Below are positions 1-64,000 of a stretch of DNA of 64,000 nucleotides, piece by piece. Position numbers and translations under genes: made by a program. This DNA comes from Brachypterus glaber (Eukaryota > Arthropoda > Insecta > Coleoptera > Kateretidae), in contig OY294051.1 in the NCBI GenBank assembly GCA_958510825.1, forward strand, positions 28,879,265 to 28,943,264. Reading direction: 5' to 3'. Below the pieces are notes generated by a model. That model was not told the origin of the DNA. It did not search any database and worked only from the letters and a program-made list of their open reading frames with translations. How positions within the stretch are numbered: position 1 is the first letter of the stretch; the number at the start of each line of letters is the position of its first letter.

Positions 1-235
1 TATATCAGATCTGATAAAGTTTACAGTTATAAGAATATTGAAATAAAAGAATTTAAAAATATGAAATATTGCTTTCAAAAGTTTTCAGAATGAGTACTTA
101 GCTGGTTTCTGCAAAATCCATGAGGTATGAATTCCATCGTCTCCATCTGTACAAGTCTCCCCTATGCTGATGAATTCATTTCTCAAATGAAAGAAAAAAA
201 ATAGGCTGTCCCATCTACTTTGGAAAAATCATCTT

Positions 236-310
236 CCAGGATAAAATGTACGATTGAAAATGTTGTCCGGGATAAAATATACTTTTGAAAATTATGTCCA
301 ATGTAAAATT
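236..310. repeat. 31-bp tandem repeat, about 2.4 units
   Basis: Two adjacent 31-bp units (236-266 and 267-297) share the core GGATAAAATRTAC followed by TTGAAAATNNTGT, and a decayed third unit begins at 298. Nothing recognisable lies between this and position 560. Confidence 0.6.
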
Positions 311-560
311 GTCTGCTAGACGGTTACATAGAATTTATCTATGCCGAAAATTACAGAACCATGTTCCAACAGAACATCACTCCATGCGGAGAACTTCTAT
401 ATCAAATATACCAAAATAAACTTCAACTTAAATTAATGTAATTCCATATTAATGGTATAGAAATGGTGAGTAATTAATGGTAATTAATTAATGGTGCTAA
501 AACAATAATTATATCTCAGAAATATTCTAAGAAACAGAAAAACTTAACTTACATGTCATA

Positions 561-1287
561 CTAAGTCTTCGATGTCCATCGAAACGTTATAAATGCGTAA
601 TTGTAGAAAATAACAGTTACAATATCTTCCGCATTGTTTAAATATTCATTTTCACTAACTTTAAATAAAAATACATGAAGGATTACTTCGATGATTACAG
701 AAAATAAACACTCGTCAATATGACACCACCATTGTAACAGAGTTGCTTCAAGAAGAACGAAAATCGACCTTCTTGACCGGTATGAACCCTTCAGGTAAAT
801 AAAATCCTATTTCTGAACTATTAGCGACATCTATGTAAGTCATTATTAACTACAGTTTTACCGTATAGGATTCCTAATAAAGGTAACGGAAACTACACCA
901 AAAATAATAACAAAAAGACTATTTCCTAATAAATCCGTATTAGTGATATCTAACCTCAAAATATTACTCTAAGAAACAAATATAAACAATACTTATTGTT
1001 TATCAGCAAAACTAATAAAAATACGAACAGAATACTAAGTGTCCTGTGAACTAAGTATAAACAAAATACTGAATCTAAGTGAGCAGTTCCAGCAAACTAT
1101 TTTCAACAAATTCTAGATTATCCCGAAGGAATAAGCATACGAAACTTTCCAGGAGAGACAAGCTACAGATCAAAGCCAGTGAAATCCAACCCTCAATAGA
1201 CTCTGAAACATATAAAAACCAGGTAAGTCCATAGACAAATGTATTATAGAGAAATAAGTCATATGATTCTTTATTATTAAAAATCAT
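561..1287 (-). pseudogene. possible decayed insect chemoreceptor (odorant-receptor-like) fragment
   Basis: On the minus strand an open segment at 1287-1075 encodes two hydrophobic stretches (YNTFVYGLTWFLYVSES, then GWISLALICSLSLLESFVCL), followed by a charged stretch. Downstream on the same strand, in shifting frames, are LFVIIFGVVSVTFIRNPIR (about 910-850), GFYLPEGFIPVKK (about 815-775) and a long hydrophobic run with LLEATLLQWWCHIDE continuing to a stop at 561-563. Alternating membrane segments with a PEG motif after the third recall insect odorant receptors. No single frame joins them and no clean splice sites were found, so decay or a mis-seen multi-exon gene are both possible. The family assignment is inference from composition and order only; a chance run of hydrophobic AT-rich frames is the main alternative. 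Confidence 0.28.
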
Positions 1288-1648
1288 ATTCTAATTATGT
1301 TTTCTTTATGTTATTTTCAGGTAGAACTATGAAATAGAGACTTATATGGTTAGAATTCAGTTCCTGCTACAAAATAGTCCCAGATACAAAATAGTTCTGT
1401 ACGTACGTAACTATTTATATACAAAATAAACATAAATTATAACGTAAGTAAACGAATAGTTTAATTAACCCTTGCTATATTACAAAGTGACGATTTATAT
1501 CGTTACAATAGATAAACTCAGTAATAACCCCCGCGTGGCTTTTACTTTATTGAGTGGAAAATTATTTATTTTACCCACTCAACTGTCACTTGTCAAATTA
1601 TTTTCTTGTAAATGTCATTAAAATTTTTAATAAAAATATGAATTCCTA

Positions 1649-1797
1649 AGCTATTTATTGGATAAAAACCTTGTATGGCACTCATGGGTAAACCGATATT
1701 GCCCTCTCAAAAATTAACCTGCTTGGCTGATGCCTCGCAGGTTAATTTTCTCATGGGCAATATCTTACTTTACCCACTAGTACCATAAATAACTATT
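1649..1797. mobile_element. hairpin MITE, AATAGTTATTTATGG type, copy 1
   Basis: This is an imperfect palindrome. Its outer end AATAGTTATTTATGG is at the right and CTATTTATTGG at the left. Inside, GATATTGCCC pairs with GGGCAATATC and AACCTGC pairs with GCAGGTT. The apex GGCTGATGCC is GC-rich. A second copy lies at 36588-36730 in reverse orientation. Confidence 0.65.
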
Positions 1798-1800
1798 TTT

Positions 1801-2110
1801 GGAGAGCAAAATTCTAGAGGGGGAAAATGGCAAAAAACTGCTTTCTAATTAAAAAATTAAAAAAAAATCACTTGTTCATCCCACATTATAAAAGTTCCAA
1901 AATGTTGTTAAATGTCTGTCCAAAATGCGACGATTTGTTTTGTTTAAGACGGCAAGCATACGTGTAGTCCTTCACTATAATTGATCTAGCAAGCGGGGGT
2001 ATCGTTATTCTGTGAAAATACGACAGAACTAAACTGTTGGATACCTATGGTTATACGCATATATCATGGTTTTTTTGATCATCGTTGCCCTCTCTAGAAT
2101 TTTGCTCTCC
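1801..2110. mobile_element. 310-bp non-autonomous DNA transposon with TIRs
   Basis: The terminal inverted repeat GGAGAGCAAAATTCTAGAG is present at 1801 and, inverted, ends at 2110. The interior is AT-rich and non-coding. It abuts the hairpin element on its left. No confident TSD was found, so no superfamily is assigned. Confidence 0.7.
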
Positions 2111-2616
2111 CAAAAGAGTATTTTTTAGAGAAAATTTACCATAGTGCCCCCTGTGCGTTAAAATAAAAAAAATATAGAATTATAGTCACTCATGAGGGTC
2201 AAATTTTGTTCAAATTTTAAATCAATATATTTTATAATAACAATGTTATACCAGATTTAAGAAAATAGGGCTTTTCTGACAAGGTATGATGTTTTGGTAG
2301 CTGGGGTCTGAGTTTGGTTTGATCAAGAAAAAAAATTATTTATATGGTTAAACTGCATGTAGGAACACACAAAAAAAATTCAGGCGATTTAAAAATCTGT
2401 TTCAAAAAAACGATAGAACCGCGAAATTACAGTGAACAAATCTAATTTATTATTTATTTTAATTTGTATATTTACATATACGATGAATGAAAAATTAATG
2501 ACATATATTTTTTATTATTTTTATATTTTATTATTTTATTTTTTTTTTGTTTCATATTAATTTTTTTAGTTTTGTATAGTATTAAATGAGGGGTTAAGAA
2601 GTGGAATAAGTCCTTA

Positions 2617-2936
2617 GGGAACGTTCAAGTATTACGTAACACGAAATTTGGTCATTTTTGACCCCCCCCCCATGTAACGCGTCGTAACATTTACAAAAAT
2701 TAAAAGGAAATATTCCTTTATGGTTTAAACCGGTTTTTAATCGGTTATTGCTTTTGTGTTTTAACCCAAAATCGGTCTGATGTAATTTCCGTAACCGGTT
2801 AACCGAAAACCGGTTATTGGCTATGGTTTTTCATCTCTAATTTGTTTTTGTTTAGAGGATTTAGTGAACTGTTTACCAAAAATACAAAATGTAATTTATA
2901 CTCTGTAACGCGGCGTAACGTTATTTAAAACTTGAA
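2617..2936. mobile_element. Harbinger-like MITE (GGGAACGTTCAAG family), diverged long copy
   Basis: It starts with GGGAACGTTCAAGTATTACG. A decayed inverted end (GCGTAACGTTATTTAAAACTT) lies near 2910-2935. The interior segment TTTAGAGGATTTAGTGAAC is found inverted inside the 9104-9253 copy, which links the two. Repeated AACCGGTT tracts lie at 2725-2815. Confidence 0.55.
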
Positions 2937-2940
2937 CAGC

Positions 2941-4066
2941 TATTTTTTTTGTTATGAAATGACATTATAGGTTTGGACTTTTTAGTAAGAGGGATAATAA
3001 TAGCCATTTTTATAATTTGTTATCTTTCGCAATAGCAAATTTGGAATAAAAATTATTAACACTTGGACTGTGTTCTTTTATTTCCAAATATGTTAAAAAA
3101 ATACGTATAAAAGATCAAAAATAAAATATTGGCAGCCATTTCAAAAAAGTGTCCCATTCATGGGTATTTCCCCCTACATTTCAATTGCAATTCAACTAAA
3201 CAGTGTTTCTAAAAGTGCGTACAGTCTACTAAAATAGCGAATTCTATTTGGGATTCAGGACGTGCACCTCCTGCTGCAGCAGACTGCTGGTTTGGTTACA
3301 GTGACATTATTAATAAATTAGCGATCATTCGCGGCTTTAGATTAGCAGTCTCAGCGACCGGAAATGCTAAAATACTTCGTTGGGCGCCACTTATACAATC
3401 AGTCTCAACTCTTCATTGTTTCTTTTGAAATTATGCCTTTTTCATAGAGCTTTTTTTAATGCAATAAAATTTTAATCTATTGAATTGATTATATGATACT
3501 TACTCGAAAAAAGTAGGAAAGGTTTTTAACTCGTTTCCTCAGGAAATATTGCGTATCATAAAAATCGAGGGTAAAATAAAGTTGGGATAAGTAAATAAAT
3601 TAAAAGAGAAAAATATTTTTTGCACGACCAAGACTAAAACCTAATTGTTCGCTTTCATTTTCGGGACTAAACTTGCCGTTTTTCTCCCTAGGGAATAAAA
3701 ATCACGGAAACCTTGATAATATTAAAATATTATACTTACTATGTGCTTTGCTGGTTCAAAAATTAGGTTTGGTGATGTTTTGTAATAAATTAGCGATTCA
3801 AGCCAATTTATTTGATTAAAAAAAAAAACCTTTAAAAATAAAATTGTTATAACAATTTATACATAACTTAAAATTTTTTATCTTCGTCCATTTTTTTGAC
3901 GTTTGTGTCAACCATATTAAAAAACAATTGAAATCGCGATAGCCATGAAACTGACTTTTCGCAATTTACAGGCATCTTGATTAAATTACGAAAATAAAAC
4001 AACCGATTTTAGACGCGTGGTTTTTAATTTTAATTTTATCTACCTACCTAAATTATGTTTGGTCCT
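2941..4066. other. unassigned AT-rich stretch with small palindromes
   Basis: No coding signal was found. A short hairpin element occurs at 3492-3560 (TATGATAC at one end, GTATCATA at the other, with TTTCCT/AGGAAA inside). A string resembling a retroviral-type primer-binding site (TGGCGCCCAACG) lies on the minus strand near 3378-3390. Confidence 0.4.
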
Positions 4067-4069
4067 GCA

Positions 4070-4220
4070 AAAAATAGTTTATATACCTCAGGACTAAACT
4101 TGGTTGTTTTAGTACCTTGCATTTCTGTTTCCCTTGCTCGCTACGCTCACTCAGGAAACACTAATGCAGCGGGACTAAAACAGCCAGTTTAGTCCCTTGG
4201 TATATAAATAACTATTTTTT
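4070..4220. mobile_element. hairpin MITE, AATAGTTATTTATATACC type
   Basis: This is an imperfect palindrome. The left arm AATAGTTTATATACC...GGACTAAACT pairs with the right arm AGTTTAGTCC...GGTATATAAATAACTATT. The apex CTCGCTACGCTCACTC is GC-rich compared with its surroundings. It shares its outer end with the elements at 1649 and 36588. Confidence 0.65.
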
Positions 4221-4266
4221 CACATTCGAACAAAAATTTAGCATACTTTAGGGGTCGAGTGACAAC

Positions 4267-4744
4267 AATAGTATATTGTTTTACTAAGAGGAAAAGTGAA
4301 GCTTTTTTTACTAGTCTGTAGAATTTACGGACGACGCGAAGCGTCCTGTATATATATATTATAAATATTAGTTTTTGAATTTAATTTATTCAGTAATAAA
4401 GTATAAGTTTTTTATTAAAATAGGCCAATAAAACCCTTTCAAAATAAACTTAAACCTTCCCTAGCTCATTTTAAATTTTTTCCTAGGCTAAATCGTACAC
4501 TTTTCGCGATTTCGATGATAACTTGTCTAATGTAGCATTTGCAATTTCGGAGACATTTGTAGGTGTATAAACCATATATTCTTCTTCAATTATTTTTAAT
4601 CAATTTCACACAAGGTTTTTGCACAGAATCTCGAGTCAATCACCCGTCTACATAATAAACAAACAAGTTTGAAGTATGGCTGTCATCAAAGTCAATGAGT
4701 GCTGCCGCTAGTGGTGGTCTTGCTAACTTTTTTTACGGCGTAAC
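4267..4744 (+). repeat. dispersed repeat family D, copy 1
   Basis: About 475 bp align almost throughout with 10652-11125. Both copies start AATAGTATATTGTTTTACTA and both end in TTTTTTTACGGCGTA. This copy has lost half of the short internal hairpin (ACGACGCGAAGCG) that is complete in copy 2. It is non-coding, and the element type is not recognised. Confidence 0.75.
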
Positions 4745-4904
4745 TTAGCGTAACCTAGCGACTTTTGGGGCTAGTACAGATCCATGCCAAACTACTGTTC
4801 TTTTCAGAATGAGCTCTTAAAATACACTACTCGACCTGGATATGTAATTAAGAGGTTTCTAATTGCTATAAATAGAAATATCCTACTATGGTGACAAAAT
4901 ATTT

Positions 4905-5890
4905 AGAAAAAACATCGTTAGGTAAATCTTTTAAAGGTAATTAAAACCCTCTGAAAAATGAGTTTGATTCCCCCTTTTTCTATATAGACAAATACATAAA
5001 TATACAGGGTGATCACTAAGTGCCATGCCAAAATTTAAGAGGTAACTCTACATCCAAAAATACAAAAAAAAAGTTTCTATAAAGGTTGGTCTGGAAATGA
5101 GCCCTAAGGGAGCTACGGCCCTTCGTCGATGACATATTGAATGGGGAACAAAAAAAAGCATCAATAAAATTTTAACGCTGCGGGGTGATTCTTCATTTAA
5201 AACAGAAAAAAAGTATTCTTCACCAAAACATCTAAATTTAATATTAAAGGAGTAATAGCCTTTTAAAAAGTAACGTTTTTGGTGGAACAAAATGTTACTT
5301 CCTCTTAATTGCATTTTTTTTGAAAACAGTTGCTCCTACAGTGTTACACTATGACATTTTTTTATGTATTTTTACTCAAGGAATCCATATTTTATATAAA
5401 AAATCCCAAAAACGTAGACATAAAAAAGTTTGGGGCAAAAATGTGTTAAGCCTAATACATTTTCCCGTCTAGGGACGCCTCTGAATAAATAAAAAAAAAT
5501 AACATAAACTTATTGCCCTTATTAATACGAGTATATATGCAAAAGCTCGTCACTCTAGCTTAACGGGTACCAGAGTTTATAATTAAAAACCTTATTTTTA
5601 TTACAATTTTAAAGGGCCCTAGCTCCCTTAGGGCTCATTTGCGGACCAACCTTTATAGGAACTTTTTTTGATATTTTTGGATGCAAAATCACCTTTTAAA
5701 TTTTGGCATGCCAGTTATTGATCACCCTGTATGTAAATATGTATATCGAAACTGTTATAAAATATCCAAATGGTCATAAATAACCATAATAATTAATAAT
5801 AAAGCCATGATAATGCCATGTCTCGTACCATGCGTAATAAAAAGTTAAGAAAATTACACTAAACATTTTTTGAAAAGATTAGCAACATAT
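4905..5890 (+). repeat. local duplication, left copy (split by a MITE)
   Basis: The stretches 4905-5002 and 5732-5890 together match 6411-6690, sharing for example AACATCGTT, TGATTCC, ACCAAATGG.TCATAAAT.ACC and TAAAGCC.CGATAATGCC with small changes. This copy is interrupted by the TA-flanked element at 5005-5729; the other copy is not, so the MITE arrived after the duplication or was absent from the template. Confidence 0.65.
5005..5729. mobile_element. Tc1/mariner-like MITE (CAGGGTG ends), family M1 copy 1
   Basis: It is flanked by TA on both sides (5003-5004, 5730-5731). The ends are CAGGGTGATCA and its complement, with long inverted arms of about 130 bp that include GAGCCCTAAGGGAGCTA.GGCCC. 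It is non-coding; the short minus-strand open frame across the left arm is also present, decayed, in copy 2 and simply follows the arm. The TA target and CAGGGTG end suggest the Tc1/mariner group, which is an inference. Confidence 0.8.
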
Positions 5891-6410
5891 ACTTGGTGCT
5901 AGTAGTGTTAGTATAGTCGATGACACATTTATAGTAGAATGTTTACATTTAAAACAGATTTATGTGAAACAGGAACGTAATCAAATTTTATTATATTGAA
6001 TACGTATTTATCTTATATATCTCGATGCACAGAACACAAATAAAACAAATTAAAGCCGGTCCAGTAAATATTTATTGTTACAAATGCCTTGTGGGTGTGT
6101 CTAAATCTTTTGTGAAATATGATTGGATAGGGTCGAACGTTAACTGGCTAGAATCAGTTCAGATGGACTCTATAAAAATACATTAGTTTAAAAGATTTTA
6201 AAATTATGCAACGTCCCGATTGGACGAACAGTTTGACACGTGCCAGGTAAAAATAATCGCTGTTAAAAAAAATCTCCTATAACTCAGGCATCGACTATAA
6301 TTGCAAAGTATTGTTATTTCCAAAAGCATATCTTACAAAATCACTATACACATGTACTGCTTATTAGGTAGTCATCATCATTCCAAGATAAGGTGTTAAC
6401 ATAATTAGGG

Positions 6411-6690
6411 AAAACATCGTTTAACGATTTTACCTAATAGGTAAATTTTTAAAAAACAATTAAAAGAATCTGAAAAATTAATTTGATTCCGACCCTGTGT
6501 GAAAAAGATAATAAATTATATTTATTATATTATAATTATTATAAAATATAATAGATGAAAATTATGTCGAAACTGCTATAAAATAACCAAATGGTGGTCA
6601 TAAATGACCATAATAAAGCCGCGATAATGCCATGCGTAATAAAAAAGTATGGAAATCATACTAAACATTTCGTGAAAAGATCAGAACCAG
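6411..6690 (+). repeat. local duplication, right copy (no MITE)
   Basis: This is the partner of 4905-5890, offset by about 1.5 kb in direct orientation. It carries an AT-only insertion-like tract at 6510-6555 where the other copy has the MITE. Confidence 0.6.
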
Positions 6691-6699
6691 ATTTATTTT

Positions 6700-7860
6700 A
6701 TTGTTCATCATTTTATTGTACTTTATTTTATTGCACTTTTTTATCTGACTCCATGTTAAACATAAATTACGATGATCTTAGCAGTTTTATTGTAATCCCA
6801 GACAGATATAGCGGAGCACATGTTATCATATAATTGGTGACAAGTTATTTCTGTATAAAAAACATTTAAATCAGTTCATCATTATAAAAAGAAGGGTACG
6901 TACAGCAGAACAGGGTTGGGTTTGTCGGAAAAAGTTAGAGCATCGATATCTTTCTACAACAGTAATATTAGTAATTTCTGGCCAATAAGTGAAGGTGTTG
7001 TTGCTTATGGTTAAACAGGAGATTAAAAAAAAATAAGCCAAGGTTATATTTTTTTGTGAAAAATATCTTATATATATCATAACATATTATGTACCAAGTT
7101 TTCTTGTCAGTGATTGATATGTATGTTCTTGTCTTCCACTGTTTGAGACAATACACATGGTGCCAACATGCCTTAAGCAATAAAACGGTTGATTGTAAGT
7201 CATTATATTTTTGTGACAATCGCGTCCCTTTTCCCTTGAACTATGAACTAATATATTATAATTATTTAATGTCATTTTTATGGCTAATTATTACAAACTA
7301 CTTTTAAATCATAATAAAAATATACAGAATATCAGAAAATGCTTATTGTAAAACCGCCTGCTTTTTAACTTAACATTTTAATGTTAATATTTATCATAAT
7401 ACAAACCCAGCGGCGGGCTAGATCTGGCCCTAACTGGAAGTTTACTACCGGGCCCCGAGCAAATTATTATTTACATTAATTTTTATTGTTTTTGAAAGTG
7501 TAGGCCATTGTATTAGTTTATTAGAAAGACCCCTTGAGGATTAGCTAGCATGGGCCCCCCAACAGGAATTGGGGTCCTAATGATTTTATAACAAGGGCCC
7601 GCGTAAAAAAAAGGTTGCTGTTTTTTGAGTGATAGATGAAAATATCTAAGGACTTTTTTAAGTCACATGCGGACCCCTGTTTCGCCCCTGTACAAACCTT
7701 CAAACTAAAGGCTAAATTAGGTTAAACTAAAAAGACAACTGAGTGAGGTATTAAAATGGCCTAAGCGCTTTTTTTAATGATCTTTTGCAGACTTATTATA
7801 CTTTTCATAGCCCAACAAGTCGCTTCGAATTTTCCAAAATGGCCAATAAACGTACTGGAG
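6700..7860. other. unassigned AT-rich stretch
   Basis: Open frames here are short, overlap on both strands and lack any recognisable motif. A GC-richer patch at 7405-7600 (GGCGGGCTAGATCTGGCCC, GGGCCCC) was not recognised. Confidence 0.3.
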
Positions 7861-7867
7861 AAAAATT

Positions 7868-8134
7868 ATTGTTTATGTTTATGTTTATTTTTAACCTCGT
7901 ACTATTCTACTTAATTAAGCATCCCCTAAGTCCAGGACTTGTGTGGGCTAGTAGTAGAGGGAACCACCGGCTTTAATTGACTTTCGAACCAATATATCTA
8001 GGGAGTACGCCTTCGCCAAATTTCAATTATTATTTAACTGAAAAAGGCAATCGGCGCCAGTGAGGTTTGAACTCACGATCATTAGCTCAGTGTCAATTCT
8101 ATATCGATGCCTTAGACCGCTGAGATAATCTCCC
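7868..8134 (-). mobile_element. tRNA-derived SINE, copy 1
   Basis: Read on the minus strand from 8134, it has a tRNA-like head with a Pol III A box (TATCTCAGCGGTCTAAGGC) and B box (GAGTTCAAACCTC). The body includes GCCGGTGGTTCCCTCTACTA and CCCACACAAGTCCTGGACTT. It ends in an (AAACAT)n-like tail near 7870-7893. The body is shared almost base for base with 63535-63808, but the 5' half of the head is different. SINEs of this type are transcribed by Pol III and copied by a partner LINE; the simple-repeat tail fits that. Confidence 0.85.
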
Positions 8135-8139
8135 ATTTA

Positions 8140-9103
8140 ATTGGATAAAAATGTTTGTTCAAAAAAAATTAAGTTACTTACAAAATGTCCGTCTGTCCTT
8201 CAGCTCATTCTATATCACGTTTTTTGCAACTTGCATATACGTTAACTCAAAAATGAATTATCCTACTCGAAATTTTCAGGAAAAATCAAGTTCAATAAAA
8301 AAAATAAAACAAAAAGTTCAGGATTAAACTTTTGGTATATTTAATTTTTTTCGTGGCACAAGAAAATTATCCCGTTTTTAAATTAATTTGAAATATTTTT
8401 ATACTAATAATAAAACAATTTTTTAATTTTATTGTTTGAATTTAGTCTTCATCTTTCCAGAAATTTTTTCGGTGTGTTGTTTGAGGGCCATAAAAGTACA
8501 GTTACGCCTCCAAAGCGCAAAAACAAGGATGTGTAACCCAGACTTCCACGAATGTCAATAGTACCAAAAATGGTGCACATGTATTTATTTATACGAGGTC
8601 TTTGATCTTGGCTTATAAATAATCAATTATACTTAAAAATGTATCGAATCATACAATGAGTTGTATTTATTATCGAACGCACTTTAAAATACATGACATA
8701 CTTTTGATACTCTTCGTAACTAGATAAAAATAAACTAAACGTGTACGTTAGGGCGTTCCAAAAAACATGATTTTTGAAAATTATCCCACTTATGTCGATA
8801 ATACCAGAACAAATTTCTGTGCCAAATTTCACCTCACGAAAATTAAACTATTATCCGCCCTACTTCATTTAAAAACTGGAAAAAAAAATTAAAATTATTT
8901 TTTTTATAGCGTACAATTTTTTAAATCTGTGCCAAATTTCAGCTCAAACAAATGAAATTTGACTTACAATATAATTTATGTCAGTAGCTAAGTACACACA
9001 TATTAATAAAAATAAGCTAAGTACACACATATTAATAAAAAAAAAATATTTTATTTATTTTTCAGTTTTTAAATAAAGTGGGAGGGGGCTAATTTTATTG
9101 TTT
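8140..9103. other. unassigned AT-rich stretch with a short tandem duplication
   Basis: At 8986-9041 a 28-29 bp unit (AGCTAAGTACACACATATT...) occurs twice in a row. The string CTGTGCCAAATTTCA occurs at about 8817 and again at about 8929. There is no coding signal. Confidence 0.45.
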
Positions 9104-9253
9104 GGGAACGTTCAAGTATTACGTAACGCAAATTTTGATCATTTTGGACTAAGATACGGATTCGTTGCAAATTTTATTCCACACGGCGTTCACTAAATCC
9201 TCTAAACAAAAAAAATGACCAAATTTTGCGTTACGTAATACTTGAACGTTCCC
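9104..9253. mobile_element. Harbinger-like MITE (GGGAACGTTCAAG family), complete copy
   Basis: It is a 150-bp palindromic element beginning GGGAACGTTCAAGTATTACG and ending with the exact complement. The flanking trinucleotides are TTT and TTA, a possible decayed 3-bp duplication. Confidence 0.85.
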
Positions 9254-9315
9254 TTAAAAAAAAGTTTTTTTTTAAACGTTCTCTTTTCGAAGAAAGATTT
9301 TTTTTTGAAAATGTA

Positions 9316-10218
9316 GAGGAAATGCGCCTAATTTCGGATGGTTTCCAAATTTCGGATAGTAGTGTATTTAAGATACTGTCTGCAAAGGTAAACAGAAACC
9401 TACTTTTATGTGAAGCCAAAAGCCAAACTAAATCTGTCCTGTAATATGATAACGGTAGAGCTTCTCCCCTTTAAATGGCAGCACAAATCGTTTATATTGC
9501 AAATGGCAGTTTTGTGCTCAGTTGCATTATTATGCTTGTTTATTTTATAAATAATCGTTATAAAAGTTCGTGATTCTGTCTTGGGTAAGTTATGATGTTA
9601 GTTAAGTTGATCCACTATTCATAATTAAGCAATTTGAAAACGTAAACATTCTACAAATTTCTAATCTAAAAAGCTGAAAGTTGCCTAATTTCGGATAGAC
9701 CATTTTTGTGCATTTGATTCACAATTTCGGATATCCGCAAGGTAATTATTATTCAGGATAACCAACCATTAATTATTATTTTTATAAGGATACAACAAAC
9801 TAAGATAAACAATTTTGAAAAAACGAAAATTACCTAAGATACTAAGATATTCGAAATTGGGAATCTAAAATTATAGTTCCTATAGTATTTCGTAGAAAAT
9901 CGCTTAATGATTAAATTACGTCTTAAATGTGAAGGAATAACAAGAAACATAAGCAATGGGATCCAGATCCACTCTTGAAAAAATTTTTTCAGATATGTCC
10001 GAAATTAGGAGCCCTTTTTCAAATGCACAAAAATGCGCTGATTTTTTTTAACCGTGTTTTTTGGAAAAAATAAACTGTAATAAAATTGCTTTTATAATTA
10101 ATCATGGTTCGCTATAATAAGTTGTATCTGGTTATATAAAAAAAATATCAAAAAGTAATACCGAGTATTAAATATTGAATACATTGTAAATGGTATCCGA
10201 AATTAAGCGACTTTCCTC
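9316..10218. mobile_element. TA-flanked non-autonomous transposon with subterminal ATTTCGGAT repeats
   Basis: TA dinucleotides flank GAGGAAATGCGCCTAATTTC at the left and its near-complement (GAAATTAAGCGACTTTCCTC) at the right. The motif ATTTCGGAT occurs several times near 9330-9360 and 9675-9735, and inverted near 9993 and 10195, like transposase-binding subterminal repeats. The element is 903 bp with no ORF. Confidence 0.7.
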
Positions 10219-10651
10219 TATGGTCCGTAACTTCAGGGTGTAATTCCTAATATGTCCAAAATCGACTCGTCCGAGCATTTTTTTAAAAGGCTTAGTACTG
10301 AAAAATGAATTGCGTGATTCCAGACTTAATGTACGCACTGTATATTATGAAATGCGAAGCATTAGTATTATGCGAGGCTATTTTTTAATTACTTTTACAA
10401 CAACTGTAGGAAGGCTTTTACTGCATATAGTAAGTAGCTTAATGCTATTTTACGCTTTAGTTTATTGGCTGACATTAACCCATTGATGATAATGCATTTT
10501 AAATTGAGTATTAATACCTAATTTAAAATTACCCCATTAAACTCATCGGGAAAATTATGTCCGCGTTGAAAGAACCCGGAAATTAATTATTTTTACGACC
10601 GGTTAGTAAAGTAATTTTTACCGCTTATTTTGCTGCTGGATGACTATGAAA

Positions 10652-11125
10652 AATAGTATATTGTTTTACTAAGAGGAAAAGTTAAGCTTTTTTTTACTAG
10701 TCTGTAGAATTTACGGACGACGCGAAGCGGAGTCCGGAAACTACAGACGAGTAAAAAAAATCACTTTTAATTTTTGAATTTGATTTATTCAGTAATAAAG
10801 TATGTTATTTTTTATTAAAAAAGGCCAATAAAACCCTTTCGAAATAAACCTAAACCTTCCTTAGCTCATTTTAATTTTTTTTTGTAGGCTAAATCGTACA
10901 TTTTTCGCGATTTCGATGGTAACTTGTCTAATGTTGCAATTGCGGAGAGATTTGTGAGTGTATAAACCATATATTCTTCTTCAATCATTTTTAATCAATT
11001 TCACACAAGGTTTTTGCACAGAATCTCGAGTCATAATACATACAAGTTTGAAGTATGGCTGTCATCAAAGTCAAAGAGTGCTGCCGCCAGTGGTGGTTTT
11101 GCTAACTAACTTTTTTTACGGCGTA
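10652..11125 (+). repeat. dispersed repeat family D, copy 2
   Basis: This matches 4267-4744 closely. It contains a complete hairpin at 10685-10760 (TTTTTTTACTAGTCTGTAG at the left, CTACAGACGAGTAAAAAAA at the right) with the apex GACGCGAAGCGGAGTC. Copy 1 lacks the right arm, so this copy is closer to the ancestral form or has gained a hairpin insertion. Confidence 0.75.
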
Positions 11126-11274
11126 CAACAATGAACTCATTTTTTTACTGTAAAAAAAAGATCACTTCTAACTAGTGTGTTCAGTTATAAAATATGAACA
11201 TTTAAGTACTCTTGAAGAAAAAATATATGTTTACAACACGTACGTATTTATAAATAACGCCGGCCGGCCGCGGC

Positions 11275-11398
11275 TAGAGCACTAGATAAGTAGGTTTGTT
11301 AGGGTAGGTGGGTAGTTTGAGTGGTTCCGCAGGAACCACTGTTGTGTAGTGTGTAAACTACCTACCCACCCTAATAAACCTGCCTATCCAGTGCTCTA
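11275..11398. mobile_element. 124-bp hAT-like mini-element (TAGAGCAC family) with 8-bp TSD
   Basis: The ends are TAGAGCACTAGATAAG and the complement of TAGAGCACTGGATAGGCAGG. The perfect 8-bp direct repeat GCCGCGGC flanks it (11267-11274 and 11399-11406). The centre is a small hairpin, GTGGTTCCGCAGGAACCAC. Its two arms match the right and left ends of the 1.9-kb element at 49998-51892, so it looks like an internal-deletion derivative. Confidence 0.85.
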
Positions 11399-11652
11399 GC
11401 CGCGGCCCACAACAAAAAAAATAAGTTCAGTTACTATTAACTTTATTTTTCTTATGTATTTTTGGACGCTGAAAACAAATTTGACAATAAAAACCAATCT
11501 GACTCCCAATGTACCGCGCCCCCTTATTATGTAAAAATGGTTTTAATCAGATTTGGCTGAATTTTGGATATGTAATAGACACTTTGATCAAAAGTTTATA
11601 AGGGCAAACTACCAAAAATCAGTAGTGACATGACCAGCTGTATACAGCTATA

Positions 11653-12805
11653 CAGGGTGCCCGTTTTTCGTCCTCAAGCATGGGCATCTCGGTTAGTATA
11701 AGAGATACAAGATCCGTTAAACCAGAAAAAAGTTGTGCATTTTTTAGCTGAGCAATAATCCAAAAGAAAATTTGACCTGGCATTTTTTGTTCTTTAATTA
11801 TCGCAGAAAAATGCAAAAATCCCGAGTTTCGTTTTTATTTTTTTGAGCGAAAACCGACAAAGCTAGACGTTTTTAATTAAAAGATTGTCAAGGTACTTTT
11901 TTGCAAGGAATCTAAATCTGTTATCATATTTTCCATTGCATTTTAGATGCAAGAGTTACAACACTTAACTTCATTTTTTCTTATGGGCGCTATTTTGAAT
12001 TTTAACATTTTTGAATACACTATTTTTCTGATTACGACAGTGTATCACACGAGATTATCAAGTCTTACATTTTGAGCGAAATTTAAAAAAATCATTTTTG
12101 CACAGAGTGCTTTGAAAACAACGAAGCAATTAAATTAACGGAGCTAAGGTTTGAGACCGTAAATATTGTCAATGTGACCTACGCGCATGCGTGAGCTCGG
12201 CATTTAGATCTACAATTAGCCGCTCCTCACATTTTGATAATCTAAATGCCAAACTCACGCATGCGCGAAGGTGGCAATGTCACATTGACAATATTTACGG
12301 TTTCAAACCTAACCTCCATTAATTAAATTGCTTTATTGTTTCAAAAGCACTCTGCGCAAAATGATTTTTTTTAAATTTCGATCAAAATGTAAGACTTGAT
12401 AATCTCGTGTGATACATTATCGTAATCAGAAAAAAAAAGTGTATTTAAAAATGTAAAAATCCAAAATACCGCCCATAAGAAAAAAACGAAGTTAAATGTT
12501 GTAACTTTTGCATCTAAAATGCCATGGTAAATATGATAACAGATTTCGATTCCTTGTAAAAAAGTACTTTAACAATGTTTCAATTAAAAACGTCTAGCTT
12601 TGTCGGTTTTCGCTCAAAAAAATAAAAACGAAACTCGGGATTTTTCATTTTTTTTGCGATAATTAAAAAACAAAAAATGTCAGGTCAAATTTTCTTTCAG
12701 ATTATTGCTCAGCATAAAAATGCGCAATTTTTTTCTAATTTAACCGATCTTGTATCTCATAATAACCGAGATACCCATGCTTGAGGTCGAAAAACGGGCA
12801 CCCTG
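11653..12805. mobile_element. 1.15-kb foldback element, mariner-like ends (CAGGGTGCCCG)
   Basis: It is a near-continuous inverted repeat with arms of about 570 bp meeting near 12225. It starts CAGGGTGCCCGTTTTTCG and ends with the complement. TA flanks both sides (11651-11652, 12806-12807). Further out, the self-complementary 14-mer AGCTGTATACAGCT is present on both sides (11636-11649 and 12813-12826). It is non-coding; apparent frames mirror the arms. A transcript would form a very long hairpin. Confidence 0.9.
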
Positions 12806-12859
12806 TATATAAAGCTGTATACAGCTGGGAGAAAATAATTAAATGGAAATCATCACCAG

Positions 12860-13300
12860 CTCTCCTACTAAGTATAAATTTTGCGAGTCCCCGATAATTG
12901 AATACCAAAAGTCCGGCCTCTGATAATGGAAATGTCTTAATTTGTTGGTACTGTAAATCATTATGTGGTTATAATATTATCTTTGTGATTCGGTACATTA
13001 ATCCGTCAGGATGCCTATTGTCAATAACAGGTATTTTAATACGGGGCAAAGACACTCTAAAGAATTTTCTGGTGAATCACTTCTCAAATGGGTCGTAATT
13101 CTGATCTTCTTTTTGTGCAAAAAGAAGATTCAGCCTTAATTTAAAACAAAGAAATTTAATAGTGGTTGAAAATATCACGGATACTTGCATAAATCAAACT
13201 AAGCATGGATATTTTGTGAGTTAATCTGACGAAAATAAAAAATAAATTAAGTGACAAATTTACCGACGGCGCCTGTGTTTATTGCACATTAACAATTTAG
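12860..13300. other. unassigned AT-rich stretch
   Basis: A 66-codon plus-strand frame (12898-13098) shows no recognisable motif. Nothing else stands out. Confidence 0.3.
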
Positions 13301-13516
13301 TTACATTCAGTTACAAATGTATAGGAAGTTATGATCCTATGCAACTGTACTTTAATTTTTGTTAAAAAAACTATAGTTCTAAAATCAGGTACTTTAATAT
13401 TTAAGGACGGACATGAAATGTTGCATGTTTTTAACAAAAATTAAAGTACAATTGTATAGGTAATAACTTCCGATTTCCTATCCATTTGTAACTAAATATT
13501 CAGTTTACTTTTTATT
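13301..13516. mobile_element. palindromic MITE family C, copy 1
   Basis: The right arm (GATTTCCTATCCATTTGTAA, then ATTCAGTTTACTTTTTATTG) mirrors a diverged left arm (TTACAAATGTATAGGAAGTT). A central pair ACTTTAATTTTTGTTAAAAA / TTTTTAACAAAAATTAAAGT is well kept. Related copies lie at 14989-15198 and 57151-57255. Confidence 0.7.
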
Positions 13517-13551
13517 GTATTAATAATCGCCGTTGTCCATAGCTGAATATT

Positions 13552-14512
13552 GAAAGGAGGGTATCGCATTTTGGGCTAAATCGCCTGCAACGATAAGACT
13601 TTACATGCTTATAGATGCATAAAAAATAAATACTTAGCCAAAATTTCAGCCCTTTTTACATCCCGGAACATACTTTAATTAATTATTTTAATTAATAATT
13701 TTGACATATGCCAATGTACGATTTGGCAACATTGCACGAAACTTCAAGTGTCAAATGTCATCTCGTCAAAATAAAAATAACTTTGCACATTAACTACTAC
13801 AGTGGGGCCAAAAGAAAGAGCCTGTGTTGTGTTCATTGCTCTTGACTATAATATTAAAATATTTTGTTGGTTTTATTAGTTTTTACGGATTTAATATACT
13901 ATAACTCAATGTGTAATTAGACTTACGTGACTAATTTCTTAGGTTTCAGTACGATTATGGAGTAATTTTTGAGGTATTTATACTATAATAACATTGTAAG
14001 CAAACCCATAAAAAAACGGCTCTACTTCTTTTTGACGAACATGGTACAAAACTTCCTTTACAAGGTTTCCTTGTTTTTTTTTGTCAAATTTTTTTGGATT
14101 TAATATACTATAACTCAATGTGTAATTAGACTTATGTGACTAATTTCTTAGGTTTCAGTACGATTATGGAGTAATTTTTGAGGTATTTATACTATAATAA
14201 CATTGTAAGCAAACCCAAAAAAAAACGGCTCTACTTCTTTTTGACGAACATGGTACAAAACTTCCTTTACAAGGTTTCCTTGTTTTTTTTGTCAAATTTT
14301 TTTGGATTTAATATACTATAACTCAATGTGTAATTAGACTTATGTGACTAATTTCTTAGGTTTCAGTACGATTATGGAGTAATTTTTGAGGTATTTATAC
14401 TATAATAACATTGTAAGCAAACCCATAAAAAAACGGCTCTACTTCTTTTTGACGAACATGGTACAAAACTTCCTTTACAAGGTTTCCTTGTTTTTTTTTT
14501 GTCAAATTTTTT
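13552..14512 (+). repeat. dispersed repeat family R1 with a three-unit tandem of about 209 bp
   Basis: A unique lead (13552-13886) is followed by three nearly identical units starting at 13887, 14096 and 14304. Each begins GGATTTAATATACTATAACT and ends in CAAGGTTTCCTTG plus a T run. The lead and first-unit sequences recur singly at 37706-38105 and, inverted, at 59345-59705. Some Helitron families carry internal tandem units, but no Helitron end was identified, so the type stays open. Confidence 0.8.
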
Positions 14513-14520
14513 TATCTTAA

Positions 14521-14873
14521 GGCATATTCACAAGCTCGCATAACAACATTTCGCTAGGGCGCTATTTTGAATTTTTACATTTTTGAATACACTTTTTTTT
14601 CTGATTACGACAGGCATATTCACAAGCTCGCATAACAACATAGAGAACGTTCAAGTATTACGTAACGCAAATTTTAATCATTTTGGACCCCCACCCCTCC
14701 CTGTAACGCTATTTTCCTATGCCATTAACATGGGCGTTACGTAATACTTTCACGTTCCCATAGTACATAAGAATGCGGTACAATGGCTTACAATATACAT
14801 GGCGGCACTTCAAGCCAATCGGGGCATCGCATTCTTATGTACTATGTTGTTATGCGAGGCTGTGGATATGCCC
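14521..14873. mobile_element. TTAA-flanked MITE with a nested element
   Basis: TTAA occurs on both sides (14517-14520, 14874-14877). The ends are GGCATATTCACAAGCTCGCA and a near-complement; the left end is duplicated at 14609. The left part includes about 55 bp (GGGCGCTATTTTGAATTTT...) also found in the arms of the 11653-12805 foldback. The TTAA target suggests piggyBac or Kolobok, by inference. A decayed fragment lies at 33235-33303. Confidence 0.75.
14643..14759. mobile_element. Harbinger-like MITE (GGGAACGTTCAAG family), nested copy
   Basis: It is 117 bp with inverted ends GAGAACGTTCAAGTATTACG and the complement of GGGAACGTGAAAGTATTACG. It is flanked by a direct ATA on each side and sits inside the TTAA element, so it inserted later. 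Confidence 0.85.
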
Positions 14874-14988
14874 TTAATATTGCTGGGAAACGCTGTGTCT
14901 GTGACTGTCTCAAAGTTTTATTTATTTTTTTTAAGTATTAAAATCTAATATTTGACTGGTTATTTGGTGGTAAAGGTTTATCATATTA

Positions 14989-15198
14989 CACTGTAAAAAG
15001 TAAACTAAATATTTTTTACAAATAAATAGGAAATCGGAAGTTATTATCCTATACAATTTTACTTTAATGTCCGTCCTTAAATATTAAAGTACGTGACTTT
15101 TGAACTATAGTGTTTTTAATACAAATTAAAGTACATTTTTATAGGATTACAACTTCCTATCAATTTGTAACTGAATATTCAGTTTCCTTAATACAGGG
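14989..15198. mobile_element. palindromic MITE family C, copy 2
   Basis: The left arm CACTGTAAAAAGTAAACT mirrors the right arm AGTTTCCTTAATACAGGG. Internal blocks ATAGGAAATCGGAAGTTATT and CTTAAATATTAAAGTAC are shared with copy 1. Confidence 0.75.
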
Positions 15199-15199
15199 T

Positions 15200-16136
15200 A
15201 ATTCATTTTACTGTATTCACATATTTGGAACTGACGACAAATTAGCTTATTTTGTATCTTTTCCATCGGTACAAATTGTTTAAATTTTAATGAACCCAAA
15301 GATCTAGGAAGGTAATTTTCCAAATATGGCAAGGAGATGGGTAACCACATTATCTGACTTTTATCTGATTTGCTGACAGGAATATAAAAAAAGGCCACAT
15401 CCTTTTATCGGGAATTTAATTTTTAATCTCCGGTTTCAAGATTTTTCCACGACTGCGTCTAGACAAAAATAGAGGACTAAATAATTGCGATCGCCTAGTT
15501 ATTATGCACTTCAGCTAGAAAAATCTAGAGCCCCTTTTTATTTGACATTTTTTCAACCATAAAAATATGAAAAACTGGTCAAAATATAAAGGATAACGGT
15601 AACTAGATAACTACACTGTAAAAAAACTGTGTACTTATTTAAAATAAGCAAATTTCTCGGGAGTAATAACCGCCTCTAATTTCATATCCATCATTGTGAG
15701 AAAAATGTTAGTCAAACATATGCGCAATATTTTGGACTATCATAATATCGGTTTCAACCAATAAAAAACAAGGCTTTTATGGTAATTAACGACGGGATAT
15801 TTTCGTCTCGAATATATACCAGAAAATCGAATATATACCAGTTTTCTAGTCCTTTGATATAACAAGCTTGATAATGTAATATTATAACAAAATATCAACT
15901 AAAATGCAAAATTAAGGCAATTTAAAAAACAAATCTTATTAGCTTATTTTTATTCAATATTAATAAAATTTAACGAATTTAGATCTTTTTTATTCCAAAA
16001 ATTAGAAATGTCAAACAAGAATTTATTGTGTCAAAATAAATTAACATCAAATTAATTGTTATTAATTATTTATTCAAATTTTAAATATTTAAATAAAAAA
16101 AATGTTTTCAAAAATAGTCCTGCAAATACACCTCCA
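15200..16136. other. unassigned AT-rich stretch
   Basis: A direct repeat CGAATATATACCAG occurs twice near 15807-15842. Otherwise no structure or coding signal was found. Confidence 0.3.
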
Positions 16137-16358
16137 GATTATGAAGCTGAAGTTTGCAACGTTTTTTTGCAACGAAAATTCAAATAGTACATTAAAGTAC
16201 TAGTTTTATAACATACGTTTTCAGCGCACGAGTACAAGTTTAGAAAAAGCCGCTTGCGGCGAGTTTTCTAAAGTACTAGTACGCTAAAAACGTGTTATGA
16301 AAAAAGTGCTAATTGACATTTCGATGCAAAAAAACGTTGCAAACTTCAGCTTCATTCC
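16137..16358. mobile_element. hairpin MITE nested between longer inverted arms
   Basis: The inner palindrome (16186-16312) runs from AATAGTACATTAAAGTACTA through AGCGCACGAGTAC, apex GCCGCTTGCGGCGAG, to GTACTAGTACGCT and ACGTGTTATGAAA. Outside it, GAAGCTGAAGTTTGCAACGT and its complement form a second pair of arms. The inner part is the same family as 39682-39820. Confidence 0.75.
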
Positions 16359-16794
16359 AGATTCGGTATATTATATATGATAATTTATTTTTGGCTGAAG
16401 CAATTTCTTGCAAATTAAATGTGTTAACCCATCAAAGAATGACCCATGAATTTACTGTATAATATATGAAATATTTGAGATATTACTATTATTAGGTTGC
16501 ATTTACTAAAACAAATTAATTTTTTTTATGTTTTCGCTTAATATAAGCAGTAAAATGTAAACATTTTACTCGCTAGAAATAAAAAACCATAATTTTTGCA
16601 CTAGCTAAGCCATAAATAATGAATTGGAAACTACAAGCATTTTAAAACATTCCTTAAAAAAAACTAGAAATCTATATGAACATTTAGACGGTAGTTAATT
16701 TTGTGCCTTGTTAGTTAATAAACATTAATATTTAAATTCATTTACGGAATTTTATTTTTTTTATCGGGAAATTTTAGAACAATAAGTAAAGAAA

Positions 16795-16835
16795 GCGGGT
16801 AGTCATGACTGCCCGCTGGAATCTTCAGATTCCAG
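16795..16835. repeat. two back-to-back short palindromes
   Basis: GCGGGTAGTCATGACTGCCCGC is directly followed by CTGGAATCTTCAGATTCCAG. The first has one mismatch pair. Both are GC-rich relative to the flanks. Confidence 0.6.
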
Positions 16836-17317
16836 GAAGAATCGTCAGACAATAACTGGAAGGCTACTAGCCCTACAATATATGAAGTTCTTAATATACT
16901 ACACATTTTTATGAAATTTTAATTTAATCAATTTAGGAGAATTTAATCGGCTGTTGCTCTTTTTGTCAGTTTTTTTTTGTGATTTAGTTTGTCAGTTTAT
17001 CAAATATCTATAAATTGAAAACACACAAAATCCGTGTCAGTTTGAGCATTGATTAAAGAATTTATAATCACTGGTTTGAGCTTGCTGTTTTTGACTTTAA
17101 ATATAGGTTATATCAGTAGTAATATCATAAGTGCATGTTGAATTATCGATAATTTTTTTACTGTATTAAAAAAATATTTTTCTTGGCAATTGTTTAAGTG
17201 CATTTTTCGTGTTACAAAATTCCGAGACCGCAGATTGAGGAATTTTGACGAAAAATGCACGAAAACAATTTCCTTAAGTAAAATGTTTTTTTTTATATAC
17301 AGTAAAAATGTATGTAT

Positions 17318-17722
17318 AATGGCGATTTCCCCCGTTAGATTAGACAGGGACAAAAGCTCTACACAAAAAGGATAGAAGACATACATACACTCCCACTTCC
17401 ATCCAACCAAACAAATTCTGTATTAGTTCTTTGTTGAAAAAATACAATATTTACTTGGCCGGGCGAAAAGTGTAACAATATTATTTTTATTAAAGAAATT
17501 ACTGGCGCCATCTAAATTTTAGTAGAATTATATTATTCTACAGATTCACATTAGCTATGTTCGTTCGTGCCGCTCAGTGCTTTCCGGCAACCAAATAAAT
17601 ATTGTATTTGTTGTATGAAAAACAAATACAGTATTTATTTGGTTGGCTGGAAAGTGTAGCACAAATGAGATAGAGATAGGGTAGACGTCGTCTGTTTCAT
17701 AATTCTAGTTGTAGAGAGCTTC
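17318..17722 (+). repeat. dispersed repeat family E, copy 1
   Basis: About 400 bp match 60525-60912, including CCCGTTAGATTAGACAGGGA and GTTCGTTCGTGCCGCTCAGTGC. A central hairpin ACCAAATAAAT...ATTTATTTGGTTGG is present in both. Short open frames here follow the repeat and are not genes. Confidence 0.8.
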
Positions 17723-17724
17723 AT

Positions 17725-18638
17725 TCAACATGCACGAATGGTATTTTGAAAGACTATTTCACACACAAAATAAGGAAGTATATAATTTTACCATGTTTAA
17801 TGCTGTTTAATATTTAAATTAAAAATTTAAGAACTAAACAACAATATTATTTTACAACTATAATTAAAATTTTAAATCTCAAATTTGCCGCGCTTTTTAA
17901 AACCACGATGTTAACTTGATCGCGAATGTTGGCAAGTCTAAATTTTGCTTGAGGGATATTTTATGCTTGAGATTATTCCAATAAAATAGTTCTTATCATA
18001 TATTTTAGCATTTAAATAAAAGTCATTGCTGTTTTTGTTTAAAAAGTTTAGTTTTCAACTGAAAATAAATAAAATAACGGTTGTTTCCACCCGTAAAAAA
18101 ACATTTTGCGATCGGTTTACAATAAAGTTAGGTAATAAAATAAGCATTTATGTTGCTTAACAATAAAAATAAATCAACTAAAGGTAAGCTTCACAAATTA
18201 AAAACACATTTTGCAAAAATATAACATTTATTAAGATGTCAGTAACTGTCAGTTTCTTGTTTTCATAGTAACCAAGTGATAATTGCACATGTGCAAAAAT
18301 TATGAGATTCATTTTGATCTGATTGGTCAAGAAACTAAAAATGCAAGTTTTTGATTGGCCTATATATTGTTTGTGAAATAGTCGATGATATTTCCCAAAA
18401 TCTGTTGGTTTTAGGAAAATAAATATATTTTAGACAGTTTGGTTATTTGTATTAGCAAAACATCACTATTAAAATAAACACTTTCCACATTAACAATAAA
18501 AACAACCTAAATATTATTTAAAACATTTCCGTATGCAAAAAAATACAATTATAATAATAATAATCATAATATAGCCGGCGCAATTACTATAGACGATTGT
18601 GCCTCTCACTTGCTCGCATCCTGCCTTACTTACGAAGG

Positions 18639-18678
<40 letters not shown>

Positions 18679-19360
18679 TAGTTTATAGTCGTTTTGTGAC
18701 CTTTTTTGAGGTATTATATAACATATTAGACTGTTAATAATACAAATAATTTTGTTGCTTTCAATCTATTCTCTTCCATTCCGTGTTTCATCCTTCGTTC
18801 TACGTAATATACCATTAAGTACGAGGCACTCCCCTCTCAAAATTTGAATATAATCCATAATTTTTAACATCGAAAATACCAATAATTTTGAATAAATAAA
18901 GAATTTAAAATTTCCTTGACTTTGACTGTTCTTGACATTTGTTAAAGCGTAAAGTTAAGAGCGCGCTCGTAATAGCTGGTAGCATTTTTTAATGCTGGTG
19001 TTATTCATGGAAATTTTAATAGGCTTGAGTCACATATTGTCTCAAATTTTGACACAAATAAAAATATTATTACCCGAGTTAATGCCCTAATAAAATTTTC
19101 AACAAATGAAACGATTTTTTAATATATTTGCTGCATCCGGTGGTCTATTACTTCTTTTCTTTGTCATGGCTTTTATATTGAATAAACAGTATACTCGTAT
19201 AGGAGTTGTTGAACAATAACATATACGTACTTACGTATAAGGACTATTTTGGCCCAGATGCCAGAAATTCTATGTAGGGTAATAAAAAAATCCAACTATT
19301 AGATCCTCGTAATATATGTTTCCTATAGGGTTTGAGTCGCTTAATTCGAATTTGGTTTCT
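17725..19360. other. unassigned AT-rich stretch with an (ATTT)n tract
   Basis: A perfect-looking (TTTA)n microsatellite lies at 18639-18678, just after a GC-richer patch with CCTCTCACTTGCTCGCATCC. The pair may be the 3' tail of a retroposon, but no head was found. Confidence 0.4.
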
Positions 19361-19479
19361 TAACTAAAGGGAATTCGATAATGAAAACATTATTAAATGT
19401 TCGATATACATAAGGTTTTCAATTCTATATCGCCAGAACTTCTGGGAATGTTTAGAAATTCTAACTTAATAATAAAGAC

Positions 19480-20340
19480 AAATGAAAGATGTATATATTA
19501 AAACTTGGTTCTCACGAGGATCCGCATTAGGACCCTTGCTATTACATCGGCACTTAGTGCTACTAAGGGTGCCGATATATTGAAATCTTCGCCGAAAAGT
19601 CAAAATCTTTGACCACGTTTTTTTCACATTTCTCGACGTTTTAGACCATTCTGAGTCGAAATCAGTAAAAAAAAATTGCGTCCGTCTGTCTGTGTGTCTG
19701 TCTGTCTGTCTGGGTGTAAACTCTCTAACTCCATTTCTACATGAGATATCGACTTGCGGTTTTTTGCATATTGTTTCTTATCGTATTTCGAATAGCTGAT
19801 TAGATTTTGGGGTAAACGATTGGGGGTAAGGGGGTAAAAATAGGGTAAAACTCCTATTTTTAGCGTTTTTTGTTTATAATTAAGGCAATTATTATTGTAT
19901 TTGGTTAATTTAGCACTTATATAAAAGATAATTTTAAATTGGTCAAAAAATTTTATAAGCAACGTTTTCCTAAAACGCATTGTTTTCGAGATATTGGCGT
20001 TTAAAGCAGTAAAAGGTTTTTTTAGCATCTCACATACTTATAACCCGATTTCAAAAAATTATATTTTAAATAAAAGCTCTTTTTAAGCCCTATAAAAAAT
20101 GTTATATACAGTTTTTTGCTAGAATATAATGTTACAGAATTTAAAATCAAACAAAACACCTAGTTTGAAATTTGCAAACTAGATGGCTTTAGTGTACAAT
20201 AGTGCCGATGTTTTGACAGGGTGCTTACAACGTTTCATCTAGTTTTTAATATATACTAATGACTTACCTGATTACCTACGCATGTTGGTTATTATGTTGG
20301 TGAGTGATGAGTTTATATTTTATAAGTTATACATTATTAA
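19480..20340 (+). pseudogene. non-LTR retrotransposon reverse transcriptase, split by an insertion
   Basis: Codons at about 19484-19542 read MKDVYIKTWFSRGSALGPLL, the palm motif usually seen as GVPQGSVLGPLLF in jockey/CR1/I-type elements. The same domain resumes at 20246 with LIYTNDLPDYL, the normal continuation. Between them sits about 0.7 kb of unrelated DNA. The YADD catalytic motif is not legible after the break, where the frame decays. The element is dead; the clade cannot be fixed from this much sequence. Confidence 0.75.
19543..20244. mobile_element. insertion within the LINE reverse transcriptase
   Basis: It starts with ACATCGGCACT, whose exact complement is at 20201-20211. A further 31-33 bp of unclear origin follow before the reverse transcriptase resumes. 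It contains a (TGTC)n tract at 19681-19714. The minus-strand open frame of 134 codons across it reads through the (TGTC)n tract and shows no known domain. Confidence 0.6.
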
Positions 20341-20717
20341 CTCTGACCAGAAAAGTATTTAAGATCCATTATATTCACCTATTAGTAAAGTATCTGTTAA
20401 CTTTACCGTTAGGATAAATGCCGAATGCTGCTTTGTCATTGGTGGTTGATATGCGACCGAGGTACTTTACCAAGCAGATTAACTTACTTGAAGATGAATA
20501 TAGTGGCGCTGAGCCATATACTACTGCTATTCTTGCTTGAAAAACTTATGGCTCAAACCCACTCATCCTCCCTTTGCCTTATTTTTAGCGGTTGTTTAGT
20601 TAGCTGGCGTTGCAACGCATTGTCCGATCAGTTTTGCTCTGGCATTTGAATAGGTACTCACCTGAAACAAAAATAAAACTATTATTAAGTGCAAAAAACT
20701 GCAGTGGAATGATATAC

Positions 20718-20930
20718 ACTGATAGATTTTTAGCGTTATTAATACAACAACATGGTGTTTTATATACGCCAACCACAACTTTAGTACGGTACTAACTATG
20801 AAATAAGATAACATTTGTTGTATTTTACAATTGTATGTTGTCAACAACTGGTTGTTGTATCGTATGACATATTTATGTTATAACATATTAAAAATATGGT
20901 TGGTGCCTATATTACAACAACATTTCTGTC
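20718..20930. mobile_element. palindromic MITE family F, copy 1
   Basis: The ends share CACTGATAGA and TGACAGAAATG. Inside, CGCCAACCACAA mirrors TATGGTTGGTGCC. The reverse complement matches 26664-26850. Confidence 0.65.
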
Positions 20931-20936
20931 ATTATA

Positions 20937-21667
20937 CAGGGTGTTCCAGAACTCGCGTACCGAAATTTAAGAGGTGATTCTACATCCAAAAATATGAAAA
21001 AAAGTTTCTATAAAGGTTGGTCCGGAAATGAGCCCTAAGGGAGCTACGGCCCTTCGAAGATGACGTATTGAATGGGGAACAAAAAAAAGCACCAATAAAA
21101 TTTTAATGCTGCAGGGTGATTCTTCATTTAAAACTGAGCAAAAAAGTATTATACACCAAAACACCTAAATTTAATATTAAAGGAGTAATAGCCTTTTAAA
21201 AAGTAACGTTTTTGGTGGCACAAAATGTTACTTCCTCTTAACTGCATTTTTTTTGATAACGGTTGCTCCTACAGTGTTACACTATATGATATTTTATATG
21301 TATTTTTACTCTAGAAATCTATATTTTTTACAACAAATCCAAAAAACATACACATAGAAAAGTTTGGGGCAAAAATGTTTTAAGCCTCATATATTTTGTC
21401 CGTCTGGGCACGCCTCTGGATAAATTAAAAAAATAAATTAACATAAACTTATTGCCCTGATTAATACTAGTATACATGCAAAAGCTCGCCGCTCTAGCTT
21501 AAACGGTACCCGAGTTATTAATTAAAAACCTTATTTTTATTACAATTTTAAAGGGCCCTAGATCCCTTAGGGCTCATTTCCGGACCAACCTTTATAGGAA
21601 CTTTTTTTATATTTTTGGATCTAGAATCACCTCTTAAATTTTGGCATGCCAGTTATGGATCACCCTG
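20937..21667. mobile_element. Tc1/mariner-like MITE, family M1 copy 2
   Basis: It is TA-flanked (20935-20936, 21668-21669) with CAGGGTG ends and the same long arms and interior as 5005-5729, at 731 bp. The outermost bases of the left end have diverged (CAGGGTGTTCCAG). Confidence 0.85.
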
Positions 21668-21701
21668 TATATGCATTAGTAAAACTTACAAGAACGCGTG
21701 C

Positions 21702-21981
21702 CATATATGAGTTCAACGGCGGCCATATTTAAAAGTTCACAAAAACTTTACGAGATAATACTACTGGCAGGCGGACTCCGTGTATTATGAAATCCTATCA
21801 ATCGCTGCAATTGTACATATGACTGGTACCGTACCGCTAAAATTTTAAACCGAAGAGTACCAGTCATATGTATATGCGGTGAATATTATATTTCTATATT
21901 ACACGGAGTCCGTCTGACAGTAGTGTCATCTTATAAAATGTTTGTCAACTTTTAAATATGACCGCCGTTGAACTCATATAT
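21702..21981. mobile_element. foldback element, 280 bp
   Basis: The arms ATATATGAGTTCAACGGCGG and CCGCCGTTGAACTCATATAT pair exactly. A further pair, GGCGGACTCCGTGTA and TACACGGAGTCCGTC, and the loop-proximal CATATGACTGGTACC and GTACCAGTCATATG give a nested hairpin. Confidence 0.8.
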
Positions 21982-21997
21982 TTAAATGCATTCTAAT

Positions 21998-22251
21998 CAA
22001 CGAACTAATAACTCTTCTCTATAGAATAGGCATTTCATTTTTAAAAACTGAAAAAAACGTAGCCAACATATACATTTGTCTGTCTTACTCGCACAGCTTT
22101 GTTCTAACAGAGACAACAATAACAGTTACTGGTAATTGTTATTGTTCAGGCCTGAATATACCTACTATTTGTTTACAAACAAACCGAGATGTTGGCGATA
22201 CTTTATATTAACGGTATGCGTATTCTAGAGAGAATAGTTGTTAGTTCGTTG
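21998..22251. mobile_element. hAT-like MITE family H1, copy 1 (TSD ATTCTAAT)
   Basis: It is a 254-bp palindromic element with ends CAACGAACTAATAACTCTTC and complement. The perfect 8-bp duplication ATTCTAAT lies at 21990-21997 and 22252-22259. Confidence 0.93.
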
Positions 22252-22259
22252 ATTCTAAT

Positions 22260-22706
22260 CTAACAGTAGAGATCCCAATTAAGCTTGAACTATAATATTC
22301 TACAATAACTTTACGGCGCCTGGGTTATTTTATACCAACACACATGGTAGTCCCAAGGTAATCTACCCCATTCTGCTTTCGTCTAACAACAAAAAAGTAC
22401 AATATTTATTACTGTTAATTGTCTAGCAATTGCTAGCCATTTCCCAGTGTTCTCTAGATATTCTATTTTTATCCATGGAATTTTCAATGCCAAGTTTTGT
22501 TTAGGATCTGTTAATAATAATATATAATTAAATATAATAATAACCTATACATTATGTATTTCCTATAGGAAGGAAATAAATAATTTACAATAAAATTAAA
22601 TGTTTTAATATAGCTTTCAAAACACTTTATTATTAATTTTAATACTTTATTTTACAATAAGAAATTTATTGTTATAAAATAGTAAATTATGAAATTGGTT
22701 TGTGAC
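22260..22706. other. unassigned AT-rich stretch
   Basis: Nothing recognisable was found apart from low-complexity runs at 22510-22680. Confidence 0.3.
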
Positions 22707-22760
22707 TTAACCCTTTCGCTCCTGTAGGGACATATATGTCCCAGCAGATGTTCAAAAAGT
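22707..22760. mobile_element. piggyBac-like MITE end (TTAACCCTTTCGCTCC)
   Basis: TTAA is followed by CCCTTTCGCTCC and a small GGGACATATATGTCCC palindrome, as in the complete 59714-59870 element (TTAACCCCTTCCGCTCC). No matching right end was identified. Confidence 0.4.
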
Positions 22761-23098
22761 CCTATAGCCAAAAAGAACATTTAAAATGCACAGAACAGGT
22801 ATATTTTAGTATTTTATACGATTCACTCACCGCAGTAATGAGAAGAGGCCAGCGCATGCGCACTGATTTTCTTAGTTTTGTTTTGACGTATGCCAAAAAT
22901 TATTTTAAGGTTATGTAACATTCTTTTGCAGAATTTTACAAAAATATCTACTTTTTTCTTTGCGAGCTAACATTTTTTTTTTTAATTGGCTAAAAAATTG
23001 CGGAATATTCATTTAATTAGCTAAAGCTAAATTATTTAGCCTATTTGATTCTTAAAATATATCGCCTTCTATATTCTGAAATATCGTATCTGAAAAAT

Positions 23099-23546
23099 GC
23101 CTCCCATTAAAACAAAAAAAACCAAACCAGCAAACTACCAAACCAAACCATTATTAACGTAAACCAACGCCTTCCATTAAAAAAAAACACCAAACCAGCA
23201 AACTACCAAACCAAAACATTGTTAACGTAAACCAATGCCTCCTATAAAAAAACACACCAAAGGGAACGTTCAAGTATTACTTAACCCAAATTGTACCAAA
23301 ATTCATACACTTCATACCCCGGTTCTCGCGTTATTATAGATTATAGAGATTTTATATTTGGACTACCCCCCTAATAGGGGGTGTGTTAGGGGGGGTAGCC
23401 AAAATATGAAATCTCTAAAGCCTTGATTAACGCGAGAACCGAGGTATGAAGTGTATAAATTTTGGTACATTTTGCGTTACGTAATACTTGAACGTTCCCA
23501 AACCAGCAAACTACCAAACCAAACCATTGTTAACGTAAACCAACGC
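23099..23546 (+). repeat. three-unit tandem of about 65 bp, third unit split
   Basis: Each unit carries ACCAAACCAGCAAACTACC then AACGTAAACCAA and CCATTAAAA. The third is interrupted at 23262-23499 by a MITE and continues after it. Confidence 0.85.
23262..23499. mobile_element. Harbinger-like MITE (GGGAACGTTCAAG family), nested copy with AAA TSD
   Basis: It is 238 bp and almost fully palindromic, with GGGAACG ends. The interrupted tandem repeat gives the empty site, showing that exactly AAA was duplicated (23259-23261, 23500-23502). Confidence 0.93.
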
Positions 23547-24062
23547 CCCCATTAAAAAAAATCGAACAGAAATTCGTGAGTATTTTAACAATCTTTTGCT
23601 ATATATTCTAACAAAAAAAACTGGATTTTTCGCACCTAATTATATTCAAGACAGTAAGTTTTAGTAATAAAACCAGAAATCAGTGCAAAAATATAGTTCA
23701 TTTTTGTGGACCTGATGCGCACCGTAACCCCACTCAAATTAAACTATTTCATAAAACTAGAACTGCCTAAACGGAAGTCACTTTTGGCATCCGTCAAAAC
23801 AAAAATAAGCAAACCAGTGCGCATGTGCTAGATTCTTCTCATTCCTGCGGTGAGTGAATCGTTATTTTATAGTCCAAATTGATGTGGCATCAATATTTAA
23901 CTAATTTAAGTTACTAATGGGATATATTGCTGATCTGTGCTCGATCAAGCAGAAATCAGTCATTTTGCGCTCTCAAAACAAAATTTACTATTTTATCACA
24001 AAAAGTGTAAAAGAGCGACATGTCGCCGCGAAATTATGATTACAATCATGGTGGTAGGCTGC

Positions 24063-24388
24063 AGCCTACTTAATGCACCTTGTTTATTTGCAATTAACAT
24101 TATCTACTAATTTCTGCATAAAACAACAGTTTTTAACAGTTTATTTAATAGCATGGGTGTAACACATCATATAAATAATTTTCTACCTTTATGGTAAATA
24201 TAGTCTGGGACATTAACCTTTTAATTTATTATGGCAGCAGTAAACTATTAATAAAGTTTCCTGTTTTTTGTTTATGTTGTTTCTACACCATACAATCAAT
24301 ACCTTGCTCTTATTATTCCAAATCATTTATTTATTTAAATTGTTCTATTTTCTATAGAGAAAACTTTTATGTTTAAAATACACAGGCC
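24063..24388. other. unassigned AT-rich stretch
   Basis: No coding or repeat signal was seen. Confidence 0.25.
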
Positions 24389-24640
24389 CAGGGCCGTAGC
24401 GAAGAGGATTTGGTGCTCAAAAATTACAACTTTTTTTAGCCTAAAAATACAACTTTTTCCCCTAAAAATAAAACTTTTTTCCTCCAGAAAAAAAGGACCT
24501 CACCATTAAAAAAAGCTTTGTTCGTGACACTTTTTACCCCCAACCAAAATTTTGACGACTAAAAAAAAATAATAAAAAAAGTCCTCACCTCCAAAAAAAA
24601 CTTTGTCCGTGAGAGTTTTTACCCCTAACCAAATTTTTTA
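24389..24640. other. possible hAT-type end with a poly-pyrimidine patterned stretch
   Basis: CAGGGCCGTAGCGAAGAGG resembles the CAGGGGCGTAG ends of the 54840-55023 element. It is followed by irregular repeats of AAAAATACAACTTTTT and ACTTTGT.CGTGA. No partner end was found. Confidence 0.3.
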
Positions 24641-24713
24641 CATTTTTCGTGAAATATACAACTTTTGTATTTTGAATCCCTGCCATATACGACTTTTTTT
24701 GTAAAATATACAA

Positions 24714-24805
24714 GGGAACGTTCAAGTATTACGTAACGCAAATTTTGATCATTTTGGACCCCCCCCCTGTAACGGTATTTTCCTATGCCATTAACATGGG
24801 CGTAA
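24714..24805. mobile_element. Harbinger-like MITE, left half only
   Basis: It starts GGGAACGTTCAAGTATTACG and follows the 14643-14759 copy through ATTTTCCTATGCCATTAACA, then breaks off after GGGCGTAAC. Confidence 0.75.
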
Positions 24806-24859
24806 CACACCAAAATAATTTTCTCATTCTTACAAAAATTCGACATGCGCATGCGTATT

Positions 24860-25870
24860 ACAAATTTATTTCATCTTAAAATTTTGTTTAAATTCATATT
24901 TTCAACGTAGAATTACCTCTTACATTTCTCGAACTTATTTCTGAATAACCCTGTATAAAAAAATAACAGGCATAAGTTATAATTTAAAACTAAAAAATCT
25001 TGAAGAAAAATGTTCAAACACTGTTTTTTGCACGAACTATGGTACCAGGTTCCGCCTATGATTTTTAGTTTCGCCTTCTAAGAATGAACGTTACAATAAA
25101 AAAGAAAATAATTCGGTATACTACGTTAATAATAAAATCAACTTTTTATTTTTATATTCATTTGCATAAAACATTGTGTTAAAGTAAATCCGGAAAATCA
25201 GATTTGGATTAAGGCCTTAAATTTAGAACTTAACGCCTAATTGCCACGTGACAGCGATGTTCCTTTTATGCGCTATAATAAATTTTATTTTCGCAGACCA
25301 TAAATAATTTGTTAATTAACTATAAAAAATGTCGCTGCTGAAATTACGATGGCGCTAATTTCAGTGACGTAGAGGACAATGGATATCAAGAAATTAGCGC
25401 ATTCAAATTCCAAAATAATCCTTTAAAAAATCTATTGAATTAATATTATTTATGACTTAAATGCATTTTTGTTATTAATTATGGGAATTTTTAAATTTTA
25501 AATTTATTACAGACGTCACTCTGAAATACAGTTTTTTTATTAAATTCATATAAATTTCCTATTACCTTAAAATCTTCTTTTAGTTGGACAAAACTCTCAA
25601 GTACGCTTTGATAATCTACAACGTCAATTTCATAAAATTTTCGAAACAAGGGTGTATACACACATCACCAACATTCTTGCTCCCCCCCCCCCCCCCCCAA
25701 TTAATTTGAAACGTAAAAAAAATATTTTAAGAAATATGTGGGTTAAATTCTGCATTTTATTGAAATGCTTTATCACTTTAAAATGAAAAATACGGATATG
25801 ATTCTGCATAGTATTTAAATAATAACAAAACTATTTCAAAGTTTTAAACTCTAATTTTATTTCTATTTTT
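24860..25870. other. unassigned AT-rich stretch
   Basis: A homopolymer run of 17 C lies at 25682-25698. An ACCCTGTA string at about 24948 may be a solitary right end of a CAGGGT-type element. No genes were seen. Confidence 0.35.
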
Positions 25871-25877
25871 ATTATTA

Positions 25878-26398
25878 AGGCGCCTTTTCACGGAGTAATT
25901 TGTACGCAAGTTTGGTGCTATGCAATTTTGTTGCAAGAATGATTCAGTCACTGCGCATGCTTTCAGGCAAATTTGATGCTATTTTCGACCCATCAAATTA
26001 TTAGAACCATTTCTATTTTTCGACGATTTTCATGCAAGATTTATAGTTATTTTCGTGGTACCAACATAGAAAAAAGTTACTAATTCGATTTCTTTTTACT
26101 AATATAGTAGCAACTGTACATGTTAATAATTATTATTATTAATAATAAGCCGGTCTGTCTAACTAAAAAGCTTCCTTAAAAAAGCAAATGCTAAGTTATG
26201 TTTTTGTCAACAAATGCAGAGACACGTCAAAATTGTCTGGTTGGCAGCACTGTTTAACTTGCAATATATAGCGTCAAACTTGCGTACAACTTGCTCCGTG
26301 AAAAGGCAAATGAATGTGCAATTGTCCTTATGCTATATCTGGCAGCAAACTTGCATAGCACCAAACTTGCGTATAAATTGCTACGTGAAAAGGCGCCT
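25878..26398. mobile_element. PIF/Harbinger-like element with TTA TSD
   Basis: The ends are AGGCGCCTTTTCACG and complement, continuing into GCAAGTTTGGTGCTATGCAA on the left and its exact complement on the right. TTA flanks both sides (25875-25877, 26399-26401). It is 521 bp and non-coding. The left-end motif GCAAACTTG is repeated internally near 26270 and 26340, as subterminal repeats. Confidence 0.85.
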
Positions 26399-26663
26399 TT
26401 ATGAATTTTTTTTTTGGTCCTCATTAAAATATTTTATGTGCAACATTTAAAGAAATAAAATGTGAATCATCGTACACAATGACTAGATAAGACTTTCTAC
26501 TAGACAGTGTGATTAATATTTTTTGTATTGAATTTTATGTAAATTTATTTTAATTATTTTAAAATAAATTAATTTTTATAATAAATTACTTTTTTTAGTT
26601 GGGAAAATACACTGTACAGGTGGGAAATAGTTGGAAAAATTGATTGGCAGAGTTGTAAAATTG

Positions 26664-26850
26664 CACTGATAGAAATTTTATTGTAATATAGGCGCCAACC
26701 ATATTTTGTAATATGTAATAACTAAATATGTTATTCAATACAACAACCAGTTGTAGAATTAAGAGGTAAACAACATAAAATTGCAATAAATACAACAAGT
26801 GTTATAGTTGGTACTATACTATAGTACAATTTGTGGTTGGCGCATAAGGT
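26664..26850. mobile_element. palindromic MITE family F, copy 2
   Basis: CACTGATAGAAATTTTATTG is followed by TAGGCGCCAACCATA, and the right side carries TGTGGTTGGCGCATA. The core CAATACAACAACCAGTTGT matches copy 1 reversed. Confidence 0.65.
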
Positions 26851-26853
26851 AAA

Positions 26854-27120
26854 TGTCCCAATTATCGTCCACTTAAGCACTAAATCAGACTTTGGTAAGC
26901 CACAAAAAGTTAGTTTAAAAGAGTATCAAAATTAAAATGGTACTAACTGAATCAACATTTATTGAATTTTAATAAATCATATTTAAAATTAACGTATATA
27001 TCATCAAAAATATATAAATAATTGCTATTTATAAGAATGTATGATGTCCCAATTATCGTCCACATAATTTTTGGGGTTGCCCCAATTATCGACCTAGATA
27101 ATGTCCCAATTATCGGTCAC
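26854..27120 (+). repeat. four direct copies of CCCAATTATCG
   Basis: TGTCCCAATTATCGTCCAC occurs at 26854 and 27045, GCCCCAATTATCGAC at about 27079, and TGTCCCAATTATCGGTCAC at 27102-27120, all in one orientation. They may be subterminal repeats of a transposon whose other end was not found. Confidence 0.6.
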
Positions 27121-27129
27121 AGTGAAACA

Positions 27130-27663
27130 AGATGATTTTTATATTATATTTATTAATATTTATCATAAAAGTGGACATTTAAAACATGTTTTTAAAATAT
27201 AACCTTTACAATATGAAATTTATAATTAGATCCGGAAAAAATTGTCTTTTAAGACAATAAATAATAGGTATTAAAAAACCTATTTATTCTGTAATCTTTT
27301 ATTTCCATATTAAACCGCTGAGGAATTGTGGATATTGTAGATATAGGTAGATATTGGAATAAATCCAAAGAAATCTTAATCAAACGTGCGACCTTTTAGG
27401 TAATTTTCAAGATTTTTCGAGGAAATATTCAGGGAAAATTGAGAGAAAATTTAAGGGATTGTTTCCTAAAAGAAATTCAAGGAATACAGCTTTTTTTTAG
27501 CAGATAACCCTTCAGTTTAAACTTATTTTTTTATGTTTTTCCCATATGATTTCATAGTATTTGATTTCTTATTATCTATTTTTTTTAGTATCCAGTTTTT
27601 TAGTAGCTATTTCTTTTCTTCTATATCTTGTTCGGATTTCTTTTTTCCATCAGTTCAAGTTTT
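27130..27663. other. unassigned AT-rich stretch
   Basis: A small hairpin lies at about 27241-27255 (TGTCTTTTAAGACA). The stretch ends in a pyrimidine-rich tract at the assembly gap. Confidence 0.3.
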
Positions 27664-27863
27664 NNNNNNNNNNNNNNNNNNNNNNNNNNNNNNNNNNNNN
27701 NNNNNNNNNNNNNNNNNNNNNNNNNNNNNNNNNNNNNNNNNNNNNNNNNNNNNNNNNNNNNNNNNNNNNNNNNNNNNNNNNNNNNNNNNNNNNNNNNNNN
27801 NNNNNNNNNNNNNNNNNNNNNNNNNNNNNNNNNNNNNNNNNNNNNNNNNNNNNNNNNNNNNNN
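27664..27863. other. assembly gap, 200 N
   Basis: Exactly 200 unknown bases, a typical placeholder. Any open frame crossing it is meaningless. Confidence 0.99.
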
Positions 27864-28103
27864 ATAATTTTAAAAGAAGACGTAAAATTACAATTTTGTT
27901 CTATTTTCGCTTTAAAGGACTTTAAAATTGAAAATGTTGCGGTACAGTACAGTAATAAATTTAATCTTAGTATAACACTCTAATTTTAGACCCATTTTTT
28001 TACAGTATGTATTATTACATGCGCATTAGAGTTAAACGGATATAATATTTACCCTAAACATGTCCAATTTTTTATTTTCCCCTTTAGATAAATGAAATGA
28101 ATA

Positions 28104-28210
28104 AAATATCTAGGCATTACCCTAATCAAAAACTTTACGTGGGATTAGCAAGTCAATAGTACTCTCCAAACAGCCAACATCATATCTCCAAACTATATAC
28201 CCTACTAAAG
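28104..28210 (+). pseudogene. non-LTR reverse transcriptase C-terminal scrap
   Basis: The frame from 28104 reads KYLGITLIKNFTWD then a stop and QVNSTLQTANIISPNYIP. This matches the post-catalytic KYLGVTLD..L.W motif of jockey/CR1-like elements. It is heavily decayed, with stops upstream and downstream. Confidence 0.6.
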
Positions 28211-28214
28211 TTTA

Positions 28215-28824
28215 TTTTTTTATAGTTATATAGTTATTTTAAACCTTCCCGCTTGTAAACAATCTCGAAATTACCATAGCAACGTAAGCGAGATGACTAG
28301 GCCCAATTTACACAACCGTAAAACATTGACGTGCCATTAACGAGAACAAAACAATGGTTTATTCCTCTAAATTATTGGAATAAAAGCTATTTTATAAGCA
28401 AACTTTGTTTCTAAAGGAATACAAAAGTGTTTTTAGCAACAGCTTTATTAATTCTCTTTTTTTTTAGATCGGAACATCATAAAAAAAAGTAAGAAACAAA
28501 AATTATAAATTTTGGTTATGTTGACATTCAAAACAACTGAACATGCCCTTTTAATATGAAAAGATTTAATTAAAATAAACTTTTCCTGTGAACGTTTTTT
28601 TTTTCATTTCAATTTGTATAAAAATGCATTTTGGTTAATCATGTCGCTTTTATTTATATTTAATCATTGATTAATTGGTAATAATTTTTCTTAATGAAGA
28701 AGATAATACTTTCCGAAGATCATAAACAAGCCGCACAATCACATCGTAATTCAATGGTTTACTCTTTGCACTCTCAATTTCGTTGTATTTTTAATACTGA
28801 ATGTTATTTGTTAATTCATATTTT
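28215..28824. other. unassigned AT-rich stretch
   Basis: No coding or repeat signal was seen. Confidence 0.25.
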
Positions 28825-29449
28825 TTATTTATATTGCCACCATTGGTATTTAAAACTTTACTTGTCATATTAAATAGTGCAATGTGTTTATTGTATACAA
28901 AATGTTGTCATATTAACATAGAGACCGTGCTGGTACATTTGGATCCCCACGCAACATGTGTTTATTAATACTGTAACATTTGGTAAATTATATCACAATT
29001 CTAGTTTGGTATACTTTAAGTTGTTGTTGTTTTTAAAGTATGTTAGAGTATTTAGTAAAATTACAATTGGTAAATAATATCAAAATTTTGATTAGTTATA
29101 ATACAGAGAAAAGTAAAAAAAGGATCGAACATTTTATCAGTGTGTAATTGTGTGTGGTTGCAATCTTTATATTATTACTAATCAAAATGTTGGTATTTTT
29201 TACCGGTTGTTAACTTTTCTGAATACTGTAACATACTTTAAACTAGATCAGTAATACAACTTAACAACAAAGTATACCATAATTTTTATTATAACATGCT
29301 AGTATTAATAAACACATGTTGCGTGGGGATTAAAATGTACCAGCACGGTCTCTATATTAGAATGACAACATTTTGTATACAATACACACATTGCAGTATT
29401 TAATATCACAAGTAAAGTAATAAATACCAATGGTGGAAATATAAATAAC
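28825..29449. mobile_element. foldback element, 625 bp
   Basis: The outer arms are TTATTTATATTGCCACCATTG and its near-complement at 29422-29448. A 25-bp block containing CACGCAACATGTGTTTATTA is exactly inverted at about 29304-29328. GAGACCGTGCTGGTACATTT is also mirrored. The interior is AT-only and non-coding. Confidence 0.85.
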
Positions 29450-29566
29450 AAATATGTATTTACAAATAAAATTTAGTATTAAAATTACAATTACATTTTC
29501 TGAGTGTGTTATAACATTTTCTTTACACATTTTAATGTTTAATTAAATATTATATCAATTTGTTTT

Positions 29567-29780
29567 CTAATCATCGTACAAAGTGATAATAGTAGACTGG
29601 GTTCGGGCTACTAGCTATCTTAGGTACCAAGAGTCAATCCTGTACGCTGATTAAGAAACAGCTTAGACTTTATTTACCAAAGAAGTAGTCATTAGATTGA
29701 TGTATACTTGACTCTTGTTACTGAAGAGGGCCAGTAGCCGGAAACTGCAGTCTACCAATATCACTCTGTACGATGATTAG
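29567..29780. mobile_element. palindromic MITE, 214 bp
   Basis: The ends are CTAATCATCGTAC and complement. AGTAGACTG.GTTC.GGCTACT mirrors AGTAGCCGGAAACTGCAGTCTAC. Confidence 0.8.
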
Positions 29781-29789
29781 ACATGTGCT

Positions 29790-31550
29790 TGAGACATAAG
29801 TCTTCAACTTGCTACCATTCAAAGTCTCCAGATTATGAGAAGTCGGAGTAGTTGTCCACATTTATTAATATATGGTGCACAAGATTGCTAACAAAAATGC
29901 ATTTGTGGAGCTATAGCTCAAAACAAAAAGAGGGTAGAAAACTATTGTCTTGGGGAAATTGTAGGTAATTAGTTCCATATTGACTGGGAAGAATTTCATT
30001 TTAATATCTTTGGTACTAACGCCACAAAATGACTGATTTCTCTTCCGTGGGACACCGTGTATATCGGTATTTATATCGGTATTTAAAAATTATATTGAAG
30101 CCCTGGGCCGCCGAAGCTGGTAGTGCTATAATATATTACCTATTTCTAAAAAGTTATGATTCAGGGTTTTGGAAAATTTGAAAGTATTTAGATGTACTTT
30201 TCCTTTCTTTAAAAGCGAAGATTATGAATAATATTTTCCAACAACCTTGCAAAACATAAATAAACTCAGTGTTCCGTCTTTGATATCTCGTGCTTGAATT
30301 ATATTTCTTTCATATTCGTAAATTAACATTTTATGCGTGCATTTACATATGTTTCGATAAAAATAACAAAACTTTTGTTTTCGCTTTGTTTTTATTGTTT
30401 ATTAAACATACAATAAAAATTCTCATTATATTAATAATTAATGGTTAAAGATAAAAATGAAAGAGGATAAAAATACATGATTTCAGTACATATATTTAAT
30501 AAAATATGTTATTTTTATATTATATTTACCCCTATTAATAATAATAGTAGAATAATTTGCCGCTACATTTCAATAATCATTTATTAGATAAAAAACGAAA
30601 AGGAGCGCAAGACTGGAGCCTTGTGAGACTCCTAAATCTATATTATTCTTAGTGTTAACTGCTTAGCATTGACTAATTTAAAATAAAAATAAAAAATCAT
30701 GGGAATGCTATAGAGTAAATCAAATTATCTAATTATTAGGTTAGGTTAAACAAAGTTAAAAATAACACTGTTACAAAATTTACCAATGAGATATATGAAG
30801 AGTATCTAAAAACTGTTAAAAAATAGCCATTTCTAGGTATTTTATACAGTTAAAATCTATTTTTTCACAAAAACTGGATATGTCAAATTTTACAGTCAAC
30901 TCCTTTGGGATATGTTAAGTTTTGCAGTTCAACTCCTCATATGTAACAATTTTACATTATTTGATAGCTGAATAAGATTTTTAACTAAAACCATAATAAT
31001 ATTATGACAATTTTGGTAATACAATTATGTGATAGATGCAGTCAAGAGCTTTTGACAAATCAAATAAAGTTTCCCAAAATTAAGGCTCCAGCAGATTGTG
31101 TATTTATATGGAAAAGAAAAAGGCGGACAGTAGATCTTTGTTTAGGTAGATATCCTCTTTTAAATTAAAGAGGCGCCATGTGTTTTATAATTTCGTAATT
31201 AACCAATAACATGTTTGTCATATAGCATATTAATTTCTTTGAATTACTTCTCTGAATCATAATCATAATAATGGTGCGATATACTTTTAAATTGCGGTCA
31301 AAATTTTGGGAACAAATGACACTTGTTTGCCTAAATATAACCACAGATTCTATGATACGATAATTATAAATTATAATTAATTATAAATTATAATTTATAA
31401 GGCAGTTAATAAGAATTATAATTCTTTAATTCGTCATAAACGTGCATACTATGCATTGCATATGCTGCATATTCATGTCTAATAGATAATTTTAGACAAT
31501 ACCTAACGTTGTTGAAATTAAAGATCATGGTGTGCAGTAATATCAAAATA
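29790..31550. other. unassigned AT-rich stretch
   Basis: A short direct repeat ATATCGGTATTT lies at 30061-30085. Otherwise it is featureless, with a run of TTATAATTTATAA palindromes at 31360-31410. Confidence 0.3.
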
Positions 31551-31557
31551 TCGATAT

Positions 31558-31697
31558 ATAATAGTATATTACATAACTAGTGTGGAAAGTGACATATTTC
31601 ACGCGAGTGGGAAGGTTCACGAACGAGCCGTCAGGCGAGTGAGGAAACCCCACGAGTGTACGAAATACACTTTCCAACGAGTTATGTACTCTATTTT
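31558..31697. mobile_element. hairpin MITE, AATAGTATATTACATAAC type, copy 1
   Basis: The left arm AATAGTATATTACATAACTA...GGAAAGTG mirrors CACTTTCC...GAGTTATGTACTCTATTTTTCC. The apex is GAGCCGTCAGGCGAGTGAGG. It is the same family as 62127-62240. Confidence 0.75.
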
Positions 31698-31709
31698 TCC
31701 TACGATCCT

Positions 31710-32779
31710 GAAAAAAAAGAAAGTTTCTTAATTTAATATTTTCTAGTTTTTATTACTTATTTAAAGAATTTTTGAGAAAAGTAAAGCATACAAAGCAAAA
31801 AATATCATACAAATTTATGTATGTTAAACAGAAATTATGATTTTATTTTACTTTTAGTTTTCTTGGTATTTAAATTTAAAATACAATATATTATTATAGT
31901 ACCTAACTGTTTAATGGGTTGCCTATAACGCAAGCCTCTTGTGCAAATAACATTATTATTATTATTATTATTATAAAAAAACAGTACTTTTTTACGATTT
32001 CATAAGAAAAAGACTTGATGTTTTTTATAAAATGTATCTTGAAAACACAAAGATATATCAAAAAAATAACGAAAAAACCTCCCACCCACATAAATCTATT
32101 TTCAACAACTTGAGGACACCGGAAGTGAGGAAACCGGAAGTGGGGATGTTCCCAGTGGGAATGTTCCCCGAGATGACTGAAGGAATAAGTTCCTCTAGGC
32201 TAAAGCCTCCAAATATCTTGATCCATACCAATCCGATAATGTGTATCGAATTAGCCGACTAGTAAGTTACTAGTAGTTTATCCTTATAAAGACAGCTGTC
32301 TTTTAATACTAGTATTCCAGGAACTTTATTCATTTAAAAAGTTTTGTTAGTGGTAGGAAATAACATGTGGCGCCACCTATAGCATAACGCTGACAAGTGA
32401 ACTGAAATTGAAAAATTACGCAAGCCTGTACTAATAACATTCCTAAAAGTATTTATACTTGATTAAATAATAGCTTCCTTTTCGCTAATGAATTTATTCA
32501 CTTTGTAAGAGTGTATCTTCTTAAATATAAGACAATTTATTTATTTATTTTTTAATACCAAAATTACTTAAAGTGACTATAACTATGTTTGGAAAACAAG
32601 TATAAGAGTATATTGGCTTCAAATATTTGTTATACTCGTGGAAAGAATATTATACATAGAACAAGTGTAAAATTTTAAATATATGATTATTCTTGAATAT
32701 AGATTTGATTTTTTTTTCCGTGCAAACTAATTTTAAGATAATTTTTGCGTTTTTTTGATGTTTAGGTTTTAGGTCGTTG
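31710..32779. other. unassigned AT-rich stretch
   Basis: A (TTA)n microsatellite lies at 31951-31974. A short near-palindrome, GGGGATGTTCCCA.TGGGAATGTTCCCC, lies at about 32142-32170. Confidence 0.35.
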
Positions 32780-32878
32780 AAAAAATAGTATACGCACCTC
32801 GACGAAAACCATTTCAGTGCACTCTCGTGTACTAAAAACTAGGTTTGCGTACTCGGTGCTTAATATACTATTATTTTT
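32780..32878. mobile_element. hairpin MITE, short diverged copy
   Basis: AATAGTATACGCACCTCG on the left mirrors CGGTGCTTAATATACTATT on the right, about 99 bp with the AATAGTAT outer end of the hairpin group. Confidence 0.55.
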
Positions 32879-32979
32879 TTTTGCCTGAAGAGGAGGGGAT
32901 GAAAATTAAAATATACCTATCCGTATTTTATATTTGTTTCAACTATTTTCAAGAGAATACGTGTGCACAAAATTGTTGA

Positions 32980-33814
32980 ACACCCTGTAGAATAAAGATT
33001 TTAATTAACCTTCGGGATATGTGTGAATGAACGCGATATTGATGATCAAAAACCTGCCAGTTGCCAAACTAAAATAGAATGTAAATATAGGAGTAGTTTC
33101 TATCTTCATGCCGTGTCTAGACTAAGTCCTTTTTATTATACAAAACACAAATCAAATATCCTGCAACGAAGTTTTAGACACTCGTTGATAGAATCTATCT
33201 CTTCAGCGTCAAATTTTAAAGAGGTTTAGTGCCTATTCAAGCGAATCACGGCATCGCATTCTTATGTTTTATGTTCTTATGCAAGCTTCTGGATATGCCT
33301 TTATTCGTCTCATGTTATTAATTACAGTATATATTTCATTTGCTAAAAGAGCGACTAATTTTAGCGATGATGGGACCTGCTGTCAGTAACATTACCTACC
33401 CTCTGTTCAAGACATTGTTAAATTATGAAAAAAAAAACTAATTAAGTTTATTTCCAGTAGAGTGGATCTAATTAGTTGGGTAACTTATATATTAAAGTAA
33501 CAATAAATAACTATAGAACCCTAGTACATACTAAAATATCCAAACAGTTATTGACAATAAATTCTTAACCCAGTTATAAACTAAGAAAATACGATATTTT
33601 ATATATAAAAACTACCAGAGAAAAAAATCTGAAAAAGAAATATAAATTTGACTTTGGCTGCCATGTGTATCTCTCGGTGGGTCTCACTGAAAATAATTCC
33701 ATACGCTAAATAAACTACAGGGTGTCTCTAAAATGCTTGGCCAAACTCCACATACGGGATGTATAGAACAAAAACGTGAAAAAGGTTCCTGTAGACATGT
33801 GTACGGAAACGGTC
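32980..33814. other. unassigned stretch with solitary CAGGGTG-type ends
   Basis: CACCCTGTA ends at 32989, and TACAGGGTGTCTCTAAAATG starts at 33716, facing the iteron element. 33235-33303 holds a fragment of the TTAA element at 14521. The open frame 33023-33229 has no recognisable motif. Confidence 0.4.
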
Positions 33815-34562
33815 TTAACAGCAAAAAATTACCGCGACGACCATTACCGCGCAGTCCATTACCGCGATCGCCATTACCGCAACAATACATTACCGCGCAT
33901 GCCCTTTACCGCGAAGGCCATTACCGCGAAGGTCATTACCGCAACGGTCTTTACCGCGAACGGTCTTTACCGCGTATGACTTTTACAGCGAAAATCGTTT
34001 TTAATTTCATTTCATTTTTTATATATTATCTTTATTTTATGTAAGGGTTTTTTCGTGGGATTGATGGCAGTTTGGTTTGGTTAGTTTTGGTTTTGGTTTG
34101 GATTTTTATTGATAAAGTGGAACGTTTACTAAATGTACCCATATATTTGTGTTTGAGATTTTAATATGTGTTTTTTTAATTTGTATCAATTGATTTGTAT
34201 AAATCGCTGATTAATAATCAGTTTATTAGTACTAATCGTCATGTCGATAGAAATAATGAAAAGAACTAGGGGCAAAGACCTCGCTGTATAAACAGTTCAT
34301 AAACAGGAAAGAAAAGACTGTTAAAAATTAAAAAAAATGGAAGTGCGTAAATTACGACGTGCTTTGTTGAAAGGGACGTTTGCATACTTCGGACGGAAAT
34401 GTCAAGCCCACAACCCGGACCCAGCAGCTATATCATGTAGAACTGTTTGATTGTTTTCTGCAAAATTTTTATTTTTTTTTTTATTTAATCTTTTTTTCTG
34501 CAAAAAAAATAAAATAATTATGGGCGGTAATGGTTTTCGCGGTAAAGTCCATGCGCGGTAAT
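33815..34562. mobile_element. iteron-bounded element, copy A
   Basis: The left end carries about eleven tandem 15-16 bp units, each beginning TTACCGCG (or TTACAGCG/TTAACAGC at the edges), from 33815 to about 33990. The right end carries three units in the opposite orientation (CGCGGTAA) at about 34522-34562. The 530-bp core is non-coding. The core and both ends match 53149-53850. The two overlapping plus-strand frames across the array are products of its near-3n period, not genes. Confidence 0.85.
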
Positions 34563-34569
34563 TTAAGAA

Positions 34570-35139
34570 TTTCAAAATCGATATAATAAGCTAAATAAAT
34601 ATTAAGGTTGCCACTTCAACCGCTTAACTCGAACAAGATACCTATGCATTTTTGTTTTTTAGCAAGCAAGTGTCAATCCTCAAACAAATTTTTAAAGATA
34701 TTTTTTTTTATATAAAAAGTATAAAAAATAAACCAAAGAAAGCACAAATCATTTTCTACAAAAAATGTCCCAAGCAATTTTTAGCTATGACTAGATTTGT
34801 TTTTGCTCTCATATCTCCAAAAGTTCTATGCAACTCTTGAAGCATTAAAAACAAAAAAGAAAAAAACAACAAACTATAGTTTTTATTTTTACATTTTGAA
34901 AATTGTATGCTCTCGGCCAGATAGGATAATCGGATGCTATTTATGCATTCGGTCAGTGCACTTAGTTTCTGCTATAGTTCGCATTACCACTGCACAGTAA
35001 TGTAAGGTTGAATTATTATTAGCCAACATACCGTGTCTCGTTCGTAGGTATTGGGAGCAATATCCACCATTGATGCTGTTTGTGCCTGCCTAGGCACTCT
35101 ATTTCAGCTTAGATTTTTTTTACTTTTATAAGCATGATT
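34570..35139. other. unassigned AT-rich stretch
   Basis: The short plus-strand frames at 34652-35000 are lysine- and phenylalanine-rich with no motif. Nothing else was seen. Confidence 0.3.
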
Positions 35140-35140
35140 C

Positions 35141-35276
35141 TAATAGTATATTATGCACCTAGTATGCGAACTAAGTCTTTATTGTTCGAGACTGAAGTTT
35201 TTTTGCTGAGGCGGAGTCGAGGCAAAAAATCAGTCGAGAACACTTAAGACAGTTCGCATACGTGGTTCATATACCA
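35141..35276. mobile_element. hairpin MITE, AATAGTATATTATGCACC type
   Basis: The left arm GCACCTAGTATGCGAACT...CGAGACTGA mirrors TCAGTCGAGA...AGTTCGCATACGTGGTTCATATACC. The apex is TGCTGAGGCGGAGTCGAGGCA. Confidence 0.7.
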
Positions 35277-35309
35277 GGTAGTAACTCCAAATATTAGTTA
35301 CTAATGTAG

Positions 35310-35732
35310 CACGGTGTTCTAGAAGAACTTTTAAATGACATGACAACTTCCATTTTTTTTTCTTTTTGGAATTTGTTATATGAGCTCTAATTAAAAAAAT
35401 AAGACCAAAATTTTAAAAATCGTTAGAGCCGTTTTTGAAAAAATGTGATTTTTAGAAAATATCTCTTATATTTCACGCTAATGAAGTGCTTAGGTACCAT
35501 AATGGTACCACTATGCCAAGTTTGGTCAAAATCCGAAATATCGAGGGCAAACCGAGTATGTTAGCGTGAAATATCAGAGATATTTTTTAAAAAACACACT
35601 TTTATCAAAAACGGCTCTAACGATTTTTAAAATTTTGGTCTTATTTTTTTAATCAAAGCTCATATAACAAATTCCAAAGAGAACAAAAATGGAAGTTGTC
35701 ATGTCATTTAAAAGTTCTTCTAGAACAGCGTG
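35310..35732. mobile_element. foldback element with GTAG TSD
   Basis: The ends are CACGGTGTTCTAGAAGAAC and the complement of CACGCTGTTCTAGAAGAAC. A 4-bp direct GTAG flanks it (35306-35309, 35733-35736). The arms are about 185 bp. A CAC-start with a 4-bp target fits the CMC/Chapaev group; Transib would give 5 bp. Confidence 0.88.
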
Positions 35733-35739
35733 GTAGTTT

Positions 35740-36495
35740 AAAAACTATTTTGACATAGCTGTCAGTTTGACAAGTAAGTTGATAAAAGTTATCAGTATTC
35801 TTAATTTTTTTTCATTATTGACCGTCGTCAATAAACAATGCTTAACAACGGTCAATAATAAATGAGTTCACTGATTTTATTGGTTGTCAACGTAAACAAG
35901 CCTTGACAACGGTATATAATATGTAAGCTAGCACTTAATTAGGTAGTAGAAAAACAATATTATATTATCATATTACCAAGGTAAAAAACTCACAATGTGC
36001 TCAAGCCCAAATGTGCTATAAGTATTTAGCAAAAAGGATTTGCTGAAAAAAAATCTTCCTAAATAATTTTTTTTTTGAAAAGGAAAAAATAAATATTTTT
36101 TTCAAAAAAGGTTTATTTTTTTAAAAAACGAAAAAATAAAAAAAAAAGAAATTTGGATAAGAAACATATTATGTTCCAAATTTAAAGTAACTTTTTTGCT
36201 CAAGACCACGGAAAGTTTTTAAGTTCTAAACTTTAAAGAATCGCTTACTCCTAATCTTCATTTACACACACGGTATATTGTATTTACTTAATTTAACACG
36301 CCTTTATGTATATATGCATAGTATAATACCACATAGACGCACCGGAAATACCGGAAATTTCATTTAGATTTTTTTATCATACGTCCTACCAAATATTAAT
36401 TATTATTTCGACATTAGGTCAACGTCCCAAAAAAATTATCGTGTTAAATAATATGTTTTCATTAAAGAGTTGATAATGATAATTACATACAAAGT
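35740..36495. other. unassigned AT-rich stretch
   Basis: A short inverted pair TGACCG.CGTCAATAA / TTATTGACCG lies near 35818-35862. Otherwise it is featureless. Confidence 0.3.
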
Positions 36496-36587
36496 TTTTA
36501 ATTGCAAAATGCACTATACTTAGAGGAAGTCGGGGCAAGATCGGCTTGTAGGTGACGGGGTAATTAGGTACTGTCAATATCAACAAA

Positions 36588-36730
36588 TATTAGTTATTTA
36601 TGGTACTAGTGGGTAGAGTAAGATATTGCCTATGAGAAAATTGACCTGTGAGGCTTTAACCGAGAAGGTTAATTTAAAAGTTTAGATAGGGCAATATCGG
36701 TTTGCCATACAAAATGTTGTCCAATACCCA
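36588..36730. mobile_element. hairpin MITE, AATAGTTATTTATGG type, copy 2
   Basis: TTAGTTATTTATGGTACTAG is followed by AGATATTGCC and is mirrored by GGGCAATATCGGTTTGCCAT. It is reversed relative to 1649-1797. Confidence 0.65.
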
Positions 36731-36847
36731 TTTTAAACTTTTTTTTTTTTTAATTTATACATTAATTCTGTGTAAATTTTTGATTTAAACGTATAAATTT
36801 TACCTTTCAAAGACGTCGTCTATTAAATCAAGTAGGCAGCTTTAAAG

Positions 36848-37045
36848 TTTTGTCCAATACCCAAACTTAATAAGACAATTACAAGCTTCATTTTAAACAG
36901 AGAAACCTGCAAATAACCCACGCGTGGCTTTTACTTTATCACTTGCTAAGTAAAACGCATTCATCTGTCAAAATTTTTCGCTACAAGTTTCTCTGTTTAA
37001 AATAAAGCTAGTAATAGTCTTATTTCTTTTGGGTATTGGACAAAA
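36848..37045. mobile_element. palindromic element with TTTTGTCCAATACCC ends
   Basis: The ends TTTTGTCCAATACCCAAA and complement are followed by mirrored TAATAAGAC.ATTAC and TTTAAACAGAGAAAC. A solitary copy of the end, TTGTCCAATACCCATTTTAA, lies at about 36718. The inner sequence CACGCGTGGCTTTTACTTTA also occurs at about 1512. Confidence 0.7.
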
Positions 37046-37395
37046 TATGTAATTGCAAAATATACTATAGTATTAGTACTAACTATACTTAGGGAAAGGT
37101 GGGATAAGATCGGCTAGTAGGTGGCAGGGAAATTACACATCGTTAATATCAAGCATTCCATTTTTATTTATTGGTGTGGCTTACTCTAGCTGATGATGTG
37201 ATCTTATATTAGGATTTTCTTTCATATTTCAAGTCTCGGTTTAAGCCTAAAAATTCATTTTTGCTTTTAACGTACCTTTAGTCGCATGCCTACCTACAAA
37301 CCCGACAATACTGGCTCCTTTAAATCAATGGGTATAGAACGCCTATAAGCGTCAGTGGCATTTGGCCTAAGCATACCTTGACGTTCGTAAGCGTC

Positions 37396-37415
37396 ATTGG
37401 CAGCGAACGTGTTAA
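37396..37415. mobile_element. solitary piggyBac-like MITE end
   Basis: GGCAGCGAACGTG followed by TTAA is the mirror of the TTAACACGTTNGCTGC end seen at 60246. The left partner is not clear. Confidence 0.4.
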
Positions 37416-37705
37416 AAGTCGAATGAGCTTTAAAATGCCAGATTATTATATCATTACTGCATTAGTTTTTAGTAACTAAAACTGTTGCTCTATGCAATAT
37501 GAATAAGAGAGTTGTTATTCCTATTAAGGGAAAAATAACGATCCAATAAGAGAGTGGTAAAATAAAAGGATTTCGTCTAATGGTGAGTAAGTGGAATTCT
37601 TCCCTGTCCGCCTTTGCGTCTACATCGGGCGTTAATATTTATGAAATGTGTAGATTTGTGACAGAAAGGACCTTGTTTGTCAATAAATATTCAGAAAATC
37701 GCGGT

Positions 37706-38105
37706 TAAAGGGGCATCGTATTTTGAGCTAACTCGCGTTCAACGATAAGATTTTACATACTTATAGATACATAAAAAAATATTTTTTTTTAAATTTCAGC
37801 CCTTTTTATGGCCCGGAACATATTTTCATTAATAATTTTAAATACGAATGTTAATATATAATATATATAAAAATAAGTTTGCACATTGACTACTACTGTG
37901 GGACCAAGGGAAAAGTGTGTTGTATTGTGTTAACCGCCCGGGCGCGCTGTAAAATTAAAATATTTTGTTGTTTTTTTATTAATTTTTACGAATTTAACAT
38001 GATGTAGAATACACATGTAATTAGGCTGGACTAGTTTATTATGTTTTAATAAGATTATAGTTAGTTTTGAGGTATTCATACTAATAACGTTGTAAAGCAA
38101 TCCAG
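37706..38105 (+). repeat. dispersed repeat family R1, single-unit copy
   Basis: It aligns with 13552-14030 over the lead (ATCGTATTTTGAGCTAACTC, CAACGATAAGATTTTACATA, TTTCAGCCCTTTTTATGGCC) and into the first tandem unit, but carries only one unit. Confidence 0.75.
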
Positions 38106-38109
38106 CAGC

Positions 38110-39680
38110 TTCAACGGTAACCCAGAGCCCATGGGACTTTTAAAACAAAAAAGTTATGATGGGTTAAACTTAAAAGAAAATAAAAAAAAAGCTGAAAATT
38201 CCGATTAACGTAATTTTTTCAGGAAAAATTACTTTTATTATAAGGATCAATTATACAAAAAATAAAAATAAAAAAAGTGAAAAATTTTGAAATTTTTTTT
38301 TTCATGTTTTTTTTTTATTTTTTTTTTATTTTTTTTTATTTTTCGTCTTTTGCTAATAGAAAATTTAATAAAAAAAAATTGAAAATTTTATATAAAATTG
38401 TATTGTCAACCGAGTTAAGCATGTGTACTAAATTTCTAAGTATCTTCTAAATGGCCATTTTTTGCTCCGACATGTAGCGACATTAACTAAATGAGTAAGG
38501 CTCTTTCTGGCATAAGTCCACAAATAGCTCTCGAAAGGCTAACTCGATTATGCATTTAAATTGATTTGTCTATTCAATCATGGGTTTTGTTTTTATTATA
38601 ATGCAGACGTATCTCAAAAATCTCAGATAAAATTTAAATTTAGGTGGATTGTTTGGCTTATTCTCAATGACAATTTATTTACTTTATAACAAAGGGTGAA
38701 GATAGTTATTTATGTGGCTAGAAATTCTCGCCAAGAAATGTAGATTGTAGATTATTGTTCAGGATATTTTCTTTGAATACAGTCACAACATAATTAAAAC
38801 GTTTTCTCAGTGTATCTAGAAAATAGTGTACCTACACGCGTGTACCACTCTTAATTTGTAAATATTTGTGTGCCAAGATTAGAAGGAACGTCTTTTGTTG
38901 GACTGTTTCCAACTCGGTTTCCAAAAAAGGAATGTTTTTTCAAAAAATTTTGTTTTTATTTGCGAAAAACGAAAAATGTTTGTAAATTGTTTTTTTATTT
39001 TTTTTTAAGTTTAACCCCCATAACTTTTTTGTTTTTGGGGGGATTACTTTCAAAAACAATAGGGATCTTCCCCTTATAGAACTTAATTTTTCCCGAAAAT
39101 TTCGAGTCGATCGGATAATTCCTTCCTGAGTTATCGTGTCTTCAAAAAACGTGACATCGGAAGGACGGACAGACAGACAAACAGACAGGTAGATAGACGG
39201 AATTTTCAAAGTTTCTTATTTTTTCATGAAACACATCCACAAAGTCCAAGAATTTCTTGTCTAGGACGTTTTTTGCCGATTTTGGGAATTTTGAAACTAC
39301 CGTATATACCTACCTAATACTATTCTAGCGCTTGCGCTTAATTTATTGTTCCTAACAACAGATAAAAATGTAAAAATAGCATAATTCTAATGAAACAGTA
39401 TAATTTAGAAACATCTTTGTTGTGACAATGAACTTATATGAAACGATAACTTAGATAACCTTTAAATGTGCATCTTGGGTTCGTTCGTAATAAACGTTTA
39501 ATTGCCGCAGTCTTAATTTAAAGCAATTGATGTGTTCAGGATGTGAGCAGATCATTCATACATTTTTTCTCGAAGAATTAAGATTTCAATGTCAAATAGG
39601 ACAAGAAATGGAATCAAGAAATCGTAATGACAATTTCACAAGTTGCATTGGTAATTTGAACTGGTGCAATTATCACCTTG
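38110..39680. other. unassigned stretch with low complexity and a GACA microsatellite-like tract
   Basis: T- and A-runs fill 38200-38400. At 39160-39200, GGACGGACAGACAGACAAAC lies downstream of a TCGAGTCGATCGGATAATTC block. The associated open frames are repeat-derived. Confidence 0.35.
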
Positions 39681-39681
39681 T

Positions 39682-39820
39682 TAATAGTATATTAAAGTAC
39701 TAGTTTCATAACATACGTTTTTAGCGCACGAATACAAGTTTAGAAAACAAGCCGCTTGCGGTGAGTTTTCTAAAGTACTAGTGCGCTAAAAACGTGTTAT
39801 GAAACGAGTGCTTTATACAA
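39682..39820. mobile_element. hairpin MITE, AATAGTATATTAAAGTAC type
   Basis: TTTCATAACATACGTTTTTA followed by GCGCACGAATAC mirrors GTACTAGTGCGCTAAAAACG then TGTTATGAAA. The apex is GCCGCTTGCGGTGAG. It is the same family as the inner part of 16137-16358, without the extra outer arms. Confidence 0.8.
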
Positions 39821-39829
39821 TTTTTTCTA

Positions 39830-42479
39830 TTTTGCTCTAAAATTTAAAAAAACTTACATTTGGAGGTTTACATTTAAATTGATGACTGATTTAGGGATTT
39901 TTGTTTCGAATTGGCATTACAGTTTTCGCCATGTTTAAAATTCTAAAAACGAGTATTATTTTGATATATTTTATAGTCATTTCTTCTCTTTTCCACTGCA
40001 AGTAACCAAGCCACAATTTTAACACGGTAAAACATAACCTAAACACAAAATTTTGTAGAAAATTAAACTTTAAACCGACGTTCACAATTGCACGGCAAAC
40101 GTCAAGAGATAGACTTTTCTCTGTTGCCAACCCAAAAGAGAAAAAAGTACAGACCTCTTATGGGCCTATAAGAACACGCAAAATGCGTGTGATTATGAGC
40201 TTATAAGAGTCCTAAAATAGAAAAAAGTTTTATAAAATAGTCCATAAAAATATCCTTTGTGTAACTTGAATTATTAGATAATTTTGTTCTGGCATAACAA
40301 AAACATTTTGCTTTAAGAAAATTGTCCTCGTGTAGTTCAAGCGCTAGAAAATTTCCAAGAAAAATGCTTTTGATATACCAAAACAAAATTGTCAATAATT
40401 CGACTTGCACTAAGACAATTTGCTTGTCAAGAAGTAAAACATTTCCTGAAGAACGAGGTTTTTAATTTTGTAGAAAATTTCATTCAATGTAAAAAATTAA
40501 AATTATTATTTTTTTCTTACAAAATTACTACAAGACGTGTCTAATTTGATCTATGAAACTATTATATTGAGAAATAGATTAATATAACTAATTAATTAAT
40601 TAATATAACTATTTGTTTTTATTTGACTTTTCCCCTTTGGCTTACAATATCAACCAAAAGAAAGATCTTTATTTTGTCAAAAAAGCTTTACTACTTAATG
40701 CTATAGCATACTTAACATATTCTAGACAATCTGGTTGACGATAAAGTTGATTTTAACTTGAGGCTGGGGGTGCCAGTCTAGTACATTCAAAAATGTTTTT
40801 TATGTAATTTTATAAGAAATATTCGAAAGGAAGAAACGAGAGGTAAACCGCGAGAGGAAGTCATTGTACAAGCTTAAGCAACTCCGGGGGAGAGTTAGGG
40901 GAAGTTTGGAGGGTGTCTGGAAGAAAAAAAATAAGTAAACGTGTGAAGGAAGAAAATTGTTCCGCTTATAATATTTTTAAACGTAAATTCACCGCCTTTT
41001 GTATTATTTTTGAACATTATGTGACTGTGAGACCATTGAAAACCAGATAGAAGAAAGGGCGCCCTTTGATGAAGACATCTAGCAGGGCAAAGGTCAGAGA
41101 TTTTCTTTCATAACAGACATTTTCATAATTTAATTTTTTTGGTAAAAGTAGGGTATTCAGAGTAGTTCAAATTGCCTCAGAGTCTCAGACACAGTCTCAG
41201 ACTCGGAGAGAAAGTCAGGAGTCAAAATATGAAGTATTGTATAATTTTTTCCTCGTCGCTTACCTGTTATAACATGATTGCTGTGTCAACGTCACTAAGG
41301 TACACTTTAAAATACATAATTTAACAATATTAACACTCAAATAAAATAAGTTATTTTCTTGAAAAGACTCAGACTTGGTATTGATTTTCAAAATGAGGTA
41401 GAAATTCCACCATAGCTACGAGTATAATCATAAGTAATTATTTTTTACTGAGGTGTTTACAATAAAATTTGATCCCTTTGTACTATTTCTTGGATTAGTT
41501 GAATGAAACCGACATCCTGTTTGCGAAAAAATTAGCCTTTAAGCCCGTCACACTTCATTATATTTAGTCAAAATAAATAGGTGTGTGGGCTATAATGTAC
41601 AGACGGCTGGGAATGACCATTTTAGTTTATTGCCCCCTGTTAAAGGGCACTCCTCTAGTTACACGTTCCTTTTTTTTTAATTTGCATTTTATGTACTACA
41701 CGCTAGATTTTTTCCAGAAATGCAAAATTACTTGTCGTTTCATTATTTTTATGAGAGTCTTAGATTTACCTTGCAAAATGACCATCTTAAATGATAAAGC
41801 ACAACAGATTTTTTACAAATTATTGGAGACTATTAGATAGCAGGGTTCCCGTTATGGGGGGCAGGGGGGAGCGCCCTTTCCCCAATCGCTCTTGAGTTGG
41901 GAAACTCGCACTCTCGAGCACTGTCTATAGATCATCCAGATGAGAAAATTAATCAGTTTTGGTCGGTAAATTTTTGCCAATATAAATTTTAGCGGCATCA
42001 CTTTTAGTGTTATAAAACCCTATGTATGTGGAACTGTTAAGATATCAATTAATTATTCATATTTTTTTATAAATCGCACACAGTATAAAAATTTCCTTTT
42101 GTATTTAAAGTACCTATGTCAAAGAAAATCTAACCGTATCAACGTTTCCTTTTGTAATTGAAGTACTTATGTCATAATCAGTAATTCTTTTTTATTTTTA
42201 GAATATGAAGCGTTCACAATGTCCTTGGTAAAAAAGGGTATATAACCTAAAATTAGTACTGGTAATTATTATACTCGAACCAGAGAAGGCCTTAAGGGTG
42301 TATGGTCAAAATTGGTCATACCTAGGTATACCTAGCCTAGACATGACCACATGACTACTTTGACCGGTTATGGACTCGTTGACGCTTCATCACTACTTGA
42401 CACTCTGAAATTGACAGCCAGATATTTGTCGTTAAATGACATGGTTGGTCAATGACGTTTCATTTTTTCAGACTGAAAA
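39830..42479. other. unassigned stretch, 2.6 kb
   Basis: A 56-bp palindrome lies at 40154-40209 (CTCTTATGGGCCTATAAGAA / CTTATAAGAG). A purine-rich patch lies at 40830-40930. The frame at 41583-41840 has no motif. This is the longest stretch without a clear element. Confidence 0.4.
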
Positions 42480-42483
42480 CATA

Positions 42484-43239
42484 TTATAACCAGTACCTGG
42501 CGTATTTCCAGTTATAGTCCAGTCTTCAAGTTAATAAAAGAGGCTTCACCTGGAAATAATTCAGGGAGTTTCGATTTTTGGTTTATTAGGTAGGGTTTAA
42601 AGAACTTATTTTTCACAAAAACCAGACTTTTTAAAATATCTCAAGATCGGTGCATCCTAGAACAAAAAACTTTTGATATGAAAATAAAGAGGACCAAATC
42701 TTCAACATTTTTTTTGTTATATATTTTATTGTACGACTTATAGCTAATTCACGGCACCGCCTTAAACGTTACACTGTAGGGTTTTAGATTTTTCTTTATG
42801 ACTCGGTTAGGACGTTTTTTTTATGCTTAATACAATGGTGATTCAATCGAAAATCGGTTTACTCGAAATAATGGGGCACAAATGTGTGAATTATTTAAAA
42901 AAAATAATTTTACGTAAATTTATTTTCACCCAAAACGTTCTCAGGGGCATGTCTAACCGACGATAAAGAACAATTTTGGTTTTTCGAAAAAACATTAAAA
43001 ATCTAAAAACGTATTACACTATTAGGAGATATTTTAAAAATCCCTTTTTTGTGAAAAACGCGTAAAAAAATGAAAGTTCCAAATCGAGTTCAACGGCGCA
43101 ACATTTTTTTTTATTTGCGGCCATTAACCCTACCCAATAAACCGAAAATCAAAACTCCCTGAATTATTTCCAGGTAAAGCCTCTTTTATTGACCTGAAGA
43201 CAGGACTACAACTGGAAATACGCCGGGTAATGGTTATAA
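42484..43239. mobile_element. foldback element with CATA TSD
   Basis: The ends TTATAACCAGTACCTGG and near-complement lie between direct CATA copies (42480-42483, 43240-43243). The arms of about 120 bp include CGTATTTCCAGTT, AAAAGAGGC and TGGAAATAATTCAGGGAG. It is 756 bp and non-coding. Confidence 0.85.
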
Positions 43240-43442
43240 CATAAATAAATTTATTAATTTTTAGTCTTTTTGGGACCTTTTTTACCATAATTCGATATTT
43301 TAAAAAAATAAGGAAAATATCAGTGGCGTAGCGAGTAGGTTTTTACGTGAGTCGAGAAACGGAATGGAATAATCTTGTTAACAATTTATCTAAAATTAAG
43401 TTCTTGTTTCGCAAAAGTCTCAAAGATAAACTTTTTGTTTCA

Positions 43443-43942
43443 TCACGCGAAATTCTTGATTTTCAAAACTCTAGATATTCGACCGAGCAAAAGCAAACAT
43501 GAATAACCAGAAGCAAAAACTAATGATTCAAAGAAATCCATAAATATTTCTGCTAGTATTGGACTCATTGGTTCACCCATATCTAAACCGTCTTTACTTT
43601 TATAGTGCTTCCCATTAAAAGTGAAAAAATTCTGTTCAGCGCAATGCTTGATTAAAGCTTTAAAAGATGATCCTTCATTATCGGATAAGTCTATGATGAC
43701 TTCATCCACCAGACTTAAGACTTTTTAACTGGAACATTTGTAAACAAATCTTTCACATCCAAACTAACTAAAAAACCTTCTTTACCAAGGTCCAAGTCCT
43801 TGACCTTTTTAACAAACTCGATTGATTTCTTGGCTGATCTCTTTGGTTTAAAGATATCCAGTAGATATCCTAATGGGTAACAACGAACAAGGCCCGTTTT
43901 GATTAAGTACATATTTATTTGAAAATTGTCTGTTTCCTCCAT
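43443..43942 (-). pseudogene. Penelope-like element reverse transcriptase fragment
   Basis: In the minus-strand frame from 43942, LVSLDVKDLFTNVPV is the palm A motif of Penelope-like reverse transcriptases. After a frame slip at about 43710, the next frame carries GLDMGEPMSPILAEIFMD, their palm B motif (usually GLPMGSPLSPILAEIFM). The catalytic YVDD motif should follow but the sequence is cut off at about 43440. Penelope elements encode a reverse transcriptase fused to a GIY-YIG nuclease; here the parts are rearranged. Confidence 0.88.
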
Positions 43943-44017
43943 AACGCCTTATAATGAACATAAATTTAAATTTGATTGTTAGTTAACAAATAAATGACCA
44001 AGAAATTAGTTTTATTT

Positions 44018-44172
44018 ACATCCAAACTAACCTTCTTTACCAAGGTCCAAGTCCTTGACCTTATTAACAAACTCGATTGAGTTCTTGACTGATCTCTTTG
44101 GTTTAAAGATATCCAATAGATATCCTAATGGGTAACAACGAACAAGGCCCGTTTTATTTAAGTACATATTTA
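44018..44172 (-). repeat. duplicated Penelope reverse transcriptase piece
   Basis: This repeats 43755-43915 in the same orientation (ACCTTCTTTACCAAGGTCCA; GATATCCTAATGGGTAACAA). A second shared block, 43906-44021, recurs at 45478-45593 and starts GTACATATTTATTTGAAAAT in the second copy. The two block pairs show the inner copy was spliced into another copy of the same element. Confidence 0.85.
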
Positions 44173-44509
44173 TAAAGAACTTTCACTTTCGGGTTTAGAC
44201 CGTGTTAATGGATTTTCACTTTCCGACGTTTCGTCTCTTACTACTAGAGACATCTTCAGGGATTAATCTGAAACTAAGTTTCGAATCAACTTGTGTCACT
44301 TTTTATGACGAGTTGTGGTTATTCACCCGTGACGAGGTTTTTCCTATCACAGACTTCCATATTGCAGGTAAGTGGTAACCAGTGTCCCGATTGATATTGT
44401 TAGGATGCTTGATGATTTCTATCGATTCCCGTATCTTCCTTGGCATTTTTCTGTTTTCTGTTAATATTTGTTTTGTTTCAGACAAATTGATTTTATGACC
44501 TGTTTCATG
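44171..44509 (-). mobile_element. Penelope 3' end, minus-orientation arm of a 339-bp inverted duplication
   Basis: It holds the C-terminal 60-odd codons of the GIY-YIG protein (SETKQILTEN..MPRKIRESIE) to a stop at 44303, plus about 130 bp of 3' flank with a hammerhead-like motif. It is matched by 45102-45440 in reverse; paired positions sum to 89611 across the arms. The two protein copies differ at only two residues (R/K and V/L), so the inversion is young. Confidence 0.92.
44225..44259 (-). ncRNA. hammerhead-like ribozyme motif (degenerate)
   Basis: Read on the minus strand: CTGAAGA, a six-bp stem GTCTCT/AGAGAC, then GAAAC and GTC. CTGANGA, stem II and GAAA are the hammerhead core, and hammerheads are known in Penelope-like elements. 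There is an unpaired T before the stem and no visible stem III, so activity is doubtful. Confidence 0.4.
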
Positions 44510-45101
44510 TACATGTTCGGCTACTGCCGATAAGGAAATTTGTTTCTTTCTTATATTGCGCTCATGCTCTTGAAGTCTTGTAGAAATTTTTCTCTTAGTT
44601 TCACCTATGTAAACCGTACCACAGGAGCAGGGTATTTTATATACGCCTTCTGAACTCAGGGGTATTTTGTCTTTTGTTGAAGTAAAACATTGACCTAATT
44701 TTTGGTTGGACCGAAATATAGGCTTAATATTTCACTTCTTCAAAAGTTTACCTATTTTATCCGTGATACCGCTTACATAGGGAAGTATAACTTGTGTCTG
44801 TCTGTCATTGTCACTATTGTCCTGTTGTTTGGGTCTGGGATTTCTGTATTTGTATATGGTCTTATTAATGTCTTTTTTGGTATAACCGTTCATGGTCAAG
44901 GCTTTGGTTAGTTTAAGGAGTTCTGTCTAGGGAATTCTTGTCTGAAATCATGAAAGCCCTATGAACAAGTGAATTAACTACCGAGCGTTTTTGAGAGGGA
45001 TGGTGATGTGAAAATGCGTTTAGGTATCTGTCAGTGTGGGTTTTCTTCCTGTATACCGAGTGTCCTATTGAGCCATTTTCCGTTTTGTAAACCAAAACGT
45101 C
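44303..45101 (-). pseudogene. Penelope-like element, post-RT region and GIY-YIG endonuclease
   Basis: Reading from 45101, DVLVYKTENGSIGHSVYRKK is the segment after the reverse transcriptase palm. A frameshift at about 44930 leads to LTKALTMNGYTKKDINK, a premature TGA occurs near 44738, then VYKIPCSCGTVYIGETKR with R..EHERNI is the GIY-YIG nuclease core with its Cys pair. The protein ends at 44303. GIY-YIG nicks target DNA for insertion. The domain residues G-Y, Y-I-G, R and E-H are visible, but the frame breaks make the locus non-functional. Confidence 0.92.
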
Positions 45102-45440
45102 CATGAAACAGGTCATAAAATCAATTTGTCTGAAACAAAACAAATATTAACAGAAAACAAAAAAATGCCAAGGAAGATACGGGAATCGATAGAAATCATC
45201 AAGCATCCTAACAATATCAATCGGGACACTGGTTACCACTTACCTGCAATATGGAAGTCTTTGATAGGAAAAACCTCGTCACGGGTGAATAACCACAACT
45301 CGTCATAAAAAGTGACACAAGTTGATTCGAAACTTAGTTTCAGATTAATCCCTGAAGATGTCTCTAGTAGTAAGAGACGAAACGTCGGAAAGTGAAAATC
45401 CATTAACACGGTCTAAACCCGAAAGTGAAAGTTCTTTATA
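45102..45440 (+). mobile_element. Penelope 3' end, plus-orientation arm of the inverted duplication
   Basis: This is the mirror of 44171-44509, joined head-on to the minus-strand protein region at 45101/45102. Penelope-type insertions often carry an inverted partial copy at one end, and this fits. Confidence 0.9.
45352..45386 (+). ncRNA. hammerhead-like ribozyme motif, second copy
   Basis: Identical 35-nt motif to 44225-44259, in the opposite orientation. Confidence 0.4.
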
Positions 45441-45724
45441 TCTTAATGGCCGTGAAAGCTTAAAATCTAAAAAAGTACATATTTATTTGAAAATTGTCTG
45501 TTTCCTCCATAACGCCTTATAATGAACATAAATTTAAATTTGATTGTTAGCTAACAAATAAATGTCCGAGAAATTAGTTTTATTTACGTATAAAGTGTAA
45601 TTATTTTATGAATCGTGGGTGCACAGAAAATTCATTACATTGTATTTGTCTATTAATGCTTAAGGTTTGCATTTTATTATTTTATATAAATAATATACAT
45701 CGTAAAGTATTAACAAGTTGTATC

Positions 45725-45812
45725 ATTGGCTTGCTCTTTAAACCTTATTTTCAATGTTTGCAATGATTGTCCAACGTATGTTTTGTCACAGCTTCTGGCA
45801 GCCACATGCTCC
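45725..45812 (-). pseudogene. separate GIY-YIG fragment
   Basis: The minus-strand frame reads CDKTYVGQSLQTLKIRFKEQ, the C..YVGQT.R.L..R..EH pattern of retroelement GIY-YIG domains. It differs from the neighbouring element, so it is a scrap of another Penelope-like family. Confidence 0.65.
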
Positions 45813-45819
45813 ATCTATA

Positions 45820-47759
45820 AATATGAATAATAATTATAGATTATTACAGATTATCACAGATTATTTTTTCTGGTTATTTTAAATGGAATTATTTATATAC
45901 AGAGTGTCTCAGAATTAACGCATCTAATTTTAAGGGGTGATTCTAGACAAAAAAAAAACGATAAAAAGTATCTATAAATATGTCCAAAAACGGGTTGTAA
46001 GGGTCTCCAAAAATTCGGCTGGTATTTAATAACTCGGAAATCCTTGGAGATATAGAAACAAGGTTTTGCACCTAATCTGACTTTAATATGATCTATCATA
46101 ATGTGTTACATTCAGGGGCGTACGTAACGGGAGGGATTTTCACTTTTTTGCTTCAAACTTATTTATTTCTATCTTTTTTGTAGTTTTATTATTAAAATAT
46201 ACAGAACCTATACATTTTTATATACATGACTTTTGTATCTATATTAATTTATTTACTCTTTAACCTACCTTTTATTTGCCCTATAAATGTTGACAAAGTT
46301 ATTGCAATATTAACAATCTTATGTCAATTTTGTAAATATCTTTTTTAAAATAAAAATCTAATGTAACAAGCTAAATTATTTTTGGAATGATGGTTTTGAA
46401 GAGGTATGAAGAAGACGAGAATCTGATGAATTGGAGGTGAAGCGCAAAAGAAGGAATTTGAAAATTTTATGTATAATCTATCAAAATTGGCACTGTATTT
46501 TTTTTTTAATTAATGGAGAGCCCCTAGCACAAGTCAAAAGCTTATTTGGGGTTCTCCATGCCTATGTAATATCTGCAAAAATAAACTATAGCTAATATAA
46601 AATTCAAAATTACTCGAACTGACTTATCACAAAAATAGTAAAAAATGGTACATAAATACTAGGTGATGCTTTTATGATGTACAACAGCTGGGTAAAATGC
46701 AAAATCCGACGGTTTTATGTAGGTATTATTTTTTGAGGACGTCAGTCTGAATAGCTGTGAATTTGACTATAGTATCAGGTTTTTCGTACATTATTTGCCA
46801 TGGCATCGCCATTTTATTGTTAAACATTAACTATAGGATAAACATTGGAAATGTTTGCCTTAACGTTTAACGTATACATATCGTATATAAAATTATTTGT
46901 CAAGGATTTTTTATTGTCCTATTAAAGCTTTTTACTTTTGCCATTTGGATTTATATGGTTTTATGGCGTTTTTGTTAAACGTCAGAAGATTTATAGAAAT
47001 TATTGTCAGGATTTACGATTTCTAACACAATTAGCAATGTTTATTACAATTTTGCGAAATAGTATTATCTTAAATTAAATGCAAAGATAAAAATTAACCA
47101 GTCATGTAAAAATGACATGTCGTTGTTATTGCTGTTGAGTTATGAAGTGAGAAATATGCTTAAAACGCCTGTTAAAAGGTCCTAGCTTTCTTAATTAAGA
47201 GAAGATTTAATCCAAAAGTGCATAATTGCATATCATTATTATGAACTTGACGTAAAATCAGCTTTTAAATCTATGTAATATCTCGTACTTTTATCAAAAA
47301 CAAACGAAAATCGTTTTTCTCAAAAACGGACGTAACCAGTCACTGGTTCCTTTTATTTTGATCTTAAAATAATTTTTACCACTCGAATTATGACCAGACC
47401 CCGGAATAAATATGACATTGGTCGTATATACCAGTACCGGGTTTAAAAGAATATGCCTCGAAATATGCATTCTAGTATACTCTGTTTAATTCATTTTTTA
47501 CTGCAACAAGTATACTGTAAATTGTTATAAAACAGTTTGTATACTTTTACAATATTATAAAACATTTATCTAATAATGTAAATAACAATTCTATCTTTTA
47601 TTTTTAAAATGTTATATTAAGTATAAGGACCTGTTCAAATATAACTATTAGACGTTAATCGTTTATATATAAAGTATACTTGAGTGAGCCTTACGTATTT
47701 CGTTTTTTATATGGCATTAAGAATCATATAGATACCGATTAAAACTCCTATCGGAATTA
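45820..47759. other. unassigned stretch with solitary element ends
   Basis: A CAGAGTGTCTCAGAATTAAC end starts at 45900 after TA. CAGGGGCGTACGTAACGGGA, at about 46113, resembles an hAT end. A 12-bp-stem hairpin (ATGGAGAGCCCC/GGGGTTCTCCAT) lies at 46513-46559. No coding signal was found. Confidence 0.4.
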
Positions 47760-47761
47760 TA

Positions 47762-48475
47762 CAGTGCGGTCCAAAAGTCACCCCCCCCCCTTTTAACTTT
47801 TGAACGAGTTGAGATATCGACTTCAAATTTAGAACTCTTAAATAAGACAACTTAAACTATCTTTTAGCATATATTTGATATTTTCAGCTCTTAAAATGTG
47901 GGCAGGGGGGCATGGGGGGAAATTTTTTTTAAATGGAAAGGGGGGTCGTGTGATACATCATTTTAAAGCTTATAAAATTTTCTATTTAAACAAACATTTT
48001 AAAATTTTTTAAAAATGTTTTTTAAGGTTTTGATTTTTCAATTTTTTGTGCTAAAACATTCGCTTTTTTAAGTTTTTTTTTTATGTCAACTAAAATTAGT
48101 TTAAAAGTATAATTAACATTTTTTTAAGAAGAAATTAGGCATTTAAAAAAAATATTTGTTTTTTTTTAGTGGAATTTTGACATTAATACCCATTTTCAAC
48201 CCCATTTTAAAGCCCAAAACATTCTTTTTTAAATTTAAAAATATGGAGTTAAATGGAGAATTTTATAAGCTTTAAAATGATGTATTACACGACCCCCCTT
48301 TCCATTTAAAACAATGAGCCCCCATGCCCCCCTGCCCGCATTTTAAGAGCTGAAAGTATTAAATATATGCTAAAAGATAGTTTAAGTTGTCTTGTTTAAA
48401 AGTTCCAAATTTGAAGTCGATATCTCAAATGGTTTAAAAGTTAAGAGGGGGGGGGGTGACTTTTGGACCGCTCTG
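47762..48475. mobile_element. TA-flanked MITE with CAGTGCGGTCC ends
   Basis: The ends CAGTGCGGTCCAAAAGTCACC-type and complement lie between TA (47760-47761, 48476-48477). Arms of about 220 bp include CTTTTAGCATATATTTGATA and GGGGGTCGTGTGATACATCA. It is 714 bp, with homopolymer C/G runs just inside each end. Confidence 0.85.
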
Positions 48476-48479
48476 TATG

Positions 48480-48905
48480 GTATTTTTAACAGGGTATTTG
48501 GGTGTGTTGTACGTCATACGTAATTTTTTATATACATCGGCATTTTTCTTCACAATAATTCTTCATTTTTTTATCACAGTGTTTATATTTTTGGTCGATA
48601 TTTAGTAAAAAGTCCTTATACAAATTGCCTTAGTTTTATTGTTACATTGTGTAAATGCGTGCGTATGTTAAAAAAGTAAACTATATCTGTGATTGGTTTT
48701 GAGTGGAAACAAACAATGAATAAAATAATAATTCTTTAATAAAAAAATACTTCTTTAATTCTTACTATTCTTCTTAAAACTAAAATAAGGTATAGGTAAT
48801 AATATTACATATTATGTAATAAAGAATATTTTGAAACATTTCTATACTAATGCACGTTCCATCCTGTATTTTTTCATTTGTCATACTTATTCCGGGGTCT
48901 GATTA
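48480..48905. other. unassigned AT-rich stretch
   Basis: Nothing recognisable was found. Confidence 0.25.
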
Positions 48906-48909
48906 TATT

Positions 48910-49509
48910 CCAGTCAAATAATAAATGTAAATTGCAATAAATGTTCACGGGCTGATATTTTAAAGGGTAGTACTGGATGGTAACAGAACACTCCTGTTAG
49001 TTTTTCACCGGGTGATTTGCGTAAGGGGTGTCCGCTAGCTCTTGAAATTCTCTATAAGTTTCATATATTATAAGTTTTTATAGGTACTTTGGTATGGTTA
49101 CAGAGGGTGCAACTCGACTTTCAGCGCCCACTGTAACCGTAACAAAATATTTATGAAGATGCATTATATACAACTTATAGAGAATTTCAAGAGCTACAAA
49201 TTTGCTCATAACCACTTTTACCCTCCGATGAATAATTTGGCTGAAAAATCGAAAAAAAACAATTTCATTTCAACAAAAATTGTTGAAATTTTTTTCCTTA
49301 ACAAAATTGGTTATATGCATTTTTATCGTAAGATGCATCTTTAGCGAGATAACCGCACTCGTCCCTAAAATTCAAGATAGCGGACACCGCAAATCACATG
49401 GTGAAAAACTAACAGGGGTGTTCTGTTACTATTCACTACTACCTTTTAAAAAATCAGCCCGTGTACATTTATTGCAATTTAACAAAGGAATTTCTCGTTA
49501 TTTGACTGG
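48910..49509. mobile_element. foldback element, 600 bp
   Basis: CCAGTCAAATAA at the left mirrors TTATTTGACTGG at the right, followed by AATTGCAATAAATGT.CACG and GGTAACAGAACACTCCTGTT pairs. A separate inner inverted repeat (AGCTCTTGAAATTCTCTATA at about 49037, mirrored at about 49176-49195) is nested within. Short frames across the right half follow the arms. Confidence 0.85.
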
Positions 49510-49997
49510 ACTATTTTGACATAAAAAAATTGGTATGAGAAAATCGAAACATAACTTGATTTCAGCGCACCGTTTATCGCAATTTAGTTTCGAAATATTA
49601 TCAAATACTCGGTCAAATGGGACCTTATCGTGTAACAGGACTCATTTTACGAAATTATCCTATCTTAAGCAATTAAGTGCAAAGATAAAATATGGTTTAT
49701 TGCAGTTTATATTCAACAGATGCTAAACAATAATACCTACATACTAATCTTTTGTTGCCTCTAATCCTAGATTTAATGGCGAATAAATCATTTTGCTTTT
49801 AACCAGGCGGCCACTGCAGGAGCTCTAGGATAACTACCGCATTGCACCTATTCTGGAAATCCAAGTAATCCATTACTTAGCTGGAAATACAATTAACAAA
49901 AATGTCTAAAAATACCGGACATGCAATTATTATTTTGAACACTTTAATTTAAATACTTTTTGTAAGCTTGTAAAATTAAATTTAAATTAAATTTAAA
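49510..49997. other. unassigned AT-rich stretch
   Basis: No coding or repeat signal was seen. Confidence 0.25.
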
Positions 49998-50068
49998 TAG
50001 AGCACTGGATAGGCAGGTTTGTTAGGGTGGGTAGGTAGTTTACACACTACACAAAAGAAAGTACCGAC

Positions 50069-50314
50069 CAACGAACTAATAACTCTTCTCTCTAGAATAG
50101 GCATTTCATTTGTAAAAAAACGTAGCCAACATATACAGTTGTCTGTCTTACTCGCACAGCTTTGTTCTAACAGAGACAACAATAACAGTTACTGGTAATT
50201 GGTATTGTTCAGGCCTGAATATACCTACTATTTGTTTACAAACAAACCAAGATGTTGGCGATACTTTGTATTAACGGTATGCGTATTCTAGAGAGAAGAG
50301 TTGTTAGTTCGTTG
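50069..50314. mobile_element. hAT-like MITE family H1, copy 2 (TSD GTACCGAC)
   Basis: It is 246 bp with ends CAACGAACTAATAACTCTTC and complement and a perfect 8-bp duplication GTACCGAC (50061-50068, 50315-50322). It is nested in the 1.9-kb element. Confidence 0.93.
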
Positions 50315-51095
50315 GTACCGACATACACAAAATCTCAGGCCGAAAATGGCGGACGGAAGTGCGTCATCTAAAGGAAAATTTGAAGAAAATAATTTTTCAT
50401 TTTAATTGTTATTCTATTTGACACGAAAGTTTGGCAATAATAGAAAATAATTTATGACAGTTTGCATTAATTTTCAGAAAATTATTTTCTGAATATTTTC
50501 GAATAAACTCTATTTAAAGATGAATTAACTTTAAAATGGTGTAATTTTATATTTCCCGTGTACAGAGCTAATCAATGGTGCATTTTGATAATATTTTGTT
50601 GATTTGGTTAACTTATTAAACTAACTTAAAGTATTTTAGGTAAAAATAGCTTTTCTTTATTTTCTTTCTAAACTAAAAGATATTTCGTAAAATCAGAGCC
50701 TCGCTAATAATAAGGTATGAATTAAATTATTATAAATGATCTACCAAATTACCTAAAACTGCATCAAGAGATTTTAAAAGATTTAAAACAAGGTTTTAAA
50801 TCAGCAATTATTAGCTCTAATGGATATTCAGCATTGGTAATACATTAGTTAATAATAAATTGTATGAGTTTTGCTAAAATTCTGATTCTCTTTAGTAAAG
50901 AAATACAAAAATATTACTACATGTGAATAAGTTATAAACATTTTAGAACTATAATTTTAAACAAGCCCGTTTGTAAACAGAATGCACTGTATCTTCTATG
51001 TAGTTTATAAACAAAACGCCTTAAAAAAACTATTTTATTAGAAAGTTTGGATAAAAATATTCAAATAGTCATAGTTTTAACCTAAATAGTTAGCG

Positions 51096-51726
51096 CAAAT
51101 CGTCTTGTAAATTTCAGAACGTCGTATCTCAAAAAAAGACAACTTTACAGGAATGAGAAATAACTATTTCTCGCATTATTCATAAGTTGAAAATGTACTT
51201 TTTTAATATAAACTTAATACATTTTTAATGATTAACTGACCTTAAATCATTTTATTGTATAAAATAAATAAATACAAATAAAAACCTGATGTTTATAGAT
51301 ACGACATTTTGATCCTCAAAATTAATAAAAATTTTTAAGATACGAGCTTTGAAACATTATTATATTAATATTTTGACAAAATATAATTAAATATTATAAT
51401 AATATTATTAATTATTGAAACATTTAAACTTCAAAAAGTTTTATAACATGCGCATAAGATGTCAAAAAAGCGTCGCCAAATGCAAAAAGTGCGTTCCAAA
51501 ATAGTCAGTTAACTAGAATTAAGAGATACGAGGTTTAAAAATTTATTAATTTATGAGCATCTAAGATACGACATTACTATTTTACTTATATTTTTGCTAT
51601 TTAAAAAAAATAGCAGGTGGAACTTATTTTTTAGATGTAAATTGATACTATAAAGCATTTAGGTCCAAAATCTCAAAATCCAAAAAAATTGAAATACGAC
51701 GTCCTGAAATTTACAAGACGAAATGT
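51096..51726. mobile_element. inner inverted-repeat element
   Basis: CGTCTTGTAAATTTCAG at about 51101 mirrors CTGAAATTTACAAGACG ending 51720. The motif (A)TACGA(C) recurs at about 51130, 51300, 51343, 51529, 51566 and 51695. Confidence 0.6.
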
Positions 51727-51899
51727 TTGGTGTATAACAGACTTGATTTCGACAATGGTTTTGCTGTAGCAACGACATGTCCTGTTTCTAGGAAAATTTC
51801 TTGCGGTCTGAAATTTTGGCTATGTCGGAACTCTCCTGCGGAACCACTCAAACTACCCACCTACTCTAACAAACCTACCTCTACATGCTCTACATTTAA

Positions 51900-53148
51900 C
51901 TTAACTGTTAAAATAGTATAGCGGGTGTCCCACCAGGTCCTTGACAAGCTATATCTCCGTTATTTGAAAAGCTATTTTTTTTGCAAAAAACAGTGTTAAA
52001 TGGGAGCTATTGAATTTTTTATTCTCGGAACAACTCTTTGCTTACCCACCCCTTTGAAACCACCCCCAACTTATTTTTTTCAAATAGTAACCCCCATTTT
52101 TATCAAAGAATATGAAAGTAAATTTAATTCTGAATTCAACCATATATTATAAGTGGTTCTTATTATTTAACGGGCTTCAAATAACAATTATTTTTATTAA
52201 TAATAGGATGGTATTTAGAACAAACTTGCAGGTGGTTCCATGATAGTGGGTTATTAAGGGTGGTTTTTGGATACATTAATCAGTTCTCTTTTAGATATAA
52301 TCTAACGTGAGTTTTTTTTAATTTTTTTGATGAAAAATATTGCTTGTGATCTGATGGTGTTATACTTTGGAGCCCCTTAAAAAAAAATAAGAAATCATAT
52401 TTCAGAATATACATATTCTCCTTTCAAATACCATATTCTTATCCTTTCGTGTATTTGAAGCAAACTATTGCTTTAAATGACAATATATTCTCTTGATTTA
52501 AAACAATATTTTTTTCTGTGTAGATCTGCGTAGATCTGCGAGTTTTAGAGGTTACTTCAAAAAGAAAACGAAATTTGTTTAATTTCTTTTTGTTTGTATG
52601 TGACGTCACATACCCCCCACAAATTGCCTCCCTTTCATTATCTAAAAGTCTCTCACTTGTAATAATATTATTACTTGTTTAGATGCTACACAGTATTATT
52701 TCTATTCATAATACCACAGGCTTATTTGTATAATTTAATAGATTCTTCCCTCGCACGGGTTGTTAACCTCAAATAGTGGGGGATGATACACCTACTTGTA
52801 GGGTTTATCATAAATTACACAATTTATTATGTATTTTTATAAATTTATGTGTCAATGTTTTCTAATAGTATTATTCCAAAGGATTCCCTAAGTTTAGATG
52901 ATAACACAGACCCACAAAAAAATAAAGTCAATTACTCTTTAGCAGGCTACATTTTTCTAACGTATTTTTAGCGCTGGGAACGAGTATGACAGTGAAAAAA
53001 CTCGCTCACCCCATAACTTTTTCAAAAAAATGCAAAAAAGTATACTGGTTGAGCTAGATCGAGATTTTAAAAAATCTCTGACACCTGCATTATTTAATTT
53101 TGCGAGTTGTATCTGAAGACACTTTTATATCCAAATGGGCGCCGGACA
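51900..53148. other. unassigned stretch with a solitary GCGGGTGTCCCACC end
   Basis: After TA at 51919-51920 comes GCGGGTGTCCCACCAGG, a CAGGGTG-type left end with no partner. The rest is AT-rich, with a direct GTAGATCTGC pair at about 52521-52540. Confidence 0.4.
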
Positions 53149-53850
53149 TTACAGCGAAAAAACAACCGCGAAGACCATTACCGCGCAGTCTATTACCGCG
53201 ATCGCCATTACCGCCACAAGCCATTACCGCGCATGTCCTTTACCGCGCAGTTCATTACCGCGAACGGTATTTACCGCGTATAACTTTTACAGCGAAAATC
53301 GTTATACATTATTTTTATTTTATGTAAGGGCATTTCTGTGGGATTGATGCGAGTTTGGTTTGATTAGTTTTGGTTTTAGTTTGGATTTTTATTGATAAAG
53401 TGGAACGTTTACTAAATGTACCCATATATCTGTGTTTGGGTTTTTTGTGTTTTAATTTATATCGACTGATTTGTATAAACCGCTGATTAATAATCAGTTT
53501 AGTACGAATCGTCATGTCGATCGAAATAATGAAAAGTGCTAGGGGCAAAGACCTCGATGTATATAAACATTTCATATACAGGAGAAAAAATACTGTTAAA
53601 AATAAAAAAAATTGTAAGTGCGTAAATTACGACGTGCTTAGTTTCAAGGGGTGTTTGCATACTTCGGACGGAAATGTTTTAAAGTAAACTAGTAAAGGTC
53701 ACAACCCTGACCCAGCAGCTATCAGTTAGAACTGTTTGATTGTTTTCTGCAAAATATTATTATTATTTTTTATTTAATCTTCTTTTCTTCAAAAAAAATT
53801 AAAATAATTATGCGCGGTAATGGTTTTCGCGGTAAAGTCCATGCGCGGTA
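53149..53850. mobile_element. iteron-bounded element, copy B
   Basis: It has about nine TTACCGCG-type units at the left (53149-53294) and three inverted units (CGCGGTAA) at the right (about 53811-53850). The core shares AAGTGGAACGTTTACTAAAT and GTGCGTAAATTACGACGTGC with copy A. Confidence 0.85.
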
Positions 53851-53890
53851 TTAACCCCTTCGCTTCACGCTCTTACCATAAGTATATATT
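53851..53890. mobile_element. solitary piggyBac-like MITE end
   Basis: TTAACCCCTTCGCTTCACGC directly abuts the right end of iteron copy B. It resembles the end of 59714-59870. No partner was found. Confidence 0.4.
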
Positions 53891-54150
53891 TTTTACTTTC
53901 CGGGTCCTTCACCTATAATATGGAAGGAAAATTATTGTCATTGTGCAAAAAAATGAGTCATCGACTTTTAAGTTTTTGATCTGACTAAGCTCATGATACA
54001 AAAAATAAATTTGGTTTGATGATTTTAGAATAAATTGATATTATTAATATTATTAAGTGCATACTAATAATTTATGCAATCAAAACTTAAAACCAAACCC
54101 ACAAAACACGCAAAAATCTAGCCTGGGGAGTTATTATGGATTGATAAAAA

Positions 54151-54603
54151 CCCTAGTAACATTGAATTTGTACAAGTTTCTTGACCAGAGTACTTGACAA
54201 AGTTCTTTGTAAAGAATTGGACAATTCTTGAGCAAGAGAATTAATCAAGATTCTGTATCCAGACTTGGGCAAGACTTTAGCAAGATTCTGGAAGCAGAGC
54301 GTTTGTTTAGCAATACTGTGTCAAGTCTGTTCGTCAAGTCTGAAGCAATTTGACAAGATTCTTGGTCAAGAATTTTGACCTACTCTAACAAGTACCATTT
54401 GATCATGATAGAGATCGATTTTCGATTTCTTGTCAATTTTTCTTGCTACGTTCTTGCTCAAGACTTGTCCAAGAATCTTGTCGAAGTATCTGAAGCAATT
54501 CTTTGACAATTCTTGCGCCAGAATTGTCAAAATCTGGATGCAGTTACTTGATCAAGAATCTTTAGCCAGACTTGCTCAAGACTTGACATACTTGTTACTA
54601 GGG
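54151..54603. mobile_element. TIR element saturated with TCAAGA/TCTTGA motifs
   Basis: The ends are CCCTAGTAACA and complement. Between them TCAAGA, TCTTGA and TTCTTG variants occur in both orientations every 15-25 bp (for example GACAAGATTCTTGGTCAAGA). The 69-codon frame in the right half is part of this pattern. Confidence 0.7.
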
Positions 54604-54839
54604 CATTGGCATTTTTCATTATTCTATCATGTACCATAACATATGAAAAAGAATCGATTTGTTTTATCAATAATAGGTTTTAAGGAAAAATATATTTTAA
54701 GGAAAAATGTATTAAAAGTCCCATCCATTGTCCCTATCTTTATTATAATTAACAAATTATGCAATCAATAAAAAACATAACCCACAAAACAAGCAAAAGT
54801 CTAACTTTGAATTACCATAGAATGATACATACTGGCATT

Positions 54840-55023
54840 CAAGAGCGTAGATGAGGGGGGTAATGGGGGTAATTACCCCCCATAGGACAAAAATATATGA
54901 TATTTTATTGCATTATCCTATAAAAAAATATAAATTTGACTTTTTTTATTTTTAATTCCGGAAAAAATATCTAAGATCTTGGTATTACCGCCCCCCCATA
55001 GAAAAAAAACATCTACGCCCCTG
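54840..55023. mobile_element. hAT-like MITE with CAGGGGCGTAGATG ends
   Basis: The right end is the complement of CAGGGGCGTAGATG and the left is CAAGAGCGTAGATG. The flanks CTGGCATT and TTGGCATT match at 7 of 8 positions, and the interrupted tandem unit confirms the insertion. It is 184 bp, with GGGGGGTAAT/ATTACC.CCCCCC arms. Confidence 0.85.
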
Positions 55024-55734
55024 TTGGCATTTCTCATTATTCTATCTTATAATATGCCACAAAATATGACAATCAATTTTTTTATCCAAGATGATTTTAA
55101 AGTCATCTTGGTTTTATCAATAATAGGTTTGAAGGAAAAACGTATAAAAAAAAACACGCAAAAGTGTCCACAAAACACGCAAAAGTCTAACCTGTGGAAT
55201 TATCATGGAATGACACATATTGGAATTTGTCATTTTTCTATCTTATAATATGCCAGAACATATGACAACAATCAACTTGTTTTATCAATAATAGGTTTTA
55301 AGGAAAAACGTAACAATACAAAACACGCAAAAGTATCCACAAAACACGCAAAAGTCTAACTTGTGGAATTACCATGGACTGATACATATTTTAATTTCTC
55401 ATTATTCTAACGTATTTTATGCCACAACATATGACAAACAATCAATTTGTTTTATCAATAATAGGTTTTAAAGAAAAATGTTTCACTGTTCTCATTGTGC
55501 TCTTATTGATTTACTGATAAAAGCTTGCACTGTTGACTTGATAAATTAATTGTGAAAATAAATGACAATCAATAAAACTAGTCTTATATTATAATGCAAT
55601 TTCATATACACCACATCCCAAACGGTGTGATCTACAAGGTATAACTGTTCAAAGAACGGGCAACCACGGCTAGTTAAAAATTAAAATTACACAATTAAAA
55701 ATAATGAAAGATATACTAAGTATATACTATACTT

Positions 55735-55890
55735 AAATATATCTATGCATCTGTGGCTTGGTTCTACAAGGGCCAATGTCAGTTTGTCAATAGCAACGTT
55801 TCAACTTTGATGATATTTTGAAAACGCTGCTATTGAAAAACTGACATTGGTCCTTTTAGAACCAAGCCATAGATATATAATGCTTAGATA
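55735..55890. mobile_element. palindromic element, about 155 bp
   Basis: GGCTTGGTTCTA followed by CCAATGTCAGTTT and CAATAGCA.CGTTT is mirrored on the right arm with a few mismatches. Confidence 0.75.
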
Positions 55891-55898
55891 TATCTATA

Positions 55899-56418
55899 CC
55901 GGGTGTCCCAACTTAAAGAGATAATCAAATTCTGCGAAAACCATCTTAAATAAGACAACTCAAACCTTCTTTTAGCATATATTTGATACTTTCAGCTCTT
56001 AAAATGTGGGCAGTGGCGGCATAGGGGACTTTTTTTTATGGAAAGGGGAGTCGTGTGATACATCATTCTCCATTTAAATATATATTTTTTAATTTTTTTA
56101 AACATTTTTTTTTTGGGTTTAAAATAAGGTTGAAAATGGTTTTTTTTTGTCAAAATTACTCTAAAAAAATCTAACAATTTTTTAAGTTACTAATTTCATG
56201 ATGAAAAACCGTAAATTATACTTTTAAACTAATTTTAATTGACATAAATAAAAATTTGCAAAAAAAAACTTAAAAATCGCATTTTTTAACACAAAAAAGA
56301 ATCAAAACCTTAAAAAAACTGTTTAAAAAATTAAAAAATATACAGTCCAATAGATTTTTATTTGCTTTAAAATATTGTATCACACGACACCCTTTTCTAT
56401 TAAAAAAAATGGCATGGT
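55899..56418. mobile_element. truncated relative of the 47762 MITE
   Basis: It starts CGGGTGTCCCAACTTAAAG after TA. The block AGACAACT.AA.CTTCTTTT and the GTCGTGTGATACATCATT string match 47762-48475, but the right end is lost. Confidence 0.65.
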
Positions 56419-56419
56419 G

Positions 56420-57150
56420 GTAAAAAACCTCGTACAAAACATTTCACGAGAGGTAAAAAACCGAGGGTTAATTTTTACACTCGTGTGAGTGATATCCAAA
56501 TCCAAAATGATCAAAATTTGCGTTACGTAATACTTGAACGTTCCCTTACATGTAAAATCTCGTAAATTTTACTTGGATGCGTAATAAAAACTGCAGATGA
56601 CGTACTAGCTTTTTGGCGCTTTTTTAAGATAAAAACTGTTGGTATGTAATTTTTATGGTTTTACGGTATTAAGTAGCAAAAAATCTATATGCATTTGTAA
56701 GTATAGCAAACCGTTGACATTGTCTATTATAATAACAACACATACATGAATGTGTCATATGACATGTGTGCTACACATTGTGTAGGTTTTCCTTTAAAAT
56801 GTATTTTAATTTTTACGGAAAAGCAAATAGGTAGATGCCTTTTTATTGTTTCCTTTATTTTTTATGAAAGCATATAAATAATCTTAATTAGCAGAGACGA
56901 CAAAGTATTTATTTTCGAAATTATAAATTTCATCCACTCATAATAATTAATTCAATTTGTTACCTTCAAGGAATTTTGGAAAATTTCCAAAAAATTCGAA
57001 TTTGTTGTTTAAAAAATTATTGCATGTTAACTTGAAAAAAGTTTGTGTGTACCGGGGATACTTATAAAATACGGATAGGGTTTCACGAGAGTCGAGAAAC
57101 AGAACCTGTCTCGATTGTAGATTGTCTCTCATATTCTCCTATTTCTTGGC
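56420..57150. other. unassigned stretch with half of a Harbinger-like MITE
   Basis: 56506-56545 is the right end of the GGGAACGTTCAAG family only. Elsewhere no structure or genes were seen. Confidence 0.5.
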
Positions 57151-57255
57151 CACAGTAAAAAGTAAACTGAATATTTTGTTACAAATGGATAGGAAATCGG
57201 AAGTTATGATCCTATACAACTGTACTTTCATTTTTGTTAAAAACACGCAACTTTT
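57151..57255. mobile_element. palindromic MITE family C, half copy
   Basis: CACAGTAAAAAGTAAACTGA followed by GATAGGAAATCGGAAGTTAT matches the left arm of 14989-15198. The right arm is absent. Confidence 0.7.
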
Positions 57256-57330
57256 CATGTGTGTGGGAATGATAGGGAGTAGGAAAATTAAGAGTAGGGA
57301 TGTTAGTCTCCCAATTATTCTTTTTGAGAA

Positions 57331-57366
<36 letters not shown>
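57331..57366. repeat. (AAT)n microsatellite
   Basis: About 12 AAT units. Another simple tract, AATAATAAA-like, fills 57540-57610. Confidence 0.9.
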
Positions 57367-57367
<1 letters not shown>

Positions 57368-57897
57368 GGTCTTTATTGAGCAATATAATAATACTTAAAA
57401 CTAAAACTTATGAAATATAATAATATACAATAACTTGGTGGTAAAGCTGAAAATGCAATACAGTAAAATTGTTGAGAATAGTAAAAAATTGTGAAATTTA
57501 TTGAAAAACTTACCCCACAAATCATATTTTCAATAATTTAAAATAAATAAATATATAAAAAAAATAATAAAAAATAATAAATAAAAATAATAATAAAAAA
57601 TAGAAAAAACAAAAAAAGACAAACAAAAAAACTAACTTTATGAAGGACATGTACTCTGGTTAAAATAATTGTAAAATTAAAATGACATAGAAGGACAAGC
57701 TAGTTAAAATGTATGTATAGATAAAATAGGTATATAAATAGACAAGCACGTTAAAATTTTACCAAAAAAAAACATATATGTAAAAGACAAGCACTGGTTA
57801 AGATGTATGTACAAATAACATATATGTAAAAGAACAAGGACTGGTTAGAACAAAAATAGAAAAATATATTAATGACAAACGCTAGTTAAAACCATAT

Positions 57898-57945
57898 AGG
57901 AAACGTTCAAGTATTAAGTAACGCAAATGTTGATCATTTTTGACT
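57898..57945. mobile_element. Harbinger-like MITE, left end only
   Basis: GAAACGTTCAAGTATTAAGT then ACGCAAATGTTGATCATTTT, fused to the 3' edge of the LINE fragment. Confidence 0.65.
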
Positions 57946-58310
57946 TTTTGCAAGTTATTTTGAACTTCGTTGTCCAATACTCTTACGTGCTTGAGGTATA
58001 GTAAAACCATTATCCCTTCTTGTATTTTTAATTTTAATATCTTATTTTTTCTCAGTATTTGCATATACTACGAGAGTGTAGAAGTACAGTTGCCTACAAT
58101 CCAGTTTACATGACTCTTTAAAAACTTTAAATAAGACGCTATTAATGCTTCATAAACCATATTTAATTGTTTTATATTCAATATATTTTTAAAATAAGAT
58201 ATGAAACATCTATTTTTTTATTTATAACTCTAATTTGTAGGTCCCATTTAAGATGTTCATCGATTGCTACTCCTAGAAATTTCGTAGAGGCTATTCTGCT
58301 TATAGAGAAA
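57946..58310 (-). pseudogene. non-LTR retrotransposon reverse transcriptase C-terminal fragment
   Basis: From about 58300 on the minus strand: TKFLGVAIDEHLKWDLQI, then in a shifted frame LNMVYEALIASYLK, then NTRRDNGFTIPQARKSIGQR. These are, in order, the three conserved blocks after the catalytic site in jockey/CR1-like elements. At least two frameshifts and a stop are present, so it is dead. It is the third LINE scrap in the window. Confidence 0.82.
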
Positions 58311-58319
58311 CTATTATTA

Positions 58320-59344
58320 TTGTATACAAATGTGAGTTTATTTGAGTTTATTTAACTCATTGACATGCCCTCGTATAGAATTCTAACAATGAAATTAATG
58401 AAAATCATTCGTGCATCCTCCAATTACTCTGTGTGGTATGAAAGTGAACATTAATGTTGACTTGACATGACCTTAAATAAATAATTATTCTATTTTTACT
58501 CGGCACAAAACGTGTTTTTGTTAAATTGAAACTTTAAAGGAAACTGTCACTACGAATACGAAACAAGTCTGCAAATACACGTGATAATTTTATTTTTGTT
58601 TACAGAATAGAAAAGGAGTTCTAAAATTTCTAGTGCACTACCTACTACATACTACCCCTTACATAAAAAATAACCGAAACGTAAATGCAATGTTAAAAAA
58701 AATGTTAACGTTGCAGTCATAATAATCTGATTATGTATTATACATTAACAATAACCCATAACACAGTAAAGTAAATCATACCAATGAGTCCGCAGCTACT
58801 TATGTTAACCGTAATAAATATTTATAATTTTTCACCTTTGACCCCGACAAAGAAGGGTATCGTTTTAAATAGGAGTTTTGGGCTAAATAAGAAAAATATT
58901 TTTGTTTAAAAAAGTGCAAAATGATGAAAAGAAATGATAAAAACTGTGTTATTTGATGATAAAGAACAAAATGAAAAAATAAATAAAAACCAAGTAATTA
59001 TTTGATGTCGTAAACCCGACAACATCGCATTATTCTTGCGCTAAATGTGACTATCATACTGAAAAAAGCAATGTTTTTTGTTTATTTACAAAACCAACAT
59101 AAATACGTTTAGATAGAATGTATAATAAAAACACTGTTCAATATTAATTAAATATATTTATTTTTAAATAAATATATTTAATTAATATTTTAAGTTAAAA
59201 GTATATGTGTAACTTTTTCATAATCTAGTTTTAAATCATATCATGGAACTAAACTAATTTAATATGTTGAAAGCCAGATTAAATTACTTGTCTTGGGTAA
59301 CACTGTCCCATGGAACTAGATGCTTTGGGTTATCGTTGAAGCTA
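58320..59344. other. unassigned AT-rich stretch
   Basis: A short inverted AT repeat (TTAATTAAATATATTTATTT) lies at about 59144-59187. No genes were seen. Confidence 0.3.
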
Positions 59345-59705
59345 ATGGTTTGCTTACAATGTTATTATAGTATAAATACCTCAAAAATAACTCCATAATC
59401 GTACTGAAACTTAAGAAACTAGTCACATAAGTCCAGTCTAATTACACATTGAATTACAGTATATTAAATCCGTGAAAACTAATAAAACACAACCAAATAT
59501 TTTAATATTATAGTCAAGAGCAGTGGACACAACACAGACCCACTTTGGCCCCACTGTAGTAGTTAATGTGCAAAGTTCTTCTTCTTCTTCTTCTTCTTCT
59601 TCTTCTTCTTCTTCTTCTTCTTCTTCTTCTTCCTATAATTATTAATGTGCAAAGTTATTTTTATTTTGACGAGATGACATTTGACACTTGAAGTGTATAT
59701 AAAAT
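59345..59705 (-). repeat. dispersed repeat family R1, inverted copy with (CTT)n expansion
   Basis: The reverse complement matches 13696-13990 (GACTATAATATTAAAATATT; TAGTAGTTAATGTGCAAAGT). A (CTT)n microsatellite at 59575-59632 has expanded inside it, and the AATGTGCAAAGTT next to it is duplicated on both sides. Confidence 0.8.
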
Positions 59706-59713
59706 GTTATTAA

Positions 59714-59870
59714 CCCCTTCCGCTCCATTGTATCCACGTATGGATATTTGTAGGTATAGCAAAATATACCACAATATCCACAGTTGGATATTTGTTTACG
59801 GGATTTTCCATATACATTTTAATCTGCTATAGGGACCTATACCTTAAACAACCGGCTGGAGCGGAAGGGG
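59714..59870. mobile_element. piggyBac-like MITE with TTAA TSD
   Basis: TTAA (59710-59713, 59871-59874) flanks CCCCTTCCGCTCCA and its complement. It is 157 bp. TTAA targeting with C-rich ends is the piggyBac signature. Confidence 0.9.
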
Positions 59871-60195
59871 TTAACTTGTTAAATATGAAAGTTGTTATGG
59901 CTAAAAATATAACAATTTCTCTTTTTGCATACTTCCCTTCAACTAGTTTTGTTGAAATATTAGACCAATACACCAGTTTTGCTGAAATATTAGACTACAC
60001 CTAACCTCAAAATTTCAAGTCTCTAGCTTTATGCGATCATGAGTTATCTTGTTCCGGCATCAAATCTTAAACATTTTTTTTCTGATTTTCGTACAGGTGG
60101 ATCAAGACTAATTGCTTGGGGCCTCATTCATGAATATCGTTCCAGCCGTTTGTGAGCTAGATAGTAAGTAATATAGCATAGACACATAACCATCA

Positions 60196-60222
60196 TTGGG
60201 CTATGGCGCAGTCGGTTAAATC
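60196..60222 (+). other. possible truncated tRNA-like SINE head
   Basis: GGGCTATGGCGCAGTCGGTTAA looks like a Pol III A-box region. No B box follows before the TTAA element. Confidence 0.3.
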
Positions 60223-60249
60223 AAAACCATATTATATAATATAGCTTAA

Positions 60250-60517
60250 CACGTTAGCTGCGGCTATTCAGGCTGATGGTCACCCCCCCCCCTTTTTTTT
60301 TCGAAAATATTGCATTTTTAGGTGTCAGTATTCGAGTATATATACAGGGTATTTCATAACCCTATACCACACGGTGACACACGCGCATTTACCTCCCTAG
60401 AACGCTGGTTTGAAACTGATGCATAGAATTAACAAAGTCGCCTGGCTCCTATGAGAGTCGTGCGCGCTGTGCCAAGGACGGGGCCGACTCTCAAGAGAGT
60501 GATGCGCAGTAAACGTG
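60250..60517. mobile_element. piggyBac-like MITE, CACGTTAGCTGCG ends
   Basis: TTAA on both sides (60246-60249, 60518-60521) flanks CACGTTAGCTGCG and the complement of CACGTTTACTGCGC. The right part is GC-rich (CGACTCTCAAGAGAGT, GTGCGCGCTGTGCC). Confidence 0.85.
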
Positions 60518-60524
60518 TTAAGCT

Positions 60525-60912
60525 AATGGCGATTTCTCCCGTTAGATTAGACAGGGACAAAAGTTCTACCCAAAAAGGATAGAAGACATACATACACTTC
60601 CACCCAACCAAACGAATTCTGTATTTGTTCTTTGTTGAACAGATACAATATTTACTTGGTCGGGCGAAAAGTGTAACTATATTAATTACTGGCGTCATCT
60701 AAATTTTAGTAGAATTATCTTATTCTACAGATTCACATTAACTATGTTCGTTCGTGCCGCTCAGTGCTACACTTTCCGGCCAACCAAATAAATACTGTAT
60801 TTGTTGTATGAAAAACAAATACAGTATTTATTTGGTTGGCTGGAAAGTGTAGCACAAATGAGATAGAGTAGACGTCTTTTGTTTCATAATTCTAGTTGTA
60901 GAAAGCTCCATT
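60525..60912 (+). repeat. dispersed repeat family E, copy 2
   Basis: It matches 17318-17722 including the central hairpin, which is complete here (CACTTTCCGGCCAACCAAAT ... ATTTGGTTGGCTGGAAAGTG). The outer ends show AAGCTAATGG/CCATTAAGCT, a possible short terminal inverted repeat. Confidence 0.8.
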
Positions 60913-60919
60913 AAGCTAT

Positions 60920-62120
60920 CTATTGTTACTAAAAAAAAGATTCTCTCAAAATGTATTTGACAAAAAAGGAATTTTAATTTTTAAACGTTTTTCGTGCAAA
61001 AATATACTTTTTATAACATTTTTGGTTCCTTAAAAGTGCCTATAAATATAACAATGTCTCATTAAAATTTATTATTTATATCCAAGTTTATATTAGTAAA
61101 ATAAAGATATTAGAACTAAAATAAACTTGAAATATACCACACACATGAGTTTATTCACATTATTATACTATGTACCATCAGCGGCGCGGCGGAACTTTCA
61201 GGTCCCCACGCAAAATTTTATTATAGTATTTAACAATCCGTGAAAATATTCGATTCTTCGCATTTGGTGTATACTCTTTACTGTCCATACACGGTGTTTG
61301 CTGTCTTTTATTATTAATTAATGTTTTTATTGTGTGATATACATATACAAATATAAAGTTTATATCTCATCCCGTTCAAAAGTTAAGGTGGGTATATCAT
61401 TTAAAAGCACAACCCTGTATAAATTATGAGGGCAATTTTTATAAATCGAAACATTTGACAATTAACTTTTTACCCACAACAATATTAATTATACATACGT
61501 ATATATCGGTGTTTTTCAAAGAAAAACGACATTCGATTTTTATGTTTTAAGAATACGAAAGTTTTCAATTTTTATTTGTCGATAACTTTTTTCCCACCTT
61601 ACTCGTTTAAATGGAATCATTAAAAAAAATCAAGATAAAAACAAATAAAAATGTAAATATTTAAAACCTCGCCTCAACGCTAGATTCGACGCGGCGCCTA
61701 TGCGAGTACTGGAAATTATTACATTATAATGTATCTGGTTATATATTTTTCCACTTTTCCACTTTTTAATTAGTTTAAATTCTGAATTATTAATCGTTTT
61801 AATTTTAATGAGATAACAACAATTTAAATAAACAAAACCTAACTAATTTTAACTGTCAAAGTCTAATTTAAATTAACAAATGATAGAGACCAAGGTAAAC
61901 TTAAACTGATTTATCAAGGTTGACACATAAAAATTTGGAAATTTTAGAAAAACTGCAGCCAATTGGTCAAGTTATTTATTTCTCTATGAAGTGCTGGTGT
62001 TTTTTTTATAAATACTGGTGTTTTTTTATAAATACTTTAATTAACCTAATAAGTTACAATAATGATAATTTTATTCATCTTTATTTACAGAAATTAATAT
62101 TTATTTTAAATAGTTTTATT
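60920..62120. other. unassigned AT-rich stretch
   Basis: ACCCTGTA at about 61413 may be a solitary right end of a CAGGGT-type element. No genes were seen. Confidence 0.3.
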
Positions 62121-62126
62121 TTTGTT

Positions 62127-62240
62127 GGGGTCGTAGGAAAAGTAGTGTACAGAACTTGTCGGAAAGTATCTTTCTTGCATTCGCGACGTTTCCGCACTCG
62201 CCGAAATAAATCACTTTCTGTACACGTTATGTAATATACT
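62127..62240. mobile_element. hairpin MITE, AATAGTATATTACATAAC type, copy 2
   Basis: On the reverse strand it begins AATAGTATATTACATAACGT and ends near GTAGGAAAAG. The inner GTACAGAA.TTGTCGGAAAGT matches 31558-31697 reversed. The apex GCACTCGCCG is GC-rich. Confidence 0.75.
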
Positions 62241-62567
62241 ATTATACCTATATATTTTATACCTATATCTAGTTTGTTAAGAGTGATGTTTCCTGAAAAA
62301 ATTAATTACCTACATGGTGTTTAAAGTATATAAAACTTCCCAGGAAATTTAAAAATAAAATTTACACCTATAAATAATAAAATTTAATGCTGTGTCATTG
62401 TGATGGCACCGTTATTAATTTGGAATGTTAAATTGTGTTAATAAGATTTTCTATGAAGGGGAAATGAATCATGGAAAAAAGCAGCTACGTTTTTAAGCAG
62501 GAACTGTTTAACCGCAAAATTATTTCTGCAACTGTGTGAAAGTGGAAATAAATATGCAATACATATT

Positions 62568-62718
62568 CAGGCCTATTCACATGTACCATTGAAATCTATT
62601 CAATATTGACAAAAATTACAATACCATGCAGTTTTAATACAGTTGACGTAAATGACCTTGTAATTTTCGTCAATATTGCCATAAATCTCAATCTCAATGG
62701 TACATGTGAATAGGCCTG
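62568..62718. mobile_element. palindromic MITE, 151 bp
   Basis: The ends are CAGGCCTATTCACATGTACC and exact complement. CAATATTGAC.AAAATTACAA is mirrored inside. Confidence 0.85.
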
Positions 62719-62838
62719 TTTATGAATATTACGTAGGTATACCGAGCATACTAAAGAGATTATCTCTAAGATTTTGTTCAGTTTGTACAACTGAATTCCT
62801 CAGCGGTTTACCCCTCAAAAAAAAAAAAAAAAACAACT

Positions 62839-63330
62839 TACCGTCAAGTGGGGTGACTTCAGACGGCTCCTGACACTTTTTCGCAAAGCCCTTTGAATCA
62901 AAGCACGTGAGCACAAGTTGAGGATTTGTGTGCACAAGTTGTGGAATTGAACCCCACAACTTGTGCACGTAACCCAACGAACTAACAACTCTTCTCTCTA
63001 GAATACGCATACCGTTAATATAAAGTATCGCCAACATCTCGGTTTGTTTCTAAACAAATAATAGGTATATTCAGGCCTGAACAATAACAATTACCAGTAA
63101 CTGTTATTGTTGTATTTGTTAGAACAAAGCTGTGCGAGTAAGACAGATAAATGTATATGTTGGCTACGTTTTTTTCAGTTTTTACAAATGAAATGTCTAT
63201 TCTAGAGAGAAGAGTTATTAGTTCGTTGACGTAACCCCACAACTTGTGCACACGTGCTTTGGTTCAGATGGTTTTGCGAAAAAGTGTCCGAAGTCAACCA
63301 CACCGTCCGAAGTCTCCCCACTTGGCGGTA
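62839..63330. mobile_element. palindromic element with a nested H1 MITE
   Basis: TACCGTCAAGTGGGGTGACTTC-like and CACTTTTTCGCAAA on the left mirror TTTGCGAAAAAGTG and GAAGTCTCCCCACTTGGCGGTA on the right. The short loop carrying CCCCACAACTTGTGCAC is split by the MITE at 62975. ACTT on both sides may be a 4-bp TSD. Confidence 0.8.
62975..63228. mobile_element. hAT-like MITE family H1, copy 3 (TSD ACGTAACC)
   Basis: It is 254 bp with ends CAACGAACTAACAACTCTTC and complement and a perfect 8-bp duplication ACGTAACC (62967-62974, 63229-63236). Its interior is inverted relative to copies 1 and 2. Confidence 0.93.
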
Positions 63331-63338
63331 CTTACAAT

Positions 63339-63482
63339 CAGGTCTGTAAACAATATTGCTATTTTGGCAATATTGGCAAAAATCGCATACAATTTTGGCC
63401 ACTATTGGCAATGGCAATAATATGGGCCAAAATCGCATGCGATTTTTGCCAATATCGCCAAAATAGCAATATTGTTTACGCG
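63339..63482. mobile_element. palindromic element, about 145 bp
   Basis: GTAAACAATATTGCTATTTT followed by GGCAATATTGGCAAAAATCG mirrors the right arm up to CAATATTGTTTAC. The arms are almost perfect. Confidence 0.8.
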
Positions 63483-63534
63483 CGTGAATAGATCTGAATG
63501 ACGGTTAATATATTATTGCATAACACTGGCCAAT

Positions 63535-63808
63535 GGGAGGCATAGCGTAGTGGCTAGCGCGTATGCATAGCAAGCCTACTAGCGTGAGTTCGATTCTCAC
63601 TGGCGCCGATTTGCCTTTTTCAGTTAATTAATAATTGAAATAATAATATAATAAAATAAGTGAAACGGACACTCCCTAGAAACTGGTTCGAAAGTCAGTA
63701 TAAGCCGGTGGTTCCCTCTACTACTAGCCCACACAAGTCCTGGACTTAGGGGATGCTTAATTAAGTAGAATAGTACGAGGTTAAACAAACATGTAATGTA
63801 ATGTAAAG
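63535..63808 (+). mobile_element. tRNA-derived SINE, copy 2
   Basis: The head starts GGGAGGCATAGCGTAGTGGC (A box) and continues to a B box in GTGAGTTCGATTCTCAC, then the body GGCGCCGATTTGCCTTTTTC ... GCCGGTGGTTCCCTCTACTA ... TACGAGG and a (TGTAA)n-like tail. The body equals copy 1; the first half of the head and the tail unit differ. Confidence 0.88.
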
Positions 63809-64000
63809 TATGATCCTCGTAGATACAACCAAGTAAAAAATTATTGATTCTAGACCACCAAAAAATCTATTTTAAAATATTAAAAACTTTATATTCCCAT
63901 TAAAATTGTGTGTCCTATTTTAGTAAACCATAGATTTAACCTCGAGATAAACTATTTGAAAACTCGAAGGCATAAAAAAGATAACATCTTAACCTTTAAG

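What the first reader, a model, noticed from the sequence alone, without database searches (positions are those of the whole stretch)
33815..53850. Two elements bounded by inverted arrays of a 15-16 bp TTACCGCG iteron
33815-34562 and 53149-53850 have the same plan: 9-11 tandem units starting TTACCGCG at one end, a non-coding core of about 500 bp, and three units inverted at the other end. Conventional TIRs are absent; the arrays act as the termini. Unit spacers vary while TTACCGCG stays fixed, which suggests selection for a protein-binding octamer, such as a multimeric transposase or replication initiator. I do not recognise a described family with this layout.
Basis: partly seen in the sequence, partly recalled or inferred. 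Interest (0 to 1): 0.8.

Follow-up and report, generated by a model that had tools for sequence, protein, structure and literature searches.

The report
Truncated Phantom-like Mutator transposon copies
The two elements are broken copies of a known kind of "jumping gene" (a non-autonomous Mutator transposon of the Phantom/Muta type) whose ends carry rows of a short repeated motif, so the striking layout is real but not new in kind.

Summary
The arrays are real: 18 exact TTACCGCG in the window against 0.64 expected. They belong to two 3'-truncated copies (33804-34562, 53137-53864) of a multicopy family in the same 648 Mb genome: 40 places scored, E1 included, of 988 candidates. Copies with both ends are about 0.8-0.9 kb: 12-bp terminal motif, array, core, inverted array, 12-bp motif, and 9-bp target duplications. 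Of 23 scorable copies (of 31), 14 have a duplication with at most one mismatch; mismatched-pair controls gave 0 of 506. The core is a decayed FLYWCH zinc-finger frame; four hand-picked copies hit Pfam above its cut-off (E 1.4e-6 to 1.5e-8). Two longer relatives in the genome carry FLYWCH plus a MULE transposase domain between inverted arrays; one has matching ends and an exact 9-bp duplication. Published Phantom/Muta-type Mutator elements (Muta1/Muta5, Tm1) have this layout. Verdict: a new member of a known kind. Whether a repeat library already names it could not be checked. Divergence of the FLYWCH frame across copies shows no clear selection.

The parts
33804..34562 (+). Element copy E1 (minor subfamily, keeps the W of the FLYWCH domain), 3'-truncated; left terminal 12 bp decayed (33804-33815, tentative)
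33816..33990 (+). E1 left array: a degenerate TAACAGC unit, then 11 TTAC[C/A]GC units, 15-16 bp period
34241..34450 (+). E1 remnant of the FLYWCH frame (start MSIEIMKRTRGKDLAV, tail HNPDPAAISCRTV; stops and frame changes between)
34523..34562 (-). E1 right array, only the three innermost inverted units left
53137..53864 (+). Element copy E2 (major subfamily), 3'-truncated; left terminal motif GGGCGCCGGACA, one base off the common form
53149..53294 (+). E2 left array: 9 TTAC[C/A]GC units and one CAACCGCG unit
53514..53729 (+). E2 FLYWCH frame: 57-aa open part (53514-53687), stop, then GHNPDPAAIS in the same frame
   Evidence: Pfam PF04500, E 0.0032, below the cut-off for this decayed copy
53813..53851 (-). 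E2 right array, three innermost inverted units; the family spacer ATT(G/A)ACCCCTTCGCT follows to about 53864

Best explanation
E1 and E2 are decayed, 3'-truncated copies of a non-autonomous (internally deleted) DNA transposon of the Mutator superfamily, Phantom/Muta type. The parent would have coded for a FLYWCH-MULE transposase. Loss of everything after the FLYWCH domain left a short element that kept both ends. A transposase made elsewhere in the genome would bind the TTACCGCG iterons in the two inverted arrays through its FLYWCH domain, pair the ends, cut at the outer 12-bp motifs and insert with a 9-bp staggered cut. Shown: copies, ends, 9-bp duplications, FLYWCH homology of the core, and FLYWCH-MULE relatives with the same octamer and, in one of the two, matching end motifs. 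Inferred: the internal deletion, FLYWCH binding to the octamer, mobilisation in trans, and the cut positions.
For: 40 scored dispersed places, E1 itself included, 79-100% identical to E1. Ends GGGCGCCGGACT / AGACCCCTACCC with 9-bp duplications: of 31 copies, 23 had both ends set; 6 of these are exact and 8 have one mismatch; control 0 of 506 with at most one. The consensus core ORF of 31 copies hits PF04500 at E 8.4e-9; four hand-picked single copies with long frames hit at 1.5e-8 to 1.4e-6, above the cut-off. Of 18 PF10551 (MULE) places, L035 and L046 are the only two with TTACCGC arrays within about 1.5 kb, and the only two with strong matches to the core's FLYWCH frame; six others match it weakly and in part, at E 0.036-0.049. 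L053 (same place as L035) has a MULE domain at E 4.7e-16. L054 (same place as L046) has the exact duplication CAAACGCGC and matching end motifs. Of 15 database proteins found with L053, all 15 carry PF10551 and 5 also PF04500; the best is 53% identical. Published precedents: passages.
Against: E1 and E2 themselves show no target duplication: expected if truncated, but not proof. No intact autonomous copy was found; the search for more transposase copies did not complete. Both coding relatives are broken. L035 is only about 67% identical at DNA level to the core over 225 bp; L046 matched only in the arrays. Spacers differ, and L053 has no recognised left end. Eight of 31 copies were left out of the duplication count because an end was not recognised. 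Nine of the 23 counted have two or more mismatches; some are off-by-one or mis-set ends, but not all were resolved. L041, a third MULE about 33% identical to L053 over most of its length, has no arrays within about 1.5 kb. No tree was built.
Confidence: 0.95

Rival explanations
1. A new kind of element whose iteron arrays are themselves the termini, bound by an unknown multimeric transposase or replication initiator.
For: Layout of E1 and E2 taken alone.
Against: Copies with both ends finish in 12-bp motifs outside the arrays, with 9-bp duplications. Coding relatives with the same octamer in inverted arrays encode FLYWCH-MULE.
Confidence: 0.01
2. Foldback-like element of another superfamily (for example P-type, as Galileo is) that only resembles Phantom.
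For: Foldback-type arrays occur with unrelated transposases, according to passages read in PMC3169594.
Against: FLYWCH core, MULE domain in the relatives and 9-bp duplications.
Confidence: 0.02
3. The short element is kept because its solo FLYWCH protein acts on the iterons (repressor or competitor), not just because it is mobilised in trans.
For: The consensus of 31 copies has an open 75-codon FLYWCH frame; 4 of 31 copies still reach its end in frame (L007, L022, L027, L029). dN/dS is a little under 1 (about 0.76, crude and untested).
Against: Divergence by codon position 5.2/4.4/5.9% against 5.1% outside the frame. Fixed subfamily differences 8 of 228 in the frame against 20 of 331 outside, 13 of these 20 bunched at the array edge. 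The major subfamily lost the conserved W of the domain. 27 of 31 copies do not reach the end in frame.
Confidence: 0.04

Closest known systems
Muta1 / Muta5 (Aedes aegypti MULEs; PMC5225508, passages read)
   Same: 8-9 bp target duplications; a short terminal motif, then 9 copies of a 12-bp (Muta1) or 15-bp (Muta5) subterminal tandem repeat as part of the TIR; hundreds of derivatives, in Muta1 often with shortened arrays.
   Different: Muta1 is intact and moves in a yeast assay; here only broken coding relatives were found. The Muta repeat letters were not in the passages read, so sequence identity was not compared.
Tm1 (Mutator/Foldback family of Meloidogyne; PMC3169594, passages read)
   Same: 9-bp duplications; asymmetric terminal motifs outside an array of 13-15 bp repeats of variable number; MITE-like members; FLYWCH + MULE transposase. 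Its motif A2, CCTACCC, equals the last 7 bases of the right end here (a resemblance, not tested for significance).
   Different: Different repeat unit and other terminal motif A1; nematode host.
Phantom subclass of Mutator (Marquez and Pritham 2010; paper not held; known here from passages of PMC3169594 and PMC6446971 and from recall)
   Same: FLYWCH N-terminus, MULE domain, complex or foldback-like ends.
   Different: Membership by tree not tested here.

Membership tests
Mutator superfamily, Phantom/Muta type | MULE (PF10551) transposase encoded by the family or a close coding relative | tested here: met
   Met in the relatives L035/L053 and L046/L054; E1 and E2 lack it (non-autonomous)
Mutator superfamily, Phantom/Muta type | N-terminal FLYWCH domain | tested here: met
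   PF04500 in four hand-picked single copies and in the consensus; E2 itself only below the cut-off; solved FLYWCH1 domain 2rpr at E 3.1e-7 with a hybrid consensus query
Mutator superfamily, Phantom/Muta type | 8-11 bp, mostly 9-bp, target-site duplications | tested here: met
   14 of 23 with at most one mismatch against 0 of 506 control pairs; 8 of 31 copies not scorable; L054 exact. Not seen at E1 and E2 themselves
Mutator superfamily, Phantom/Muta type | Inverted subterminal tandem arrays inside a terminal motif | tested here: met
Phantom (group 20 of PMC6446971) | DDE domain falls in the Phantom clade of a tree | not tested
   Only pairwise similarity and domain make-up
Mutator superfamily, Phantom/Muta type | Mobilised by the FLYWCH-MULE transposase | not testable with these tools
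   needs a transposition assay
Any named Repbase family | High identity to a catalogued consensus | not testable with these tools
   no repeat library held

The most novel reading that the evidence does not exclude
The internally deleted element spread as a unit that carries an open solo FLYWCH gene between its own binding arrays: a self-encoded, iteron-binding competitor of the transposase that regulates the family.
Probability: 0.04. Interest if true: 0.45.

Novelty: new member of a known kind. Interest (0 to 1): 0.2.

Why it matters
It shows that the array-bounded layout is explained by a known transposon type. It adds a family in which terminal motif, octamer, 9-bp duplication and FLYWCH remnant can be read together. 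TTACCGCG becomes a concrete candidate binding site to test for the FLYWCH domain of MULE transposases.

Tried and rejected
TTAA-type (piggyBac-like) ends were considered for E1 and E2 because TTAA or TTA lies near their apparent ends. They were dropped once other copies showed the ends and 9-bp duplications.

A viral link was looked for. A pattern of three spaced octamers hit 4 IMG/VR stretches. These have 48-59% GC and short repeats at 13-18 bp spacing, with no second array in the DNA held; L002-L004 are parts of longer contigs. They were judged unrelated. A scan of viral contigs with the E2 frame matched patterns in 10 stretches, none a relative by tblastn.

A protein search with the first 72 residues of the E2 frame, padded to 500 residues by reading on, found 1 candidate and no hit. 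The octamer as a word occurs in 3,078 papers; I saw only the listing of 20 and did not follow it. A paper search on Phantom, Mutator, subterminal and insect listed two Galileo papers (listing and abstract starts only). One on Mutator-like, subterminal repeats, transposase binding and tandem listed none.

The octamer/spacer profile picks units by at most 2 mismatches to the octamer, so octamer conservation there is inflated. The two subfamilies (24 and 7 copies) were split by identity to the consensus, not by a tree. The dN/dS uses only codons with a single change from the consensus. The four copies were chosen among 31 for their long frames.

Full report
Observation. Both arrays are present at the stated places. 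TTACCGCG occurs 18 times in the window, all of them in the two elements, against 0.64 expected. The units have a 15-16 bp period. E1 has 11 TTAC[C/A]GC units on the left; E2 has 9 and one CAACCGCG; each has three inverted units on the right. E1 and E2 are homologous along their length (81%).

Copies. The window's own assembly (648 Mb, 842 contigs, unnamed) was searched with E1. Of 988 first-look candidates 40 were scored, E1 itself among them, at 79-100% identity. E2 is not among the 40, so this is a lower bound. Thirty loci were fetched; with E2 from the window, 31 copies were oriented and measured. They count 2-11 units on each side. Three of 31 (E1, E2, L006) have 2-3 units on the right; the other 28 have 5-11. 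E2 runs on into a spacer found in other copies (ATTGACCCCTTCGCT) before it stops at about 53864; E1 stops at about 34562. Both are therefore 3'-truncated, at different points.

Ends. Outside the left array copies have GGGCGCCGGACT; outside the right array they have AGACCCCTACCC; the 9 bp beyond are duplicated. Ends were set by at most 5 mismatches to 20-mers read off the same copies. This left out 8 of 31 (E1/L005, L006, L011, L012, L013, L016, L017, E2). For the other 23 the mismatches in the 9-bp flanks were: 0 in 6 copies, 1 in 8, 2 in 1, 4 in 1, 5 in 1, 6 in 2, 7 in 3, 8 in 1. In 506 mismatched left/right pairings none had 0 or 1, and one had 2. Some of the poor ones are end-setting errors: in L009 and L027 the right end fell on the internal spacer, and for L027 a free scan shows an exact 9-bp repeat. 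Anchored at these ends, exact repeats number 6 at length 9, 1 at length 8 and none at 7, 10 or 11.

Core. The E2 core holds a 57-aa frame matching FLYWCH weakly (E 0.0032, below cut-off), then a stop, then GHNPDPAAIS in the same frame. E1 has the same pieces in shifted frames. The consensus of 31 cores has an open 75-aa frame, E 8.4e-9. Four single copies picked for long frames (L007, L017, L022, L027) give 1.5e-8 to 1.4e-6, above the cut-off. The frame aligns with the N-terminus of FLYWCH-MULE proteins and stops just after the domain, which I take as the deletion point. The 7 copies of the minor subfamily, E1 among them, have W in the consensus of the domain; the major one reads C there. Divergence from the consensus is 5.2, 4.4 and 5.9% at codon positions 1, 2 and 3 and 5.1% outside the frame; dN/dS is about 0.76. 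I read this as no clear selection, though no test was made.

Coding relatives. The PF10551 search found 18 places. Two (L035, L046) have TTACCGC arrays facing inwards on both sides within the fetched flanks of about 1.5 kb. The same two match the core's FLYWCH frame (68-70% identity over the first 23-31 residues, 56-59% over the rest). Six others match it weakly (E 0.036-0.049). L053 encodes a MULE domain (E 4.7e-16), with CDGTF and TDFE in one frame and TNNYVESWH in another (that these carry the DDE residues is recalled). L054 is bounded by GGGCGCCGTCTTTTACAGCG and CGCTGTAAAAGACCCTATCC and by the exact 9-bp duplication CAAACGCGC. L053 lacks a recognisable left end and duplication. Both coding copies are broken by frame changes. 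With L053's 260-aa frame 15 proteins were found at E up to 0.001; all carry PF10551, 5 also PF04500, and the best, P0001, is 53% identical.

Mechanism. Most likely: mobilisation in trans by a FLYWCH-MULE transposase that binds the iterons. The octamer TTACCGCG is shared between the short family and its coding relatives although spacers differ (with the selection caveat given in Tried and rejected). Binding and mobilisation are inferred, not shown.

Known kinds. Muta1 of Aedes has a 10-bp terminal motif and 9 copies of a 12-bp subterminal repeat with 3-4 bp spacers, 8-9 bp duplications and over 300 putative derivatives, often with shortened arrays; Muta5 has nine 15-bp repeats (passages of PMC5225508). 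Tm1 of Meloidogyne has asymmetric 7-bp end motifs, 13-15 bp tandem repeats, 9-bp duplications and a FLYWCH-MULE transposase; its A2 motif CCTACCC matches the right end here (passages of PMC3169594). A survey lists Phantom with 8-10 bp duplications or none given, TIRs of 18-613 bp or none, and FLYWCH, SWIM or no zinc finger (passages of PMC6446971). The finding is thus a new member of a known kind; whether it is already named in a repeat library could not be checked.

Noticed in passing
44171-45440: Inverted repeat with 354-bp arms, 98% complementary; a 142-aa frame (44303-44731) overlapping one arm looks like a Penelope-like GIY-YIG endonuclease tail (label recalled; Pfam gave no hit).
   Followed up: partly
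13880-14513: Three tandem copies of a 208-bp unit, 98% matches; an 87-bp inverted match to each lies at 59347-59433.
   Followed up: no
2606, 9093, 14632, 23254, 24703, 57888 (one orientation); 9212, 14718, 23458, 56504 (other): Dispersed family around GGGAACGTTCAAGTATTACGTAACGC in both orientations, probably a MITE.
   Followed up: no
L036, L039, L040, L042, L044, L047: A second MULE group in the same genome with a different FLYWCH domain and no TTACCGCG arrays within about 1.5 kb (L036 has one lone TTACCGC).
   Followed up: partly
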